In this document: in pieces, positions 1 to 61,050 of the stretch
How positions within the stretch are numbered: position 1 is the first letter of the stretch
Layout of the letters: each line of letters begins with the position of its first letter
Origin: a virus
DNA length: 61,050 bases
IMG/VR virus record: IMGVR_UViG_3300032288_004306
Coordinates: 1 to 61,050 of that record
Direction: 5' to 3' (one strand)
Translations under genes and position numbers: made by a program
Notes under the pieces: model-generated
The model's input: the letters and a program-made list of their open reading frames with translations, nothing else
Told to the model about the DNA's origin: nothing
Database searches by the model: none

Positions 1-1
1 A

Positions 2-250
2 ATGAAGAAATTAATCATTGGATTGATTATGTTATCTGCGCCAGCGATGGCTCAAGACCGCGTGACGCAGTATGACTTTGACAAGGATGGCAAAGTTTCT
101 TTTGAAGATGTAAATCGTTATTGTACAGTATCAAGGGGTCTCTTTGATCGCGCTGATAAAGATAGCGATGGCTTTTTGAGTAACTCAGAAATGCGTCAAG
201 CAAATCGCTATTTGTTCTCACGCTGCATGGAAGTACCAAAAAACGGGTAA
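2..250 (+). CDS. Small secreted EF-hand protein
   Basis: An 82-residue protein. Residues 1-17 form a signal peptide (Lys-Lys, a hydrophobic core, then Ala-Met-Ala before Gln18), so it probably leaves the cytoplasm. Two EF-hand calcium loops follow. Loop 1 covers residues 25-36, with Asp at 25, 27 and 29, Gly30 and Asp36. Loop 2 covers residues 52-63, with Asp at 52, 54 and 56, Gly57 and Glu63, a textbook 12-residue loop. Two cysteines (41 and about 75) could pair after export. The start lies two bases from the window edge, so its ribosome binding site is out of sight, but the signal peptide supports this start. Rubredoxin follows 5 bases downstream. Calcium binding is well supported; the role in infection is unknown. 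Confidence 0.75.
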   Translation: MKKLIIGLIMLSAPAMAQDRVTQYDFDKDGKVSFEDVNRYCTVSRGLFDRADKDSDGFLSNSEMRQANRYLFSRCMEVPKNG

Positions 251-255
251 TTATT

Positions 256-402
256 ATGGCTGACGAAGTCGAACATGTTTGTATTATTTGTGGCTGGAAA
301 TATGATGAGAACAAATATGGGAAATGGGAAGATCTCTCAGATGACTTCGAATGTCCTGATTGTCGTTCAGAAAAAGATCTATTTGAAGAAAGAAAATTTT
401 AA
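256..402 (+). CDS. Rubredoxin
   Basis: A 48-residue protein with both rubredoxin knuckles: CIICGWKYD near the N-terminus and ECPDC near the C-terminus, which together supply the four cysteines of an Fe(SCys)4 site. The spacer carries the expected Trp-Glu-Asp-Leu and Asp-Asp-Phe pattern, and the tail has the usual charged-Asp-Leu-Phe ending. Rubredoxins are about 52-54 residues, so this is a compact but complete member. It is a cytoplasmic one-electron carrier. It sits 5 bases after the EF-hand gene and 16 bases before ahpD, so the two redox genes are probably cotranscribed. In bacteria rubredoxins feed electrons to peroxide- and oxygen-scavenging enzymes. That this one serves the neighbouring AhpD is inference. 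Confidence 0.88.
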   Translation: MADEVEHVCIICGWKYDENKYGKWEDLSDDFECPDCRSEKDLFEERKF

Positions 403-418
403 AAGGATGGATTATTAA

Positions 419-931
419 ATGAACTGGGTAAATGTAATCAAAGAAGGTTTGCCAGAATATGCAAAAGATACAAGATTAAATCTTGATGCCGTTCTGCTGC
501 GTAGTTCAATTGATCCTACTGTAGCGCAAGGATGCGCACTTGCTGCAGCATTTGCGGCTGGTAATGCTAGACTAGCGACAGCAATCGACGCAGAAATCAC
601 TGATCGTAAGGAAGCCGACGCTGCGTTGACTGCTGCCTCTATCATGGCACAGAATAATGTTTGGTATCCATACGTTGAAATGGCTGATGATCCCACACTC
701 AAAGGATTGCCTGCGCAACTTCGTATGAACGGTATCATGAATCACGGTGGCACTTCGAAGATCAACTTCGAAGCATATTCTCTCTCTGCCTCAATCGTAG
801 GCAAATGCCACTTCTGTGTGAAGGCTCACTATGATACTCTCAAGAAAGAGGGTATGACAGTTGAGCAACTTCGCGATGTTGGTCGTATTGCGGCAGTGAT
901 TAATTCTGTAGCAAAGGTTTTAAACGGCTGA
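419..931 (+). CDS. ahpD: AhpD-like alkylhydroperoxidase
   Basis: A 170-residue, mostly helical protein of the AhpD/carboxymuconolactone decarboxylase fold. The active-site motif reads KCHFCVKAH: Cys130, Cys133 and His137. It is followed by the typical helix with LKKEG and a hydrophobic C-terminal helix. AhpD reduces hydroperoxides through its CxxC pair and can act as the electron donor for AhpC. The length is close to bacterial AhpD (about 175). An AGGA ribosome binding site lies about 12 bases upstream of the ATG. It follows rubredoxin directly, giving a two-gene peroxide-handling module. No ahpC-like gene is visible in the window, so it either acts alone or partners with host AhpC. Confidence 0.88.
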   Translation: MNWVNVIKEGLPEYAKDTRLNLDAVLLRSSIDPTVAQGCALAAAFAAGNARLATAIDAEITDRKEADAALTAASIMAQNNVWYPYVEMADDPTLKGLPAQLRMNGIMNHGGTSKINFEAYSLSASIVGKCHFCVKAHYDTLKKEGMTVEQLRDVGRIAAVINSVAKVLNG

Positions 932-937
932 TACATT

Positions 938-1591
938 ATGCCTGATTTTTATTGCATGGGAAATTATCGCCCATTAAGTAAGGTTGAAGATACTGACCTT
1001 ATTCATGAATTGTTTTCTGTAAAGATTTTTGTAGAAGAGAATTTCTTATCACCAGAGCAATGTGCTGAATTTCTTTTTTATGCTAAGAATGAAGATAGAA
1101 AAGAACACAAATTAATTTACGGCGAAGGAAAAAGTTCTCATGCAAAACAACCATTTTTTAATCAAATACCTAATCGCAACAAAATAATCTCTGCTATTCA
1201 AAATAGAATTGATTTTTATTCTAATTCAATTGGAATGAATTCATGTTTTTTTGATGTTAACACCTCATGGTGTAATATTCAACAACTCAATAGTTCTTTG
1301 CAATTTCATGCCCACACTAGAAGCCAAATAACTGGAGTCATTTTTATTCATGTGGATTCTAACTCAGCGCCATTACAATTTATAAATCCCAATTATGGTG
1401 CATTTTATCATGACAATGGTGATATCATAAAACCTACAAATACACCAATAGTTTCTTATAGACCAAAAAATGGTGATTTGATACTATTCCCATCTTGGCT
1501 AGTTCATGGAAATATAAATAATCAAACAAATAATAGAACAGTAATAAGTTTTAATTGTATTAATCAAGTTCCAATTAAGGGTGATTTATGA
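938..1591 (+). CDS. 2OG-Fe(II) oxygenase, TIGR02466-like
   Basis: A 217-residue protein resembling the phage-borne TIGR02466 family of putative 2-oxoglutarate/Fe(II) oxygenases. The double-stranded beta-helix core shows HAHTRSQITGVIF (His124, His126), then a strand with PLQFINP, then GDLILFPSWLVHG (distal metal ligand His190), then an NRTVISFN strand whose Arg would bind 2-oxoglutarate. The first 90 residues are less conserved. It begins 6 bases after ahpD. Its last codons overlap the next ATG (ATGA), so translation is probably coupled. The substrate is unknown. A second member of the same family lies at 3979-4575. The fold is well supported, the activity is inferred. Confidence 0.7.
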   Translation: MPDFYCMGNYRPLSKVEDTDLIHELFSVKIFVEENFLSPEQCAEFLFYAKNEDRKEHKLIYGEGKSSHAKQPFFNQIPNRNKIISAIQNRIDFYSNSIGMNSCFFDVNTSWCNIQQLNSSLQFHAHTRSQITGVIFIHVDSNSAPLQFINPNYGAFYHDNGDIIKPTNTPIVSYRPKNGDLILFPSWLVHGNINNQTNNRTVISFNCINQVPIKGDL

Positions 1592-1746
1592 ATGATTCAA
1601 AACAATATCCATGCGCATGCGGACGCAGTCCGACTGGCTATTGCATTGGCTTGCATGCAATGACAACTGAGCAATACAAGAAGTATCTTGAAGAGCAACA
1701 AAAGTCTTTGAATGAACAAATAAAACCACAGTTTTTAAGAGATTAA
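1588..1746 (+). CDS. CDGSH-like cysteine mini-protein
   Basis: A 52-residue ORF starting in an ATGA overlap with the preceding oxygenase. The N-terminal part reads CACGRSPTGYCIGLH, that is C-x-C-x2-S-x4-C-x-G-x-H. This closely follows the CDGSH iron-sulfur signature C-x-C-x2-(S/T)-x3-P-x-C-D-G-x-H, but is one residue shorter before the third cysteine and has Ile in place of Asp. The three cysteines and the histidine needed for a 3Cys-1His [2Fe-2S] site are all present. The rest (QYKKYLEEQQKSLNEQ) is a charged helix. It could bind 2Fe-2S or zinc; sequence alone cannot decide. It lies between an Fe(II) enzyme and the tmRNA, in a stretch rich in iron proteins. Confidence 0.6.
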   Translation: MNDSKQYPCACGRSPTGYCIGLHAMTTEQYKKYLEEQQKSLNEQIKPQFLRD

Positions 1747-1765
1747 TGGTTGTAAACTGACAATT

Positions 1766-2027
1766 AAAGGTGTTCTGGACTCGGGTTCGACCCCCGACAT
1801 CTCCACCAAATGCCCATCACCTCTGCAGCAATGTACGTGGTGGCTATCTTATGGGGATGAATTTGGCTTCGACAGGGCAAGTAATAACCTGACAGCAACC
1901 AGTGAGGCGACTGACTTAATCAGCGCAAACAAAGTAAACGCAAACGACGATTACTTCGAAATGGCTCTCGCTGCTTAATTGCAGTATGAGATTACCAGAG
2001 TTGACCGCTTGGTAACAGAAAGGTCTG
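1766..2027 (+). ncRNA. ssrA: Circularly permuted (two-piece) tmRNA
   Basis: The acceptor half comes first: T-arm stem 1781-1785 with 1793-1797 and loop TTCGACC, then the 3-prime acceptor strand CATCTCC (1798-1804) and encoded ACCA (1805-1808). After a 44-base spacer comes the coding half, which opens with GGGGATG at 1853. That strand pairs exactly with CATCTCC and keeps the G3-U pair that marks alanine charging. D-like TTTGGCTTCGAC follows. A P2 helix can form between 1768-1774 and 1883-1890. The tag frame is 1940-1978. Downstream, 1992-1997 pairs with 2010-2015, and loop bases 2003-2006 (GACC) pair with 2022-2025 (GGTC), an H-type pseudoknot. Order acceptor-spacer-coding is the two-piece form that needs processing of the spacer. 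The mature 5-prime end is not fixed by sequence. It would rescue stalled ribosomes during infection. Confidence 0.9.
1940..1978 (+). other. tmRNA proteolysis-tag reading frame
   Basis: The resume codon GCA at 1940 opens a 12-codon frame encoding ANDDYFEMALAA, ending in TAA at 1976. The start AND and the end ALAA match bacterial SsrA tags; the terminal Ala-Ala is what ClpXP recognises. The bases just upstream (AAAGTAAAC) occupy the place that sets the resume frame in other tmRNAs. Confidence 0.9.
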
Positions 2028-2059
2028 GGATGGTGGTGCGAACCACCATCCTTTTCTTT
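2028..2059 (+). terminator. Intrinsic terminator of the tmRNA
   Basis: A perfect 10-bp stem, GGATGGTGGT (2028-2037) with ACCACCATCC (2042-2051), closes a GCGA (GNRA-type) tetraloop and is followed by TTTTCTTT. It ends the tmRNA transcript 27 bases before the lysin start. Confidence 0.88.
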
Positions 2060-2085
2060 CCACTGCAATAATGGAGGCAACTAAC

Positions 2086-2724
2086 ATGAATGCAGTAGAT
2101 ATATTACATAATGTAGAAAATTATTTTGATCGCAATCACAATTTGTTCTGTATGTGGGGTGGGCTTTTCTCGCTCATATTTTTTGGAATCTTTATCCCAT
2201 ATAGAATGTTGGCAATACAAGAGGCAACCCTAACTGCTCAGTTGTCAGCATATCAAACACAAAACTCATATCTTGCCACGCAAGTGAATGATATGTCAAG
2301 AGAGATGAAGTTCTTGCAACTCAGTTATGACGAAAAGAAAAAAGTCATGCGCGAAGTTGATTGTCTTGCAAAGAACATTTACTTCGAAGCACGAGGAGAA
2401 CCACGCGCTGGCAAGATTGCTGTTGCTGAAGTGACGATGAATCGTGTCAAGAGTAAACAATTCCCTCGTTCTGTTTGCGGTGTCGTCTATCAAAAGACCA
2501 AAGGCACTTGCCAGTTCTCTTGGGTCTGTGAAGGTAATAAAACAATTCGCAATCGTTCAGCATGGAAAGAGTCCTTGCAAATTGCTGAAACGATATTGAT
2601 TTTAGACAGAGACTATGGTATAATTGGATCTGCAAAGTATTTTCATGCAGACTATGTTGACCCTGAGTGGGCAGAACGCAAAAAATTGATTCGCAAGATT
2701 GGCAATCACATATTTTATCATTGA
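2086..2724 (+). CDS. Membrane-anchored SleB-type cell wall hydrolase
   Basis: The start at 2086 is preferred because GGAGG lies at 2073-2077, the right distance upstream; an in-frame ATG at 2071 would include that site. The 212-residue product has one transmembrane segment (about residues 20-42, FCMWGGLFSLIFFGIFIP), then a coiled region, then a Hydrolase_2/SleB domain (about residues 95-212). Domain hallmarks are AKNIYFEARGEP with the catalytic-type Glu, VAEVTMNRV, CQFSW, AKYFHADYVDPEW and GNHIFY. SleB enzymes cleave peptidoglycan glycan strands. A signal-anchored hydrolase fits a phage endolysin or an internal wall-remodelling enzyme. No other endolysin is visible in the window. The role in lysis is inferred. 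Confidence 0.8.
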   Translation: MNAVDILHNVENYFDRNHNLFCMWGGLFSLIFFGIFIPYRMLAIQEATLTAQLSAYQTQNSYLATQVNDMSREMKFLQLSYDEKKKVMREVDCLAKNIYFEARGEPRAGKIAVAEVTMNRVKSKQFPRSVCGVVYQKTKGTCQFSWVCEGNKTIRNRSAWKESLQIAETILILDRDYGIIGSAKYFHADYVDPEWAERKKLIRKIGNHIFYH

Positions 2725-2730
2725 GGCTTT

Positions 2731-3759
2731 ATGAGAATTATTGAAGACGTTAAATTGGACTATAAAGATGTCCTGATTACTCCGAAACGATCTACGCTCT
2801 CATCAAGGAGTCAAGTAAGCCTCGAAAGAACTTTCACTTTTAGAAGCGGCAATAGTTGGAAAGGTGTTCCCATTATTGCTGCTAACATGGACGGTGTTGG
2901 CACATTTGAGATGGATGCTGAGTTGAACAAACACAAGATGATGGTTGCGGTGACCAAGCATTACTCTCAAGAAGATCTTATTGATCACTTTATACAAAAA
3001 TTTAACAGCAGCGTCTACTCGATGGGCATCTCAGACGCAGACTTATACAAATTTAATAAAGTTGTTGAATCAAATATTGTAAAGAACTGGAATATCAAAG
3101 TTTGTATTGATGTTGCAAACGGATACACGCAAAGTTTCGTGGACTTTATTAAAGAGTTCCGCGATGATCATCCAAATGTTTTATTGATGGCAGGTAATGT
3201 TGTCACACCAGAAATGACAGAGGAACTAATTCTTGCAGGTGTGGATATTGTCAAAGTTGGTATTGGTCCTGGTTCTGTTTGCACTACACGCAAAAAGACA
3301 GGCGTCGGCTACCCGCAGTTGAGTGCAGTTATTGAGTGCGCGGATGCAGCACATGGTCTCAGGGGTCATATCATAGCGGATGGAGGGTGTTCCGTTCCTG
3401 GAGACGTAGTGAAAGCATTCGCTGCGGGAGCCGATTTTGTGATGCTTGGTGGAATGTTGGCTGGTCACAAGGAAGGTGGAGCAACTCCGCTGGGTGGAAA
3501 TAAATTCTACGGAATGAGTTCAGATACTGCAATGGATTTGCATAATGGTGGTGTTGCTAATTACAGAGCATCTGAGGGTAAGACTGTAGAGATTCCATAT
3601 CGTGGCGAGGTTAAACTTACTATGCAAGATATTTTGGGTGGATTACGTTCGGCATGTACATATGTGGGGGCAAGTGAATTGAAAGAGTTGAGTAAGCGCA
3701 CAACATTTGTTCGTGTGACTCAGCAGTTGAACAATTCCTTGAGTGCGTATGAGGTCTAA
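2731..3759 (+). CDS. guaC: GMP reductase
   Basis: A 342-residue TIM-barrel enzyme of the IMPDH/GMPR family, without CBS domains and close to the usual GuaC length of about 347. Diagnostic GMPR stretches are [15 protein letters not shown], the catalytic loop [12 protein letters not shown] with its cysteine, [18 protein letters not shown] and [15 protein letters not shown] reductase converts GMP to IMP using NADPH. In a phage it could divert guanine nucleotides toward adenine nucleotides for replication of an AT-rich genome; that purpose is inference. It starts 6 bases after the lysin and ends 1 base before gp33, so it belongs to the same operon. IMP dehydrogenase is less likely because of the length and the [12 protein letters not shown] motif. 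Confidence 0.92.
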
Positions 3760-3760
3760 C

Positions 3761-3982
3761 ATGGCAAGCCGTGAAGAAAAAAATAACTTCTCTATGATGA
3801 TCATGAATTTGGCGATTTCAGAAAAGATCGATCATATGGATGCAATTACTTCTTATTGCGAACGAAATAATCTTGAGATTGAAGTTGCTGCAAGTTTGAT
3901 CAATGACTCTCTGAAGAGCATCATTGAGGGTGAAGCCATGGAGTTAAGATTTTTGCCACGAGGAAGTCGATTGCCATTATGA
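3761..3982 (+). CDS. 33: gp33-like late transcription coactivator
   Basis: A 73-residue protein resembling gp33 of aquatic T4-like phages: MASREEKN start, MDAI, YCERNNLEIEVAA, and the characteristic end LRFLPRGSRLPL. In T4, gp33 binds the RNA polymerase beta flap and links the late sigma factor gp55 to the sliding clamp gp45 for late transcription. The start at 3761 has GAGGT at 3751-3755; a longer in-frame start at 3743 would lie inside guaC. Its stop overlaps the next ATG. Neither gp55 nor gp45 is in the window. The assignment rests on the C-terminal signature and size. Confidence 0.75.
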   Translation: MASREEKNNFSMMIMNLAISEKIDHMDAITSYCERNNLEIEVAASLINDSLKSIIEGEAMELRFLPRGSRLPL

Positions 3983-4575
3983 TGGAAACACATCATTATT
4001 TTCCAACTGCGATTTCCTCAGGGATAAATGTGCCATTGGCAGAAAAGATGTTGCCAATTGTAAAAAAATATTTGGAAGATGATAAGTGTACTAAAAATTT
4101 AGGGTATAAGACTACTTTTTCGGCTTGTCAACTTCACCAATATCCTGAATTTAATGAATTCAGTAATTATGTTTGTGATTTAGGTCATAAATTCTTAGAC
4201 AGACAAGGTTATGATAGCCGATCACTTAATTTGTCAACACAAATGTTTGCAAATGAAATGCATTCTGGTGATGAGCATATGCAGCACACTCATCCAAATT
4301 GTTTGTTGTCTGGTGTTTTCTACTTACAGGTAGATAGCGAATCATCGCCTTTGGTTTTTATAGACCCGAGACCATTTAGAAAATTTTTTTCGTTAAAACA
4401 TAGTCGATTGACAGAGTTTAATCAAGCAGAATATTCTTTTAATGTTGAGAACGGATTAATTATAATGTGGGAATCTTGGTTAGAACATTATGTTCCTAAA
4501 AATTTGAATTTAAATGGTAGTAGAATATCATTGGTGTTTAATATATCAACACCAACATTACAGAATCAAAGGTAG
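3979..4575 (+). CDS. 2OG-Fe(II) oxygenase, TIGR02466-like
   Basis: A 198-residue protein, paralogous in pattern to 938-1591. The core shows QHTHPNCLLSGVFYL (His103, His105), SPLVFIDPRP, then GLIIMWESWLEHYV (distal ligand His170), then SRISLVFNIS whose Arg fits 2-oxoglutarate binding. The FIDPRP segment is typical of the TIGR02466 family. The ATG at 3979 overlaps the gp33 stop codon, so translation is probably coupled. The substrate is unknown. It lies between transcription and replication genes rather than near the fibres, so a nucleotide or host-protein target is as likely as a virion target. Confidence 0.7.
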   Translation: MMETHHYFPTAISSGINVPLAEKMLPIVKKYLEDDKCTKNLGYKTTFSACQLHQYPEFNEFSNYVCDLGHKFLDRQGYDSRSLNLSTQMFANEMHSGDEHMQHTHPNCLLSGVFYLQVDSESSPLVFIDPRPFRKFFSLKHSRLTEFNQAEYSFNVENGLIIMWESWLEHYVPKNLNLNGSRISLVFNISTPTLQNQR

Positions 4576-4586
4576 GAACATATTCA

Positions 4587-5195
4587 GTGAACGGATACGA
4601 TTTGTATTGCATCTATCAAGCCATCAAGTTGCACTTCACGTCAGAGAGTTATAACTTCTTTCAATATGATGGCAAAACTCGAGTATCAGTAGATGCATTT
4701 CAAAAACGTCGTGACAAGTTTCTATTCCACCGCCTTGCGCGCAAGTATCGCGACGATGAGATGGTTCCATTTCTGGTTGCTAATTTTGTACACAGTGACG
4801 ATAACTGGACCAAGTCATTGCTTGAAGACCAGGCTGAAGAAACTTATAGGGATTGGAAACGAACCACGGATTCGATGACCAAAGTGTATCTGGAAGATCT
4901 GCAAAAGATTTGCCCTGATCCAAAAGAGTTTAACAATTTATTTAAAGTTGAAGATGGACAGTTTCCAAAACTGTTAGTGGCATTTCTCCAAAAAGATGTG
5001 ACGATTGAGACTCTTGTGATTCTTAATAACATCTTCAACTTTATTCAAATTTGGGACAAGAAGATTTCAGATGATATCATCTATCCCAAGGTGTCAAGAA
5101 AGGTGCGCAAGTATGGTGCTTTTCTTGCGGTGAACGTTGACAAGTATAAGCAACTGACAAAGGAAACTTTACTTGCGAACGAAAATGCTATATAA
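4587..5195 (+). CDS. 59: gp59 helicase loader
   Basis: A 202-residue protein matching T4 gp59, the loader that places gp41 helicase on gp32-coated single-stranded DNA at forks. Seen motifs are YQAIKLHFTS, FFQYDGKTRVSVDAFQKR, VANFVHSD and WKRTTDSM, in the family order. The length is close to T4 gp59 (217). It starts with GTG; AGGA at 4574-4577 sits 9 bases upstream. Its neighbour gp32 is its known physical partner. A sigma70-like promoter for gp32 lies across its last codons. Confidence 0.85.
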   Translation: MNGYDLYCIYQAIKLHFTSESYNFFQYDGKTRVSVDAFQKRRDKFLFHRLARKYRDDEMVPFLVANFVHSDDNWTKSLLEDQAEETYRDWKRTTDSMTKVYLEDLQKICPDPKEFNNLFKVEDGQFPKLLVAFLQKDVTIETLVILNNIFNFIQIWDKKISDDIIYPKVSRKVRKYGAFLAVNVDKYKQLTKETLLANENAI

Positions 5196-5196
5196 T
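5168..5196 (+). promoter_or_regulatory. Candidate sigma70-type promoter for gp32
   Basis: TTTACT (5168-5173, four of six matches to the -35 consensus), a 17-base spacer, then a perfect TATAAT (5191-5196). It overlaps the end of gp59 and would give gp32 its own transcript with a leader of about 60 bases. The remaining leader (5197-5261) shows nothing else clear apart from GGAG just before the gp32 start. Confidence 0.55.
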
Positions 5197-5261
5197 GATA
5201 TGGTAATGAAGAAAGTGGACAAGTCGATATACATTAATACTACGCTATACGGAGAATACAA

Positions 5262-6161
5262 ATGAGTCTAGCAAATCTAAAGAACAAGAGTTCTTCTCTT
5301 GATAAGTTGAAGAAGGCAGTTGAGCAATCTTCTGCTGGTAACACTGGTGGCAAGAACATTGATGATCGTTTTTGGCAACCAGAAGTTGACGCTGCTGGCA
5401 ACGGATACGCAGTTATCCGCTTCCTCGATACGCCAGCCGTCGATGGTGAAGATGGTCTGCCGTGGGTACAAATTTGGTCACACGGTTTCCAAGGTCCAGG
5501 TGGTTGGTACATTGAGAATTCTCTCACAACTCTTGGCAAGACCGATCCTGTTTCTGAGTACAACACTGTTCTGTGGAACTCAGGCGTCGAAGCAAACAAA
5601 GAAATTGCTCGCAAACAAAAGCGCAAGTTGACCTACATCGCAAACATTCTTGTAGTTTCTGACGCCAAGCGTCCGCAAAATGAAGGCAAGGTGTTCTTGT
5701 TCAAGTTCGGAAAGAAGATTTTCGACAAGATCAAGGAGCAACTTGAGCCGCAATTTGCTGATGAGACTCCAATGAATCCGTTTGACTTCTGGAAGGGTGC
5801 GAACTTCAAGGTCAAGATTCGTAACGTCGAAGGCTATCGCAACTATGACAAGTCGGAGTTTGAGGCTCCTGCTGCATTGTTGAATGGTGATGATGCGAAG
5901 ATTGAGCAGGTTTGGAAGTCTGCATATTCACTCAAGGATTTCTTGAAGCCTGATAACTTCAAGTCCTATGATGAACTCAAGGCGAAGTTAGACAAGGTTC
6001 TTGGTGCTGGTGGCGTTGCTGGCGCAACCGCAAAGCGAGTTGATGATGAGGAAGCAGCCGCTCCTGTCATTCGCTCTGCTCCAGCCAAGAAAGTAACTGC
6101 TGAGAATGTCAGCGTCGATGATGACGATATGGCGTTCTTCGAGAAACTTGCCGCTGAGTAA
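5262..6161 (+). CDS. 32: gp32 single-stranded DNA-binding protein
   Basis: A 299-residue homologue of T4 gp32 (301), which coats single-stranded DNA in replication, recombination and repair. The N-terminal basic region (LKNKSSSLDKLKKAV) corresponds to the cooperativity domain. The OB core carries LWNSGVEANKE, KRKLTYIANILVVSD and GKVFLFKFGKKIFDKI, a conserved family block, then NPFDFWKGANFKVKI. The C-terminus is acidic (DDDDMAFFEKLAAE), as in the protein-docking tail of gp32. The protein has no cysteine at all. Where T4 has its CPVC zinc ligands this protein reads DPVSEYN, so the zinc site is lost. It has its own candidate promoter upstream and an intrinsic terminator downstream. Confidence 0.93.
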   Translation: MSLANLKNKSSSLDKLKKAVEQSSAGNTGGKNIDDRFWQPEVDAAGNGYAVIRFLDTPAVDGEDGLPWVQIWSHGFQGPGGWYIENSLTTLGKTDPVSEYNTVLWNSGVEANKEIARKQKRKLTYIANILVVSDAKRPQNEGKVFLFKFGKKIFDKIKEQLEPQFADETPMNPFDFWKGANFKVKIRNVEGYRNYDKSEFEAPAALLNGDDAKIEQVWKSAYSLKDFLKPDNFKSYDELKAKLDKVLGAGGVAGATAKRVDDEEAAAPVIRSAPAKKVTAENVSVDDDDMAFFEKLAAE

Positions 6162-6190
6162 TTTCGATTAGAAAACCGTAGATGTTTTCA

Positions 6191-6216
6191 GGGGGACTTC
6201 GAAGTCCCCCTTTTTT
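6191..6216 (+). terminator. Intrinsic terminator after gp32
   Basis: A perfect 10-bp inverted repeat, GGGGGACTTC (6191-6200) and GAAGTCCCCC (6201-6210), followed by six T residues. It ends the rightward early/replication unit exactly where the leftward tail unit also ends. On the minus strand no T-run follows the stem, so leftward stopping would be weaker. Confidence 0.9.
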
Positions 6217-8941
6217 ATGACACAATCGCTGATGTAAACGCAGTTGGGTGAGAGAAATCTTTAGCCAATGCTCTATTAAATGAGTTATCATTTGAGCGAG
6301 TTGATGCTTTTGGTACTGGTGTTTTTGGTGATTCGATTGGTTTTTGAGAACCACTTTGATTATTATTAATCACCACAGGAGCAGCAGGTGCTGCTTGCGC
6401 AGTCATCTTCGAAGTTTCTAGTTGAGCAGAGCCTTGAGCAACATCAGTTCCTGCTGTATTTGTAACAGGAGATATATTTGCGTTTAATGGTGCTGCAGCA
6501 GGTGGTTGCGCTTCCATCGATGATGGTGGTGCTGCATTTGTTGATGCAGCCACTGCTTGTTGTTCTGCGCCAGCAGTTGCTGGTGGTGGGGCTGCTCCGC
6601 CACCAGAATCAGAGACAGGTGGAAGTGATGCTTTCTGATTCTGAGCCATTGGTGGAGAAGGTGGTAATGATTCAGATTTACCAGTTTCCAAATTGACCAT
6701 GTTACCTTTTGAATCAGCAACTAATGGTTTAGCATTTGGATCAGGATTATCTGGAGTAGGTGCACCTTCTAGTGGTTGAATGTGCCATGGCTCATGACTT
6801 AATGGTCTTTTTAAACCGAACATTGCTAGGAATGAATCTGTTGTGACCTTTTGACCATTGAAGGTCATGCCATTAATGGCATCGATACCTGCTGCACCTT
6901 TACTGTTAATATCAACTGCAGTTCCACGACCATGTGCGCTACCTTTACCACCTAATGCTGCTGGCAGTGCAACCCACTTGCGAGTCATTTTAGTTAATTG
7001 TGCTTCAGTGGCATTTGGGTTGGCTGCTTTCAATTCGTTGTATTTTGCAGTCCATAGTTTCATCTGCTTTTCATCTGAACGATATCCAGATGTAAGCATA
7101 AGTTTCTTACCAGTAACTTTTTGAAACGCTTCTGCCATTCGTGCAAGACGATCTTGCATTCCAGATTGCAATCCTGCAGTATCGATACCTGCGTTTTGTT
7201 TCGTTGTGACTTGATCTAGTTTTGGTGATGGTCCAGAGAATAAATTCGAAACTGCACTTGCAACTTGTTTTGCACCAGAAACAACACCTGCCCCGATCTC
7301 TTTGGCTTTATCAACTGCAGTTTCAAGGAATGTCTTTGGTTGCGCAGCTGGTGGTGTTGGTGCAACTGGTGCTGCAGCTCCACCCACGGCTGCTGGAATT
7401 GTTGCTGCGGTTGCAGTTGTAGCTGCTACAGTGCCTGCGCCAGGAAGTGCACTCTTATCTGCTGCAGCAACTGGTGCCATTTTTTCTTTTACTGGAGCGG
7501 GTTTTGTTTCACCAGTGCTCTTTTTTTTCTGAGCCTTCTCATCATACAAGGCTTTTTCAGCATCTGATAGCGCAGAGAATTCTTGCCATAACTGATAAAG
7601 ATCATAAGCCATCCATAAACTGCCAGCGATAGTTAAAGCAGCACCTACCCAACCAGCACCAGGAATAGTTGCAAGTCCACCTGCAAGCGCGAGTCGTGCT
7701 CCAATTTTAGCAAATAGTGTGGGTGCTTTTTTCTTGACAAAACCAACAAATAAATCCCATGCTTTTGATTTAACGTTTTTTACAACTGCTGTTTGTCCAA
7801 TTTTCTTTACAGCAACCGCACCTGCGACGGCACCTGCGCCACCAGCACCTGTTGCAGCTGCTTGTAACTTAATATCTTTCTTTTCAGCAGCAATTTGATC
7901 GCCAACTATCTTCTTTTCTTCTGGCGTTTTTGCGGTCATAGCCTGTTCTTTCAGAGCCTCACCGCCTTGAACTTCTAGATTAGGATCACGCAATGAATCA
8001 ACTGCTTGATATGCGAGGAATCCACCTGCAGCTGCTCCTGCCAGTGCACCAATTCCACCAAATCCTCTTCCACCGCCTCTGCCGCGACCTCTTCCACGAC
8101 CACGACCTCTTCCACCTCCACCTCCACCCAATCCACTCAATGCGCTTTTGGCAAGCAACATGTTTAGTTTGTCATGGACAGAAAGTAAACCGAGTGTTGG
8201 CGTCACTCCATTCAATGAAGACAAAGCGTCTCCAGTTCTATTCATCAACTTCTTAGAGTCGAGATCACCGAGTTTATCTTCAAGATATTCTCTGAGTTGA
8301 ACTAATGGTTGTTCATCTGCACCAATGGCTGAAGAAAGTATTGCTGTTCGAGCTGCAGCTCCACCAGTTGACGTTGCTTCTTTTGAAGAAACAAGTTTTC
8401 CTTCAGTATTTTTATATCGACCACCACCAGACATGCGTGGATCGAAAGTGTAACCAGATTTAAGTGAAGGTTTTGCTAAAGATCTTTCAATATTTTTAAC
8501 AATATTTTGAGTTTCAATTACCTTACGAATGATAATTGAAAGTGGCTTTGCAAGTTTACCGACTCCACTACCACCACCTCTTTCGCCCCTTTCTTTTTTG
8601 TCTAATCCAAATTTGGCTTGGGCTTCTTTAATCTTTTCTGGAGATTCCATTTTCTCCAAACCGAGATTCTTAAACATGTCACCCAAATCTCTTCCAAGCA
8701 ATCCTTCGAAGAATGCTTGACGTTTTCCGAGAGTGCCTCTCGTGGCGATGGCATATTCTTTTGAAACTTGTTGTCGCGCTTTTGCAGAAGCGATAGCACC
8801 ACCAATAAGACTCTTTCCTTCTCGTGCTTTGGCAGCTTCTGCTGATGCGACTTTTTCAAATGCATCAGTACTCCCTCTGCCCATTCGTCTATTGACTTCT
8901 GCGAGAATACCTTTTCTAATTTTTTCTGAGTCTACTGCCAT
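6215..8941 (-). CDS. Tape-measure candidate with M15 peptidase domain
   Basis: A 908-residue protein. Order: helical N-terminal third; a Gly/Arg-rich tract (about residues 270-295); a hydrophobic, Ala/Gly-rich region with a membrane-like segment near residues 415-450 (AGGLATIPGAGWVGAALTIA); a Pro/Ala linker; an M15 (VanY/D-Ala-D-Ala carboxypeptidase type) peptidase domain at about residues 610-730; and a low-complexity Pro/Ala/Gln tail. The peptidase zinc ligands are visible: SAHGRGTAVD (His670, Asp677) and HEPWH (catalytic-type Glu717, His720). Position directly after the gp26 chaperone-type gene, length and composition suggest the tail tape measure, a known carrier of peptidoglycan-cutting domains. 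A separate baseplate hub protein is the alternative. No T4 gp29 similarity can be claimed by eye. Confidence 0.65.
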   Translation of the reverse strand: MAVDSEKIRKGILAEVNRRMGRGSTDAFEKVASAEAAKAREGKSLIGGAIASAKARQQVSKEYAIATRGTLGKRQAFFEGLLGRDLGDMFKNLGLEKMESPEKIKEAQAKFGLDKKERGERGGGSGVGKLAKPLSIIIRKVIETQNIVKNIERSLAKPSLKSGYTFDPRMSGGGRYKNTEGKLVSSKEATSTGGAAARTAILSSAIGADEQPLVQLREYLEDKLGDLDSKKLMNRTGDALSSLNGVTPTLGLLSVHDKLNMLLAKSALSGLGGGGGGRGRGRGRGRGRGGGRGFGGIGALAGAAAGGFLAYQAVDSLRDPNLEVQGGEALKEQAMTAKTPEEKKIVGDQIAAEKKDIKLQAAATGAGGAGAVAGAVAVKKIGQTAVVKNVKSKAWDLFVGFVKKKAPTLFAKIGARLALAGGLATIPGAGWVGAALTIAGSLWMAYDLYQLWQEFSALSDAEKALYDEKAQKKKSTGETKPAPVKEKMAPVAAADKSALPGAGTVAATTATAATIPAAVGGAAAPVAPTPPAAQPKTFLETAVDKAKEIGAGVVSGAKQVASAVSNLFSGPSPKLDQVTTKQNAGIDTAGLQSGMQDRLARMAEAFQKVTGKKLMLTSGYRSDEKQMKLWTAKYNELKAANPNATEAQLTKMTRKWVALPAALGGKGSAHGRGTAVDINSKGAAGIDAINGMTFNGQKVTTDSFLAMFGLKRPLSHEPWHIQPLEGAPTPDNPDPNAKPLVADSKGNMVNLETGKSESLPPSPPMAQNQKASLPPVSDSGGGAAPPPATAGAEQQAVAASTNAAPPSSMEAQPPAAAPLNANISPVTNTAGTDVAQGSAQLETSKMTAQAAPAAPVVINNNQSGSQKPIESPKTPVPKASTRSNDNSFNRALAKDFSHPTAFTSAIVS

Positions 8942-8948
8942 TTATTTT

Positions 8949-9859
8949 CTATCTTTTACGTTGCATCTCTAGCATCTTCATTTTTTCGTTCTGTTCTTTT
9001 ATCATTTCCTGCAACATCGTAACATAAATCTGTTTTTCCCACGGTATCAAATTCTCTAGTTCAGTCAAAGAGTATTTGTGATGTTGTATCAGTGAAAAAT
9101 TAGTTGTATAGTAATTTTTCAAATTATCATAACCAAATATTAGTCGAAAAAACTTAGAATGCCCTCCACGTTTACGTTATGCACAAATCCACATTTACCA
9201 CAAGCGAGTTCTTGCTCTAAAATAACTCTCGGACTTGTCAAGAAAAACTGTTTAATATTCTGCACCTGATCAATAGTTAAGTTGTCGAAGAATGTCATTA
9301 GTTCTTCTTTCGAAACCATCTTCTTCTCATAAATTTGATCTTCGTCATAAATGTAATCAAGATATTCAGCAATCACTTCGTAACCGCCATCCTCAAACTT
9401 ATCATTCAATGCTGCTTCAGGAATTGTGATCGAAGGATAGTTAAACTTAACTCCGATGTTTTCCGTCAATTTAACAATGTTTGTATGACCCTCTGTTTCA
9501 GCATATCTAATGTTTTTTAGAAGAAGATCAAATTCTGTTTTATGACCACATGGTTGATCTTCAACAACGTTGTTGCAAGTATAAATCATTTGAGCAGTTT
9601 CACCAACTGAATTAATTCTCAAATGTAAGAAAAACATCTCAACGTCAAAGGTTGGTAAACTGTCCACATCAAGATCATCTAAACAACAATTTGTAATAAT
9701 CTGTTTAATTGTTGATGTGATTTCTCTCAAATCCTCTGACTCTTTTGCCATTAAAAGAAGTTTTTCTTCTTTCACTAGAAATGGACGAAAACGAACTTTT
9801 TTATCTAATGACTTCAAATACACTTCATGTATAGGGTGTTCAATTTTTGGTAAAGGCAT
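8949..9859 (-). CDS. gp26 -1 frameshift fusion, G/GT-like chaperone
   Basis: Slipping back one base at T TTT TTC (9146-9152) avoids the TAA at 9140 and adds 65 residues in the -1 frame, giving a fusion of about 303 residues. The extension has no ATG or GTG of its own before mid-frame, so independent initiation is unlikely. It contains YSLTELENLIPWEKQIYV, then a charged helix rich in Lys, Glu and Met. This Leu-Pro-Trp-Glu-(x)-(x)-Ile-Tyr pattern is familiar from small proteins encoded next to gp26 in tailed phages. It ends with TAG at 8949-8951, 7 bases before the tape-measure candidate. Arrangement and position match the lambda G/GT tail assembly chaperones. Frameshifting is inferred from sequence, not shown. 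Confidence 0.72.
9140..9859 (-). CDS. 26: gp26-like baseplate hub/tail assembly protein
   Basis: A 239-residue product resembling gp26 of T4-like phages (T4 base plate protein family). Start PLPKIEHPIHEVYLKSL is typical. Two cysteine pairs, TCNN...PCGH near residues 90-104 and CGKCGFVHN near residues 220-228, look like a zinc knuckle. GGAG lies upstream of its ATG. The gene ends with a slippery T TTT TTC just before its stop, and a 65-codon -1 frame continues beyond. In T4, gene 51 follows 26 at this point. This is the shorter, unshifted product and is likely the major one. Confidence 0.8.
   Translation of the reverse strand: MPLPKIEHPIHEVYLKSLDKKVRFRPFLVKEEKLLLMAKESEDLREITSTIKQIITNCCLDDLDVDSLPTFDVEMFFLHLRINSVGETAQMIYTCNNVVEDQPCGHKTEFDLLLKNIRYAETEGHTNIVKLTENIGVKFNYPSITIPEAALNDKFEDGGYEVIAEYLDYIYDEDQIYEKKMVSKEELMTFFDNLTIDQVQNIKQFFLTSPRVILEQELACGKCGFVHNVNVEGILSFFD
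9146..9167 (-). promoter_or_regulatory. -1 frameshift site with upstream Shine-Dalgarno
   Basis: On the minus strand, GGAGGG (9162-9167) is followed after 9 bases by the heptamer T TTT TTC (9146-9152) in the gp26 frame, with the gp26 stop two codons later. This is the same layout as E. coli dnaX, where an internal Shine-Dalgarno about 10 bases upstream of the slippery heptamer stimulates -1 slipping. No obvious downstream stem-loop was seen. Confidence 0.75.
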
Positions 9860-9877
9860 AATTTACTCCATCAAATA

Positions 9878-10753
9878 TCAACTAAAATCTCCACTAGCAC
9901 CAGCACCAGCAAATTTTCCACCGCCAGGATTAATCGGACTTGGTCTTACGGTTTGCGGTATGATTGTTGGTCGACCATCAGATACTGGTGGTGTGGAACC
10001 AGATGCTGACGATGTTCTACCAGATTGAGTTGCTGTTGAAGTTGCTGTTGGATTTGGTCGTGCAGACTGTTCTAATTCACCAGTTATCCAGTATTCATAT
10101 CTAAAAGTCACAGCGAGGCGATGAATGCTATCATCAGCCCAATTCATATTCATTGGAGCGATCGCTGTCGGAAATGCTCCGAAAAAAGAAACTTTATAGA
10201 TGACAGAAGTAGGTTCATAAATTGGCACAGCTGCTCTCGCACGCGCTGCTTTTTCATCTATTCCAAGACTTCCAAAATTAGCAGCTGATGTATCTCGAGC
10301 AATGCCAAGGCTTCCAGGTGCAGCTGTTTTTGAATCTCGTGCGATACCTAAACCTGCGTTTTCTATAGAAACTTCAGAGAATTGATTAATCTCAATTTTA
10401 GGAGACGTATAAGAATCTTTATAATTTGGATTATAGTTATTGATTGGAATAACTAAATTCATCCAACGATCAAAGAGTTTCTTTTCCCAAAAATCTCCTG
10501 TGCATACAAACGTGAGTGTTAAGTCGGCAAAGGTTGGGAATGTCGCAACTGGATTAGCAACGCCATAGTAACGACCATCAACCGTATTAACTGTGTAACC
10601 TGGTAATTCTGTGGCTTCACACTGAAAGCGAAGATCAGACGCATTTATCCCCAATCCTGGTGGAGCGATGATTCGAACATCAAACTTGGAAGTTTTTGCA
10701 AAATCATCATGTTTTGCGAAATGTGAACGAAATGTGTCTACATTAAATGCCAT
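9878..10753 (-). CDS. 54: gp54-like baseplate tail-tube initiator
   Basis: A 291-residue protein with the tail-tube fold pattern: DLRFQCEATELPG, GRYYGVANPVATFP, DLTLTFVCTGDFWEKKLFDRW, then a terminal strand region FRYEYWITGE. In T4, gp54 sits on the hub and nucleates polymerisation of the gp19 tube with gp48, which is encoded just to the right. A central insertion contains three near-copies of a GLGIARD/SLGIARD/SLGID motif (about residues 133-170), and the C-terminal 60 residues are Ser/Thr/Pro/Gly-rich and disordered in character. A tube protein gp19 is a weaker alternative, given the neighbours and the extra tail. Confidence 0.68.
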   Translation of the reverse strand: MAFNVDTFRSHFAKHDDFAKTSKFDVRIIAPPGLGINASDLRFQCEATELPGYTVNTVDGRYYGVANPVATFPTFADLTLTFVCTGDFWEKKLFDRWMNLVIPINNYNPNYKDSYTSPKIEINQFSEVSIENAGLGIARDSKTAAPGSLGIARDTSAANFGSLGIDEKAARARAAVPIYEPTSVIYKVSFFGAFPTAIAPMNMNWADDSIHRLAVTFRYEYWITGELEQSARPNPTATSTATQSGRTSSASGSTPPVSDGRPTIIPQTVRPSPINPGGGKFAGAGASGDFS

Positions 10754-11301
10754 TAGTTATTATACACCATCTTTTGAAACGGAAGGAAAATTGCTGTTTC
10801 CCAATTAGCTGGTTCGACGTAAATGAGTGAAGATAATATATGCGTAAACAAATATCGCTTAATGCATGGCTCAATCAATTTGTATCGACGAGATTTAGAG
10901 AGCAAATCATATGACAATCTAAATTTTGTCGTATCGTCATATTTATCGTTGTTTACGAAATCGTTTAGTTTGTCTAACAATGCTAATCTAGAATACGGAT
11001 CGAGATAGTGAAGATTTAATCCTAGAAATCCATCTGAGTAAATCTCCATCGGAATCACCAACGGAAACTTATCCCAAACTGGAAGAGTATCTTTATATTT
11101 CGGATCGTAATGATAGAAGTACATGCGACCTACGAATGCTCTCGGAGATACTCGGCGAGCATCGTTTAGAATATTCGAACGATTTGCTGGCATGCGAAGT
11201 TTTCCAAGATTACTTGCAAGCCATGCGCGAGCTTCTCCTGAACGAGGGGAGATTCCTGCGGTTCGAAGATCTGCCGAGACTTTATCGAATAGTGATGCCA
11301 T
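10753..11301 (-). CDS. Conserved T4-superfamily head/tail assembly protein
   Basis: A 182-residue protein with AGISPRSGEARAWL near the N-terminus, GRMYFYHYDPKYKDTLP, then FPLVIPMEIYSDGFLGLNLHYL, then LSKSRRYKLIEPCIKRYL. The pattern is one I associate with a conserved protein next to gp4 and gp54 in aquatic T4-like phages. Such proteins have sometimes been called DNA end protector (gp2), but I cannot confirm that here; a tail-completion role is also possible. It starts in a TAATG overlap with the gp4 stop and its last base is the first base of gp54, so all are translated from one message. No signal peptide or membrane segment is present. Confidence 0.6.
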   Translation of the reverse strand: MASLFDKVSADLRTAGISPRSGEARAWLASNLGKLRMPANRSNILNDARRVSPRAFVGRMYFYHYDPKYKDTLPVWDKFPLVIPMEIYSDGFLGLNLHYLDPYSRLALLDKLNDFVNNDKYDDTTKFRLSYDLLSKSRRYKLIEPCIKRYLFTHILSSLIYVEPANWETAIFLPFQKMVYNN

Positions 11302-11735
11302 TAGATTCCTAAATCTTCTTCTGTTATAACTTTAAACTGCCAACTGCGATCTTTACAATACTCAACTGCAGCCTTCCATTTGGCTTCGTTCACACCCCAT
11401 TGCATCACTTCGTTGATATATCTTCGAGTGATCTTACTCTTTTTCACTGGGGGTTGTGCCTGACTCTTAGGTTTTACCTCAAGAATCATTGCCTCTGTAA
11501 TGCCAGATCTGTTCTTTACACGAACAAAGAAGTCTGGGAAATACCGATGCCATCGATTATCCACAGGCGATAAATATGGAATCACGATCTCTTCATTTGA
11601 CCATTCAATTACGTTTGGGTTCGAATCAAGGTGCACCATGACTCGGCGTTCCCATAATGAACGATACCAAATGTTCGTCGGATCACCTAAATATTTATTG
11701 GTATTTTTAGGACTAAATTTGCCACTGTATGCCAT
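11301..11735 (-). CDS. 4: gp4 head completion protein
   Basis: A 144-residue protein with the conserved start MAYSGKFSPKNTNKYLGDP, then YRSLWERRVMVHLD, IEWSNEEIVIPY, RYFPDFFV and MILEVKPK, then MQWGVNEAKWKAA. These are hallmarks of gp4 (also numbered 50/65) in T4-like phages. The WE...E..PDF...EVK pattern is that of a restriction-endonuclease-like fold (TnsA-like). In T4 it acts late in head maturation, readying filled heads for tail joining. It is the first gene of the leftward unit and diverges from gp48 across 22 bases. Confidence 0.88.
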   Translation of the reverse strand: MAYSGKFSPKNTNKYLGDPTNIWYRSLWERRVMVHLDSNPNVIEWSNEEIVIPYLSPVDNRWHRYFPDFFVRVKNRSGITEAMILEVKPKSQAQPPVKKSKITRRYINEVMQWGVNEAKWKAAVEYCKDRSWQFKVITEEDLGI

Positions 11736-11739
11736 CTCT

Positions 11740-11747
11740 TATTTATA
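11740..11747 (-). promoter_or_regulatory. Late-promoter-like TATAAATA before gp4
   Basis: A perfect T4 late-promoter box TATAAATA reads on the minus strand, 4 bases before the gp4 ATG. With normal spacing transcription would begin about at the ATG, giving a leaderless message. It may instead be a chance match in an AT-rich gap. Confidence 0.3.
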
Positions 11748-11757
11748 GGAACATTTA

Positions 11758-12966
11758 ATGGCTCAACAATCTGTAGTCAGCCAACCAGTTGTCGTAAAAT
11801 CAAACGCACAGACTCCTTCTCCCACGAATGGAAGTCAAAGAAAGACAACTGGTCCGCAAAGCAAGACTGAAGGTACACCATTTGAGTTTAACGATCTTCG
11901 GTTTCCATTAAATGTGGGTACAGTAGATAAACATCTTCATTGGATTAAATTTATCCCAACTGTTCAGAATAAGTCTAGTTATAACGTTAAAAAGGCTCAA
12001 GGTACTAGTGGTGGAGAAGTGTTGAGTCGAGTGGATGGAAACAGGCTTGGCGGTCCTCAACTCGGTAGATCTACAGATCCATTAAATGGTGCTGTCGCTG
12101 CTGGTGTTCTTGGAACAGGTTTAGGAGTTCTTGGTGCAGTTTCTGCTGCAGCTGATGCATTAAGTGATCCTACACGCGCAGCCTCTTTTGGTACTGCTGC
12201 AATCGGCGGTGGTGTTGGTGGTGCTGTGGTTGGAGCATTTGCTGGTGCAGTGGTTGGCTCAATTGATTTGACTCGTAAGACTCGTAGAGCTGCAGGTTCA
12301 ATTGGTCTGTATATGCCAGATACTGTAAACCAAACCGTTGTTAACGATTATGATCAGGTCAGTTTGACTCAAGCACTCGGAACTGCAGGCTTGGTGATGC
12401 AGGCTGGTGGAAGTTTAATTGACGATATTAAAAATAGCAATATCACAAACATCGGTCAAACGCTTGGCTCCTCTGTCGGTGGCGCAGAAATTAAAGGTGC
12501 ACTCGCCGAAAAAACTGGCGCATTTGGGCAGGGTATCACAGACGTTCTTTTATTCTCTGCTGGTTATGCACAAAACCCTCAAGTTGAATTGCTCTTCAAG
12601 ACGATTCAAAACCGCGAGTTTCTTTTCGACTTTAAATTTGTTCCTCGCAATAAAAAAGAAGCAGAAGAAATTATTAAGATTATTCAAGCATTTAGATTCT
12701 TTGCTGCGCCAGAAATTCCAACGACAGGCGGTGGTCGTTATTTCGTACCTCCATCTGAGTTTGACATCGTTTTCATGCTAGGATCATTGAGAAACCCAAA
12801 CCTTCCGCAATTATCAACATGCGTTCTTCAAGGTATCGATGTAAACTACGGTAGTGCTGGACAGTGGACTGCATTTAAAGATGGTATGCCAGTAGAAATT
12901 TCGATGCAACTTCGATTTAAGGAAGTCGAAATTATGCACAAAGAACTTGTACGACAGGGCTACTAA
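11758..12966 (+). CDS. 48: gp48-like baseplate tail tube cap
   Basis: A 402-residue protein with the gp48 pattern: RFPLNVGTVDKHLHWIKF near residue 45, and a C-terminal domain with NREFLFDFKFVPRNKKE, FRFFAAPEIP, RYFVPPSEFDI and ISMQLRFKEVEIM. In T4, gp48 sits on top of the hub and, with gp54, starts tube growth; T4 gp48 is 364 residues. Between the two parts lies a hydrophobic Gly/Ala-rich segment (about residues 115-180, for example GGGVGGAVVGAFAGAVVG), as in aquatic relatives. A Ser/Gln/Thr-rich N-terminal 40 residues is likely flexible. It is the first gene of the rightward tail unit and is coupled to gp53 by TAATG. Confidence 0.8.
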   Translation: MAQQSVVSQPVVVKSNAQTPSPTNGSQRKTTGPQSKTEGTPFEFNDLRFPLNVGTVDKHLHWIKFIPTVQNKSSYNVKKAQGTSGGEVLSRVDGNRLGGPQLGRSTDPLNGAVAAGVLGTGLGVLGAVSAAADALSDPTRAASFGTAAIGGGVGGAVVGAFAGAVVGSIDLTRKTRRAAGSIGLYMPDTVNQTVVNDYDQVSLTQALGTAGLVMQAGGSLIDDIKNSNITNIGQTLGSSVGGAEIKGALAEKTGAFGQGITDVLLFSAGYAQNPQVELLFKTIQNREFLFDFKFVPRNKKEAEEIIKIIQAFRFFAAPEIPTTGGGRYFVPPSEFDIVFMLGSLRNPNLPQLSTCVLQGIDVNYGSAGQWTAFKDGMPVEISMQLRFKEVEIMHKELVRQGY

Positions 12967-13640
12967 TGAAATACTTCGAGAGTTTTCCGCTAACACGATT
13001 TACGTTAGATACAAACAATTTCTCACCGCAGTTGGTGACGAATATTCTTGCGCGTTCAACTTTCCTTCGAGAAATCGCAAACAATACCTCTATTGCATAC
13101 GAATACTCTGTAAAAGAAAGCGACACGCCAGAGATTCTAGCGTATAAAGTTTATGGTGACGCATATCGAAATTGGATTATTCTTTTGTTTAACAATATTA
13201 TTAATCCATTTTATGATTGGCCACTTAAAACTGATGCATTAAATAATTATATTCTCGAAAAATATAATCAAGATATCGATGCTGCTCGAACAACAATTCA
13301 TCATTATGAAAAAGAAACAACTAAAAAGTCTGTGTATAACGGATTACTAATTGATGAGCAAGTTGACACGCAGATTATATCAGAATATCAATTGAATTAT
13401 ACTACAGGAGTAATTACTCCAACTGCTCTTCCAAGTACTGCCGATACATCAATAGCAGTTAGCACGGAAATAGTAACATATCCAACTTATACGTTGACAA
13501 TTGATATTGTGCACAAAGCAGTATCCAACTACACATATGAATTTAACGAGAACGAAAAAAGAAGAAAGATTAAACTTCTTGATGAAAAGTACGTTCAACG
13601 AGTTGAAGATGAATTTAGGAATTTGATGCTCAATGGCTGA
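12966..13640 (+). CDS. 53: gp53 baseplate wedge
   Basis: A 224-residue homologue of T4 gp53 (196), the wedge subunit that joins wedges around the hub. The region VKESDTPEILAYKVYGDAYRNWIILLFN is the LysM-like gp53 signature, followed by INPFYDWPL. The N-terminus (YFESFPLTRF) is also typical. The ATG overlaps the gp48 stop, and the gene overlaps the next by 8 bases. Cytoplasmic virion-assembly protein; no signal peptide. Confidence 0.88.
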   Translation: MKYFESFPLTRFTLDTNNFSPQLVTNILARSTFLREIANNTSIAYEYSVKESDTPEILAYKVYGDAYRNWIILLFNNIINPFYDWPLKTDALNNYILEKYNQDIDAARTTIHHYEKETTKKSVYNGLLIDEQVDTQIISEYQLNYTTGVITPTALPSTADTSIAVSTEIVTYPTYTLTIDIVHKAVSNYTYEFNENEKRRKIKLLDEKYVQRVEDEFRNLMLNG

Positions 13641-14928
13641 TAATAATGGCGTTTATAATTCAAAAGATTATGAGATCAAGAAACTAGAATTAATTAATTC
13701 TGGCGGACAGACGATCGATCTTCGTAATATTTTTGTGGAAATGCAAATTTTCCAAGACATCTATTCATCCGTGATGAATGGAAATATGCTAATCAACGAC
13801 GGTAATGATACCTTCAGCAATTTTTACATGTGCGGTAATGAGTATTTGCAAATCAGTATTGATAAGCCAGGACTAAATCGCCCATTGGAAAGAATGTTTC
13901 GAGTTTATAAAACCACTGATCGCCGACCATCAAGCGATTCTGGTCAAGTTTATGTCCTACATTTTTGCTCTGATGAATTATTATCCTCAGAATCTCTTGT
14001 TGTAAGTAAAGCGTACAAAACAACTAAAATTAAAGATGTTGTTTCTGATATTCTATTAAACGAATTAAATGTCGACCCGCAAAGAATTGCAAGTTTAGAA
14101 AATACTTCTGGATCATTCGATTTAATTATTCCAGGGTATCGTCCGTTTGAAGCCATTCAATGGGTAACTGCTCGCGGATACGATCAAAAGAAATTTTGCT
14201 ATTTCTTTTTTGAGAATAAGAATGGGTTTAATCTAATGTCATTGCAAACGATGATTAAACAAAAGCCATATAAGAAACTCAAATACGAACTTAAAAATAC
14301 GCAAAGTGATCCTGCATTGAATAAGGATTCAATTGACAATTTTAATATTATAAATGATTTTGATATGATTACTTCTATTTCAAATGGATCGTTTTCTTCT
14401 CGATTACTTTCTATTGATATATTTTCTCAAAAGTTTGAGAATATTGACTATAATCTATTAATGGCAGAAACACAGGGTAATTTAATTAACAAATATAAAC
14501 CTGTGAACTCTTTTAAGAACTCTAAGAATCAAACGCTATTTAATTCTCCTTATGCATTCTTTCGAACATATTTGAGTATTAATGACACAGCATCAGAGAA
14601 AAGCAACGATATTAAATACTGGATGCAACCAAGAGCAATGCATATGTCATTGCTTAATCACTTTAGAATTCAAATCACAATTCCAGGTGATATAGAATTA
14701 AAAGCTGGCGACATTGTTGAATACGAATTTCCTGCGTTTGAGAGTGCAGAAACTGGCGGTAAAAAACTTGATAAGGCAAGAACTGGAAAATATCTCGTTG
14801 CTTCTATCAACCATAAATTCAATGGCGATACATATGAATCGATTGTAGAGTTGGTTGCTGATTCATTCTCAGAAGCAATTCCTGCAGCCAAAGATGGATT
14901 GAATAAATTAACCAAGAAAGGTAAATGA
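13633..14928 (+). CDS. 27: gp27-like baseplate hub protein
   Basis: A 431-residue protein placed between gp53 and gp5. An N-terminal tube-like domain (IDLRNIFVEMQIFQDIYSSV, GNMLINDGND) and a middle with FDLIIPGYRPFEAIQWVTAR match the hub protein gp27/gpD family, whose trimer carries the gp5 spike. The last third contains IPGDIELKAGDIVEYEFP and GKYLVASINHKF, typical of hub C-terminal domains. T4 gp27 has 391 residues. Its tail (IPAAKDGLNKLTKKGK) has been copied, see 15176-15229. Its stop overlaps ATGATTATG at the start of the first thioredoxin gene. Confidence 0.8.
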   Translation: MADNNGVYNSKDYEIKKLELINSGGQTIDLRNIFVEMQIFQDIYSSVMNGNMLINDGNDTFSNFYMCGNEYLQISIDKPGLNRPLERMFRVYKTTDRRPSSDSGQVYVLHFCSDELLSSESLVVSKAYKTTKIKDVVSDILLNELNVDPQRIASLENTSGSFDLIIPGYRPFEAIQWVTARGYDQKKFCYFFFENKNGFNLMSLQTMIKQKPYKKLKYELKNTQSDPALNKDSIDNFNIINDFDMITSISNGSFSSRLLSIDIFSQKFENIDYNLLMAETQGNLINKYKPVNSFKNSKNQTLFNSPYAFFRTYLSINDTASEKSNDIKYWMQPRAMHMSLLNHFRIQITIPGDIELKAGDIVEYEFPAFESAETGGKKLDKARTGKYLVASINHKFNGDTYESIVELVADSFSEAIPAAKDGLNKLTKKGK

Positions 14929-14930
14929 TT

Positions 14931-15176
14931 ATGAAGAAGGTATATAAATTTTCAGCAACATGGTGTCCACCTTGTAAACGACTATCTGAAAATCTTCGAG
15001 ATGTTGAATCGCCGATTCAAATTGAAGAAATTGATATAGATCAAAATAACGAGTTACCAAGAAAATTTAACATTCATGGAATACCAACTATGGTTATTGT
15101 TGAAAATGATATCGAATTAAAAAGAAAAAGCGGTCCTATGACAGCAAAAGAATATTTGGAATGGGTTAACAGTTAA
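14931..15176 (+). CDS. Thioredoxin-like protein 1 (WCPPC)
   Basis: An 81-residue minimal thioredoxin fold: VYKFSATWCPPCKRL with a WCPPC active site, then IDIDQNNELPRKFNIHGIPTMVIV, where IPT is the cis-proline strand, then a C-terminal helix EYLEWV. Standard thioredoxins have about 105 residues, so the first strand and helix are missing. The start at 14931 lies 9 bases after AAAGG; an in-frame ATG at 14925, overlapping the gp27 stop, is the alternative. WCPPC is less usual than WCGPC and may shift the redox potential. Target unknown; placement among hub genes suggests a link to tail assembly or an insertion point. Confidence 0.85.
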   Translation: MKKVYKFSATWCPPCKRLSENLRDVESPIQIEEIDIDQNNELPRKFNIHGIPTMVIVENDIELKRKSGPMTAKEYLEWVNS

Positions 15177-15229
15177 TGCCAAGAGAAATTCCTGTAGCCA
15201 AAGATAGATTAAATAAGAAGGGTAAATGA
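15176..15229 (+). pseudogene. Relic of the hub C-terminus, 17 codons
   Basis: An ATG in a TAATG overlap opens 17 codons, MPREIPVAKDRLNKKGK, ending in TGA at 15227. It copies the gp27 tail IPAAKDGLNKLTKKGK with a small internal loss. It stands before thioredoxin 2 exactly as the gp27 tail stands before thioredoxin 1. It is probably a leftover of the duplication that still couples translation to the next gene. Confidence 0.65.
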
Positions 15230-15231
15230 TT

Positions 15232-15477
15232 ATGAAAAAGATTTATAAATTTTCTGCATCATGGTGTGGTCCTTGTAAGATGTTATCTAAGACTCTTTCA
15301 ACGGTTGAATCACCAGTTGAAATTGAGGAAGTGGACATTGATGCAAACCCAACATTGACGCAACAATATCGAATTCGTGGTGTTCCGACTCTCGTATTAG
15401 TTGATGGCGATACAGAAGTCAAAAGAAAAACTGGAGTAATGTCTTCAGCTGATTACTTGGCGTGGGTTAGTGAGTAA
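15232..15477 (+). CDS. Thioredoxin-like protein 2 (WCGPC)
   Basis: An 81-residue paralogue of the previous thioredoxin with the canonical WCGPC site in IYKFSASWCGPCKML, then VDIDANPTLTQQYRIRGVPTLVLV with cis-Pro after Val, and a terminal helix DYLAWV. AAGGG lies 9 bases before the ATG at 15232; ATG 15226 is the alternative. The stop overlaps the gp5 ATG (TAATG). Canonical sequence suggests a general disulfide reductase. Having two divergent copies side by side suggests separate substrates. Confidence 0.88.
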   Translation: MKKIYKFSASWCGPCKMLSKTLSTVESPVEIEEVDIDANPTLTQQYRIRGVPTLVLVDGDTEVKRKTGVMSSADYLAWVSE

Positions 15478-17126
15478 TGCCAGGAGCAAAGAAAAATTTT
15501 ATTGGACTTGAGGGGTTCATCTGGTGGATTGGCGTCGTTGAAGATCGCCAAGATCCAGAACAACTCGGTCGCGTTCGTGTGCGTTGTTTCGGCTGGCACA
15601 CGGATGAAAAAGATAAAATTCCAACAGAGCAATTACCTTGGGCGCATCCAGTAATTCCTGTTAATAATCCAAATGCGTATACACCAAAAGAAGGTGATAT
15701 GGTGTTTGGTTTTTTCATCGATGGTGATAATGCTCAGAATCCTGCAATCATGGGTGTGCTTCCTGGCAAGCCTGAAAAGAAACCTAACTATGCAAAAGGT
15801 TTTTCAGACCCAGGAAAAGATCTCGGTAAAAGACCAAAGAAGCCTGATGATCAATCGGAACAATACCCAAAAGCCAAATATCTTCGAGAACAAACTACAA
15901 ATAGACTTTCTCGTGGTAAAGCAGAAGGCACTATTATTGCTACAAGAAAAAAGAATCTCAAGAAAAATATCAAGTCTGCTGGTGGTGTAACATGGAGCGA
16001 GCCAAATCCTCCATTTAAACCAACTTATCCATATAATAATGCTCTCGAGACTGAATCAGGTCATGCATTAGAGTTCGATGATACACCTGGACAAGAAAGA
16101 GTTCACATCGCACATAAGAAAGGTGCGTATATCGAGTTCGATAAAGACGGAACTAAATTAGAGCGAGTTCAAAAAGATAATTATACTGTGATTATGGGTG
16201 ACGATTTTATCTATGTTAAAGGTAAAGCAGTCATTACAGTCGATGGAAATTTTAATCTTCGAACTTCTACAATTAATATTGAAGCCGCAGCAATCAATAT
16301 GGCTTCAGATGGACCAATTAAAATAAAAGGAAGTGCCGTTAATATTGAAGCCACAGGTGCAATGAATTTGAAGGCTGGTGGAGTTGGCAACTTTACTTCT
16401 GGTGGCAAACTTTCTCTTAAAGGATCGACAGCAGCTCTTGCAGGAGCAACAGTTGACATTCCTGCTGCCAAAATTGGTCTGCAATCAGGTTCCGCATCTA
16501 CAGCCTCTGGTGCTGGTATTAAGGGTGGTGGCACTTCACCTTCTGCAGAAGAACAGGCAGAGGCTGCTAATACCGCAGCTGCAGCAGCTAACACTTCATC
16601 AAATACTGCGGCGACTGCCAATGCTGTTTCAACTACAGGAACGTCAACATCTGCCAATGGAACATCTGGTGGTCTAGAAGAAGTTTCTGTCACAGGTAAG
16701 AAAATTGATGCATCAAATAATGCAACAAAAACTGCATTTGGTAAGGTAGTGGATGGAATTTCTTCAACGGTTGGTGGAGTTGTTTCCACAATCGGTGGCG
16801 CAGCTGATTCAATTATTAAAGATTTTACTGGCAATACACCACTCGGTGAATTGACTTCGAAGATTGACACATTTGCAAGTAGCGTAGATGATAATAAGGG
16901 TCTAATTCTGGGTCTCAAGTCTGATCTTAAAAATGGATTACTCAATAAAATTGACCAAGTGGCAACTGGAGCTGCGGATAGAAATATTGATTTCTCTATT
17001 GATTCATCTATAACAAGCGAAATTAATAAATTAAAAAATGGAACAGCAAATACTGTGCAGGTTGTTATGGGTAAGAGAATTTATCCTAAAACAGAAACAA
17101 TAACGGCTAACACAAGTGGTGGATAA
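15477..17126 (+). CDS. 5: gp5 baseplate central spike, no lysozyme domain
   Basis: A 549-residue spike protein. N-terminal OB domain: WWIGVVEDRQDPEQLGRVRVRCFGWH, then LPWAHPVIP and EGDMVFGFFIDGDNAQNPAIMG. Next comes SGHALEFDDTPGQERV and a gp5/VgrG-type beta-helix (about residues 205-320) with repeated short strands (IKIKGSAVNIEATGAMNLKA). The C-terminal 220 residues are Ala/Ser/Thr-rich and then helical. T4 gp5 has a lysozyme domain between the OB domain and the helix; here that place holds only a basic linker (KKNLKKNIK), so the spike cannot cut peptidoglycan itself. The M15 domain at 6215-8941 may take over. Confidence 0.88.
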   Translation: MPGAKKNFIGLEGFIWWIGVVEDRQDPEQLGRVRVRCFGWHTDEKDKIPTEQLPWAHPVIPVNNPNAYTPKEGDMVFGFFIDGDNAQNPAIMGVLPGKPEKKPNYAKGFSDPGKDLGKRPKKPDDQSEQYPKAKYLREQTTNRLSRGKAEGTIIATRKKNLKKNIKSAGGVTWSEPNPPFKPTYPYNNALETESGHALEFDDTPGQERVHIAHKKGAYIEFDKDGTKLERVQKDNYTVIMGDDFIYVKGKAVITVDGNFNLRTSTINIEAAAINMASDGPIKIKGSAVNIEATGAMNLKAGGVGNFTSGGKLSLKGSTAALAGATVDIPAAKIGLQSGSASTASGAGIKGGGTSPSAEEQAEAANTAAAAANTSSNTAATANAVSTTGTSTSANGTSGGLEEVSVTGKKIDASNNATKTAFGKVVDGISSTVGGVVSTIGGAADSIIKDFTGNTPLGELTSKIDTFASSVDDNKGLILGLKSDLKNGLLNKIDQVATGAADRNIDFSIDSSITSEINKLKNGTANTVQVVMGKRIYPKTETITANTSGG

Positions 17127-17128
17127 CT

Positions 17129-18034
17129 ATGGCGATCTCAGAAGCACGTGCAAAAATAATCGCAAGAATTGAAGCAAAACTTTTAGATAAGATCAATGAC
17201 ATGAAAACTAATGGTGGCACCTTTTTGCAGCAAACACCGACGGTTACAGTCGGTGGACTTCCAGTCGCAATAAGAATCGGTGGAACTGGAGCATTGGGCT
17301 CGCTCGGACAAGCATTAAATTCAGTTACCGCTGTTGTACAAGCTGCAGGAGATATTGCAAGTCTCGTTCAAAATCCAATGGCTCTCGTAGAATCTGCTGT
17401 CGGAAGTGCTATCTCTGGAGTCTCGTCTCAAATATCGGGAATTGCAGGACAACTTACTGGTGGTCAATTAAGTCAGTTGAGCGGCATTGTTTCGAATTTT
17501 AATACTGCATTATCTGATTTTCAAGCCCACACTTCGAATCTTTCTGGATTATCTTCCGCAATCAGTGATACTGTCGCTGATTTTAATAAAATAACAGATT
17601 TAGGCAATACAATTACAGGCTTGGGTTCGGACACCAGAGATTCTTTTATACAAAACACTGCTTCTGCTCTATATTCTGATACAAAATTAAACGATATTAA
17701 AGACACTTTAAATATCACCGTTCTTAATAAGATCGATTTGATTAAGCGACAAGATGCGAATACAGTTGCTGGGCAAACCGCAATTTCTACCTATGTAACC
17801 GAGATCTCTACCTTACTAAATAATCAGAAGAATACAGTAAGCGATATTGTAACAACCGACACGCATAACTTCAATGAGGCTGGAAATAATGTAACAGCCT
17901 CAACCTCTGTCATAGATTTAGCAGAACAATTTGCAGATACAACCAGCATGCAATATGTACTATTAAATCGTGTTGGGAAAGACTCTACAATTTCTGCTTT
18001 TAACACTGCACTTACGGATACAGCAACAGAATGA
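17129..18034 (+). CDS. Unassigned tail protein between gp5 and gp25
   Basis: A 301-residue protein I do not recognise. It starts with a charged helix (EARAKIIARIEAKLLDKI), then a Gly-rich region with GGLPVAIRIGGTGALGSLG, then a long stretch rich in Ser, Gly, Leu and Ile (residues 60-150) that reads as amphipathic helices, then a Thr/Asn/Asp-rich helical C-terminus. No cysteine-rich or catalytic motif and no signal peptide. Two bases after gp5 and overlapping gp25 by 4 bases, so it is firmly inside the baseplate operon and probably a virion or assembly protein. Confidence 0.6.
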   Translation: MAISEARAKIIARIEAKLLDKINDMKTNGGTFLQQTPTVTVGGLPVAIRIGGTGALGSLGQALNSVTAVVQAAGDIASLVQNPMALVESAVGSAISGVSSQISGIAGQLTGGQLSQLSGIVSNFNTALSDFQAHTSNLSGLSSAISDTVADFNKITDLGNTITGLGSDTRDSFIQNTASALYSDTKLNDIKDTLNITVLNKIDLIKRQDANTVAGQTAISTYVTEISTLLNNQKNTVSDIVTTDTHNFNEAGNNVTASTSVIDLAEQFADTTSMQYVLLNRVGKDSTISAFNTALTDTATE

Positions 18035-18423
18035 GTTTAATCGCTCGAAAATTTTCAGATTTAGATCTTAATTTTACGAAACATCCAGTTACAAAAGATG
18101 TTTCGAAGAAGGTGAATGAGAACGCCATTGCAACTGCGATTCGAAACCTTCTTTTGACAAGTTTTTACGAGAGACCATTTAATCCAGAACTTGGTTCGAA
18201 TTTGAAAAAATTCTTGTTTGAGCCGATTGATAATGTTACAACTTCTCTCATTCAAGACTCTATTTTCGAAACGATTAAAAACTTTGAACCTAGAGTAACT
18301 ATTTCTGAGGTGGTCGCTGCTCCAAATTTCGATGATCAGCGTTATGATGTTTATGTAACTTTCTTTGTTAAAAACACAATAGAACCAATTACCATCTCAT
18401 TCTTCTTAGAACGGATAAGATAA
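18031..18423 (+). CDS. 25: gp25 baseplate wedge
   Basis: A 130-residue homologue of T4 gp25 (132), the wedge core subunit with a lysozyme-like but non-catalytic fold, conserved in contractile injection systems. AIRNLLLTSFYERPFNPELG and the NFEPRVTI block with its EPR motif are the signature. The ATG overlaps the stop of the previous gene. gp6 follows after 1 base, its partner in the wedge core bundle. Confidence 0.93.
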   Translation: MSLIARKFSDLDLNFTKHPVTKDVSKKVNENAIATAIRNLLLTSFYERPFNPELGSNLKKFLFEPIDNVTTSLIQDSIFETIKNFEPRVTISEVVAAPNFDDQRYDVYVTFFVKNTIEPITISFFLERIR

Positions 18424-18424
18424 C

Positions 18425-20494
18425 ATGGCAAATCCTGAAGCAAAACTCAAAGTCGCGGAACTCGATTTTGATACTATTAAAACAAATTTAAAAGAGTTTT
18501 TAAAGTCTCAATCGGAGTTCAGTGATTACAACTTCGAAGGCGCAGGTCTGTCAGTCCTTCTAGATATCCTAGCCTATAATACGCATTACATGGGCTACTA
18601 CTTGAACATGGTCTCGAATGAAATGTTCATCGACACCGCCATTAAGCGTGGATCAGTCGTTTCTCATGCCAAGTTACTTGGTTATGTTCCTCGTTCCCGA
18701 GTTGCTGCAAAAGCAACAATTGATTTAACCATTACCCCAGTCGCAAACGATTCAAATAGTGCGATCACGATCCCTCGTTTTACTCGTTTTGTTTCAGAAG
18801 CAAAAGACGGAATTAATTATATTTTTGTAAATCCTTCTGCTCGAGTTACAAGTAAGAATACAGTCAGTGGATTATTTGAAGTTGACAATTTAGAAATTAA
18901 AGAAGGTCAACCAAACGCAATTACATTCACATATGATGCGCAAACGAATCCGAAGCAGTATTTCGAACTCCCAGATGTCGGAATAGACACATCAACAATT
19001 CAAGTAACAGTACAAAGATCTGCTGAGAATGCAAATCAGCAAAGTTATATTCTTGCTCAAGATGCGACAGATGTAGATGAAAACGCTGCTGTATATTATC
19101 TTGAAGAAAATAAAAATGGAAAATATCAAATTTATTTCGGCGATAATGTTGTTGGCAAATCCTTAACTGAGGGCAATATCGTTATTGTAAGTTATATTGT
19201 GACATCAGGTTCTACAGCAAATAGTTTAAGAGAGTTTAAACCTGTTGATACTATTTTAAATGGTGCATCAGTTGCAGTCACATTACAGAGTGAATCTACA
19301 TCAGGTGCAGCTGAAGAAGATATTGAAAAGATTCGTTTTACTGCGCCAAAAGCATTTATCGCTCAAAATCGCGCAGTTACAAAGAACGATTACATTGCTT
19401 TAATTAATCGCGATTATCCATACTTCGAAGCAGTGAACGTTTGGGGTGGTGAAGAAAATGATCCGCCAGTTTATGGAAAGGTTTTCTTCACAGCAAAACC
19501 TCTAGGTGGTTATGAGATCACAACAACTGAAATTGAATCTATTAAAACTAATATTCTAAAACCATTTTCAGTGTTAACAGTAACGCCTGATTATGTTGAA
19601 GCAGATTATAATTATCTCAATATTAGCGCAGACGTCAATTACGATCCAACTAGAACAAACAAAACTGCAAGTGAAATTAATTTAGGTGTTATCAGCGCTA
19701 TTCAGAATTTCTGTAATCAAAATTTAGATACATTTAATTCAACATTTAAAGTTTCTCAATTATCAAGAGCAATTGACGACTCTGATCAATCAATCACAAG
19801 TAATGATATTGGTGTTATTATTGAAAAACGTTTTGCTCCAGATACAACCAGAACGTTGAGTTACAGTCTCAATTTCGGCACAGAATTATTACAAGGAACA
19901 ACAACTCAACGCTTGATTTCCACACCTTCGTTTAAATATCTCGATGCTGCGGGAATTGAGCGTGATTGTTTCTTAGAAGAAGTTTTGCAATCATTTACTG
20001 GTGTCGAAAGCATTGAAATTCTAACAGGTGGTAGTGGATATACTACAACTCCAGATGTGATTATTGATGGTGATGGCACTGGTGCTTCTGCTCGAGCATT
20101 AATCGTAAACGGATCCGTTAAGAAGATTGAAGTTGTACATGTAGGAACTGGATATACTTCAGCGTCAATCACAATATCTGGCGGCGGTGGATCTGGTGCA
20201 TCAGCAAGAGCAAGTTTGCAAGGTCGCACAGGCAAAATAAGAATTTATTATTTCGATACAAATCAAATTAAAAAGGTTATAACAGAAGATATTGGTACAA
20301 TCGATTACCAACTAGGTGTTATTACATTAAATAGTTTCGCACCAACAAGTGTTGATGATCCATTCGGAACGTTAATTATTAAAGCCATTCCAAGAAAAAA
20401 GATTTTCTCCTCTGTTAGAAATAGAATTGTCACACTAGATACTTCTGATCCAGGTTCTGTGATTACAACAATTAATGCCGTAGTCGAGCCATAA
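18425..20494 (+). CDS. 6: gp6 baseplate wedge
   Basis: A 689-residue homologue of T4 gp6 (660), which forms the inner iris ring of the baseplate. N-terminal block LSVLLDILAYNTHYMGYYLNM and FIDTAIKRGSVVSHAKLLGYVP are characteristic of the gp6/gpJ family. The middle has APKAFIAQNRAVTKNDYIALI. Near residues 535-600 two Gly-rich strands repeat (GGSGYTTTPDVIIDGDG, then GTGYTSASITISGGGGSG), motifs also found in gp7 and gp8 of this phage. Confidence 0.92.
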   Translation: MANPEAKLKVAELDFDTIKTNLKEFLKSQSEFSDYNFEGAGLSVLLDILAYNTHYMGYYLNMVSNEMFIDTAIKRGSVVSHAKLLGYVPRSRVAAKATIDLTITPVANDSNSAITIPRFTRFVSEAKDGINYIFVNPSARVTSKNTVSGLFEVDNLEIKEGQPNAITFTYDAQTNPKQYFELPDVGIDTSTIQVTVQRSAENANQQSYILAQDATDVDENAAVYYLEENKNGKYQIYFGDNVVGKSLTEGNIVIVSYIVTSGSTANSLREFKPVDTILNGASVAVTLQSESTSGAAEEDIEKIRFTAPKAFIAQNRAVTKNDYIALINRDYPYFEAVNVWGGEENDPPVYGKVFFTAKPLGGYEITTTEIESIKTNILKPFSVLTVTPDYVEADYNYLNISADVNYDPTRTNKTASEINLGVISAIQNFCNQNLDTFNSTFKVSQLSRAIDDSDQSITSNDIGVIIEKRFAPDTTRTLSYSLNFGTELLQGTTTQRLISTPSFKYLDAAGIERDCFLEEVLQSFTGVESIEILTGGSGYTTTPDVIIDGDGTGASARALIVNGSVKKIEVVHVGTGYTSASITISGGGGSGASARASLQGRTGKIRIYYFDTNQIKKVITEDIGTIDYQLGVITLNSFAPTSVDDPFGTLIIKAIPRKKIFSSVRNRIVTLDTSDPGSVITTINAVVEP

Positions 20495-20495
20495 T

Positions 20496-23400
20496 ATGTC
20501 TGCAGCCGAAAAAACAATTTCAGCCCTTATTGAGTCTGAGTTACCAGACTTTATTAATGCTGAACATCCACAATTCAAGAGATTTCTTGAGTTGTATTAT
20601 ACATGGATGGAGCAAAATTCTGCAAACGGAATCTCAAATACTGCAGGAAATACAATTTATCATGCGATGGGTATTGAAAACTATCGCGATATTGATCAAA
20701 CTCCACCTGAGTTTATTAAGTATTTTAAAGACGAAATTCTTCCATATTTCCCAGAAAATACTTCTCTCAGCACAGAAAAGATTATCAAGGCTGCTCGTGA
20801 ATTCTATAGCAAGAAAGGTAGCGACGAATCTCTTCGTTGGTTGTTTAAAGCATTATTCGACGAAGATATTGAAATTAATTATCCAAAAGAGCAAATATTC
20901 ATTGCTTCTGACGGTAAATGGATTCTACCACGTGCATTTAGAATTACCATTACAGAACAGAATAAAAATGTAGATCCAAATTTATTAGAAAAACGACTAG
21001 TATTTGGAACTACCTCTGGCGCAACTTGTGTTGTTGAATCTGCAAATAGAAACGTTGATCCAACAAATGGTAGAGAAATATTGGAAATTTATGTTTCCAA
21101 TATTAAAAAGTTTTTCGATAACGGTGAAACAATTGAGATTGAGTATGTTGATGCAAACGGCAGCACTCAATTTTTCCGCGAAAGAATTATTGGTACACTA
21201 TCAAATATTCGCGTCGATTCTAACATTCGTACTGATCCAGCACAACGACGTCGCGGTCTTTTATATAACGTTGGTGATCCAGTTGTAATCACTGGCGGTT
21301 TGAATAATACACCTGAAGCCAATGATGCAGCTGCAATCGTTGGTGATGTTTCTCAGGGTTCTATTGAATCAGTAGCCATCACCTTTGCAGGTTATGGATA
21401 CAGAGTATACTCAAATACAGAAGTTATTGTATTGCGTTCTGTTGGTGATGATCCAAATGCAAATCAAAGTACAGATCTTCGTGTATTAAACGTGAATGTT
21501 TCTGCATGTACATCTAACAGTCAAAGAAATTTCTTAGAACCAATCACTTATGATAAAACAGTAATCGATTACGTTGGTGATGTACAAATTGGGAATGCAA
21601 ATTTAGCCTTCTTCACACTAAACACTCGAAACGCTTTATTAAATGTTACCGAAAACGATGAAGATGACTTCTTTAATAATTATGAAGAAGTTTGGGCTAA
21701 CGGTAACAACTTTGTGGATGCTCTATTTACTGCAAAAATTGCAACTGTAAATGGAAATACCGCTATTCTTGGTACTGTAAATGTTAACACAAGCAACATT
21801 GTTATTGGAACTGGAACTGCATTTGACGTAGAATTAAAAATAGGTCAACAACTCGAAGTTGGTGGTGAGAGAAGAACCATCGATAATGTTGTAAATAACT
21901 TTTATTTGACGACAACAGCTGGCTATTCTGGAACATTAACAGCGCAAACAGCATATCGAATTGGACCATTTGCGACACTGGGCACTGCATGCACAGGCGG
22001 GTTGTTAGTTTATGATATTTCAAACACAGGACCACTTGCTACAGTTTTAACTGGCGCTCAAATTAATACAAGAAATACCGCAAAGTCATTTGTGTTCAAT
22101 TCAGTTACAACATATCTTGTTCCTGCAAATGCAAATAGCCAACTGATTCAATGTTTAGACTTTGAAACTGTAAACACTGGCGGTATTGCATTGATTTCTG
22201 TTCTTAATGGTGGCGGTGGCTTTAGATCAGAACCTGCACTCGATGTTAAATCATATTATGACACTCAATTATCAGAAAACTATAGTTATGTTTCTGAAAA
22301 TGAAGATAAAGTTGCCACAAGACAATTGTTTAAAGACCTTGGTCAAATCGCACACGTTTGGATTAATAACGGTGGTTCAGGGTATGCTGTTAATGACGTG
22401 ATTTCATTCAGTGGTCGTGGATATGGTGGCAATGGATATGTTCAGAACGTAAACACCACAGGTGCAATTACTTCTGTGATTCTTTCTGATCGCGGTGAAG
22501 GTCATCTTGTTCGACCAAATGTAATTATAACTCGTTTGTCGCCAAGTTATACTACGATGAACGGAACTGCTAATATTATTTCTGGAAATACGACAGTATT
22601 CGGAACAGCAACAGAATTTACAACTGACTTTAATTCAACTAATGTTATTCGAGTTAATAACGAATTAAGAAGAGTTGTTACCGTTGTTAACAATACCATT
22701 CTTCGTGTCAATACTGCATTTAATTTCACAAGTAATGCAAATACTGTCGACCGTCAAAATGGTTCAGAAGCAACACTAACTGCTTACTTGTTCGGCGATG
22801 GTCTTGAAGATACTGTTGGAACTTCCGCTATTGGTAGAGTGCGTGATATTCGATTATTATATCGTGGATATGACTATATTTCTGTTCCTGATGTCTCATT
22901 AAAAGTTGTTGATACAATTGTCAACCCAATCTCTGTAGAAGTTCCATTCGTAGAAACAGAGTACGTTTATCAAGGTGCAAACCTTGCAAGTTCAACATTC
23001 CGCGCGAATGTTAAGTATTTCAATAATACAACTGGGTTATTAAGACTTTATAACTATTCTGGTCGAATTGACCCAACAGTTGATATTAAGTCTGGAAATA
23101 ATATTTTCTGTAATGTGAATACTGCTGTTAACGTTGCAGCTCCAGCACAATATGATCCAACGGTGATCGCTATTGGATTACCAAATCCAATGTATTATGG
23201 TAATGGTCGTGCTCGAGCCAATGCTCTGTTTGCTAATGGACTTATTGAGTTTGATGGATTCTATTTAAACTCTGATGGATTCCCAAGTGCAGATAAAGTG
23301 TTCCAAGACGCTAATGTTTATCATAACTTCTCATATATTGTTCAATCAGAGAAAAACCTCGTTGACTTTGAGACGCCTGTTAAGAATATCGTACACCCAG

Positions 23401-25052
23401 CTGGAATGTCACTTATTTCGAAGACAGTTCAAAAAGCAGAAAAAGATCAATTTACGATTGCATATCCAAACGTCTCAATTATTATGCCAGGAAATGGTAC
23501 AGAAGCAGTTACCGTCACCAATTCATATTCGAATGTTGTAATTGGATACCAAACCTTGTTCTTACCAAACGTTGGCAGCGTTCAATATTCAAACTCTCGT
23601 GTCAACGTTGGTGATTTGTTTGTCATTGAAGATGGCACCAGAATACCAATCTCACGAACTGTCACAGCAGTGAATAGCAACACTCAATTGATGGTTGATG
23701 CGAACTTCTTATATACTGGTCAAGGTAAGATTAGAGGAAATGTTGTATTTACGAATATCCCTGGAACAGTAACTGTCAATCCAGCTGTAAGTGGTACTGT
23801 AGAGATTAATTCTCCAATCACAGGAACAGTTAATGTCGTGGCATTTAGTAATGTGGTTATTGGCAATAACTCAACCACATTCACATCTAATCTGACTGCA
23901 AATTCTGTTTTAACGATTAATAATGAAACAAGATTAGTAAGTAACATTGTCAATAATGAATACTTGGTGGTAAACTCTGCGTTCACACATTCAGGAACTG
24001 ATAATATAGCGTATCTTGGATCAAATATCGTTTATGGTTCTGGCACAAACTTCGACCCTCAAGTAAACGTTGGTGATATTGTCACAATCAATAGTGAAGT
24101 TCGTGAGGTTACTGTTGTAACATCTGATACAAGATTAGAAGTGAACGCACCATTTACATATTATGGAACAGGAAAATCTCTCTATAAACAGAATAATAAA
24201 GTTCTTGGTGTTTCGACGTTCTTTGATATTAATCTTGCTGTAACTGATATTATTAAAGTTAATAATCAAATTCGTGAAGTTGTGAATATCGACAGCGGAA
24301 CTCTACTTACTGTAAATGCACCATTTGAATATTATGGAACAGGAAATAATATCGCAGAATTGAGCAATACTATTGTCACAGTTTATAATAACTCAAATAG
24401 CGTCGACGAATTAGTTCTTCAAAGCGATAATATTAGTTTTAATATATTTGCTGCTAATATTATGATGGCTCAAACTGGTAATGTTCAAATCTTCACGACA
24501 AATACCAAAGTCATCGGAACAGGAACACTATTCACATCAAACTTGGTTGCAAATGATATAATCATGGTTGGTGGTCAAATCAAACAAGTTATTAATATTG
24601 CGAACGATACTGTATTGAATGTGAATTCTGTCTTCACTGCAAATGATACTGATGAATTGATTTACAGAAGAGCGACTGCAGTTAACGCTGAGGTGCTTTC
24701 TGTTTCATCGAATAATTTAACTCTCAACGTTGCAATTCCAGGTAACATTGCCAACCTAGTTTATGTCGTGGCTCCAAACTATCGACAGATTCAAACAATT
24801 GGTGGAACAGTAAATCTTTCTTCCAATATTGCTGTTGCAAATACAAGTAATGCAAACACTCCAACAAGTTTCGTTGGTACAGTTTATATCGGGAATCAAA
24901 TCACGACAAACGATTACGAAACAAGAACTGTTGTTGGCGTGAACGCAAGCACTATAATTGTAGATGCTAACTGGGATGTTCCTGGCGATGATAAATACCT
25001 AACATTACCAGAAAACCACACTTTCAACGTTGTCACTTTGACTGCATACTGA
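20496..25052 (+). CDS. 7: gp7 baseplate wedge, repeat-expanded
   Basis: A 1518-residue protein in the gp7 position. N-terminus: SALIESELPDFINAEHPQFKRFLELYYTWME, then FPENTSLSTEKIIKAAREFY and GSDESLRWLFKALF, as in gp7 of aquatic T4-like phages. T4 gp7 has 1032 residues; the extra length comes from about eight copies of a 55-65-residue beta module (about residues 430-495, 690-745 and 1005-1515) with the pattern GT(V/F)F...(V/I)GD.I.VNNE.R.V..V...T.L.VN.AF. Gly-rich strands such as GGSGYAVNDVISF recall gp6. In T4, gp7 links the wedge to gp10 and starts wedge assembly. It lies 1 base after gp6. Confidence 0.82.
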   Translation: MSAAEKTISALIESELPDFINAEHPQFKRFLELYYTWMEQNSANGISNTAGNTIYHAMGIENYRDIDQTPPEFIKYFKDEILPYFPENTSLSTEKIIKAAREFYSKKGSDESLRWLFKALFDEDIEINYPKEQIFIASDGKWILPRAFRITITEQNKNVDPNLLEKRLVFGTTSGATCVVESANRNVDPTNGREILEIYVSNIKKFFDNGETIEIEYVDANGSTQFFRERIIGTLSNIRVDSNIRTDPAQRRRGLLYNVGDPVVITGGLNNTPEANDAAAIVGDVSQGSIESVAITFAGYGYRVYSNTEVIVLRSVGDDPNANQSTDLRVLNVNVSACTSNSQRNFLEPITYDKTVIDYVGDVQIGNANLAFFTLNTRNALLNVTENDEDDFFNNYEEVWANGNNFVDALFTAKIATVNGNTAILGTVNVNTSNIVIGTGTAFDVELKIGQQLEVGGERRTIDNVVNNFYLTTTAGYSGTLTAQTAYRIGPFATLGTACTGGLLVYDISNTGPLATVLTGAQINTRNTAKSFVFNSVTTYLVPANANSQLIQCLDFETVNTGGIALISVLNGGGGFRSEPALDVKSYYDTQLSENYSYVSENEDKVATRQLFKDLGQIAHVWINNGGSGYAVNDVISFSGRGYGGNGYVQNVNTTGAITSVILSDRGEGHLVRPNVIITRLSPSYTTMNGTANIISGNTTVFGTATEFTTDFNSTNVIRVNNELRRVVTVVNNTILRVNTAFNFTSNANTVDRQNGSEATLTAYLFGDGLEDTVGTSAIGRVRDIRLLYRGYDYISVPDVSLKVVDTIVNPISVEVPFVETEYVYQGANLASSTFRANVKYFNNTTGLLRLYNYSGRIDPTVDIKSGNNIFCNVNTAVNVAAPAQYDPTVIAIGLPNPMYYGNGRARANALFANGLIEFDGFYLNSDGFPSADKVFQDANVYHNFSYIVQSEKNLVDFETPVKNIVHPAGMSLISKTVQKAEKDQFTIAYPNVSIIMPGNGTEAVTVTNSYSNVVIGYQTLFLPNVGSVQYSNSRVNVGDLFVIEDGTRIPISRTVTAVNSNTQLMVDANFLYTGQGKIRGNVVFTNIPGTVTVNPAVSGTVEINSPITGTVNVVAFSNVVIGNNSTTFTSNLTANSVLTINNETRLVSNIVNNEYLVVNSAFTHSGTDNIAYLGSNIVYGSGTNFDPQVNVGDIVTINSEVREVTVVTSDTRLEVNAPFTYYGTGKSLYKQNNKVLGVSTFFDINLAVTDIIKVNNQIREVVNIDSGTLLTVNAPFEYYGTGNNIAELSNTIVTVYNNSNSVDELVLQSDNISFNIFAANIMMAQTGNVQIFTTNTKVIGTGTLFTSNLVANDIIMVGGQIKQVINIANDTVLNVNSVFTANDTDELIYRRATAVNAEVLSVSSNNLTLNVAIPGNIANLVYVVAPNYRQIQTIGGTVNLSSNIAVANTSNANTPTSFVGTVYIGNQITTNDYETRTVVGVNASTIIVDANWDVPGDDKYLTLPENHTFNVVTLTAY
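21778..24990 (+). repeat. Beta-module repeats in gp7
   Basis: About eight diverged copies of a 55-65-residue module sit in gp7, in two early single copies and a long run from about 23500. Core features are an opening G-T-G-T-x-F, the middle GDI(V/I)xVN(N/S)ExREV and the close L.VN(A/S)(P/A)F. Three further copies occur in gp8 and one in the protein at 27083-31753. Confidence 0.7.
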
Positions 25053-25059
25053 GGCTTCA

Positions 25060-27072
25060 ATGTCATCATTAATAACACCAACATTTTCGAAATTCTTAGT
25101 TGAGGATGTGCGAGAGCAATTCGCCTCTCAGTCAAATACCTATGTGACATTGGGTAGAGCAATTGGAACTGGCTCCAATACTGCAAATATTGAAGATATC
25201 TTTTGGACTACAAACGAAAGAAATAAGTTTTATAGAAACATGGTCGGCGCCAAAAAGGTTGCTGCAGCCGATATGCAACCAGTTATTCCTAGAGTCGACT
25301 GGACTTCAAATACAGTCTTTGATTCTTATGAAGATAACATAGAATTATTCTCATACATTGATTTGTATAATTTAGGGACCGTAAATGCAAATTCAAACAC
25401 TGTTCTAACTGGAACTGTTAATATCGCAGCTTCGAATGTTGTTGTTGGTAATGGCACATCATTCAATTCGTTCATATTTGCTGGTGATCAGATCATCGTC
25501 AACTCAGCAACTAAAACTGTTGTTTCTGTGACAAACGCTAGTCATTTGATTGTGAACAGTGCTTTTGCAAATACAAACACGGGGTCTACAATCGCATTAC
25601 GCTCGAATGGAAGAATTATTATTGGTAATTCTGCTAATTTTATTGGTAACGTTGAATCAGGTAATGTTGTTGTTATTGGTGATGACGCTAGAGAAGTTAT
25701 CACTGTCAGAAGTAATAAAGTTTTAGCAGTAAATGCAAATTTAACATACTCAAACGCAAACGTTACTATTTCTAGAAGAGATAACACTTATCCATACACC
25801 GCAAATACTTTTTATGTGCGAAATAAGAGAGATCAGGTATTCAAGTGTTTGTTTAATAATTCAAGAGCAAATTCTACAGTTGAACCAACTATCGATATTG
25901 ACGGGCAACTTCCAGAAAATCCATTTATTTTGACGGGCGATGGTTATAAATGGAAGTATATGTACACCATTCCTGCTGGTTTGAAACAGCGTTTCTTTAC
26001 AAATAGATGGATGCCTGTTTCAAACGATGCTGTCGTTGTTGCTGCTGCCACAGATGGTAGAATCGACCTAATTAAAGTTCTTTGGGGTGGTTCAGGATAT
26101 TTAAGTGGTGGAAATAGTAACACTGCAGCAATACTACAGGTTACAGGAACAGATGGTCAGGGTGCTAATCTAGTTGCTAAAGTCGCCAATGGCGTGATCA
26201 CAGACGTTACGATCCTTACAGGTGGAAACAACTACACAGAAGGTACAGTAACTTTAAATAATCTAGCCGATCAATTAGGTCTTGTTACGATTGGCGGTAT
26301 CGTGAATATCAGTTCTACTGTTGTGAATGCTAATGTTTCTAATACCGCAAATCAATCGTTTATCGGAAATGTATTTGTAAACGATATCGTAACAATTAAT
26401 TCTGAATCGAGAAATGTCGTAACTGTTGTTAGCGGAACGCAATTGGTTGTAAACACTGCCTTCACAAATCCTGCAAACAATCAAATCATGACTGTAACAA
26501 GATCAAATGCAGTATTCGACCTTCAGATCGGTCCACAAGGTGGGCATGGATACGATCCAATTAAAGAACTCAGAACCCATAGCCTTATGGTTTCAGTCGA
26601 GTTTGAAGATACAGAAAACGAAACAATTCCAATAAGTGATTCAACGAATACATTCGACTTTAATCAGATTGGAATCGTTATGGATCCTATCGTTGCAAAT
26701 GGTGCATTTACAGCAAATCAAACGAATTATCGAATTTCAACTCGACTTGAAGTTTCGGATCCAGGGTTAACAAATTTCGTAGATGATGAGACTGTATACG
26801 TTGGAACCTCCTTATCGACTGCAACTGCAATTGCAAATGTGGCTCACTGGGATCCAGGTGATAATTATCTTTACATAAATAATATCACAGGAGCATTCTC
26901 TGGACAACAAATCATCAGAGGTGTTACATCGGGAGCTTCGGTTCCTATCCTATCGGTTTCAAATTCTGAGTTAAAATTGTATAGTGGCGATTTGATTTAT
27001 ATGGAAAATAAACCAAACGTAACTCGTAAAGATAATCAAATAGATCAAGTTAAAATTGTACTTTCTTTCTAG
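25060..27072 (+). CDS. 8: gp8 baseplate wedge
   Basis: A 670-residue protein matching gp8 of aquatic T4-like phages: DIFWTTNERNKFYRNMVGAKKV, VIPRVDWTSNTVFDSY, FYVRNKRDQVFKCLFNN, and GYKWKYMYTIPAGLKQRF. T4 gp8 has 334 residues. The extra length is three copies of the beta module shared with gp7 (about residues 110-170, 180-240 and 405-475) and Gly-rich strands (GGSGYLSGG). In T4, gp8 stabilises the wedge between gp7 and gp10. Confidence 0.85.
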   Translation: MSSLITPTFSKFLVEDVREQFASQSNTYVTLGRAIGTGSNTANIEDIFWTTNERNKFYRNMVGAKKVAAADMQPVIPRVDWTSNTVFDSYEDNIELFSYIDLYNLGTVNANSNTVLTGTVNIAASNVVVGNGTSFNSFIFAGDQIIVNSATKTVVSVTNASHLIVNSAFANTNTGSTIALRSNGRIIIGNSANFIGNVESGNVVVIGDDAREVITVRSNKVLAVNANLTYSNANVTISRRDNTYPYTANTFYVRNKRDQVFKCLFNNSRANSTVEPTIDIDGQLPENPFILTGDGYKWKYMYTIPAGLKQRFFTNRWMPVSNDAVVVAAATDGRIDLIKVLWGGSGYLSGGNSNTAAILQVTGTDGQGANLVAKVANGVITDVTILTGGNNYTEGTVTLNNLADQLGLVTIGGIVNISSTVVNANVSNTANQSFIGNVFVNDIVTINSESRNVVTVVSGTQLVVNTAFTNPANNQIMTVTRSNAVFDLQIGPQGGHGYDPIKELRTHSLMVSVEFEDTENETIPISDSTNTFDFNQIGIVMDPIVANGAFTANQTNYRISTRLEVSDPGLTNFVDDETVYVGTSLSTATAIANVAHWDPGDNYLYINNITGAFSGQQIIRGVTSGASVPILSVSNSELKLYSGDLIYMENKPNVTRKDNQIDQVKIVLSF

Positions 27073-27082
27073 GTAGAAGTTC

Positions 27083-30000
27083 ATGGAATTTAATATTGAA
27101 CCATATAACGACGATTTTCAACAGAACGCATTAGATAATAATTACGTTCGAATTTTGTTTAAGCCAGGACGCGCTGTCCAGGCTCGTGAATTGACTCAAA
27201 TTCAGTCAATGCTGCAAAATCAAATTAAGCAGTTTGGCGATCATGTTTTCCAGGATGGTTCTCCTGTAATCGGCGGTAATCTAACCCTCGATAATAAAGT
27301 AAAGTATCTAAAACTCCAAGAAACTTTTAACAATACCGACATTGACGTTGACGAATTCAACGAAAAAGTTATTCGTAACGAAGATGGAACAGTTCAAGCA
27401 AAAGTTCTTGCAACGTATTTCCCACCTGATGGTATTCCAACACTTCTCGTTAAGTATATCACTGGTGTAGAATTTGCCGACGGTGATACTCTTAAGATTA
27501 TCGGAACACAAACTCAGGCGCAATTGATCGGCTCTTCAGCAAATGGATTTGCGACCGTTTGTTCAGTAAACGAAGGTGTATTTTACGTTGATGGTTTCTT
27601 CGTTCAGGTTCCAAATCAAACAACTGTCGTCAGTCCATATTCTACGGTTGCAAACGTTAAGATTGGTCTAGAAATTTCTGATGATATTGTTGATAGCGAT
27701 ATTGACACTACACTTCTCGATCCTGCTCAGTCCTCATTTAACTACCAGGCTCCAGGTGCTGATCGTTATCAATTTAATCTTTCTCTTTCAACACGCCCAC
27801 TTGATACCGTTGTGGATGAATCACAATTCTTCGAATTGATGCGCGTGGAACAAGGTGCGATCACAAAACAAGTTAAGTATCCAATCTACGCTGAACTTGA
27901 GAAAACTCTTGCTCGCCGTACATTCGATGAATCAGGAGACTATACAGTTCGCCCATTCCGTGCATCTATTCAAGATGGTACAGATGCAAATAATTATACG
28001 ATTTCCATCGAACCTGGCAAAGCATATGTCAAGGGATTCGAATTTGAAACAATTGGAACATTAAAGATTGATGCACCTAAACCTCGTGGTGCTTCTGATA
28101 TTAAATCATTAGTTGACACTGACGTCGATATTTCTTATGGTAATTTCTTGTACGTTACTGCTTTGCGTGGTAGCGGCGCATTTATTAATACATCTGCGCT
28201 TGAAAAAGTAGATATTCACGCTTCATATAGTTCTGGTATTAATACTGCGCAAACTGCAGCATCAGGAAATGTGTTCTATTATTCTAATACTCGTATCGGT
28301 AGCGCAAGAGTAAAGAATTTTACTCGTTATTCTGCAGACGGATTTAATAATAAAACAGATTCAAATGGTGTTTATTCTCTATATTTGACAGATATTAATA
28401 TTCAACCTAAAGTATTAAAAGTAAATAATGCTAGTGGTGCTGCAAATACCTTAAACTTGCATGCAGGATTATTCTGCTCAAACGTTAATAACTTTATTAA
28501 TGTTTCAATCACAATTCTTCCAGTCAGATTGGATGCAATTGCAAACGTAAATGTTGCAAATGTATTTGCAAACTCATATCGTGTTAATGCTAATTCAGCA
28601 GTAGCAAACGTATTCAATTCACCTAATGTTAATGTTGGTTCTATTATTCGAATTGGTAATGAAGTTCGTGAAGTGACGAGCATTAATACTGCAGGTGACT
28701 ATCTAATTGTTAATACAGCATTTGAAAATACATTTGTTGCAACTGATAAAGATTCAAACCCATTAAGTGTGTTTGTACAGAGTGATTACACACAAAACGT
28801 TACAAATCAATCAAGAATAATCACATCAGCTGGAACTGCCACAGGAAATTCATTCTTTGTTCTTGACCGACCATTTGATAATTTCGGTATCCCTGATGCA
28901 AATACCGTATTCCAAATGAACTTCTCGATTGATAATGCGCGCAGTTTTGTTTCTGGTCCAGTAGTTGCAAATGCTCGAAATCTAGTAGCAAATGCATCGA
29001 TGAACGTTGCTTCTCTATCATTTGATCGTAGTTTCTTTACGACTCTTGAAGATAAACAAAGAAACGGATTTATCTTCCGCTTGCCAGCAAATTATGTTAG
29101 CCGTTCTACATTAAACAATGCTGATTATAATTTCAATAAGATTATTCTAAATCGTTCCAATACTGGTACTGCAAATCAGTTTGCATTATCCCAAGGTTCA
29201 GGTTTAGAAACATTTGAAACTATACCTTTTGCTGACGCAACTGGTGCAATTCAAGATAATCTAATTGTGGTTGTGCGAGATAATAATGGTAACACTCAAT
29301 ATCCAAATGGATCAGTGTTGCAATTGACTGCAGGTAATGTTACTATCGGATCACCTGCAACATCAATTACGATCGATACCTTTGTTCCAGACATTTTAAA
29401 AGTTGATATTTTAATTAATGTTAAACAAAATGATGCAGAAGATAAGATTCGTAAAAAGATCTATTATAGCAATACAAGCTGGAGCGGAACAAGAACTAAC
29501 TTCACATATCCAACTAGCGAAAATGGTAATACAACAGTCACACTAGACAATTATACTACTGTTGCAAACATTAACGTTGCTCAAGGATTTATTTTCTTGG
29601 GTGATCCAACATTTAATGCTGTAAGACCTGGAGATGCAATCAATCTCTTTGTTCCTGACGTTGTTAAAGTAAATAAAGTTCTTGCTGGTAACACAACGCA
29701 TTATCCAGACGCAAATAATGTTGCTGATATTACAGATCGCTTCTATGTCGATTATGGTCAACGCGATGATATTTACGATCATGCTAAACTTATTTTGAAG
29801 CAAGGTTATGATAGTCCTTCTGCAAAACTCTTGGTGCACGTTGACTTCTATCAGCACATCTATGCATCGGGATCAAACGTATCATTCTTCTCGGTTGACT
29901 CATATTCTCAAACACAATATGAGAATGGCGCAATCCCAATTTATACGTCAAATGATGGCACTGTCTATAATCTAAGAGATTGTATTGACTTCAGACCAAC

Positions 30001-31753
30001 TCGTACACTTGGTGATGGTGGTTCAGGATTCACTGTTCCAAATGTTCCATCTCCAGATGAAGTTACTGAATTATCATTCAACTATTATCTACCAAGAATC
30101 GACAAACTAGTCTTGTCAAAAGATAAGGAGTTTAGAATTCTCCAAGGTAAATCATCAGCCCAACCACTTCCTCCAGAGGATGTGGATGACGCAATGACAT
30201 TATACACGATCAAACTTCCACCATATGTGGCAGATGTTCGTGAAATTAAGATGGTTTATATTGAAAATCGTCGATTTACGATGAAGGATATTTCCTCTAT
30301 CGAAAAACGTCTACAGAAAGTTGAGTTCTTCACTTCTCTAAACAATGTTGAAAATCTTGCACTTGCAGATAAGACGCAATACGAAGATGGCACAGAAAAA
30401 GAGAAGTATGGTATCGTTGGTGAGAACTTCCGCAACTTTAATATTGCAGACTATAAGAACGCCGACTTTAATGCAGCATTGGAAGGTGGTTTCCTAATTC
30501 CTCCAATGAACATTAATAGCGTTGGCTTCAAGAGAGTTTCAGTTGATACAACTCAAACAAATCGTAAAACAGTAACTCTTCAATATACTGAAACTCCAGC
30601 AATCATTCAAGGATTGGCTGCTAACAAAGCTGTTTCTGTCCAACCATTCTTGTTTGGTCAGTTTAATGGAACATTGTTGTTGTCGCCAGAAACAGATTAC
30701 TGGGTCTCAGAAACATTGAAGCCAGAGGTTATCACGGTTCCAGAAAGAATTATCGAAAATCACACTGTGATTCGCGAAATTATCACCGAACCATCACCAC
30801 CTGTAACAATCATTAATGTGTTGCCAACTGTAAACGCAGCAACTCAAATTATTGAAACACCAGGCGGTGATCCACCAGCTCCACCATCAGAAGAAATTGT
30901 TGTAGTTGAGCCACCTGCTCCACCTGCTCCAGTAATTCCACCTGCGCCAGTGCTTGTACAACCTGAATATGATCCATGGCAAGAAAGAACATGTCCAGCT
31001 CCATGGATGATGATCACGTTGGATAATGGATATAAACTACCAGCTGGTGAATTGAAGCCAGGAATGTTTGTTCGTGCAGCCCATGAGCATACACTAGATG
31101 TTGGTAAGTATGAAGTCACTCATGTTGAGTCAATTCAAGATGCAGAAAGAATTCTAATTGAATTCGAGCATGTTGATTTCGTCTGTTCTCTATCGCATAA
31201 ATTCTATGTGAATGGTGAGTGGGTGGATGCGCAAGATCTAGAAGTTGGCGATATGGTTGGTCTCGCACCACAAGAATACGAAGTTCTTGGTATTAGAGAA
31301 TATGATGATGGTGAAGTTATTAAGATCACTGTCAACGAAGCACATACATACTTCTGTGAAGATATTCTCTCGCACAATAAGCCACCAACTCTTGATCCAG
31401 AACCATTTGTGGATCCAGTGTTGCCTGACGTTGTTGTTCCACTTGTTCCACCAGATCCACCAAATCTCGAAATTAAGTTTGAGTTTGATCCATGGTGGGG
31501 TATCATTCCAAGAAATATGTTTGGTTGGGGTGGATCGTTTGATGGATCATCATGGTTCCCAGCTGTGATGACAACAATCACTGACATTCCTCCTCCAATT
31601 GAATCGCCAAATCCAATGCTCTCAGAGCCAATTATATTGGGTGCGCCAATTGAAGATGTCAGTGCAAGTTTGATTACGACTGCTACTCGCAATGGAGGCG
31701 GTGGAAGGGATATCGATATGGATTTCCTCAATTTTAGATATGACTTAAATTAA
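27083..31753 (+). CDS. DUF4815-type baseplate protein with Hint domain
   Basis: A 1556-residue virion protein. The N-terminus has FKPGRAVQARELTQIQSMLQ and FGDHVFQDGSPVIGG, the DUF4815 hallmark of large baseplate/fibre-base proteins encoded after gp8 (called gp10 or VrlC-like in some cyanophages). One copy of the gp7/gp8 beta module lies near residues 505-570. Around residues 1040-1100 are helical segments (REIKMVYIENRRFTMKDI). A Pro-rich linker leads into a Hint domain (1304-1432), then a second Pro-rich linker, then a C-terminal piece with DPWWGIIPRNMFGWGG. Likely links the baseplate to fibres. A direct gp10 equivalence is not established. Confidence 0.75.
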   Translation: MEFNIEPYNDDFQQNALDNNYVRILFKPGRAVQARELTQIQSMLQNQIKQFGDHVFQDGSPVIGGNLTLDNKVKYLKLQETFNNTDIDVDEFNEKVIRNEDGTVQAKVLATYFPPDGIPTLLVKYITGVEFADGDTLKIIGTQTQAQLIGSSANGFATVCSVNEGVFYVDGFFVQVPNQTTVVSPYSTVANVKIGLEISDDIVDSDIDTTLLDPAQSSFNYQAPGADRYQFNLSLSTRPLDTVVDESQFFELMRVEQGAITKQVKYPIYAELEKTLARRTFDESGDYTVRPFRASIQDGTDANNYTISIEPGKAYVKGFEFETIGTLKIDAPKPRGASDIKSLVDTDVDISYGNFLYVTALRGSGAFINTSALEKVDIHASYSSGINTAQTAASGNVFYYSNTRIGSARVKNFTRYSADGFNNKTDSNGVYSLYLTDINIQPKVLKVNNASGAANTLNLHAGLFCSNVNNFINVSITILPVRLDAIANVNVANVFANSYRVNANSAVANVFNSPNVNVGSIIRIGNEVREVTSINTAGDYLIVNTAFENTFVATDKDSNPLSVFVQSDYTQNVTNQSRIITSAGTATGNSFFVLDRPFDNFGIPDANTVFQMNFSIDNARSFVSGPVVANARNLVANASMNVASLSFDRSFFTTLEDKQRNGFIFRLPANYVSRSTLNNADYNFNKIILNRSNTGTANQFALSQGSGLETFETIPFADATGAIQDNLIVVVRDNNGNTQYPNGSVLQLTAGNVTIGSPATSITIDTFVPDILKVDILINVKQNDAEDKIRKKIYYSNTSWSGTRTNFTYPTSENGNTTVTLDNYTTVANINVAQGFIFLGDPTFNAVRPGDAINLFVPDVVKVNKVLAGNTTHYPDANNVADITDRFYVDYGQRDDIYDHAKLILKQGYDSPSAKLLVHVDFYQHIYASGSNVSFFSVDSYSQTQYENGAIPIYTSNDGTVYNLRDCIDFRPTRTLGDGGSGFTVPNVPSPDEVTELSFNYYLPRIDKLVLSKDKEFRILQGKSSAQPLPPEDVDDAMTLYTIKLPPYVADVREIKMVYIENRRFTMKDISSIEKRLQKVEFFTSLNNVENLALADKTQYEDGTEKEKYGIVGENFRNFNIADYKNADFNAALEGGFLIPPMNINSVGFKRVSVDTTQTNRKTVTLQYTETPAIIQGLAANKAVSVQPFLFGQFNGTLLLSPETDYWVSETLKPEVITVPERIIENHTVIREIITEPSPPVTIINVLPTVNAATQIIETPGGDPPAPPSEEIVVVEPPAPPAPVIPPAPVLVQPEYDPWQERTCPAPWMMITLDNGYKLPAGELKPGMFVRAAHEHTLDVGKYEVTHVESIQDAERILIEFEHVDFVCSLSHKFYVNGEWVDAQDLEVGDMVGLAPQEYEVLGIREYDDGEVIKITVNEAHTYFCEDILSHNKPPTLDPEPFVDPVLPDVVVPLVPPDPPNLEIKFEFDPWWGIIPRNMFGWGGSFDGSSWFPAVMTTITDIPPPIESPNPMLSEPIILGAPIEDVSASLITTATRNGGGGRDIDMDFLNFRYDLN
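30992..31378 (+). other. Hint (bacterial intein-like) domain
   Basis: Residues 1304-1432 of the host protein form a mini-Hint domain without a homing endonuclease. Cys1304 starts block A (CPAPWMMITLDNGYKLPAGE, then LKPGM). Block B has CSLSHKFYV with His1372, followed by LEVGDMVGL. Block F/G reads NEAHTYFCEDILSHN with His1421, His1431 and Asn1432. The next residue is Lys, not Cys, Ser or Thr, so classical splicing lacks its second nucleophile. That fits a bacterial intein-like domain that cleaves rather than splices. Pro-rich linkers flank both ends. Confidence 0.85.
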
Positions 31754-31773
31754 AAGATTAGGTAAAGAAGAAT

Positions 31774-34700
31774 ATGCCAATTACAACAAATTACGGTAAA
31801 GTCGTTGTTGACACAAACCTTGTCCCTTACATTCGTGAGAGGCAGGTTCAATTTCTTGCTCAAAATTTGAGACCATATAAACTCGCCAAAATCTTTTTTG
31901 ACGATGTTGCGGTTAATCAATTTTGTCAAGCACCTGGTCGATTATTGCTTGATTCTAAAAAAGCAATTACTGTTGAGAGAAATAATTCTACAACGATTAC
32001 GACAACTGATATAGCATTCCAAGGTTCTTCAAATACCGTAAATACCTTCAATGCTATTGTTGAAAATTTCTATAGTGGCAATAATACTGTTATTCTTCGC
32101 CGTTTAAGTGGTAACTTTGACGATCAATCTCAACTTTTCATTGAGAATGTTTCTACTGGTGTTGTTTATGCCAACTGTAATATTGCAACAGTTACAAATT
32201 TAAATACATCTGATTCGTTTAGAATCGGTGAGGGTATTGTCGCCCCAGAACGTGGAAATGGTTATGGCACTGTATTGGCTACCTCTGGCGAAAATGTTCT
32301 TTATGTTAATCAGAATTATCTAAATCTAAACGTAGATGCAGTTGGCGTTAATACTATTGCGTCAATGAGTGGCGATTACAAAGATGGTGACGTCGTTTAT
32401 CAAACATTGACTGGCGTTCCACGATATGATCTTGCAACGTTTAAAGGTATTGTGAGATACTTCAACGTTAATGGACAAGGTGCACTTGCGATCGAGCCAT
32501 TATCTGGTAAAGTTGTTGCGAATTCAAATGTCGCAAGTTCTAATGCTGTTGTTAGACTTTGGAATGCAACATCGACTGGTTCTAAGCCACTCGCAGCAAA
32601 TCAATACAACCGCAGTTACTTTGCTTCAAATAGTAACGTTCAAAGCGTTATTAATACATCAGTTAAGATTAATACAAGCTCTTGGATTCATCGTTCAAGT
32701 TTGATTGCAAATACTGATGCTCCAAATAACTCAACAATTATTCTCAGCACACAAAGCGGTAACAATCCTGCAAATGGTAACTTGATTTATCTCACATCAG
32801 GTACTGGTGTTGGTACAGTTAAAAGAATTGTTTCAATCAGCGGTGATGTAGCTGTTCTTAATAGCGCACTTGGATTTAATGTAACATCAAATACATACTA
32901 TTCAATCGGCAACTTTGAAGTTGATCAATACGGAACATTGGCTGGTATCTTCCATATTCCATCATATTCAAACTTCAAGTTTAAGACAGGTAATCGTGTA
33001 CTTACAATCACTGATACGAATACCTATAATGACCCTGACTATGACATGCGTGCATCAGCAATTTATGCTGCTTCGGGTATCTTGAAATCTACGCAAAGAT
33101 TGCAAACAACACCAGTGTTGGCTCCTCTACCTGAGGTAGAAGCTGACGCCCCAGTTGTTCCAATTCCTCCATCAGATAGAACATTCAACTCTCAACAAAA
33201 TAAGAGCCCTGTCACAGGTTCTACTGGATCAACTACACCAAGAATTCCTCTTGGAGATGGTTTGTCGCAAACATTCTTTACGCCAAAACCATTAAGCAAC
33301 AACCAAGATTATGGTATGTTCGTAACTTCAGTTGATTTGTTCTTTAAGAGCAAGCCAGCTTCTGGTGGATTCTTCACGAATTCGCTCTTACAAAAACGCA
33401 GTAGCATGCAATTGCCTGTGACTGTAAAGATCGCCGAAGTTCAAAATGGTTATCCAACAAAGAACTACCTGGCTTCAAAGACAATTCAAGCAAAAGACGT
33501 TAATGTATCTGAAGTTCCAAGCACATCAAATACTGCAACTGTGACGAAATTTACTTTCGACGATCCAGTTTATTTGGAACCAGCTCGTGAGTATGCTTTA
33601 ATTGTTGGATCAGATTCTCCAGACTATGAATTGTTTATCGCTGAAATTGGCGAAGATGTACTAGGTTCATCACCAACTCGCCGTATTTCTGAGCAGCCAT
33701 ATGCTGGATCATTGTTCAGATCACAAAACTCATCAACTTGGACACCATATCAAAATCAAGACTTGATGTTTGTGATTAATAAGGCAGTGTTTGCATCATC
33801 AGGAACAGCGACGTTTAATCTTGATATGCCACCTACTGCAAACGTTGACATCGATCGTGTCATGCTTGTTTCTTCAGATTTGAAGTTCCCAGTTGGCACA
33901 GTAGACTATAAATTGAAGGGTTTATTCTCTTCAAATACGCAGCAAGAAAATCCAGGCGTCTATCTTGTTCCTTATGGAGCAGTTGAATATGGCACCTTGC
34001 TAGATCGTTCAGGTAAGCCAGCATCTGGTTCGTTCTTGAATCGTCGTCGTATGGTTCGTGGCAATTCAAATAGTTTCATCATGACTCTTGAAATGTCATC
34101 AACTAATGGTGATGTTTCTCCAGTGGTAAATCTAGAAAGATTGTCGCTCGCTGCAGCAACGTTCGGTATCAATAACGCTGGATTGCAGAATACTCATATC
34201 TCTATCACTAATGCTGGTGCTGGTTATAATGCCATGTCAACCAGCGGAAACGTGGTAAAGGGCTCTACAAATAACGCAATCAATAACTTTGCTCAGTTGT
34301 ATCGTGAAACTTATCTTGCTAATAACTGGAACATTGGATTCTATAACGTAACGATTACGAATAATCCAAACGATAGTGGAACAGGTGCTTCTGGTTTCGC
34401 AGTTGCAAATACTGATGGTTCGAACACGATTAGTTATGTTGTCATGACAACGACTGGTAGTGGATATCTAGAAACTCCAACTGTCTCTTTTGCCACTGGC
34501 AATGCTACAACAACCACTCAAGCGCAAGGTATTGTTTCTGGTGAAACAAGCAAGTCTGGCGGTAACATGGTTGCGAAGTATATCACTCGCGAAATTGTTC
34601 TCGAAGATGGATTTGAGGCTGGTGATTTGAGAGTATTCATGGATGCGATTCGCCCAACGGCTACTGACATTCAAGTTTACTACAAGGTTCTATCTCCAGA

Positions 34701-34965
34701 TGATCCACAACGTCTTGCTGATAAGAGTTGGAGAAGAATGTCAATTGTGAAGGATATCTATTCCAAGAATGCGAAAACGATTATTGGATTAGAATTTAAG
34801 CCTTCTCTTGACTCAAACAAGATTTCTTACACAGAAAACGGTTTAAATTATCCAATCGGTGGAATCTTTAAGAACTTTGCTGTGAAAGTTTGTATGAGAA
34901 CCACTGACGCTTCGATCGTTCCTAAGATTCGCAATCTAAGAATTATTGCTGTTCCTGAGGGTTAA
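31774..34965 (+). CDS. Large baseplate/fibre structural protein
   Basis: A 1063-residue protein I place with the large structural proteins that follow gp8 in aquatic T4-like phages. The N-terminus has LVPYIRERQVQFLAQNLRPY and IFFDDVAVNQFC. Residues 100-440 are beta-rich with Asn/Ser/Thr content like fibre domains. A Pro-rich linker (PEVEADAPVVPIPPS) near residues 453-467 separates a second half with carbohydrate-module-like strands (VKIAEVQNGYPTKNYLASKT, YALIVGSDSPDYELFIAE) and a C-terminal domain FEAGDLRVFMDAIRPTATDI. No catalytic motif seen. It probably forms part of the baseplate periphery or fibre attachment. Confidence 0.65.
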   Translation: MPITTNYGKVVVDTNLVPYIRERQVQFLAQNLRPYKLAKIFFDDVAVNQFCQAPGRLLLDSKKAITVERNNSTTITTTDIAFQGSSNTVNTFNAIVENFYSGNNTVILRRLSGNFDDQSQLFIENVSTGVVYANCNIATVTNLNTSDSFRIGEGIVAPERGNGYGTVLATSGENVLYVNQNYLNLNVDAVGVNTIASMSGDYKDGDVVYQTLTGVPRYDLATFKGIVRYFNVNGQGALAIEPLSGKVVANSNVASSNAVVRLWNATSTGSKPLAANQYNRSYFASNSNVQSVINTSVKINTSSWIHRSSLIANTDAPNNSTIILSTQSGNNPANGNLIYLTSGTGVGTVKRIVSISGDVAVLNSALGFNVTSNTYYSIGNFEVDQYGTLAGIFHIPSYSNFKFKTGNRVLTITDTNTYNDPDYDMRASAIYAASGILKSTQRLQTTPVLAPLPEVEADAPVVPIPPSDRTFNSQQNKSPVTGSTGSTTPRIPLGDGLSQTFFTPKPLSNNQDYGMFVTSVDLFFKSKPASGGFFTNSLLQKRSSMQLPVTVKIAEVQNGYPTKNYLASKTIQAKDVNVSEVPSTSNTATVTKFTFDDPVYLEPAREYALIVGSDSPDYELFIAEIGEDVLGSSPTRRISEQPYAGSLFRSQNSSTWTPYQNQDLMFVINKAVFASSGTATFNLDMPPTANVDIDRVMLVSSDLKFPVGTVDYKLKGLFSSNTQQENPGVYLVPYGAVEYGTLLDRSGKPASGSFLNRRRMVRGNSNSFIMTLEMSSTNGDVSPVVNLERLSLAAATFGINNAGLQNTHISITNAGAGYNAMSTSGNVVKGSTNNAINNFAQLYRETYLANNWNIGFYNVTITNNPNDSGTGASGFAVANTDGSNTISYVVMTTTGSGYLETPTVSFATGNATTTTQAQGIVSGETSKSGGNMVAKYITREIVLEDGFEAGDLRVFMDAIRPTATDIQVYYKVLSPDDPQRLADKSWRRMSIVKDIYSKNAKTIIGLEFKPSLDSNKISYTENGLNYPIGGIFKNFAVKVCMRTTDASIVPKIRNLRIIAVPEG

Positions 34966-34967
34966 TT

Positions 34968-35195
34968 ATGGGCGACAGAGCGAGAGTAAAAGAAAATACC
35001 AGTTTTGTTAAAGATTTAGACACTATGGTTGTTCTAAACACTAACAAAGGTGCAGTAGCAAAGCATAAACAAAAAATGGCTGAATTAAATCGCGCAAAGC
35101 ACGTAGAAAGCGAAATAAATAATCTGAAGTCAGAAGTCTCTGATATTAAAGACATGCTTTCTCAAATTTTAAAAGCCGTTGGTGGCGAGAAGTAA
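34968..35195 (+). CDS. Small coiled-coil protein
   Basis: A 75-residue, highly charged protein. The N-terminus (MGDRARVKENTSFVKDLDTMV) precedes LNTNKGAV, then a heptad-like helix (ESEINNLKSEVSDIKDMLSQ) that should form a coiled coil. Small proteins with this pattern recur next to fibre genes of aquatic T4-like phages, as far as I recall; no function is known to me. It lies 2 bases after one giant structural gene and 3 before a fibre gene. A fibre attachment or trimerisation role is a guess. Confidence 0.65.
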   Translation: MGDRARVKENTSFVKDLDTMVVLNTNKGAVAKHKQKMAELNRAKHVESEINNLKSEVSDIKDMLSQILKAVGGEK

Positions 35196-35198
35196 AAT

Positions 35199-37544
35199 AT
35201 GGCAAATACAATTAATGTCGGTTTAACAACCACAACAAATACGTTTAATCAGTGGAGAATCACAGACAATCTCATGGCGAACGACGTCAATGAGATTGCT
35301 CGTGGCAACTTTGTCAAACCAACTGGTAACGTAACGATTTCTCAAGGCTTTGTTCGAATTGCAAATGCTACTGGTGGTGTTATTCTTGACGTTGCTGACG
35401 ATACAAATATCGACGGAACGCTAACTGTTTATGACGTTGAAGTTGATAACGCTACGAACCACATGTATGTCGATTGCGGCGATATTCGCTATCGTCGCAT
35501 GGGTCAAAATGACTTCTATCATATCAACACAAATACGACAATTTATGCAACTAACATCTCGTTCACCAATGCTGCATCTGGCACACTAAATGTTAACAAT
35601 CAGTATGTGACGATTAATACTCAGTTTGCAAATGTTGCAAATACTCAAGATACAGCAGTTTTAAATATTCATCCACCTAATGTGTGGGTATTTGGCACGA
35701 ATGTGAATATTCAAAATACAACTGCTGGATCTTTAAACGTCTTTAATAGGCTTACTCACGTAAACTCAGGAAATGTTTACTTTGGTAATAATGATCCAGT
35801 ATCAAAGGTTATTGTTGAATCTCAAAATACGATTATCTTTGGTTCCAATGTAACTATTCAGAATACATCTGCAGGAACAGTGAATATTAACAATCGTATT
35901 GTTGAAGTCACTTCACCTAATATAATCTATTCGAACACGCACTCAACCGCAAGATTTAATGTTTATCCAAATACATTCTATTTTGGTGGACATGTTAATA
36001 TTGCAAACGTCGAATTAACATCTACATTTAATGTTGCTCCGATCACAAACTTTTTCGGAACCAATGTTAATGTTTCAAACACAACACAAGGCGGCACGTT
36101 CAATGTGTCGTCAAATACGTTTATCACTGCCTCAAATGTTACAATTGCTAACACTCAAGTTGGCGGAACATTAAATGTTGCGTCTAATACGAACATTACT
36201 GCATCAAACGTATTAATTTCTAATACTCAAGCAGGTGGTACGTTTAATGTTGCATCAAATACGACAATCACTGCTTCAAATGTAACGATTTCGAATACAC
36301 AGGTCGGTGGAACATTTAATGTTGCATCAAATACAACAGTAACTGCAGCAAACGTAACGTTCTCAAATACGACTGCTGGTGGCACTTTAAACGTTGCCAC
36401 AAACACTCGTATCACCGCAGCAAACGTTGTAATTTCGAATACGACTGTTGGCGGCACCCTTAACGTTGCATCTAATACTCGTATCACTGCAGCCAACGTT
36501 GTCATTTCAAATACAACAGTTGGTGGTACATTGAATGTTGAATCAAATACAACACTATCACCGCAACATGTCTTGTTCTCAAACGCAGCCGCAGCAGCAA
36601 CTGTAAACGTGACTCCAAATACTTGGATTAGTGGCAACTTAAATCTTGCATCAAATCTTGAGGTTACAAAAACATCATTCTTCTATGGTAACGTTGTTGC
36701 TTCTCAGAATGCCAATGTTACAGGAACAGTAAATGTTGGATCAATATTAGCAGTCACAGGAAATACGTTACTATTGTCCAATTTGACAATTAGTAGAAAC
36801 ACGGTTGTATCGCAAAATGCTAATGTTCTAGGAACATTGAATGTCGCTTCTCTTGAAGTTGGAAGTAATATCACGACAGGCAACTTGAGAGTTACTGGGC
36901 TTGCGAACATTGCTTGTGCAAACATAATTCAAGCAACAGTTACATCGTTGACTGTGTTGGATCCAATTATTGCACCTTCAGAAAACGACTCTGATTCGTA
37001 TCGCTTGCGTTATACATCTAACACTCGCGGTGATGGTCAGTTCGGTGTTTATCTCGGATCTGCTGCAAATGGTAACGCATTCATCAAGTTCGATACTGCA
37101 CTTGGTAACGTCTGGCGTATTACATCAAACAGCACACAAGGTATCTACGACACGATCTTCTCAACCAAAGCATACTATGCAAATACGTTGCAAGGATATG
37201 CTGAAGGTATGGTCACAGCAACGGTGACATCTGGTACATATACTGCAAATCTAGCCCATTCAAACATCTTTGATTTGACTTTGGCTCGTGTTGCAGGTAC
37301 TTCAACAGCATTAACCTTTGAGAAAGCACCAGTAACTGGAAATCTATTCTCTGTGACATTGATTGTTCGTCAATCAGCCGCTGCAGGTAATACGTTGAGT
37401 TATGCTAATACGGTGAAGTGGTCCAACGGCGAAGAACCAGTACTGGCTTCAGGTACTTCTGGTAAACTTGACGTTATCACGTTACTTACTGTAGACGGTG
37501 GTACGACATTCTTCGGTTCACACGCTATGGCTAATGTTGGTTAA
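35199..37544 (+). CDS. Tail fibre with 24-residue beta repeats
   Basis: A 781-residue protein, very rich in Asn, Thr and Val. The middle is a run of short beta repeats; the clearest part (residues 289-456) is seven tandem 24-residue units of the form NVTISNTQVGGTFNVASNT plus ITAS, the signature of a triple beta-helix fibre shaft. Around residue 590 a globular region begins (APSENDSDSYRLRYTSNTRG). The last 110 residues (IFDLTLARVAG, LSYANTVKWSNGEEPVL, LLTVDGGTTFFGSHAMANVG) form a knob that recurs in the next gene and at the end of the 2472-residue fibre. Likely a host-contact fibre. Confidence 0.78.
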   Translation: MANTINVGLTTTTNTFNQWRITDNLMANDVNEIARGNFVKPTGNVTISQGFVRIANATGGVILDVADDTNIDGTLTVYDVEVDNATNHMYVDCGDIRYRRMGQNDFYHINTNTTIYATNISFTNAASGTLNVNNQYVTINTQFANVANTQDTAVLNIHPPNVWVFGTNVNIQNTTAGSLNVFNRLTHVNSGNVYFGNNDPVSKVIVESQNTIIFGSNVTIQNTSAGTVNINNRIVEVTSPNIIYSNTHSTARFNVYPNTFYFGGHVNIANVELTSTFNVAPITNFFGTNVNVSNTTQGGTFNVSSNTFITASNVTIANTQVGGTLNVASNTNITASNVLISNTQAGGTFNVASNTTITASNVTISNTQVGGTFNVASNTTVTAANVTFSNTTAGGTLNVATNTRITAANVVISNTTVGGTLNVASNTRITAANVVISNTTVGGTLNVESNTTLSPQHVLFSNAAAAATVNVTPNTWISGNLNLASNLEVTKTSFFYGNVVASQNANVTGTVNVGSILAVTGNTLLLSNLTISRNTVVSQNANVLGTLNVASLEVGSNITTGNLRVTGLANIACANIIQATVTSLTVLDPIIAPSENDSDSYRLRYTSNTRGDGQFGVYLGSAANGNAFIKFDTALGNVWRITSNSTQGIYDTIFSTKAYYANTLQGYAEGMVTATVTSGTYTANLAHSNIFDLTLARVAGTSTALTFEKAPVTGNLFSVTLIVRQSAAAGNTLSYANTVKWSNGEEPVLASGTSGKLDVITLLTVDGGTTFFGSHAMANVG
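36063..36566 (+). repeat. Seven 72-bp tandem repeats in fibre gene
   Basis: Seven in-frame units of 72 bases, each encoding a 24-residue variant of N-V-x-(I/V/F)-(S/A)-N-T-x-x-G-G-T-(F/L)-N-V-x-(S/T)-N-T-x-(I/V/L)-(T/S)-x-x. Codons differ between units, so the array is diverged rather than freshly amplified. Confidence 0.85.
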
Positions 37545-37555
37545 GGAGATTATTC

Positions 37556-37960
37556 ATGAGTAATGTTCTTAAATTTCCACAAAGTTCAGTTCATGATTCT
37601 TTTGAAGGAATTCTAAAAGCATATCGCGAAAAGGTTCAAAAGATCGATGCACGCGAAAACGTAGTTGTTCTTAATTTGAATGAGTCAAATATCTTCAATA
37701 TTACACTACGCAAAAACGTAGTAAATATTTCATTCGATCATTTGCCTGAAGCAGATTTAGCATACTCTTGTGTGTTAGTTTTAAAACAAGATTCAATTGG
37801 CAATCGTAAAGTAATTTTCCCAGAGAATGTTTATTGGTCATTTAATGAAGTTGCAGTATTAGCAACAAAGCCAGGATTTGCAGACGTTATTACATTGATG
37901 ACGTGTGATGGTGGTGAAACTTATTATGCATCTCATGCTTTAGCCAATTTAGGTCGTTAG
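37556..37960 (+). CDS. Free-standing fibre knob-like protein
   Basis: A 134-residue protein whose last 90 residues match the C-terminal knob of the preceding fibre: SNIFNITLRKNVVNISFDHLP, VIFPENVYWSFNEVAVL, VITLMTCDGGETYYASHALANLG. The N-terminus (VLKFPQSSVHDSFEGILKAYREKV) is a short helix instead of a shaft. AGGAG precedes the ATG by 8 bases. It may be a separately made tip or adhesin capping a fibre, or a cassette from which knobs are exchanged. It is intact and has its own ribosome binding site. Confidence 0.65.
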   Translation: MSNVLKFPQSSVHDSFEGILKAYREKVQKIDARENVVVLNLNESNIFNITLRKNVVNISFDHLPEADLAYSCVLVLKQDSIGNRKVIFPENVYWSFNEVAVLATKPGFADVITLMTCDGGETYYASHALANLGR

Positions 37961-37973
37961 GAGGTTATTTTAA

Positions 37974-38303
37974 ATGGCATTAGCAAAAATTAAAGATGTT
38001 ACATTGTATGTTGGTCTTACAGAAAATGGTGCAGCATGTTTTCAAGTAAAGAAACTTCTTGCTGATAATAACATTCCACACAAACTTCTTGCATACAATG
38101 ATACAGCACAACACCCATCAGTGTTTGGTGCATTAAACACATGGCGTTGGGGTGAAAATTTAGAAACAAGAACATTTACTGATTTTCCAATTGTTCACTG
38201 GAAAGAAGTTGACACCAATGCTGATATAGTTTTAAAATGCGTTACATCAGTCGCAGAACTAAACAACTCTTCATTATTGTTAAATAAAGAACTCGTAGAA
38301 TAA
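37974..38303 (+). CDS. Glutaredoxin-like small protein
   Basis: A 109-residue protein with a glutaredoxin-like secondary-structure order: strand VTLYVGL, then a loop with a single cysteine (ENGAACFQV), then helix KKLLADNNI, strand PHKLLAYND, and FPIVHWKE where Pro sits as a cis-proline would. A second active-site cysteine is absent. Monothiol redox or a non-catalytic thioredoxin-fold role are both possible. AGGAGG precedes the ATG. It sits between two fibre gene groups. The fold call is tentative. Confidence 0.45.
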   Translation: MALAKIKDVTLYVGLTENGAACFQVKKLLADNNIPHKLLAYNDTAQHPSVFGALNTWRWGENLETRTFTDFPIVHWKEVDTNADIVLKCVTSVAELNNSSLLLNKELVE

Positions 38304-38322
38304 TTTCAATAGTTGAGATAAA

Positions 38323-41300
38323 ATGCCTCTAGCGCGAAATACTCTTAAAATTACTCGTGCTGAGCCAGGAAGCGTCACGTTCAATTCTTCTGGCACATGG
38401 ACAATTCCATTCAAAGTCCGCAAATTTACAGTTACAGGTGTCGGTGGCGTAGGTAATCCTGGTAATCCAGGAAACGCTGGCATTGCTGGTACTGGTGGTC
38501 CAGGTGGTACTGCTGGTGTTGCTGGTAATGCAGGTAATCCTGGAGCAAAAGGTGCGACTGGCAATCCTGGTAATCCTGGCAATGCTGGCAAAGGCGGCGA
38601 AGGCGGGGCTGGTGGCACCGCAGGTTCAGCTGGTAACAAAGGTGCTACAGGTGCTTCTGGTAATCCTGGTAATCCTGGTAACAATGGCGTAGGTGGTGAA
38701 GGTGGTGCTGGTGGTAATGCAGGTTCTGCAGGTAATAAAGGTGCCACTGGCAATCCAGGAAATCCTGGCAATCCAGGAACAAACGGAAATGGTGGTGCAG
38801 GTGGTTTAGCAGGTAATGCAGGAGCTGCTGGTAATCCTGGAAATAGCGGCAATGCAGGCAATCCTGGCAATCCTGGAACTAATGGCACAGGTGGTAGTGG
38901 TGGAGCAGGTGGCGCTGCTGGAGGCGCAGGTAATAAAGGTGCCACTGGCAACCCAGGAAATCCAGGAAACCCAGGAACTAACGGTGTAGGTGGTCCTGGT
39001 GGTAATGCAGGCACTGGTGGCGCAGCAGGAAATAAAGGCGCAACAGGAAATCCTGGCAATCCTGGTAACTCAGGAAATTCTGGCAAAGGCGGTGCTGGTG
39101 GCAAAGGCGGTGCTGGTGGAGGCGCAGGTAATGCAGGAAATCCTGGAGACCCAGGAGGTCCAGGAAACTCTGGTAAGGGTGGTGCAGGCGGCAATGCTGG
39201 CGGAAATGGTGGTTCTGGTGGAAATGGTGGCACTTCTGATGGAAGCCAAAGTGATGGTGGTTTTGGTGGTCCAGGCGGCAATGGCGGTAATCCAGGTTCA
39301 GTTGGTGGTGGAAATATTGGTCCATTAGGCGGTGATGGTGGTCCTGGAGGAAATCCAAGTGGTGGTGCTGGTGGTCCAGGTGCTACTGCTGCGCAGCCAT
39401 TTGAAAACGGCGGTGGCGGTGGTGGCGGTGGCGGCGGAGCTGGTAGCGGTGGAGCTGGATCACCAGGAAATCCTGGTGATGGTGGATTGTTAGGAGCTAA
39501 TGGCGATGATGGTAATCCAGGAAATCCTGCAGGAAACGGTAATGTTGGCGCTGCAGGTAATTCTGGTGCTGATGGTGTTCCAGGAACAGATGGCAATACA
39601 GGTGCTGATGGTACTGGTGCTGGTGGTGGGAATCCAGGAAATGCAGGTGTAGCAGGAAATTTAGGTACGAACGGTAATCCTGGAAACAATGGCAATCCAG
39701 GTGCAAATGGCACAGGAGCCACATCAGGTGGTGCAGGTGCTGGTGGAAATCCTGGAAACGCTGGTGCAGCAGGAAATCCAGGAAATATTGGTAGTCCTGG
39801 TAATGCAGGTTTTGGTGCAACATCTGGCGGCAGTGGTGGTGAAGGTCAGCCTGGAAATGCTGGTACTGCGGGAAATGCTGGAAGCAATGGGAATCCTGGC
39901 GCTAATGGCACAGGAGCCACATCAGGTAATCCTGGATCAGCAGGTTCAGCTGGCACAGATGGTGTAGCAGGGAATGCTGGCAACAAAGGTGCCACTGGCG
40001 CCAATGGTACTGGCGCAACATCAGGTAATGCTGGATCTCCAGGTGTAGCAGGAAATCTTGGCGCTGCAGGTAATGCTGGCAACAAAGGTGCTACTGGTGC
40101 TGATGGTACTGGTGCAAATCCTGGTACTTCTGGTAATCCTGGAACTGCAGGAAATCCTGGTGTAGCAGGTAATTTTGGAAGTGCTGGTACAACTGGCAAC
40201 CCTTCTTCAATTGCGCAATCAACATTCTCAAGTTTCACTACATCCAATTTTGCAGGTGGTGCTGCTGGTCCTGCGGGAACTGGCGGTAATGCTGGCAATA
40301 AAGGCGCAACAGGTAATGCTGGTAACCCAGGAAATCCTGGCAATTCAGGCAAAGGTGGCGAGGGCGGCGCAGCAGGCACTGGCGGAAATGCTGGCAACAA
40401 GGGTGCAACTGGTGCAACAGGAAATTCAGGAAATCCAGGAAATAATGGAGTTGGTGGTGAAGGTGGTGCAGCTGGAACTGCTGGATTAGCAGGTAATAAA
40501 GGTGCAACTGGCGGCAGTGGTAATCCTGGCAACCCTGGCAATAATGGAGTTGGTGGTGCTGGAGGTAACGCAGGTACTGGTGGTGCTGCTGGTAATCCTG
40601 GCAATAAAGGTGGCACTGGCAACCCTGGCAATCCTGGATTCAATGGTAACGGTGGTGCAGCAGGTGCTGCGGGTAATGGTGGCAACGCAGGTAATCCTGG
40701 CAATAAAGGTGGCACAGGCAATTCAGGTAATCCAGGAAACAATGGTGCTGGTGGTCCAGGTGGTAATGCTGGCGGTGCTGGTCTAGCAGGAAACAAAGGT
40801 GCCACTGGTAATCCTGGAAATCCTGGTAATGCAGGAAATTCTGGCAAAGGTGGTCCTGGCGGTAAAGGTGGATCTAAAGGATTTGCAGGAAATGCAGGTG
40901 CCACTGGAAATTCAGGCGCTCCAGGTAATGCTGGTAATGCTGGTAAAGGTGGCACACGCGGAAATGCTGGAACTGCAGGAAATCCTGGAAGCCCAGGAAA
41001 TGCTGGCGTCCCAGGTGGCGGCGGTGGCGGCGGTGGTGGAGGTGGTGCATTTACCATGGAAACTGCTGCAGGAGCCTCTGCAGGATCTCCAGGTAATGCT
41101 GGAGGCGGTGCAACCAACGGTAATGGTGGTGGCGCAGGATCTCCTTTTGCCTTTGGTGGTGATGGTAATGCTGGCTCACCAGGATCTGCAGGTAATCCAG
41201 GAGCAGATGGAACTGGCGCCAATTCAGGAAATCCAGGAAATCCAGGAAATGTTGGTGCCGCAGGTAATCCTGGTGCTGATGGCAATCCTGGTGCTGATGG

Positions 41301-42060
41301 TACAGGTGCAACTTCTGGTGGTGCTGGTGGTTCAGGTGAACCAGGAAATTTTGGTGCTGCTGGTAATCCAGGCACTAACGGCAATCCTGGTCCTGATGGT
41401 ATTGGCGCAACAAACGGTAATGCAGGAAACGCAGGTGGTGAAGGTGGGCTTGGTTTAGGTGGCGATGTTGGCAATCCAGGACCAAATGGCAATGATGGCT
41501 TTGGTGCTGGAAATGGAAATGCTGGCGGAAATGGTGGAGCTGGAAATGCAGGTGGCGGTGGCGATGTAGGTGTTGCTGGTCCTGCAGGTAATGGTGGTTC
41601 TGGTGCAACATCAGGCAATCCTGGAAATGGTGGTGCTGCTGGAAATGATGGTGCAAATGGCACTGCTGGTAATAAAGGCGCAACTGGTGCAAATGGTACT
41701 GGCGCAACATCAGGCAATTCAGGTAGTGCAGGTTCTGCTGGAACAGATGGCGCGAATGGAACCAATGGTAATAAGGGTGCTACAGGTGCAGACGGAACAG
41801 GTGCTGGTTCTGGCAATGCTGGCTCAGAAGGCACACCAGGAAATGCTGGTGCTGCAGGAAATAATGGTACAGCAGGAACAACAGGTGCTAACGGAAATCC
41901 TGGCAACCCAGGAAATCCAGGTGGATCTGGATCATCAGGAACACCAAGCGTTTCAAACATCACTGCACTTAAAACAAGATCAGTGGGTGCACTATCAGCC
42001 ATCACCGTTGGTGGTGGATCTGGATCAGGTCAGATCGTCATATCGTGGTCAGGACAGTAA
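38323..42060 (+). CDS. Collagen-like Gly-Asn-Pro fibre
   Basis: A 1245-residue protein. Residues 1-43 form a small beta entry domain (PGSVTFNSSGTWTIPFKVRK, then FTVTGVGG). Residues 44 to about 1205 are almost unbroken Gly-x-y triplets, dominated by G-N-P, G-N-A, G-N-K, G-A-T and G-G-x. One clear break near nt 40196-40255 (SSIAQSTFSSFTTSNFAGG) divides two half-shafts of similar pattern. Residues about 1206-1245 form a short C-terminal domain. Pro lies chiefly in the Y position, just before Gly. Collagen triplets make trimeric rods, so this is likely a long adhesion fibre. Two prolyl-hydroxylase-like genes follow. The two long minus-strand ORFs across it are codon-pattern shadows. Confidence 0.85.
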   Translation: MPLARNTLKITRAEPGSVTFNSSGTWTIPFKVRKFTVTGVGGVGNPGNPGNAGIAGTGGPGGTAGVAGNAGNPGAKGATGNPGNPGNAGKGGEGGAGGTAGSAGNKGATGASGNPGNPGNNGVGGEGGAGGNAGSAGNKGATGNPGNPGNPGTNGNGGAGGLAGNAGAAGNPGNSGNAGNPGNPGTNGTGGSGGAGGAAGGAGNKGATGNPGNPGNPGTNGVGGPGGNAGTGGAAGNKGATGNPGNPGNSGNSGKGGAGGKGGAGGGAGNAGNPGDPGGPGNSGKGGAGGNAGGNGGSGGNGGTSDGSQSDGGFGGPGGNGGNPGSVGGGNIGPLGGDGGPGGNPSGGAGGPGATAAQPFENGGGGGGGGGGAGSGGAGSPGNPGDGGLLGANGDDGNPGNPAGNGNVGAAGNSGADGVPGTDGNTGADGTGAGGGNPGNAGVAGNLGTNGNPGNNGNPGANGTGATSGGAGAGGNPGNAGAAGNPGNIGSPGNAGFGATSGGSGGEGQPGNAGTAGNAGSNGNPGANGTGATSGNPGSAGSAGTDGVAGNAGNKGATGANGTGATSGNAGSPGVAGNLGAAGNAGNKGATGADGTGANPGTSGNPGTAGNPGVAGNFGSAGTTGNPSSIAQSTFSSFTTSNFAGGAAGPAGTGGNAGNKGATGNAGNPGNPGNSGKGGEGGAAGTGGNAGNKGATGATGNSGNPGNNGVGGEGGAAGTAGLAGNKGATGGSGNPGNPGNNGVGGAGGNAGTGGAAGNPGNKGGTGNPGNPGFNGNGGAAGAAGNGGNAGNPGNKGGTGNSGNPGNNGAGGPGGNAGGAGLAGNKGATGNPGNPGNAGNSGKGGPGGKGGSKGFAGNAGATGNSGAPGNAGNAGKGGTRGNAGTAGNPGSPGNAGVPGGGGGGGGGGGAFTMETAAGASAGSPGNAGGGATNGNGGGAGSPFAFGGDGNAGSPGSAGNPGADGTGANSGNPGNPGNVGAAGNPGADGNPGADGTGATSGGAGGSGEPGNFGAAGNPGTNGNPGPDGIGATNGNAGNAGGEGGLGLGGDVGNPGPNGNDGFGAGNGNAGGNGGAGNAGGGGDVGVAGPAGNGGSGATSGNPGNGGAAGNDGANGTAGNKGATGANGTGATSGNSGSAGSAGTDGANGTNGNKGATGADGTGAGSGNAGSEGTPGNAGAAGNNGTAGTTGANGNPGNPGNPGGSGSSGTPSVSNITALKTRSVGALSAITVGGGSGSGQIVISWSGQ
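38449..41940 (+). repeat. Collagen-triplet DNA repeat (Gly-x-y)
   Basis: About 1,160 codons with a strict 9-base periodicity (GGN at every third codon), built from GGTAATCCT-like units. Codons for the same triplet vary (GGT/GGC/GGA/GGG, CCT/CCA), so there is no exact long tandem repeat. Confidence 0.9.
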
Positions 42061-42062
42061 CA

Positions 42063-42075
42063 TATATAACTGATA
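42063..42075 (+). promoter_or_regulatory. Possible degenerate late promoter before 42099
   Basis: TATATAACTGATAC (about 42063-42076) lies in the 38-base gap after the collagen gene. Allowing one base of gap it resembles TATAAATACTGATAC at 43419, sharing ACTGATAC. The box itself does not match TATAAATA, so this is weak. Confidence 0.28.
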
Positions 42076-42098
42076 CAATATGATTTTTTGGAGTCATC

Positions 42099-42827
42099 AT
42101 GTTTTTTGATAAGTTAAAGTCTGTCATCAAAACACCAACAATTGAATTTTTATGTTACAAAGAAGATTATGGTGTTCTTCCTGAACCATATCCTGCGCGC
42201 AAATTAATGCCAGATTGGTTCAAGGCACTTCCGCCAAAGATCAATAAAGAAAACAAATTTAAAAATAGCACAATCAAACGTTGTGCACCGTTTCTAGATG
42301 CCATGAATGTGGGTTGGATTCTTCCACTTGCAGCTGACGTTGAGTTTACAACAAATGGTGATGTGAGTGGTGTAAATTACAAGTGGCAGTTTTATCGCAC
42401 CATGATTGAGAATCATGGCAGATCGCAAATTTCTACCGAAGAAGTTCCAAATCCTAATGATCCAAAACCACCAATGAAGTTTTTGAATTATTGGGCAATT
42501 AAAGTTCCAAAAGGTTACTCAGTTCTATTTGTTCCACCATTGAATCGCCCAGACCCAAGGTTCACTTGTATCTCTGGTCTTGTGGATTGTGATGGTTACT
42601 TTGAGTTTATTAATTTCCCATTCTTCTTTCATGAGCCAAATTTTGTCGGAATTATTCCTGCAGGAACACCTCTCGTTCAAGTGATTCCGTTTAAGCGCGA
42701 TGCATTGTTCCGAGACTTCGAAGCAAGAGCAATGACAGAAGAAGAACATAATGAGTTAGAGTTCACTCGTCGTCAAAGAAGCATTCATGAAAGTCATTAT
42801 CGAGATTATGTATGGAGTAGAAAATAA
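42099..42827 (+). CDS. DUF6065-like phage protein, copy 1
   Basis: A 242-residue protein. Motifs in order: EFLCYKEDYGVLPEPYPA, MPDWFKALPP, RCAPFLDAMNVGWILPLAADV, FLNYWAIKVPKGYSVLFVPPLN, FTCISGLVDCDGYFEFINFPFF, and AGTPLVQVIPFKRD. It resembles, from memory, phage proteins catalogued as DUF6065; this was not checked. Two more members of the family lie at 44941 and 45678. The beta-rich layout with closing GTPLVQVIP recalls cupin or 2OG folds but no His-x-Asp metal pair is evident. It overlaps the ATG of a prolyl-hydroxylase-like gene by 1 base. Joint work with the hydroxylase on the fibre is inference. Confidence 0.65.
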   Translation: MFFDKLKSVIKTPTIEFLCYKEDYGVLPEPYPARKLMPDWFKALPPKINKENKFKNSTIKRCAPFLDAMNVGWILPLAADVEFTTNGDVSGVNYKWQFYRTMIENHGRSQISTEEVPNPNDPKPPMKFLNYWAIKVPKGYSVLFVPPLNRPDPRFTCISGLVDCDGYFEFINFPFFFHEPNFVGIIPAGTPLVQVIPFKRDALFRDFEARAMTEEEHNELEFTRRQRSIHESHYRDYVWSRK

Positions 42828-43417
42828 TGTCAGTATATCAATTTGCGCCAAGTCCAGATAAATCCACAAATGAATCATTACATGCATGGTGGAACGATGG
42901 CTTTACTTCTCGTGAAATAAAGGATATAATCAATGTTGGTGATGATTATGTACAAAGTGATGGAACAATTGGTTCAGGTGAAACTAACGAAGATATTCGC
43001 AAATCTAAAGTTGCTTGGATCAATAACAACACAAGAACAAATTGGTTGTATGATCGTATGGCGTTTATTACAAGAAATCTAAACGGACAATTTTTCGATT
43101 TCGATTTGTATGGGTTTGTTGAAGATTTCCAATACACAGTTTATGGTGAGGGAAATGATCATTATACTTGGCATATGGATAAGGGAAGAAACTCAACCTC
43201 GCCAAGAAAACTGTCATTAGTTTTGCAATTATCCGACCCTTCTGAGTATGATGGTGGCGATCTAGAAATATTCACTGGAGCAACGCCCACAGTCTTGGAA
43301 AAGAAAAAGGGAATTATTCATGCCTTTCCAAGTTTTGTGATGCATCGCGTAACTCCAGTGACTCGTGGCGTGAGAAAGACTTTAGTTGTTTGGGTTTCTG
43401 GACCGAAGTTTAGATAA
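42827..43417 (+). CDS. Prolyl 4-hydroxylase-like 2OG-Fe(II) enzyme 1
   Basis: A 196-residue enzyme of the P4H/PKHD type. Metal ligands are visible: HYTWHMDKG gives His116 and Asp118, and PSFVMHRVTPVTRG gives His173. Arg183 in GVRKTLVVW fits 2-oxoglutarate binding. DPSEYDGGDLEI is the typical family strand. P4H domains hydroxylate proline using O2, Fe(II) and 2-oxoglutarate. The N-terminal 70 residues are specific. The ATG overlaps the preceding stop (TAATG). The upstream collagen-like fibre offers hundreds of X-Pro-Gly sites, the canonical substrate. That this fibre is the target is inference. Confidence 0.85.
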   Translation: MSVYQFAPSPDKSTNESLHAWWNDGFTSREIKDIINVGDDYVQSDGTIGSGETNEDIRKSKVAWINNNTRTNWLYDRMAFITRNLNGQFFDFDLYGFVEDFQYTVYGEGNDHYTWHMDKGRNSTSPRKLSLVLQLSDPSEYDGGDLEIFTGATPTVLEKKKGIIHAFPSFVMHRVTPVTRGVRKTLVVWVSGPKFR

Positions 43418-43418
43418 A

Positions 43419-43426
43419 TATAAATA
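43419..43426 (+). promoter_or_regulatory. T4-type late promoter
   Basis: A perfect TATAAATA box in the 35-base gap after the hydroxylase gene, 26 bases before the ATG at 43453. Transcription would begin about 6 bases past the box, leaving a short leader. gp33, the late coactivator, is encoded in this window. Confidence 0.6.
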
Positions 43427-43452
43427 CTGATACGCCCAATTAAGAGATTGCC

Positions 43453-44292
43453 ATGTCAACAACTAGAGATTATACAAAAACCTGGATTCCTGGACCATCT
43501 CGCGTCAATCAAACGTTTAATGCTCCAGGAAGTATCACGATTCCATATGGAAGATATCAGGCAACTGTAACAGGTAAGGGTGCTCCTGGAAACTCCCCAC
43601 AAGCAACTGCATGGGCAACAAACTACAACGTAGTGTATCCAGTTGGTAATCGCCCGATTGCAAATCAACCTGCAACTGGGTGGACAACAAACTATAACGT
43701 TGCATACCCAGTCAACTATCCATTCGCGGCAAGTCACGAAGCATATCAACCTCCAAATTATTGGGCTGTCGGATATCATAAAGGATACACTTATTGGTCT
43801 AGACCTGCATATGGTCAAACTGAGAATTTCAATCCGCAAGGTCCAAGTATATTCGGTTCCAGTCAATGTGGATTTTCTCCGCAACATCAAAGTGGACCAT
43901 CGCATCTTTCAAGCCACACTGTTCAACATCGAGAATACACTATCAATCAGTGCCAAACGTATCCTGGATACCCATACACAGTTATCAACTACAACGTTGC
44001 ATATAACACTGTATACCCAATCGCAACTCAGCCCGCAACTGCTTGGGTGACAAATTATAATACAAATTATAATGTTGTATATCCAATTGCAAATCAACCT
44101 GTGACTGCATATGTTTTAGGTAATGTTGGTGCTGCAGCAAGTGCATTGGGTGTTACTGCTCCTGGTGGTCCTGTATCTCAAGCAGCAAGTCCAATATCCC
44201 CTACTGCAGTCTCTTATTATTCATATCCAGATAACGCAACATATCCTGTTACTGTCCCATCAGGTGGTCAAATCAATATTACTATAACATAA
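43453..44292 (+). CDS. Tyr/Asn/Pro-rich fibre protein
   Basis: A 279-residue protein. Residues 10-47 (SRVNQTFNAPGSITIPYGRY, then QATVTGKGAPG) match the entry domain of the collagen-like fibre. The body carries repeats of the form TNYNVVYPIANQPxTAW (about residues 55-95 and 180-220), giving unusually high Tyr, Asn and Pro. A middle part is rich in His and Gln (SPQHQSGPSHLSSHTVQHRE). The C-terminus ends in YPVTVPSGGQINITIT, beta-like. Probably a short fibre or adhesin attached by the same entry domain as the collagen fibre. It has its own late-promoter box. No catalytic motif. Confidence 0.65.
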   Translation: MSTTRDYTKTWIPGPSRVNQTFNAPGSITIPYGRYQATVTGKGAPGNSPQATAWATNYNVVYPVGNRPIANQPATGWTTNYNVAYPVNYPFAASHEAYQPPNYWAVGYHKGYTYWSRPAYGQTENFNPQGPSIFGSSQCGFSPQHQSGPSHLSSHTVQHREYTINQCQTYPGYPYTVINYNVAYNTVYPIATQPATAWVTNYNTNYNVVYPIANQPVTAYVLGNVGAAASALGVTAPGGPVSQAASPISPTAVSYYSYPDNATYPVTVPSGGQINITIT

Positions 44293-44335
44293 TTATTGCT
44301 TTTTTATTATTTTATAATTTACATGTAAGGTGAGA

Positions 44336-44941
44336 ATGATGTATCCTATACCAAAATTTAGTAAACAATTAAACCATTTTTGTCATGTTACAGATGTCTT
44401 CTCAAAAGAAGAAGTGAAGAAAATACTAGATCTAGAAGATTTAACTAAATTCTTAAAAGGTAACGTTGGAGATGGTGATCGTGGCCAGTTAAATATTACG
44501 GCTAGAGACAGTGATATCATGTGGCTGCAGCCAACTGATGGTCAAAACGGTGAAGCGTTGTGGCTTTTTGACAAATTTGCGCATCTAACTGGGCAAGTAA
44601 ACCAAGATCATTTTCTTTTTGACATCGATCATCTCCAAGCATTTCAATACACCGTCTATAGAGAAAGTCAACATTATACATGGCATGTTGACATTTCAAA
44701 CATATGGATGAAATACGAAAGAAAAATTAGCGCATCTATTATTCTCACAGACCCTGATGAATATGAGGGTGGAGAATTTGAAGCAATTGTTGGCGGTAAT
44801 GTTGAAAATCCAACAGTCATAAAACCAAATAAAGGGGATGTTATCTTTTTTGCCTCTTGGATTCCTCACAGAGTAAGACCTGTCACGAGTGGCGTAAGAA
44901 AATCATTAGTTGCTTGGGTTATGGGTAAGAGGACTTGGTGA
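44336..44941 (+). CDS. Prolyl 4-hydroxylase-like 2OG-Fe(II) enzyme 2
   Basis: A paralogue of 42827-43417. Start at 44336 is chosen because AAGG ends 5 bases before it; GTG 44330 and ATG 44339 are alternatives. With this start, ligands are His117 and Asp119 (HYTWHVDIS) and His178 (ASWIPHRVRPVTSG), with Arg188 (GVRKSLVAW) for 2-oxoglutarate. DPDEYEGGEFEAIVGG is longer than in copy 1. Both keep every expected residue, so both should be active. The stop overlaps the next ATG (TGATG). Two hydroxylases may differ in site choice or act on the two fibres here. Confidence 0.83.
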   Translation: MMYPIPKFSKQLNHFCHVTDVFSKEEVKKILDLEDLTKFLKGNVGDGDRGQLNITARDSDIMWLQPTDGQNGEALWLFDKFAHLTGQVNQDHFLFDIDHLQAFQYTVYRESQHYTWHVDISNIWMKYERKISASIILTDPDEYEGGEFEAIVGGNVENPTVIKPNKGDVIFFASWIPHRVRPVTSGVRKSLVAWVMGKRTW

Positions 44942-45681
44942 TGTTTGAACTATTTACATCATGGAAACAAAAAAAGGAAATCATGACCTTTTATTGTCAC
45001 CCAGAATTAGAAGATGTCATCCCAAAACCAGAACCAGCATTATCTAATCTTCCAAAGTGGTTTAAAGATCTAGATCCTTCATTTGAGGGTTTTGATAAAT
45101 TTGGTCATGAAAATATGACCGCTAAAAAATGTCTACCACTTATTGACGGTATGTCGTTAGGCTACGTCATCAAATTAGCAGGAGATGTTCGAATTCGAAG
45201 CAATAAAGATTGCACTCAAATTGATCATCTAGAACAACCACAACTTAAACTAATTGAATACCACACTGAAAAGCAAGTTGGTGGTAATCATGCATTAAGA
45301 AAAAAACAAGGACCAATCATTAAGTTTGTGAATCATTGGATAATTAAAACTGCGCCAGGATGGTCAACTTTATTTGAACCATTACCAAACGTGTTTGATA
45401 GTCCATTTACTTGTTTTTCTGGTTTAGTTGACACTGATCAATATCCAAAACTTGTAAATTTTCCAGCAGTTTGGAATTTACCAGATGCAAATTTTTTATT
45501 AAAAGCAGGAACTCCATTAGTTAGAGTAATCCCGATTGAAAGAAGTTCAATTACAAAAATGAAGAAAAACACAGTTATTCGTAAAATGAGTGAAAAAGAA
45601 TTTTTGACAATTTCTAAAATAGAAAAGATTCAACAGTTAAGAAATAATTATTATACTCATGATTTGAGGGTGAAAAAATGA
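44941..45681 (+). CDS. DUF6065-like phage protein, copy 2
   Basis: A 246-residue paralogue of 42099-42827, with FYCHPELEDVIPKPEPA, LPKWFKDLDPS, KKCLPLIDGMSLGYVIKLAGDV, FVNHWIIKTAPGWSTLFEPLPN, FTCFSGLVDTDQYPKLVNFPAV and AGTPLVRVIPIERS. AGAGGA lies 8 bases before ATG 44941; the frame is open a little further upstream (TTG, GTG) but these would overlap the previous gene more. No signal peptide. It is coupled to the second hydroxylase as copy 1 is coupled to the first, a repeated pairing. Confidence 0.65.
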   Translation: MFELFTSWKQKKEIMTFYCHPELEDVIPKPEPALSNLPKWFKDLDPSFEGFDKFGHENMTAKKCLPLIDGMSLGYVIKLAGDVRIRSNKDCTQIDHLEQPQLKLIEYHTEKQVGGNHALRKKQGPIIKFVNHWIIKTAPGWSTLFEPLPNVFDSPFTCFSGLVDTDQYPKLVNFPAVWNLPDANFLLKAGTPLVRVIPIERSSITKMKKNTVIRKMSEKEFLTISKIEKIQQLRNNYYTHDLRVKK

Positions 45682-46454
45682 TTTTTGATTTTATGAAAAA
45701 AAGTGATATTGATTTTATCGATGCAGATAATAGTACTGCACATATTCCAGAACTTGCAATAAAGCGTGCAAGAGATGTTGAACCATTTTTTAAACAATCG
45801 CAAAAAGATAAATTTGGGGAGTATAAATTTGCTGCTTGTCCAGGTATGTTAGATTTTGCTAGAATTGGTTATATAATTCCAGCATGGGGTCCTTTAAAGA
45901 TAAAGGGAAATTCTGCAGGCACAGTAACTTTAAATACTCCACCTCTAGAGATTAGACAAAACAATCCAAATATATCGTTTATGCCTGCGTTGAGGTTTGA
46001 TGAGGACGTCATCGATGGATTATTCACAACACAAGATAATGTTAAATTATCTGTTTACAATTTTCCATCTCCATGGAGAATTCGGTGTAGAAAGGGTTTA
46101 TCAGTAATTGTAATGCCCGCATTTTACCATTTCAAACATGTAAACTCTATACAACTTATTCCAGGCATTGTTGATTATTCTGCTGGATTTCAAACAGTTA
46201 ATTTTATTGCTGCAGTAACTAAAGAAACAGAGATTCATATTGAACCTGGTGAACCATTAATTCACATAATTCCAATTCCAACTGATGCAATTATTGCTAC
46301 TTATGGTAAAGAACACGATTATAAAACCAAAAGTATCGATAACACAACTAATCCATTTAAGAGTTATAAACAATGGTATTCAAAGTATGTCAAATTAAAT
46401 AAAAAATTTAAACTTGTTAATAGAAATAAAGAAAAGTATGAGACCTTCAATTGA
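45678..46454 (+). CDS. DUF6065-like phage protein, copy 3 (divergent)
   Basis: A 258-residue, more distant relative of the two previous copies. It keeps CPGMLDFARIGYIIPAWGPL, SPWRIRCRKGLSVIVMPAFY, IQLIPGIVDYSAGFQTVNFIA and PGEPLIHIIPIPTDA, in the same order. The N-terminal P-x-P-x-W-F-K part is missing. GAGGGTG precedes the ATG, which overlaps the preceding stop. The next gene begins inside its stop codon (TGATG). The common closing strand G-(T/E)-P-L-(V/I)-x-(V/I)-I-P suggests a shared fold. Function unknown. Confidence 0.58.
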   Translation: MIFDFMKKSDIDFIDADNSTAHIPELAIKRARDVEPFFKQSQKDKFGEYKFAACPGMLDFARIGYIIPAWGPLKIKGNSAGTVTLNTPPLEIRQNNPNISFMPALRFDEDVIDGLFTTQDNVKLSVYNFPSPWRIRCRKGLSVIVMPAFYHFKHVNSIQLIPGIVDYSAGFQTVNFIAAVTKETEIHIEPGEPLIHIIPIPTDAIIATYGKEHDYKTKSIDNTTNPFKSYKQWYSKYVKLNKKFKLVNRNKEKYETFN

Positions 46455-47413
46455 TGAGAAAAATATTCGTTAATATTGCATCTTATAGAGATTGTTATCT
46501 TCCAGCAACGATTAAAAGTTTAATCAATAATGAATCTGGTAGAAATCAAATTACATATGGAATATTCGATCAATCACATTTAGAAAGTAGTTTATTTGCA
46601 ACAGCAAAAGATCTAATAAATTTACCAAATGTTAGATATAAAAGAATAGATCCAGAATATTCTGACGGAGTCGTTTGGGCTCGAGCCATTAATGCAATGC
46701 AAATTAATGAAGAAGAATTCATGTATCAAGTGGATTCGCATATGCTTTTCGATAAAGATTGGGACAATTATTTAATTTGGGATTATGAGCAAGCAAAGAA
46801 AATTGCAAACACAGAAAAAATAATATTATCGACTGGAACAAAAAATTTTGAAGCAGTTGATAATAAAATAACAAAGCATACATTGTCTGATGACATAACT
46901 GTTAAATTTGGATACTTTCAATTTAGAAAAAATCTTCAACTTAGAGTGCATGGTCCATGGATCCCTGCCACCTCTGTGGTGCAACCTTCAATCCATGCAA
47001 TTGCTGGAAATTTTTTCACCACTTCAAAATGGGTAAAAGATGTCGGATATAACACAAATATGTACTTCGACGCTGAAGAGCAAGTGCTTGCACTTTCCTC
47101 TATTATTGCTGGGTACAAGATATATGCTCAGAGAAAGATAAAGTGTTACCATTTGATTGGTTCTAATAAACACATCAGTCGGCAAGAAGTTGAACCAGTC
47201 ATCCATCCAAGCATAATTCAGAGAAATAAAAATCGAGAAGAGAGAGAACTAATCGACTACATCTACTCTTTACCAGAAGAAAAACTAGAAGAATATAGAA
47301 AACTCACTGGAGTTGATTATATAAATAGAAAATTAGAGGATAGAGCTATCTCGCGATCAATACCGCACGATTCAGATTTAGTCAACGATTGGGAAATTCC
47401 AAATAGAGAGTAA
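46454..47413 (+). CDS. GT60-type GlcNAc transferase
   Basis: A 319-residue glycosyltransferase with the hallmarks of the polypeptide GlcNAc-transferase family (CAZy GT60, Pfam GlcNAc): IFVNIASYRDCYLPATIKSL at the N-terminus, ITYGIFDQSH, the GP..AR-like block DGVVWARAINAM, FMYQVDSHMLFDKDWD (the DxD-like nucleotide-sugar site), AGNFFTTSKWVKDVGY, FDAEEQVLALSSIIAGYKIY and CYHLIGSNKHISR. The best known members, Gnt1 of Dictyostelium and Toxoplasma, attach GlcNAc to hydroxyproline of Skp1. Here it lies downstream of two prolyl-hydroxylase-like genes and a collagen-like fibre. ATG 46454 is chosen; a TTG lies one codon earlier. Substrate is inferred. Confidence 0.83.
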   Translation: MRKIFVNIASYRDCYLPATIKSLINNESGRNQITYGIFDQSHLESSLFATAKDLINLPNVRYKRIDPEYSDGVVWARAINAMQINEEEFMYQVDSHMLFDKDWDNYLIWDYEQAKKIANTEKIILSTGTKNFEAVDNKITKHTLSDDITVKFGYFQFRKNLQLRVHGPWIPATSVVQPSIHAIAGNFFTTSKWVKDVGYNTNMYFDAEEQVLALSSIIAGYKIYAQRKIKCYHLIGSNKHISRQEVEPVIHPSIIQRNKNREERELIDYIYSLPEEKLEEYRKLTGVDYINRKLEDRAISRSIPHDSDLVNDWEIPNRE

Positions 47414-47414
47414 A

Positions 47415-48143
47415 ATGACGCTTCAAAAGTCTAACGTAGTCACAAACATAGAACTGGTGGTAAGAGATTCTTCTCAGATCGAAGAAAGGCACGTTCTTGC
47501 GGCGGCAGAAGTTGGTGTGGGATCCGCAAATCAAAGTCCAGCAGAAGTTTTAAATGTTCGAGAAGTGTGTAATTTTAAAAAAACTTCTGAAGGATACACG
47601 GTAGATGGTAAAGAGTATGTTTATCTATCTCCACATGAAGGAATAGTTGAAAATTCTGATACAAATTTATTCGTATCAATAAGAAAAAATCATGAAATTA
47701 AAAATAACACTTCTCCTCAAACTCAATTAACATCAAACGCTCTATATCTACTAACTCAAGGATCAATGGAAATCTCTTATGAGAGTGGAGAAAGGGAAAC
47801 ACTCTCAGCTTTTGTCGGGGAAAATTGGAGTTCAGAGTACCCTAATTATAGATACTCAGTAAATTGTATAGTTGAGTTACATAAGAATTCTTCTTTGTTC
47901 GTAGTCGACTTATTAAACCCTGTATCGAATTATGATATTGAGCATATTCAATTTAACGGTGTGATTGAGAAATCTTTAGATTCGAATGTGATTGTTATTG
48001 CTAAATGCATTAATACGAGTCCAACTAATAATCTTGTTTATGTGAATGACGAGCTTTGCAGAAGTTACTTGATTTGCAACGGAAATATCTCGTTAAATTC
48101 ATCTGGCAATGCAATCAGCGTTCTTATAAAGAATAAACAATAA
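47415..48143 (+). CDS. Unassigned protein, possibly cupin-like
   Basis: A 242-residue protein that I do not recognise. It is beta-rich; the stretch LYLLTQGSMEISYESGERET with a following LSAFVGENW could be a cupin strand pair, but the metal-binding His pattern is absent. Composition is rich in Asn, Ser and Val. It starts 1 base after the GT60 gene and ends just before a late-promoter box, so it closes the first modification cluster. It could be a small virion protein or an accessory of the modification enzymes. Confidence 0.5.
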   Translation: MTLQKSNVVTNIELVVRDSSQIEERHVLAAAEVGVGSANQSPAEVLNVREVCNFKKTSEGYTVDGKEYVYLSPHEGIVENSDTNLFVSIRKNHEIKNNTSPQTQLTSNALYLLTQGSMEISYESGERETLSAFVGENWSSEYPNYRYSVNCIVELHKNSSLFVVDLLNPVSNYDIEHIQFNGVIEKSLDSNVIVIAKCINTSPTNNLVYVNDELCRSYLICNGNISLNSSGNAISVLIKNKQ

Positions 48144-48147
48144 AATT

Positions 48148-48155
48148 TATAAATA
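48148..48155 (+). promoter_or_regulatory. T4-type late promoter for the giant fibre unit
   Basis: A perfect TATAAATA box in a 36-base gap, 24 bases before the ATG at 48180. It stands at the head of the 111-residue protein and the 2472-residue fibre. Confidence 0.62.
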
Positions 48156-48179
48156 CACCTATAATAATAGGGAATTCGA

Positions 48180-48515
48180 ATGGCTCAGTTTATAGAATTA
48201 GAACTCGATCAAGGATCGGATTTTAACTACGATCTAGATCTTTCCGATGATGATGGAGTTGCCATTAACGTCACTAATTTTACATTCACATCTTCTATTC
48301 GAAAGTCTTATTATTCTACTAATCCAGTAGCCAATTTAACCGTTACCGTTCTAAATGCTGCGAACGGTAATGTATTTTTTACTTTAAATGCAGCGACGAC
48401 GGCTAATATTAAAGCTGGTCGCTATCTTTTTGACGTGAAGCAAGTTGATAATGTGAACACTACTACTCGCCTTATTGAAGGCATTATCACAGTTAATCCG
48501 CAGGTTACGAAATGA
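48180..48515 (+). CDS. Small beta-sandwich structural protein
   Basis: A 111-residue, beta-rich protein: [52 protein letters not shown] and [12 protein letters not shown], with alternating strands that fit an Ig-like or BppU-type N-terminal domain. Such small proteins often precede fibre genes in aquatic tailed phages. It overlaps the giant fibre by 4 bases. It is probably an attachment domain that docks the fibre to the baseplate; this is inferred from position only. Confidence 0.62.
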
Positions 48516-51500
48516 CTATACTTCGCGTCTCCACAGGTCGTGGTTCTCAAGGTTTAACGGGTCCACAAGGTCCATCTGGTCCTGCTGGCATTAATGGTCC
48601 ACAGGGTCCACAGGGTCCATCTGGTCCTGCTGGTGGTCCACAAGGACCAACTGGTGCTACTGGTCCACAAGGTCCGCAAGGCGTAATAGGTAACACTGGT
48701 CCACAAGGTCCGCAAGGCGTAACAGGTAACACTGGTCCACAAGGTCCACAAGGTCCATCTGGTCCAGCTGGTGGTCCTCAAGGTCCACAAGGTGTAACTG
48801 GTCCTCAAGGTCCACAAGGCGTAACTGGTCCACAAGGTCCACAAGGTCCGCAAGGTCCACAGGGTTCTACTGGACCTCAAGGTCCGCAAGGTCCTCAAGG
48901 TCCACAAGGCGTAACTGGTCCGCAAGGTCCACAGGGTTCTACTGGTCCTCAAGGTCCGCAAGGTCCATCTGGAACTGCTGGTGACAGATACGCCACAACC
49001 AGCTCAACAGCTGCAACAATATCTCATCCAGCAACATTTACATTCACAATTGCTCCATCATTAGCATATAGTATATCTCAAACCGTTAGAGTGGCACATA
49101 ATGCCAACAATTACATAGAGGGTATTGTTGTCTCATATGCATCTGGTAATGGTCAATTAATTGTAGATTCAACATCAGCAACTGGCAGCGGCACATACGG
49201 TACATGGGCTGTAAACCTTGCTGGTGCTACTGGATCCCCTGGTCCACAAGGTCCACAGGGATCACAAGGTTCAACTGGTCCACAAGGTCCACAAGGTCCA
49301 CAAGGTCCATCTGGTGCTCAGGGTGATACTGGTGCAACGGGTGCAGCTGGTCCACAAGGTCCACAAGGTGTTGTTGGTAATGCTGGTCCACAAGGTCCAC
49401 AAGGTCCACAAGGTCCACAGGGTCCACAAGGTGGTATTGGTTCAACTGGTGAAGTTGGTCCACAAGGTCCACAAGGTCCACAGGGTCCGCAGGGTTCTAC
49501 TGGTCCACAAGGTCCACAAGGTGTTCTTGGTCCACAAGGTCCACAAGGTCCAGGCGCAAGTGATGCATATGCTCAAGCCAATGCTGCATATGCACGCGCA
49601 AATTCGCTCACGATTCAAGAAGTTTATGCAAGTAATGGTAACGTTGTAAATTCATATTCAAACGTTAACACTATTCAATTTGATAACGATGCTGGATTCA
49701 ATGTAATTGACGAAGCAAATGGTATCGTTTCCATTCAAATGAACAGTACGTTCAAGACATGGAATATTAATGGTGCTCCTGGTCTTGTTGCTTCTGGTCT
49801 TGATACAGTAAACTTTATCGGTCAGGGAATTACTATTGAAGCCAATAATAATTCTTCTCCAAAATCAATCACGTTTACTTCTGCAGCACTTGATGCATAC
49901 ACCACTGGCAATAATTCATATGCTCAAGCCAATGCTGCTCGTAATCAAGCAAACACTGCTCGTGATACTGCGAATGGTGCATATTCTCAAGCCAATGGTG
50001 CATATGCACAGGCTAATGGTGCATATGCTCAAGCAAATACTGGAATTGAATCTGCAAACGGCGCATACGCTCAAGCGAACGGTGCCTATGCTCAAGCAAA
50101 TATTGCTTATGGTCAAGCCAATGACGCATATAGCCAAGCAAATACGGCTCGTGGACAGGCTAACACTGCACGCGATCAGGCTAACACTGCTTATGCTCAA
50201 GCAAATGCTGCTTACGCCGATGCAAATACTCGCGTCTTGAAGGCTGGTGATACAATGACTGGCAACTTAAATGTTGCTGCTACATTGATCACACAAAATG
50301 TCATTCCAAATCTAAACGTCACATATGATCTTGGTACACCAACTCAGCGTTTCAAAGATATCTGGTTATCAAATTCAACCATTTATCTTGGTAATGCTCA
50401 AATCACAACGTTGGAAGATGGACAAACAATTCAAATTCAAACATTGAATGTAAGCACTCTTGAAACTGCAAGTGGCATTAACATTGCTTCTCAGGCAGCT
50501 GATGCTTACACTCAAGCCAACAATGCACGTGAACAGGCTAACTCTGCTCGTGGTCAAGCCAATGCAGCATATGCAGAAGCCAATCTGAAGTTTAATTCAG
50601 CTGGTGGCACAGTAACTGGCAACGTTGCAATCACCCAAAACTTATCATCAAATGGTACAGTTGTCGTTCTTAACGATCCAGTTGTAACTATCGGTATTGC
50701 AAATCTTGCATCAAATGATAACAGAGATCGCGGCTTCGACTTCAAGTATTGGGATACTGAAGAAAGAAGAGGCTTCATTGGTTGGGATAACAGTCTAAAT
50801 GCTCTCACTGGTTACGTTCATGCAACGGAAAACAATGAAGCATTTGGTGGTAATCGTATCAATGCACGATTCCTCAATGTTACGACTGATGATAGACTCA
50901 CAGCTGCAAATGCTAACATAACAACAGCAAATATCACAACTCTTGTTACAAATGGAGCAACAGCGCAGTCAATCACTCTTGGTTCACTTAATGTTGAAAC
51001 ATGGGTTGGTGACTCATACGCTCAAGCCAATGCGGCTCGTGGTCAAGCAAATACAGCACGTGACCAAGCGAATGCTGCTTATGCTGACTCAAATACGAGA
51101 GTATTGAAGGCTGGCGATACTATGACAGGAAACCTTGTCATGAGTGGTGCAACGCTCAATGCTAACATTGCTCATATTTCTACAATTAGAACAGCAAATG
51201 CTCTTTCACTTGAAACGACGGCTGCTCAAAATGTTCTTGTTAAGACAAACGGCAATGAAGTTGTTCGTGTAACGACTGCTAACCAAGTGTTTGTTGGTAC
51301 AAATGCTGCAGCAGTAATTGCTCAACTTGGACTCACTGCTGCAAATGGATATAATGTTCCACTCGCTGCTGTTGATTCTGCAAATAATGGCGTTGAAGTT
51401 ACTGTAATTAATAAGAACACTGGAACTCTTGCATATGCTGAGTTCAATGCGAAAAACGACGAAACACCAAACGGTGAATCTGGATGGATTTCTGTTGGTA

Positions 51501-54500
51501 TTAATAGTGCCAACTACGATGATCCTGACTACACTGTAACTGGTCCAGACGATGGTTACATTCTATATGAAGCCGCCACTGGTTCTGGTGCAAATGGCGA
51601 CTTGATTGTTGGTACTGGCACAAACGGTACAAATAATAAGATCACTTTTGTTGCTGGTGGATTCGGTCGCGAAGATGCTCAATTGATCATCAGCCCACAA
51701 GCACTTAAGAGAGCAGACATTCAAGGTCGTTCGTTGACGTCAAATGTCGCAACGATTCATACTGTTGGTGCTCATACGTTTATTGCAAATGATCAAGTAA
51801 CAATCAGTGGCGTAAGTGCTCCATTCAATGGAACGTTTACAGTAACTGGTGCTCCAACATCGAATACGTTTACATATAACCTTACAAGCACGAATGCATC
51901 ATTTGCTTCAGTTGATCCTGTTGGTAAGGCAGTGCAGTTTGTTGTGTTTAACAGAGGCACTGTTGAGATTCCATCTCAATTGCTTGCTGGTGAAAATGCA
52001 CTCTCAACGCTAATTGATGCAGGTATTGACCTTGCAAATAACTTTGCTGTTGCTGCAGCAGCAGTGGTGGACTATAATGGTCCTGGCGAAACTGTCATGT
52101 TCAACAAGAGCAATGGCTCTCTTGCATACTCTGAGTTCAATGCTCGAAACTCTGAAGCCAACTCTGAACATGGTTGGATTTCTCTTGGTATTAACTCACC
52201 AACCTATAATGATCCATCATTCCCAATCACGAAAGGTGATGATGGTTATCTTCTATACGAAGCACCATTTGGAACAAATAATAGTGGTGACTTGATTATC
52301 GGCACTGGTGTACACGGTCAAAATAATCGTATCATCTTTGCTGCTCAAGGTTTCGACGAAGCCAATGCTCAGATGTCTATCACACCAGACTCGTCAGTGC
52401 GAATTAGAATTAACACTGATTCGACAAGTGCAAACACTGGCGCTCTTACAGTTGATGGTGGTATCGGTATCCTTGGTTCAATGTATATCCAAGGTAATCA
52501 AACAATTCAAGGTGACTTGATTGTTAACGGTACGCAGATCATTCAATCTGTACAAAGCCTCGTTGCTGAAGGTCCAATTTCTCTCGTTGGTAATGATACA
52601 GTTGGAGATACATGGGACTCTGGCGTTGTTGCAGCATATGCTCTATCCAAGACACCAGAAACAGCAAGTATCAATAATAAAGCACTTACAAATAACATTG
52701 TAACACTCACAACAACGTTGAATCATACCTTCGAAGTTGAAGATCTTGTTACAGTTGCAAACGTTGATGCAACATTCGACGGAACATATCGAATCACCAA
52801 CGTAACTGCAAATACGTTCTCATACTACAAACTTGCATCAAACGTTGCATCACAAGCTGATACTGGTGATGCAACAGTCAATAAGAGAATGTACTATGAA
52901 GGTGTTGTCAAGAATGTCAATACCAACTACTGGAACTTCTTCTCAGGTCTACAAACTCGCCCAGAGTTCAATGTTGACTGGAACGATGCAAATCTAGCAT
53001 TCGACGGTATCGTTGCTGGTGCTGCTGACTTCAAGGGTTCATTGAAGTTTGGTACAACAACAAATCAAGTGACATTGAACTATACTGATACAAACAATCG
53101 TACATTGACTGTTCCAGCATTGGGTGGCAATAGAACGTTCGCGTTTATCAATGAAGTTCAAACATTCACTGGTAATCAAACGTTCAGCGATAACGTAACT
53201 GCTCGCAAGATTATTGTCACTGGCGATAATGTTGATGGCACTGGTATGTTCTTACCAACTGCTGCAACTCTCGGCTTCTCAGTCGATGGTGTTGAGCGTG
53301 TAAGATTTGCCACTGGTGAAGCAGTAATCAACGAGAACTCGCAAGATTATAACTTCCGCGTCGAAACAAATAATGATGCTCATGCATTGTTTGTTGATGG
53401 TGGTACTGACAACGTTGGTGTTGGTTTAGACGGACCAACTTCGAAGTTCCACGTTGTTGGTAATGCAAACATTACTCTTGGTATCGTAACTGGTGCTGGT
53501 GTAAATGCTGCAACTGTCAACGCAACAACGTTGAACGCCGCAACACTTATCACGAATGCTGGTATCAACGTAACGGCTCAAGCTGCTGATGCTTATGGTC
53601 AAGCAAACTCTGCTCGCGATCAAGCCAATACAGCATACGGTCAAGCCAACGACGCATATAGTCAAGCAAACACGGCTCGTAACCAAGCCAACAGTGCTTA
53701 CGGTGCAGCAAATAATCGTGTGTTGAAGGCTGGCGATGTTATGACTGGCACTCTCAACGTCAACTTTGCTGGCGTTGGATTGAATGTTAACACTGATGCA
53801 GTATTCGGAAACACGATTGCAGTTGGCTCTGGTGCGCAAATTAGCCTACCAAATCTAGTTGCTCAGTTTACGTCAAATCAAAATGGCTATAGCCAAATTA
53901 ACTTTACAAATCAAAATGCTGGAACAAATGCTTCTGGTGATGTGGTTGTAACTGCTGATGATGGTAGTGATACCGCATACTACATTGATATGGGTCTCAA
54001 CAGCAGCGGATTTAACGATCCAACATATGCGATTATGAAGGCTCACGATGGTTATGTGTATATCAACGGCGGCAACCTCGTCATGGGTACTTCTACCTCT
54101 GGCGATGACGTGGTTCTCTTTGCTGGTGGCACTGGTGCAGCCAACGAAGGATTGCGTGTATTCTCTAACGGTGATATAAATGTAAGCAAGACATTGTGGG
54201 TTGGTGGAAATAATATTTCTGCTAAACTCAATGCTGCATACGGTCAAGCCAATAGTGCTTATGATGCTGCAAATAATGCCAAGGTTACAGTTTATGCCAA
54301 TAGCGATTCAGGCGTAACAACTCAAGCAATCAACTTTGTAAATACATCTTCAGTTCTTGTGGCTGTTGCAAACAGTGGCGGTAATTCTAATGTCACTCTA
54401 ACGCTTGCTGGAACACCATACGATCAAGCCAATGCTGCTAGATTGCAAGCGAATACTGCTCGTGGAACTGCTAATGATGCATATGGTCAAGCAAATGCTG

Positions 54501-55930
54501 CTTATGGTCAATCAAACACGGCACGTGATACCGCAAATGCTGCTTACGCTCAAGCCAATTCAGACTATCAACCAGCAGTAACTGAACTTGCTGTTACGAA
54601 CAATGGCACAACAGCATATCGATTTGATCAATACGGTGCTACAACAGACGATCCAACGATCTATGTTCGTGCTGGCGAAACAATTGCATTTAATCTAAAC
54701 AATGCTGGTCACCCATTTGCAATTCGTGTTTCGAATGGCGGTTCAAACTATGATACAGGGTTGACGCACGTTGCAACAGATGGCACAGTAAGCACTGGCT
54801 CGAGTGCGCAAGGGAAAGTCGCTGGTAAACTTTACTGGAAGGTTCCTTTTGAACTTGGTGGAAACACTTATGTTTATCAATGCACTTCACACGCTGGAAT
54901 GGTTGGTAACATTGTCATTGAAACTGACAGTACTGTCATTTATGCCCAAGCAAATACTGCTCGCGACCAAGCCAATAGTGCTCGTGGACAGGCTAATGCT
55001 GCGTTTGCTCGCGCTAACCTTGTTTATACTCAAGCAAATAATGCATACGCCCAAGCAAACTTGGTTTATGGTGTTGCTAACGATGCATACGGACAAGCAA
55101 ATGCAGCTTACACTGCAGCAAATAATGCCAAGGTGACTGTATTTGCGAATAGCGGCGCAGCAAATGCAACAACACAAACAATCAATTTTGTGAACACATC
55201 GTCAATCCTTGTGACTGTTGCAAATACTGCAGGCAATGCTAATATTACATTGTCAATCATTGGTACTCCATATGATCAGGCAAATGCTGCTCGTGGTCAA
55301 GCAAATACAGCATATGGACAAGCCAACGACGCATATGGTCAAGCAAACACTGCCAGAACTCAAGCAAACACTGCTCGCGACCAAGCAAATACTGCTTATG
55401 ACCAAGCAAACACTGCCAGAACTCAAGCAAACACTGCTCGCGATCAAGCCAATACTGCTCGTGACACAGCCAATGCTGCATATGGTGCTGCGAACACTGC
55501 GGGTACAAATGCACTAGCTGCTTATGGTCAAGCAAACGCTGCATATGCTCGCGCTAATACTATTATCGATGGTACTGTTGCGATTAAGACGTTGTCGATG
55601 ACACAAAACCTCATCGCTGATACTGGAGCAACTGGCACAGAAATTGTCAACTTGTCTCTAGGCGACGTCTTTAGATTTGTCTTGGTTGGTGGAACGACAT
55701 TTACCTTCAATAATGCGCCAAGTTCTGGAACAGCGAAGTCTGTGTCTCTATTGGTGCAGCAGGATGCTACTGGTGGTCGCACAGTTTCTTGGGGTAATAC
55801 AATCTACTGGGCTGGTGGTTCTGCGCCTCCAGCAACGACAACAGCAAATGCTCGTGACTTGTATACCTTCATCACCTTTGATGGTGGCAGCACGTTCTGG
55901 GGCACATTGTCTATCAAGGACGCTAGATAA
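48512..55930 (+). CDS. Giant mosaic fibre, collagen-like and AQAN repeats
   Basis: A 2472-residue fibre. Order: collagen-like Gly-Pro-Gln triplets (about residues 17-155), a beta domain, a second collagen stretch (about 240-350), then shaft modules separated by seven clusters of 7-residue [14 protein letters not shown] repeats. Between clusters lie fibre domains such as [12 protein letters not shown] (three copies), three copies of a domain with (G/A)W(I)S(V/L)GINS...DDGY(I/L)LYE, and two copies of a small (T)FTV or (T)YRIT strand module. A cupredoxin-like domain occupies about 2023-2145. The last 110 residues form the knob shared with 35199-37544 ([26 protein letters not shown]). It probably trimerises and binds the host. 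An intrinsic terminator overlaps its stop. Confidence 0.82.
48560..49560 (+). repeat. Two collagen-like Gly-Pro-Gln stretches
   Basis: Gly-x-y triplets run from about 48560 to 48985 and from about 49228 to 49560, broken by a beta domain. Pro is almost always in the X position (G-P-Q), unlike the X-Pro-Gly pattern of the fibre at 38323. DNA units are near-identical GGTCCACAA copies, so this array is younger or more homogenised. Confidence 0.88.
49918..55560 (+). repeat. Dispersed 21-bp AQAN heptad clusters
   Basis: Seven clusters of a 7-residue repeat (A-Y-A-Q-A-N-x or A-R-D-Q-A-N-T) at about 49918-50240, 50500-50590, 51018-51085, 53582-53705, 54225-54560, 54945-55110 and 55270-55560. Seven-residue periodicity with Ala at core positions suggests slender coiled-coil or helical linkers. 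Confidence 0.82.
54580..54945 (+). other. Cupredoxin-like domain in the giant fibre
   Basis: Within the fibre, residues about 2023-2145 read as a plastocyanin-type fold: [28 protein letters not shown] with His2067, [10 protein letters not shown], then [17 protein letters not shown] with Cys2124, His2127 and Met2130. These are the four ligands of a type 1 copper site in the usual order and spacing (H ... C-x2-H-x2-M). Confidence 0.75.
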
Positions 55931-55951
55931 TAGAGTCTAGCGTCTCTTTTT
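55919..55951 (+). terminator. Intrinsic terminator overlapping the fibre stop
   Basis: A perfect 9-bp stem, GACGCTAGA (55919-55927) with TCTAGCGTC (55936-55944), followed by TCTTTTT. The TAA stop lies in the loop. It would end the giant-fibre transcript and isolate the glycosyltransferase cluster downstream. Confidence 0.85.
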
Positions 55952-55960
55952 GAGTTTGTT

Positions 55961-56962
55961 ATGAAATTACATGTATTGGTCAATCCAAGAAACCCTACAG
56001 GTTTAATGAACCGCATTGACCCCTTTGCGGTTCATGCCTACAAATACATCAAACATCTTTTACCATATTATGACATAGTTCATTATGGTGTAGAAGGTGC
56101 ACAAGTAGATTGTGAACATGTAAATGTTCCAGATATTAATGGGATTGACACTATTGCATTTAATAGAGCTGCTGGCGAAGAAATTGCAAAAAGAAAATCG
56201 CCCAATGATTTGATTATCAGTTTTTTTGGTAAAGATAATCAGCTTGCTTGCGATATGAACCCTGATTGTAAGGTTGTTGAGCCTTCAATTGGTTATCGTG
56301 CCAATGGAGTTTTTGCTCCATATCGTGTATTCACTTCATATGCAAATATGCATTATTTCTATGGTGAGCGCGGAATGCTCATGAACCCTTCGTGGTTTGA
56401 TGCTGTGATACCAAACCCATTTACTATTTCTGAATTTGAATACTCTGATATAAAAGATGATTATTATTTGTATCTTGGTCGCGTTGTAGAAGAAAAGGGA
56501 ATTCATCTTGCCATTCAAGCAACAGAAAAACTCGGAAAGAAATTGATTATTGCTGGACCAGCGCAAAATTTAAATCATCTTGGATACAAATCTATTCCAA
56601 GTCATGTACAATTAGTTGGTTATGTGAATGCTGAACAAAGAAATGAGTTGCTTAAAAATGCAAAAGCATTACTTGGTTTAACATACTATCTTGAACCATT
56701 TGGGAATATGGTTATTGAAGCCAATCTTTGCGGAACACCTGTAATTACAACTGACTGGGGCGCATTCCCAGAAATTGTAGTTGAAGGTGTGACTGGATTT
56801 AGAGTCAGAGACTTCCAATCACTATTAACTGCAATGAATAAAGTAGATTTGCTAGATTCATTTGAATGTCATGAACATGGCTTACAGTTCTCTGATGAGA
56901 ATGTGCACGAATTGCATCATCGTTATTTGCAAAAAGTGATAAAGAATTCTTTCTATGACTAG
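55961..56962 (+). CDS. GT4-type glycosyltransferase
   Basis: A 333-residue GT-B enzyme of the GT4 type. C-terminal Rossmann half: YYLYLGRVVEEKGIHLAIQA, KKLIIAGPAQ, VQLVGYVNAEQRNELLKNAK, and the nucleotide-sugar block EPFGNMVIEANLCGTPVITT followed by DWGAFPEIV, which carries the two-glutamate E-x7-E motif. It acts in the cytoplasm on an unknown acceptor. It begins 10 bases after the fibre terminator and overlaps the next gene by 8 bases. Modification of the fibre or of host glycans are both possible. Confidence 0.85.
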   Translation: MKLHVLVNPRNPTGLMNRIDPFAVHAYKYIKHLLPYYDIVHYGVEGAQVDCEHVNVPDINGIDTIAFNRAAGEEIAKRKSPNDLIISFFGKDNQLACDMNPDCKVVEPSIGYRANGVFAPYRVFTSYANMHYFYGERGMLMNPSWFDAVIPNPFTISEFEYSDIKDDYYLYLGRVVEEKGIHLAIQATEKLGKKLIIAGPAQNLNHLGYKSIPSHVQLVGYVNAEQRNELLKNAKALLGLTYYLEPFGNMVIEANLCGTPVITTDWGAFPEIVVEGVTGFRVRDFQSLLTAMNKVDLLDSFECHEHGLQFSDENVHELHHRYLQKVIKNSFYD

Positions 56963-57707
56963 CAAACTTTTTATTATACCTTCTACCATTCAAGCCAAAG
57001 AAGGAAAATTCACATACTCAAATACAAGAAGTGTATTTTCAACTGAAGAACGATTACGACAAACAATTTTTACAATCAATTCTATTCAAAACGCATACCC
57101 CAACTCTCATGTGGTTTTATTAGATTCTTCTGATGATTATCAAAATTTAAAATTAGAATTTAAACATATACCAAATTTAGATTTTATTTCAGTTAGAGAA
57201 TTATCCCCAGAGAATGCAGATGTAATTAACACACACCCGAATAAAAGTTTATGTGAATGTTTAATGATGAACACTTATTATAAACATTTTAAAAAACAAA
57301 TAAAACAATATGATTATGTGATCAAGGCTTGCGGAAGATATTTTTATTTTAACTTCTATGATCTTTTCACAGAAGAAAATAAAGAAAAAATATTTTTCAA
57401 GCACCCATTGAATTTTGAATGGAATGATAGTTGGAACTATCATTTTGTTGATTTACGAGAAATTCAAAACAATAATCGACTATATCAATATTGTACCGTA
57501 TTATTTGCTTTTGGTAGCATTCATTTAGAAAAGTTCATAGATATAAATGAATCAGTTATTCATCTATTAAAACAACCTAGTATGAGACATTATGATATTG
57601 AAACGCTATCATATTATTTGACAAGACCATACGCAAAAGATATTGTAGAAGTTGATTGGAAAGTTTGCGGTTGGGACGGAACATCTGGTCGATTTATGTA
57701 TTATTAA
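56955..57707 (+). CDS. Putative GT-A-like glycosyltransferase
   Basis: A 250-residue protein with a glycosyltransferase-like opening: LRQTIFTINSIQNAYPNSHVVLLDSSD, then LCECLMMNTYYKHF, then YVIKACGRYFYFNFYDLF, and a C-terminal part ending in KVCGWDGTSGRFMYY. The pattern recalls small uncharacterised transferases of aquatic phages and bacteria, with KxxGRY as a recurrent motif. No clear DxD pair other than DSSDD. No signal peptide. Coupled to the GT4 gene by overlap. Moderate support for a transferase; donor and acceptor unknown. Confidence 0.55.
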   Translation: MTSKLFIIPSTIQAKEGKFTYSNTRSVFSTEERLRQTIFTINSIQNAYPNSHVVLLDSSDDYQNLKLEFKHIPNLDFISVRELSPENADVINTHPNKSLCECLMMNTYYKHFKKQIKQYDYVIKACGRYFYFNFYDLFTEENKEKIFFKHPLNFEWNDSWNYHFVDLREIQNNNRLYQYCTVLFAFGSIHLEKFIDINESVIHLLKQPSMRHYDIETLSYYLTRPYAKDIVEVDWKVCGWDGTSGRFMYY

Positions 57708-57713
57708 GAACAT

Positions 57714-58271
57714 ATGAAAACTAAACTAATTATCACAGACGATTTTTATTCGAATCCAGATGCAGTTCGATCTTATGCACTATCACAATCGTTTGAGGTT
57801 CGAGGAAACTATCCAGGACTTCGAACTAAACCATATCTTCCAGACGACGTTAAAGATGCAATTCAATACATCGTCTATAACGCTGGCGGCAAAGTAACTG
57901 ATTGGATGGAGAATTGTGGTTATACTGGCGCATTTCAAATTTGCACTGCGCAAGATAGAACTTGGATTCATGCTGACAGTTATAACACTTGGGCTGCTGT
58001 CTGTTATCTTACGCCAGATGCTCCAATTTCATCTGGAACTGCTTTATATCGTCACAAAGCCAGCGGCGACTATGAAAGAAAAGATAACTCGCAACCCCAT
58101 CTAGATGGTAATGATTATACCAAATGGGAAAAAACAGATTATGTTGCAAACAAATATAATCGAATTGTGGTGTATCGTGGTAATTTATATCATGCATCAC
58201 TAGATTATTTCGGCGATAATTATCAAAACGGTCGATTATTTCAAACTTTCTTTTTTAATACTGAATACTAA
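57714..58271 (+). CDS. DUF6445-like putative 2OG-Fe(II) oxygenase
   Basis: A 185-residue protein: ITDDFYSNPDAVRSYALSQ, GNYPGLRTKPYLP, DRTWIHADSYNTWAAVCYLTP (His and Asp of an H-x-D pair), SSGTALYRHKASG, and NRIVVYRGNLYHASLDYFG with a distal His, then GRLFQTFFFN whose Arg would bind 2-oxoglutarate. This is the pattern of the DUF6445 family (from memory), a relative of 2OG oxygenases. The stop overlaps the next ATG (TAATG). The setting between glycosyltransferases repeats the hydroxylase-plus-transferase pairing of the first cluster. Confidence 0.68.
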   Translation: MKTKLIITDDFYSNPDAVRSYALSQSFEVRGNYPGLRTKPYLPDDVKDAIQYIVYNAGGKVTDWMENCGYTGAFQICTAQDRTWIHADSYNTWAAVCYLTPDAPISSGTALYRHKASGDYERKDNSQPHLDGNDYTKWEKTDYVANKYNRIVVYRGNLYHASLDYFGDNYQNGRLFQTFFFNTEY

Positions 58272-59020
58272 TGAAAATTCTTCATGTTGTTTTTTCTTGC
58301 AATCGTTTAAAATATCTAACTCAATCTATCGATTCTTGGTGCAATTTAAATTATGGCGGGCATCAAGTAACAAGATTAATTGTTGATGATTATCCTAGAA
58401 CTCGAAATGATGCTATATTTGAGTTGCTCGGAAAAACGCACAACACTCTATTATGGAGAAACACTGAGAATTTAGGGTTGTCTGTTACCTGGTCTAATTT
58501 CTTTAATTGGCTTAAAACTCAAGATTATGATTATGTCTTACATCAAGAAGACGATGTTATTTTAAAAGGTGTAACTCGTATTGATGATATGATTGAGTGT
58601 TTAGAATCTAACCCTAAAATTGCTTCTGTTGTGTTACAAAGGCAACCATGGTACTTCACTGAAACAAAAAGTAGAATAGAACTCGACGATGTACCTTTTA
58701 AAAACTATTGGTACTCGAAAAATACTAAAACGTTCCCTATTATATTCTCTTTATATCGTAAAAATATTGTAGAGTATCCATTTCAAGAATATTGGAACTT
58801 CAATTTAAATGAGGGGATGATAATGGTCTATCTAGATCATTATCATCAAATGTATTCCGCAACTCTAAAAGGATATAATGGAGAAAATTTGATAGAGCAT
58901 ATTGGAGAGGAATCAACAGGAAAGAGAATTCTTCCTGGAGAGCCAAGATATGAATATTTCGCTCATATGGATCCTGATAAAGTATACACTTCTCGAGAAG
59001 GGAAATTGATCGAGGACTAA
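58271..59020 (+). CDS. GT-A fold glycosyltransferase
   Basis: A 249-residue enzyme of the GT2/GT-A type: ILHVVFSCNRLKYLTQSIDSW, RLIVDDYPRTRND, RNTENLGLSVTWSNFFNW, and YDYVLHQEDDVILKG with a DxD-like EDD metal site. The second half (SVVLQRQPWYF, FSLYRKNIVEYPFQEYW, EHIGEESTGKRI) is specific. Fourth gene of the cluster that follows the giant fibre. Acceptor unknown. Confidence 0.75.
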   Translation: MKILHVVFSCNRLKYLTQSIDSWCNLNYGGHQVTRLIVDDYPRTRNDAIFELLGKTHNTLLWRNTENLGLSVTWSNFFNWLKTQDYDYVLHQEDDVILKGVTRIDDMIECLESNPKIASVVLQRQPWYFTETKSRIELDDVPFKNYWYSKNTKTFPIIFSLYRKNIVEYPFQEYWNFNLNEGMIMVYLDHYHQMYSATLKGYNGENLIEHIGEESTGKRILPGEPRYEYFAHMDPDKVYTSREGKLIED

Positions 59021-59046
59021 ATATAGGATAATTAGAGAGGTTTTAA

Positions 59047-59808
59047 ATGGCGCAACCTTCTTCCCGCACAGAATTAAAAGACTATTGTCTCCGCAAATTG
59101 GGATTCCCAGTCGTAGATATTAACGTCGATGAAGATCAATTAGAAGATCGTATCGATGATGCATTGCAACTGTTTCAACAGTATCATTTCGATGGAACTG
59201 AAAGAACTTGGTTAGCGCATCAATTAACTGCTGGTGACATTCAGAACAAGTATATTCAGCTCGCTGATTCGATTATCGGAGTTTCGAAGGTATTTCCATA
59301 TACAGGATCGACTCAATCTTCGACTTCTTCAGCTGGATTTAACATCTTTGATATCAACTATCAGTTGCGTCTCAACGATTTTTATAATCTAACTTCTTCT
59401 TCTTACACCTATTATGTGATCGCTCGCGAGCATCTCTCAATGCTCGATATGATCATTACAGGCGAATACCCATACACCTTTAATAAGAAAACAGGTCGTC
59501 TAAATCTTCAAATCGAAATGGCGAAAAGATTTACTCCTGGAAACTATATGGTTTTCGAATGTTTTAGAATCGTCGATCAAGAAGTTTATTATAAAGTCTT
59601 CAATGACGTTTGGATTAAAGAATACACCGCTCAGTTGTTTAAGAGACAATGGGGTGAGAATCTCAAGAAATACGACAACTATGTTCTTCCTGGTGGATTG
59701 ACAATCAATGGTCAAAAGATTTGGGACGAAGCCAGCGTAGAAATTGAGAAACTAGAAGAAAAACTCCGCGACACATACGAAGAACCAGTACCATTCCTAG
59801 TGGGATAA
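59047..59808 (+). CDS. 13: gp13 neck protein
   Basis: A 253-residue homologue of T4 gp13 (309), part of the neck that closes the filled head and receives the tail. Motifs: SSRTELKDYCLRKLGFPV, DDALQLFQQYHFDG, YYVIAREHLSMLDM, FNKKTGRLNL, FECFRIVDQEVYYKVFND and FKRQWGENLKKY. GAGAGG lies 8 bases before the ATG. gp14 starts 1 base after it. Confidence 0.9.
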   Translation: MAQPSSRTELKDYCLRKLGFPVVDINVDEDQLEDRIDDALQLFQQYHFDGTERTWLAHQLTAGDIQNKYIQLADSIIGVSKVFPYTGSTQSSTSSAGFNIFDINYQLRLNDFYNLTSSSYTYYVIAREHLSMLDMIITGEYPYTFNKKTGRLNLQIEMAKRFTPGNYMVFECFRIVDQEVYYKVFNDVWIKEYTAQLFKRQWGENLKKYDNYVLPGGLTINGQKIWDEASVEIEKLEEKLRDTYEEPVPFLVG

Positions 59809-59809
59809 A

Positions 59810-60697
59810 ATGGCAACAAGCGTCTATTTTAACAATCAGCATGCAAGAACAGAACAGTTCTTGCTTGAAGATCTAATCATCGAATCAATCAAGAATCATG
59901 GAATTGATATTTACTATATTCCAAGAGATTCTCGTTCTTCGACCGATGAACTATTTGGCGATGACCCAGTCAAATATTTTTCTCATGCGATTAAGATCGA
60001 AGTTTATCTCGAGAGTTTTAGAGACTACGAAGGTAACAAAGAATTTTTCTCAAAATTTGGTCTTGAAATCCAAGAAACAGCTCGTCTAGTTTTATCTCGC
60101 CGATCATTCGAGAAGTATGTGACCTCAGTTATGGGTGATACTCATAATACTCCAAAAGAAGGCGATCTAATTTATCTTCCAATTCAATACAAATTGATGG
60201 AGATTAAATTTGTTGAAGAAGAAAAAAACTTCTTTCAGTTAGGTAAAGATGCTAAGAGTCCATACATGTATGGGTTAACAGTCGAAGCGTTCAAATATAA
60301 TGGCGAGTTGCTTGATACTGGCGTTGATCAAATTGATCGAATTGCAAATGTAAATGGATATGGAATAGAACTTAAAGTTTCTCAGGGTGGTACAGGAACA
60401 TATCAAGGATTTGAGATTGTATATCAAGGTGCAAACGTTGCATCAGCAAATGCAAAAGCATATGTTTCTGCTTGGGACAAACCAACTGGAACTCTTTACG
60501 TTCGAAATATCAAGGGTGAGTTTGCAAATAACACATTGTTGATCGGCGCATCAAGTAATGCTCGTTGGACGTTGAATAGTGCACCAAATATTCTTGATAA
60601 CGTCAACGACACTGATATGGATGATAACGAAAGAATAGAAACTGAAGCAGATAATATCATTGACTTTACTGAAATTAATCCATTCGGTGAACCATAA
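59810..60697 (+). CDS. 14: gp14 neck protein
   Basis: A 295-residue homologue of T4 gp14 (256), the partner of gp13 in the neck. Motifs: ATSVYFNNQHARTEQFLLED, GIDIYYIPRDSRSSTDELFG, FGLEIQETARLVLSRRSFE, and PKEGDLIYLPIQYKLMEIKFVEEE. The C-terminal half carries a fibre-like insert (GGTGTYQGFEIVYQGANVAS) and ends in IIDFTEINPFGEP. Its stop overlaps the next ATG (TAATG). Confidence 0.9.
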   Translation: MATSVYFNNQHARTEQFLLEDLIIESIKNHGIDIYYIPRDSRSSTDELFGDDPVKYFSHAIKIEVYLESFRDYEGNKEFFSKFGLEIQETARLVLSRRSFEKYVTSVMGDTHNTPKEGDLIYLPIQYKLMEIKFVEEEKNFFQLGKDAKSPYMYGLTVEAFKYNGELLDTGVDQIDRIANVNGYGIELKVSQGGTGTYQGFEIVYQGANVASANAKAYVSAWDKPTGTLYVRNIKGEFANNTLLIGASSNARWTLNSAPNILDNVNDTDMDDNERIETEADNIIDFTEINPFGEP

Positions 60698-61050
60698 TGT
60701 TATCAAGCACACACTTTTATCATCGCATTACTCGTAAAATGGTTGTCGCTTTCGGCACTATGTTCAATAACATTCGTTTGGTGCGTTACAACAAATCAGG
60801 AACTCAAGAGATTGAGCGCATCAATGTTCCGCTTCAATATGCGCAAAAAGAAAAATTCTATCAACGCATTACGCAAGATCCCGAACTAACTAAAGAAGTT
60901 CAAATGACTCTTCCAAGAATGAGTTTTGAACTCAGCGCAATCACATATGATCCATTGCGCAAAAGAAATATGTTTACAGAAAGTTTTTCACCAGAATCTG
61001 GCAACAGTGTAAAATCAATTCGTACAACGCCATATAACTTTGATTTCACG
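60697..61050 (+). CDS. 15: gp15 tail completion protein (partial)
   Basis: The first 118 codons of a gene that runs off the window. It reads LSSTHFYHRITRKMVVAFGTMFNN, split here as two motifs (THFYHRITRKMVV and AFGTMFNNIRLVRYN), then VPLQYAQKEKFYQRI, DPELTKEVQMTLPRMSFEL and ITYDPLRKRNMF. This is the gp15 pattern, the tail terminator that stabilises sheath and tube and joins tail to neck. The ATG overlaps the gp14 stop. T4 gp15 has 272 residues, so less than half is visible. Confidence 0.88.
   Translation, partial: MLSSTHFYHRITRKMVVAFGTMFNNIRLVRYNKSGTQEIERINVPLQYAQKEKFYQRITQDPELTKEVQMTLPRMSFELSAITYDPLRKRNMFTESFSPESGNSVKSIRTTPYNFDFT

Follow-up and report, generated by a model that had tools for sequence, protein, structure and literature searches.

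The window, the whole 61,050-nt stretch of viral DNA analysed here, carries on its minus strand a gp26-like open reading frame (ORF) of 239 aa (9859-9140, read from the sequence) that lies between a tail-tube-type gene and a 908-aa ORF. The features of this region are as follows.

9878..10753, minus strand: tail-tube-type protein (T4 gp54/gp19 type), upstream of gp26, by its match to phrog_45 (tail tube, 4.4e-35).
9140..9859, minus strand: gp26-like short chaperone form (TAC-N), 239 aa, by PF12322, phrog_150 and a structure model.
9162..9167 (9167-9162), minus strand: GGAGGG, a Shine-Dalgarno-like element, by direct reading, its occurrence in relatives and synonymous-site z.
9146..9152 (9152-9146), minus strand: putative slippery heptamer T_TTT_TTC, by direct reading and conservation in relatives.
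9140..9142, minus strand: zero-frame gp26 stop codon TAA, by direct reading.
8949..9146 (9146-8949, stop included), minus strand: -1 frame extension of 65 aa (TAC-C, T4 gp51 C-terminal domain), by phrog_634, pN/pS and hhalign.
6215..8941, minus strand: 908-aa ORF, tape-measure candidate by position, with a VanY/M15 peptidase domain (VanY, 3.8e-9).

The 3' end of gp26 reads GTG GAG GGC ATT CTA AGT TTT TTC GAC TAA, with a single sense codon (GAC) between the heptamer and the stop codon and with GGAGGG exactly 9 nt upstream of the heptamer. The -1 frame ends 7 nt ahead of the ATG (8941) that opens the 908-aa ORF (8941-6215), and the predicted full shift product comprises 238 + 65 = 303 aa. An earlier note on this DNA had described an in-frame T_TTT_TTC, GGAGGG 9 nt upstream and a 65-codon -1 frame with no ATG or GTG at its front; direct reading confirmed this anatomy, the first start-like codon of the -1 frame being TTG at 9122-9120. 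TTTTTTC strings occur in the window at chance frequency (28 found, 31 expected), so the heptamer alone proves nothing and the argument has to be made from its position and conservation.

The gp26 protein matches PF12322 (T4_baseplate) over residues 11-238 (5.8e-57, 193 bits, cut-off 24.5) and phrog_150 (2.7e-61). T4 gp51 is encoded by a separate gene of 249 aa, and its residues 1-201 also match PF12322 (7.7e-55). On these profile matches, T4 gp26, T4 gp51 and the window gp26 are members of one family (PF12322). When the gp26 protein was used as a query, one copy was found within this 61-kb record, which is a genome fragment. In BFVD, most matches of the structure model of gp26 (pLDDT 88) were to baseplate proteins of T4 type (gp26/gp51) or to unnamed proteins of phages, and the PDB gave no match when searched by sequence and by Foldseek alone. 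Residues 1-85 of the model aligned with the HK97 tail assembly chaperone 2ob9 (Z 7.4, 3.9 Å, 84 residues), residues 1-94 with 3fgx (Z 7.9) and 3klu YqbN (Z 6.7), and the best PDB chain for a T4-type gp51 model was also 2ob9 (Z 5.0); structural Z values below 8 for these models are not decisive by themselves. The predicted resemblance of gp26 to the HK97 tail assembly chaperone is thus supportive. In the gp51 model, the elements come in a similar order to those of gp26, and three additional helices (H206-221, H226-230 and H234-248) lie after them.

By its match at 2.6e-24 to phrog_634 (baseplate hub assembly catalyst), the extension is a homologue of gp51; 557 phage records contain a match to the extension at E up to 1. 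Variability by codon position in the -1 frame was 0.131/0.056/0.307, and the median pN/pS of the extension in this frame was 0.16. The -1 frame therefore evolves as a protein, under coding selection. With hhalign, the extension aligned to residues 207-246 of T4-type gp51 (E 1.3e-6), and in a profile comparison the frameshifting gp26 aligned to gp51 residues 6-200 (E 1e-8). Taken together, these two alignments indicate that T4 gp51 is the single-frame counterpart of the fusion product. The guess in the earlier note that the extension stands in for gp51 was right, as judged from the phrog_634 match and the alignment to residues 207-246, and its proposal that gp26 and extended gp26 are the equivalents of lambda G and GT is supported by the correspondence of the fusion to T4 gp51.

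Conservation was examined in relatives of this locus. In a set of 54 IMG/VR loci (39-90% identity), all those that include the gene end have both the slip site and an extension in the -1 frame. The site and the -1 frame also occur in S-ShM2, syn9, S-SM2, S-SSM4, S-SSM7, S-CRM01, Melnitz-2 and HTVC008M, and in ValKK3, V07, EniLVp02, Cr30, phiM7, pf16, Astolliot and G2. In every relative where an extension could be found, its frame was -1. After deduplication at 90% identity (n = 113), 108 of the 113 distinct relatives, which span cyanophages, a pelagiphage and phages of Vibrio, Caulobacter, Sinorhizobium, Pseudomonas and Aeromonas, carried an in-frame T_TTT_TTN; the five exceptions were three of Ackermannviridae type that keep the -1 extension (CTT TTC, ATT TTC and CTT TTT) and two of T4 type without an extension. 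The codon before TTT TTN is AGT, TCT, GAT, AAT, GCT or GGT, such that the amino acid varies and the third base is always T. From each gene's own codon usage, the joint probability of T_TTT over 25 lineages (at 60% identity) was 2.8e-17. Elsewhere in gp26 genes, X_XXY_YYZ stands in frame at 125 of 25,680 positions, as against 108 of 113 genes at the slip site. The position and conservation of the slip site are far beyond chance. The earlier note had proposed a check on the conservation of the heptamer and the -1 frame, and both are kept down to <40% protein identity.

Several variants of the site were observed. Rhizobium phage RHph_I46 (L070 3178-3196) carries T_TTT_TTG (Phe-Leu), an unusual slip heptamer. 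Loci of Ackermannviridae type (L074 3244-3300, L075, L071 and L177-L194) keep the -1 extension and have ATT TTC or CTT TT[C/T] at the site instead of T_TTT_TTC, so that re-pairing in the P site would be imperfect. In the window clade, 16 aligned members share TTGGTTATGA (9127-9136, minus strand; 9 nt 3' of the heptamer) without a single nucleotide change, even at the wobble positions of its GGT and TAT codons. This invariance reaches down to 50% protein identity and is lost in the more distant L043-L051 group.

These data very probably reflect a programmed -1 frameshift at T_TTT_TTC by which one gene makes a short and a long tail assembly chaperone, as argued here from comparative sequence evidence. 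One other reading takes the heptamer as a by-product of a conserved Phe-Phe in an AT-rich gene, with an unrelated -1 frame. The Phe-Phe pair is indeed conserved in the gp26 protein, T4 gp26 included; however, T is fixed at the preceding wobble base and throughout the first Phe codon (2.8e-17, 25 lineages), and the -1 frame is itself a conserved coding domain. T4-type phages offer a natural control. T4 gp26, which is followed by gene 25, encodes its Phe-Phe as TTC TTT, and the T4-type relatives that were read have no -1 extension and use TTC TTT in all cases except L171, where GAG TTT TTT leaves G as the preceding base and hence no heptamer. The Phe-Phe-only reading is already contradicted by these codon data and retains a negligible probability. 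Transcriptional slippage, in which one extra U is inserted by RNA polymerase at the T-run and the fusion arises by ordinary translation of the altered transcripts, also appears very improbable. A T-run does exist, and it reaches 8 Ts in Melnitz-2 and HTVC008M, but 101 of 108 relatives have exactly six Ts followed by C, which is short for polymerase slippage, and what selection preserves is the phase together with the X_XXY_YYZ form that allows tRNA re-pairing, not a longer run of Ts.

The extension could instead be a small gp51 in its own right, with translation beginning at a start of its own or through termination-reinitiation past the gp26 stop, and with GGAGGG helping to hold the 30S subunit. 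Public annotations treat gp51 in this way, many cyanophages among them, and an ATG is found in the -1 frame ahead of the conserved extension motif in 76 of 108 relatives, while KVP40-type phages have a TAATG overlap. In the remaining relatives, the region before the motif holds only GTG/TTG (10/108) or none of ATG, GTG and TTG (22/108). In the window clade, however, an ATG precedes the motif in only 4 of 18 members; eight of the 18 have no ATG, GTG or TTG there and six have only GTG/TTG. The sole candidate start in the window, TTG 9122, sits 39 nt from GGAGGG and is CTG, TTA, CTA or CTT in relatives. The annotated gp51 starts themselves disagree, lying directly after the gp26 stop in S-ShM2 and 48 nt further in syn9, with the gene unannotated in S-SSM4. 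Moreover, a separate gp51 explains neither the conserved heptamer nor T4 gp51 as a fusion of gp26 and extension. The search for an efficient start of its own, by which the earlier note had thought its reading might fail, turned up none that accounts for the extension in the window clade. We consider a separate gp51 improbable, if somewhat less so than polymerase slippage, and re-initiation may add to or replace shifting in lineages that have an ATG in the -1 frame. In public annotations of T4-like genomes (L056, L057, L069 and L071, for example), gp51 thus has inconsistent starts, is truncated or is missing, apparently because the -1 join was not recognised.

For GGAGGG, the strength of pairing with the anti-Shine-Dalgarno sequence of 16S rRNA was compared with that after synonymous randomisation. 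In the window clade, the site had a z of -2.5, with other gene positions near 0, and the mean z at the Shine-Dalgarno-like site over 25 lineages was -0.9, the signal being weak outside the window clade and Cr30; two KVP40-type phages showed no excess Shine-Dalgarno pairing at the site. GGAGGG with the 9-nt spacing occurs in 52 of 108 relatives and weaker forms in most others, whereas EniLVp02 and RHph_I46, among these 108, have no Shine-Dalgarno-like element at the site. In L042, AGGAG is kept in a different codon register (GTA GGA GAT), which speaks for selection on the RNA. The spacing of 9 nt falls within the range of 9-14 nt known for stimulatory Shine-Dalgarno elements in -1 shifts (PMC5009743). 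The dnaX-like Shine-Dalgarno element proposed in the earlier note is thus supported for the window clade, given its z of -2.5 and its spacing, but is not universal, given the 25-lineage z of -0.9. From these comparisons, GGAGGG is a possible stimulator of the chaperone frameshift. As far as the literature was searched, no description of a Shine-Dalgarno stimulator in tail-chaperone frameshifts was found, and we suggest the upstream element in this capacity.

RNA structure downstream of the heptamer was also considered. RNAalifold predicted no pairs 3' of the heptamer in 77 cyanophage-type sequences. L107 (3755-3785) and other cyanophage-type loci have short palindromes (GGTCCATATGGACC, GATCCATATGGATC and GGTTCATATGAACC) ~10 nt past the heptamer (alignment A4, columns 18-31). 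The 5-bp palindrome of this type (GGTCC-ATAT-GGACC and variants) had 37 double-change cells against 14 expected and was only 68% paired. A clade-specific stem-loop with some compensatory changes is possible; given the 68% pairing and the lack of an RNAalifold structure, we do not claim a conserved downstream structure. The downstream fold of the window, computed from its sequence alone, is AU-rich with a z of -2.25, and a CATAAC/GTTATG pairing seen by eye around the site is not kept in relatives.

For the shift itself, its efficiency, the effect of the Shine-Dalgarno-like element and the role in assembly, we infer the following course. Most ribosomes would terminate one codon past the heptamer, giving gp26 as the short form (TAC-N). 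In a minority of cases, pairing between GGAGGG and 16S rRNA would slow or pull back the ribosome, two Phe-tRNAs would re-pair one base back on T_TTT_TTC, and translation would run on for 65 further codons to give a long form of 303 aa (gp26-gp51, TAC-NC). If lambda G/GT is a guide, the unfolded tape measure protein may be coated by many copies of the short form, and tail tube subunits may be recruited by the rare long form. The ORF at 8941-6215 is a tape-measure candidate on position only; the gene in the same place is annotated as tape measure in HTVC008M and Cr30, and a comparison of the 908-aa ORF with known tape measure proteins matched only the peptidase domain. This VanY/M15-type domain lies near residues 590-720; its only other matches are peptidases of Campylobacter phages and an internal virion protein of one Rhizobium phage.

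T4 itself presents the long form differently, with a gene of its own that is in frame throughout and lies on the opposite strand. By alignment, the gp51 of T4 and of T4-type phages amounts to gp26 and the extension joined in a single reading frame. In an unrooted tree, the frameshifting forms stand apart from two clades, one made up of T4 gp26 and the other of T4 gp51, a topology compatible with a duplication in the T-even line. We tentatively propose, giving it slightly less than an even chance, that the frameshift is the widespread state of the T4 superfamily, in many lineages with a Shine-Dalgarno stimulator 9 nt upstream, for which T-even phages substituted a gene duplication, in which gp26 lost the slip site and gp51 became fused in frame. 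gp26 and gp51 have been listed as hub assembly chaperones, with gp51 absent from the particle, and work on catalytic versus stoichiometric gene products has been cited beside gp51 (PMC3004832). If the proposal is true, the old idea of a catalytic T4 gp51 would reflect a low dose of the long form. Apart from this proposal, the frameshift reading itself makes the 'separate gp51' annotated in several hundred T4-like genomes a testable two-form chaperone, and slip sites of the cyanophage type and the split genes of T4 provide a clean contrast for asking what sets the proportion of the two chaperone forms.

The principle of a chaperone frameshift in T4-like phages is already known. Vladimirov, Gautam and Davidson (2022, Virology 566:9-15) reportedly described, for these phages, chaperones in a short and a long form as well as slip sites of poly-T type. 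The passages of PMC12846349 and PMC10885494 that cite Vladimirov 2022 state that poly-T slip sequences are known in T4-like TAC-N genes and that, in some T4-like phages, two genes are present instead, a short one and a fused long one. The T4-like TAC-N/TAC-NC pair is of the same short/long kind as that of the window phage, although the long form is a separate in-frame gene in T4 and a -1 overlap in the window phage. The TAC of phage Adele (Vandenendeviridae/Andersonviridae) likewise has a conserved poly-T -1 site at the end of TAC-N and, as here, an open -1 frame that carries a gene annotation of its own, but its motif is GTTTTT and it belongs to other phage families (PMC12846349). E. coli dnaX has an upstream Shine-Dalgarno-like stimulator with spacing in the 9-14 nt range (PMC5009743), comparable to the putative one of the window phage, but it slips on A_AAA_AAG and has a 3' stem-loop, whereas the window phage has T_TTT_TTC and no established stem-loop; the dnaX shift yields a shorter product, and that of the window phage would yield a longer one. 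In its gene order of tube, chaperone and tape-measure candidate, the locus would follow the lambda arrangement. It also has, like lambda G/GT, a -1 overlapping ORF without a conserved start and a conserved X_XXY_YYZ sequence at the end of the short ORF, where a putative -1 shift would take place as it does late in lambda G. Lambda slips on G_GGA_AAG, whereas the window phage would slip on T_TTT_TTC with an upstream Shine-Dalgarno-like element. The -1 shift near the end of the lambda gene is low-level, with a G/GT ratio of 30:1, and neither product is present in the virion (PMC5009743).

Follow-up and report, generated by a model that had tools for sequence, protein, structure and literature searches.

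The window analyzed here is a whole IMG/VR virus record of 61,050 bases. A baseplate wedge gene in it shares 35-40% identity with its counterparts in pelagiphage HTVC008M, Methylophilales phage Melnitz, and cyanophages, which identifies the phage by sequence similarity as a T4-like myovirus, a kind found in aquatic bacteria. Among the long fibre-type genes of the window, a single co-directional run on the plus strand includes a collagen-like fibre (FIBRE1), two 2OG-Fe(II) oxygenases (P4H_1 and P4H_2), three DUF6065 genes, and a GT60 glycosyltransferase; from position 42827 onward, the start and stop codons of successive genes overlap or almost touch, suggesting coupled expression. In pelagimyophages, a comparable site is occupied by a hypervariable cluster for host recognition that encodes fibres as well as glycosyltransferases (PMC7029224). 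The region contains two separate fibre-modification cassettes joined in tandem: cassette A is composed of the collagen-like fibre, a DUF6065 gene, and an oxygenase, and cassette B of a repeat protein, an oxygenase, two successive DUF6065 genes, and GT60, in this order.

FIBRE1 (38323..42060, plus strand) is a protein of 1245 residues that matches the Collagen family PF01391 (E=2e-39, 133.6 bits) and contains 340 Gly-x-y triplets, of which the longest run counts 88. Gly directly follows 79 of its 92 prolines, 57 of these being N-P-G, which agrees with the first-pass annotation of a Gly-x-y fibre with Pro mainly before Gly. Within the triplets, 72 prolines occupy position Y and 9 position X, whereas the second collagen-like fibre of the same genome, FIBRE2 (48512..55930, plus strand, GPQ repeats), used as an internal control, has 56 at X and only one at Y (Fisher p=8e-28). 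In the cassette-A FIBRE1 class, Pro was more frequent at Y than at X in 17 of 17 lineages (totals of 638 and 82), which is strong evidence yet short of 17 independent observations, because FIBRE1 proteins share ancestry. The relatives of FIBRE2 favour Pro at X (e.g., in L108, 177 at X and none at Y). The FIBRE2-class fibres of the window and of its relatives are not adjoined by any oxygenase of the P4H_1 or P4H_2 clades. Bacterial collagens that lack hydroxylation prefer Pro at X and other residues at Y (PMC8968730). The Y-proline pattern of FIBRE1 therefore fits the expected appearance of substrates of an X-Pro-Gly hydroxylase. Asn at X is as characteristic of the FIBRE1 class as Pro at Y, and the rod may form a polyglycine-II bundle as an alternative to a triple helix. 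Upstream of FIBRE1 lies a small gene (37974..38303, plus strand) for a protein of 109 residues that has no Pfam match and, judged by eye only, looks like a thioredoxin or glutaredoxin; its homologues adjoin FIBRE1, or are located between FIBRE1 and the first DUF6065 gene, in many cassette-A loci.

The two oxygenases, P4H_1 (42827..43417, plus strand, its start overlapping the stop of the preceding DUF6065 gene) and P4H_2 (44330..44941, plus strand), both match PF13640 (E=1e-14 and 2e-16) and belong to PHROG 61. P4H_1 carries the iron triad HxD...H together with a basic 2OG ligand (H116/D118/H173/R183), in which H116, D118, and R183 are invariant among 29 aligned sequences and H173 is nearly so; the Arg is the PHD-type 2OG ligand. 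The counterparts in P4H_2 are H119/D121/H180/R190 (alignment of 19 sequences). Nearly all aligned homologues thus keep both the iron ligands and the Arg that binds 2OG, the distal His being lost in two oxygenase-GT60 pairs (L265 and L267). In a Foldseek search with the AF2 model of P4H_1 (pLDDT 90.3), the best match was the Pseudomonas P4H (E 7e-11), followed by human PHD2, at TM about 0.7-0.76; the PHDs of Trichoplax and Dictyostelium were also close, and PKHD-type enzymes nearly as close. By sequence, the nearest solved structures are PKHD-type hydroxylases; however, neither protein reached the NCBIfam cut-offs for PKHD-type hydroxylases, and assignment to the PKHD-type YbiX (NF003972) was rejected (38.5 and 37.6 bits against an equivalog cut-off of 399). 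The alpha subunit of animal collagen P4H comprises several domains, a peptide-substrate domain among them, and carries Lys in its 2OG site. Such an identity was ruled out for the phage proteins, which are single domains of 196 and 203 residues with Arg at this site. Judged from its modelled fold, P4H_1 is closest to a PHD-type 2OG-Fe(II) oxygenase and is a candidate prolyl hydroxylase. Of the earlier description of two intact prolyl-4-hydroxylase-like genes, the intact catalytic sets and the family match stand, and the nearest folds are indeed prolyl hydroxylases, but the label prolyl-4-hydroxylase-like is too narrow in view of the PKHD-type sequences. Related oxygenases in a 735-kb phage (L407), in L408, and in S-PRM1 (L409) are not adjacent to collagen-like or repeat fibres of the types described here, so the rule of fibre adjacency is limited to the P4H_1 and P4H_2 clades and does not extend to the whole superfamily.

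The three copies of what had been noticed as one unnamed family are DUF6065 proteins: copy A (42099..42827), copy B (44935..45681, with a likelier ATG start at 44941), and the divergent copy C (45678..46454), all on the plus strand. All three match phrog_7084 clearly (E=4e-23 for copy C), and copy B also exceeds the cut-off of PF19541 (30.4 versus 26.6 bits), copies A and C remaining below it. The AF2 model of copy A (pLDDT 86.7) found dUTPase and dCTP deaminase as its best PDB matches in Foldseek (E about 1e-3, TM of the query 0.3-0.4); these modest scores point to a dUTPase-like (beta-clip) fold, and one relative, from a cyanophage, bears the annotation of triphosphate nucleotidohydrolase. 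DUF6065 accompanies the oxygenases in both cassettes, and in cyanophages it adjoins tryptophan halogenases and oxygenases close to tail-fibre assembly genes. In 79 of 80 bacterial DUF6065 loci, mostly from Rhizobiales, neither a related oxygenase nor GT60 was encoded up to 8 kb away, and no halogenase-like motif was found in them; haloarchaeal viruses also have DUF6065 genes without related oxygenase or GT60 genes. DUF6065 is therefore not obligately tied to the cassettes. In the cassettes, it would act as a partner of the oxygenase, and we can only guess at a nucleotide- or nucleotide-sugar-binding protein, or a trimer that presents the substrate.

Between the two oxygenase genes lies an ORF (43453..44292, plus strand) for a Pro/Asn/Tyr-rich repeat protein of 279 residues and of the YNVVYP class, which the first-pass annotation had overlooked. 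No family match was obtained for it in Pfam or PHROG. Its N- and C-terminal segments are shared with the repeat proteins that precede oxygenases in related phages, where they lie directly upstream of the cassette-B oxygenase and range from a few hundred to almost 900 residues. The N-terminal segment follows the pattern TFNxPGNxxIPYGR...SGxGG, the middle is of low complexity (e.g., NYNVAYPIANQPATAY, NFNAPTNGPQ, or TYNAPTPGNVAS), and the conserved C-terminal segment reads LGVxFPGG...YPD...VPPGGQIVIKIE. At the other end of cassette B, the glycosyltransferase gene (46451..47413, plus strand, with a likelier ATG start at 46454) matches PF11397 (GlcNAc) with a score of 84.6 bits (cut-off 21, E=1.2e-23), which upholds the GT60 assignment proposed from inspection; profile models thus match both the transferase and the oxygenases. 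D95-S96-H97, a DSH motif that we take to be that of the GT60 family, and E209-E210 are invariant among 16 homologues. In amoebae and Toxoplasma, hydroxyproline is capped by transferases of the GT60 family. The gene 3' of GT60 (47415..48143, plus strand, 242 residues) has no Pfam or PHROG match, and its membership in the cassette is uncertain; a weak homologue occupies the corresponding place in L103.

Relatives of cassette B were collected by scanning viral contigs. A single-protein scan with GT60 gave no matches, and a two-sequence GT60 alignment recovered 71 loci with the order oxygenase-DUF6065-DUF6065-GT60, in which FIBRE1 was mostly absent. Against 50,697 phage records, the window GT60 protein found no GT60, and its L108 homologue found only three distant matches (22% identity); nor did the phage records covered by the search yield an isolate with cassette B. 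After dereplication, 31 loci had the full chain, eight lacked GT60, and four were oxygenase-GT60 pairs (23, six, and four clusters, respectively, at 85% oxygenase identity). In each of the 25 representatives whose sequence extended far enough, the repeat protein preceded the oxygenase, with one extra gene in between in L319. A reverse test unbiased towards the enzymes, in which only the C-terminal segment of the repeat protein was used as query, gave the same picture: 42 of 42 distinct copies precede an oxygenase, 33 directly and nine via a second repeat protein. Given the fixed order in the 31 loci and this reverse test, GT60 tracks the repeat protein rather than the collagen-like fibre. Two chains that lack GT60 (L297 and L276) have a PF03567 sulfotransferase gene next to those of the oxygenase and DUF6065, which is compatible with a variable step of hydroxyl capping; a scan with the L297 sulfotransferase returned near-identical contigs only.

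Cassette A was traced in the same way. A scan of viral contigs with DUF6065 copy A yielded 80 loci with the order FIBRE1-DUF6065_A-P4H_1, usually plus the small thioredoxin-looking gene, and GT60 was mostly absent. A reverse scan with the N-terminus of FIBRE1 produced few loci, but the DUF6065_A and P4H_1 genes lie downstream in every distinct lineage that was inspected, including a new one (L489). The linkage is kept even where cassette A is rearranged, as in L339 and L341 (fibre-P4H-small gene-DUF6065). Both cassettes are present in the window and in one freshwater lineage (L014 type), in which cassette B is intact in its linkage but inverted, several kb from cassette A on the opposite strand. 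Whole-record searches with PF11397 covered 22 records reached via cassette-A and halovirus loci and detected the family in five; these five were among the 20 cassette-A virus records, and all of them represent the freshwater lineage with cassette B. Conversely, in 22 cassette-B records (contigs up to 173 kb), the best DUF6065 protein was only 37-43% identical to copy A, compared with 59-93% for orthologues of copy A, so none of them has a recognisable cassette A. Since records may be fragments, absence in any single one is weak evidence, but the pattern over many is evidence.

These distributions bear directly on the first-pass annotation, in which both oxygenases and GT60 formed one pathway acting on the collagen-like fibre, with hydroxyproline made in the fibre and then capped by a sugar. 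The whole gene set does lie in a single run of the window, and the N-terminal segments of FIBRE1 and of the repeat protein are similar. Nevertheless, most cassette-A relatives have no GT60, most cassette-B relatives have no collagen fibre, and the L014-type phages hold the two cassettes apart, which makes a single pathway very improbable. Of that proposal, the linkage of oxygenase, DUF6065, and fibre is borne out in relatives, and the Y-position prolines fit a prolyl hydroxylase; capping of the collagen-like fibre by GT60 is not supported, as this linkage is lost in relatives, a refuting condition that the first-pass annotation itself had named, and as GT60 goes with the Pro-rich repeat protein, downstream of it, in all lineages inspected. 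The repeat protein is thus a better candidate substrate for GT60 than the collagen-like fibre.

The reading that we favour, with a probability of roughly 0.6, is a two-cassette fibre-modification system whose target is proline. In cassette A, P4H_1 with its DUF6065 partner would hydroxylate FIBRE1, most likely at the Y-position Pro of Asn-Pro-Gly, which would make the rod more stable. In cassette B, P4H_2 and its two DUF6065 partners would hydroxylate the repeat protein encoded upstream, and GT60 would then add a sugar, probably GlcNAc, onto the new hydroxyl, in the same order as PhyA and Gnt1 act on Skp1. FIBRE1 and the repeat protein would presumably both be part of the virion. It is also possible that the same cassettes act on other residues, the oxygenases hydroxylating Asn or Tyr of the repeats and GT60 glycosylating Thr or a modified residue in the manner of Trypanosoma cruzi, whose GT60 GlcNAc-transferase modifies Thr in mucins. 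A target of Asn or Tyr is conceivable because Tyr-Asn is enriched in 30 of 36 repeat proteins, more consistently than any other dipeptide, those of Pro included, and because FIBRE1 is rich in Asn at X; Asn is also plentiful in the repeat proteins, whose Pro context differs from lineage to lineage. The repeat proteins also contain Thr, and the T. cruzi polypeptide GlcNAc-transferase belongs to GT60 (PMC6939170). On the other hand, the oxygenase model is nearest to prolyl hydroxylases, and the contrast in Y-prolines between FIBRE1 and FIBRE2 matches the expectation for a prolyl hydroxylase, so that a target other than proline appears rather unlikely. That the system is directed at fibres, whichever residue is modified, is highly probable. 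It could still be argued that the enzymes serve the host or small molecules, such as a surface glycan, the 2-oxoglutarate level, or a metabolite, since cyanophage 2OG oxygenases have been interpreted in terms of 2OG and NtcA (PMC3037559) and pelagimyophage glycosyltransferases have been proposed to change the O-antigen (PMC7029224). However, such roles would leave unexplained the strict fibre adjacency in every lineage, the presence of one oxygenase per fibre type, and the proline contrast, and we consider them highly unlikely.

Eukaryotes are known to glycosylate hydroxyproline, and in the hydroxyproline-rich glycoproteins of plants and algae a Pro-rich repeat protein is hydroxylated and then glycosylated. 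Different glycosyltransferases are involved there, so the likeness to the phage proteins is an analogy only. The closest parallel to fibre modification by proline hydroxylation is the Skp1 pathway of Dictyostelium and Toxoplasma, in which a PHD-fold 2OG oxygenase and a GT60 enzyme act sequentially and Gnt1 modifies Skp1 only after proline hydroxylation by PhyA (PMC6939170). In the phages, the gene order is fixed and includes a repetitive fibre and DUF6065, the chemistry is a prediction, and the repeat proteins offer many candidate sites compared with the single site of Skp1. In mycobacteriophages, glycosyltransferases also act on the phage's own virion (capsid and tail tube), but no oxygenase step is described there, and both the substrate class and the glycosyltransferase context differ (PMC12363180). 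The PHROG 61 oxygenases of marine phages share the PHD-like fold and resemble EGLN3 in a survey whose available parts propose no substrate for them (PMC12774648), whereas the two oxygenases of the window are each linked to one particular type of fibre. Viral hydroxylases and viral Pro-rich or collagen proteins also occur in algal and giant viruses, such as chlorovirus, with the P4H attributed to Eriksson 1999 (as cited in PMC9301287), and mimivirus (PMC8968730); these have eukaryotic hosts, in contrast to the tailed phages with GT60 and DUF6065 described here.

Glycosylation of phage virions has been described without hydroxylation, and as far as our search of the open literature shows, a combination of the two in phages would be new. 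Marine-phage 2OG-Fe(II) oxygenases are usually assigned to metabolism (PMC3037559) or treated as cryptic (PMC9301287), and the present proposal, if true, would supply candidate substrates for some of these many 'orphan' enzymes as well as a context for DUF6065. Because Y-proline and X-proline collagens contrast within the same genomes, the idea is directly testable. More tentatively, it is possible that tailed phages of aquatic bacteria carry a complete PhyA-Gnt1-like pathway as an exchangeable cassette and make a hydroxyproline-linked glycoprotein with it, in which a Pro-rich fibre is hydroxylated by a PHD-type enzyme with a DUF6065 partner and then capped by GT60 or sulfated. Provided that the predicted chemistry holds, a fibre of these phages would be covered with modified proline that carries sugar.

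Several variants of cassette B (repeat protein, oxygenase P4H_2, two DUF6065 genes and GT60) were detected among related loci. A PF03567 sulfotransferase gene is present in two GT60-less cassette-B loci (L297:9338-9970 and L276:1596-2306), and a cassette-B-type repeat protein with a Hint-like domain at its end was found in L265 (1111-3441), its AXH match lying above the cut-off and its Hint matches under it. The GT60-paired oxygenases of L265 (5085-5660) and L267 (3366-3965) have Ser or Ala in place of the distal iron His. The DUF6065_A-P4H_1 pair of cassette A also occurs on a contig from a Dehalococcoidia MAG (L170:7965-9306), which is possibly a provirus or mis-binned phage.

Downstream of FIBRE2, at 55961-58271, the window has a DUF6445 gene as well as one for a Group-1 glycosyltransferase (PF00534), and relatives carry homologues. 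ARAGORN called a tmRNA gene (marked tmRNA*) at 1716-2069, with the tag peptide ANDDYFEMALAA.

DUF6065 was also observed elsewhere. One locus (L168:1893-10178), in a phage context that differs from the cassettes, combines three DUF6065 genes with a distant GT60; visual inspection also points to an ORF resembling a flavin halogenase. In two Haloferacalesvirus loci (L001 and L002), DUF6065 is adjoined by tail genes on the opposite strand, and both oxygenase and collagen genes are absent beside it. In cyanophages Syn9, P-TIM40 and S-CREM1 (L410, L411 and L412), a DUF6065-like gene is clustered with tryptophan halogenases and multiple 2OG-Fe(II) oxygenases, and tail-fibre assembly or collagen-like genes adjoin the cluster; these clusters may represent another system for fibre tailoring.
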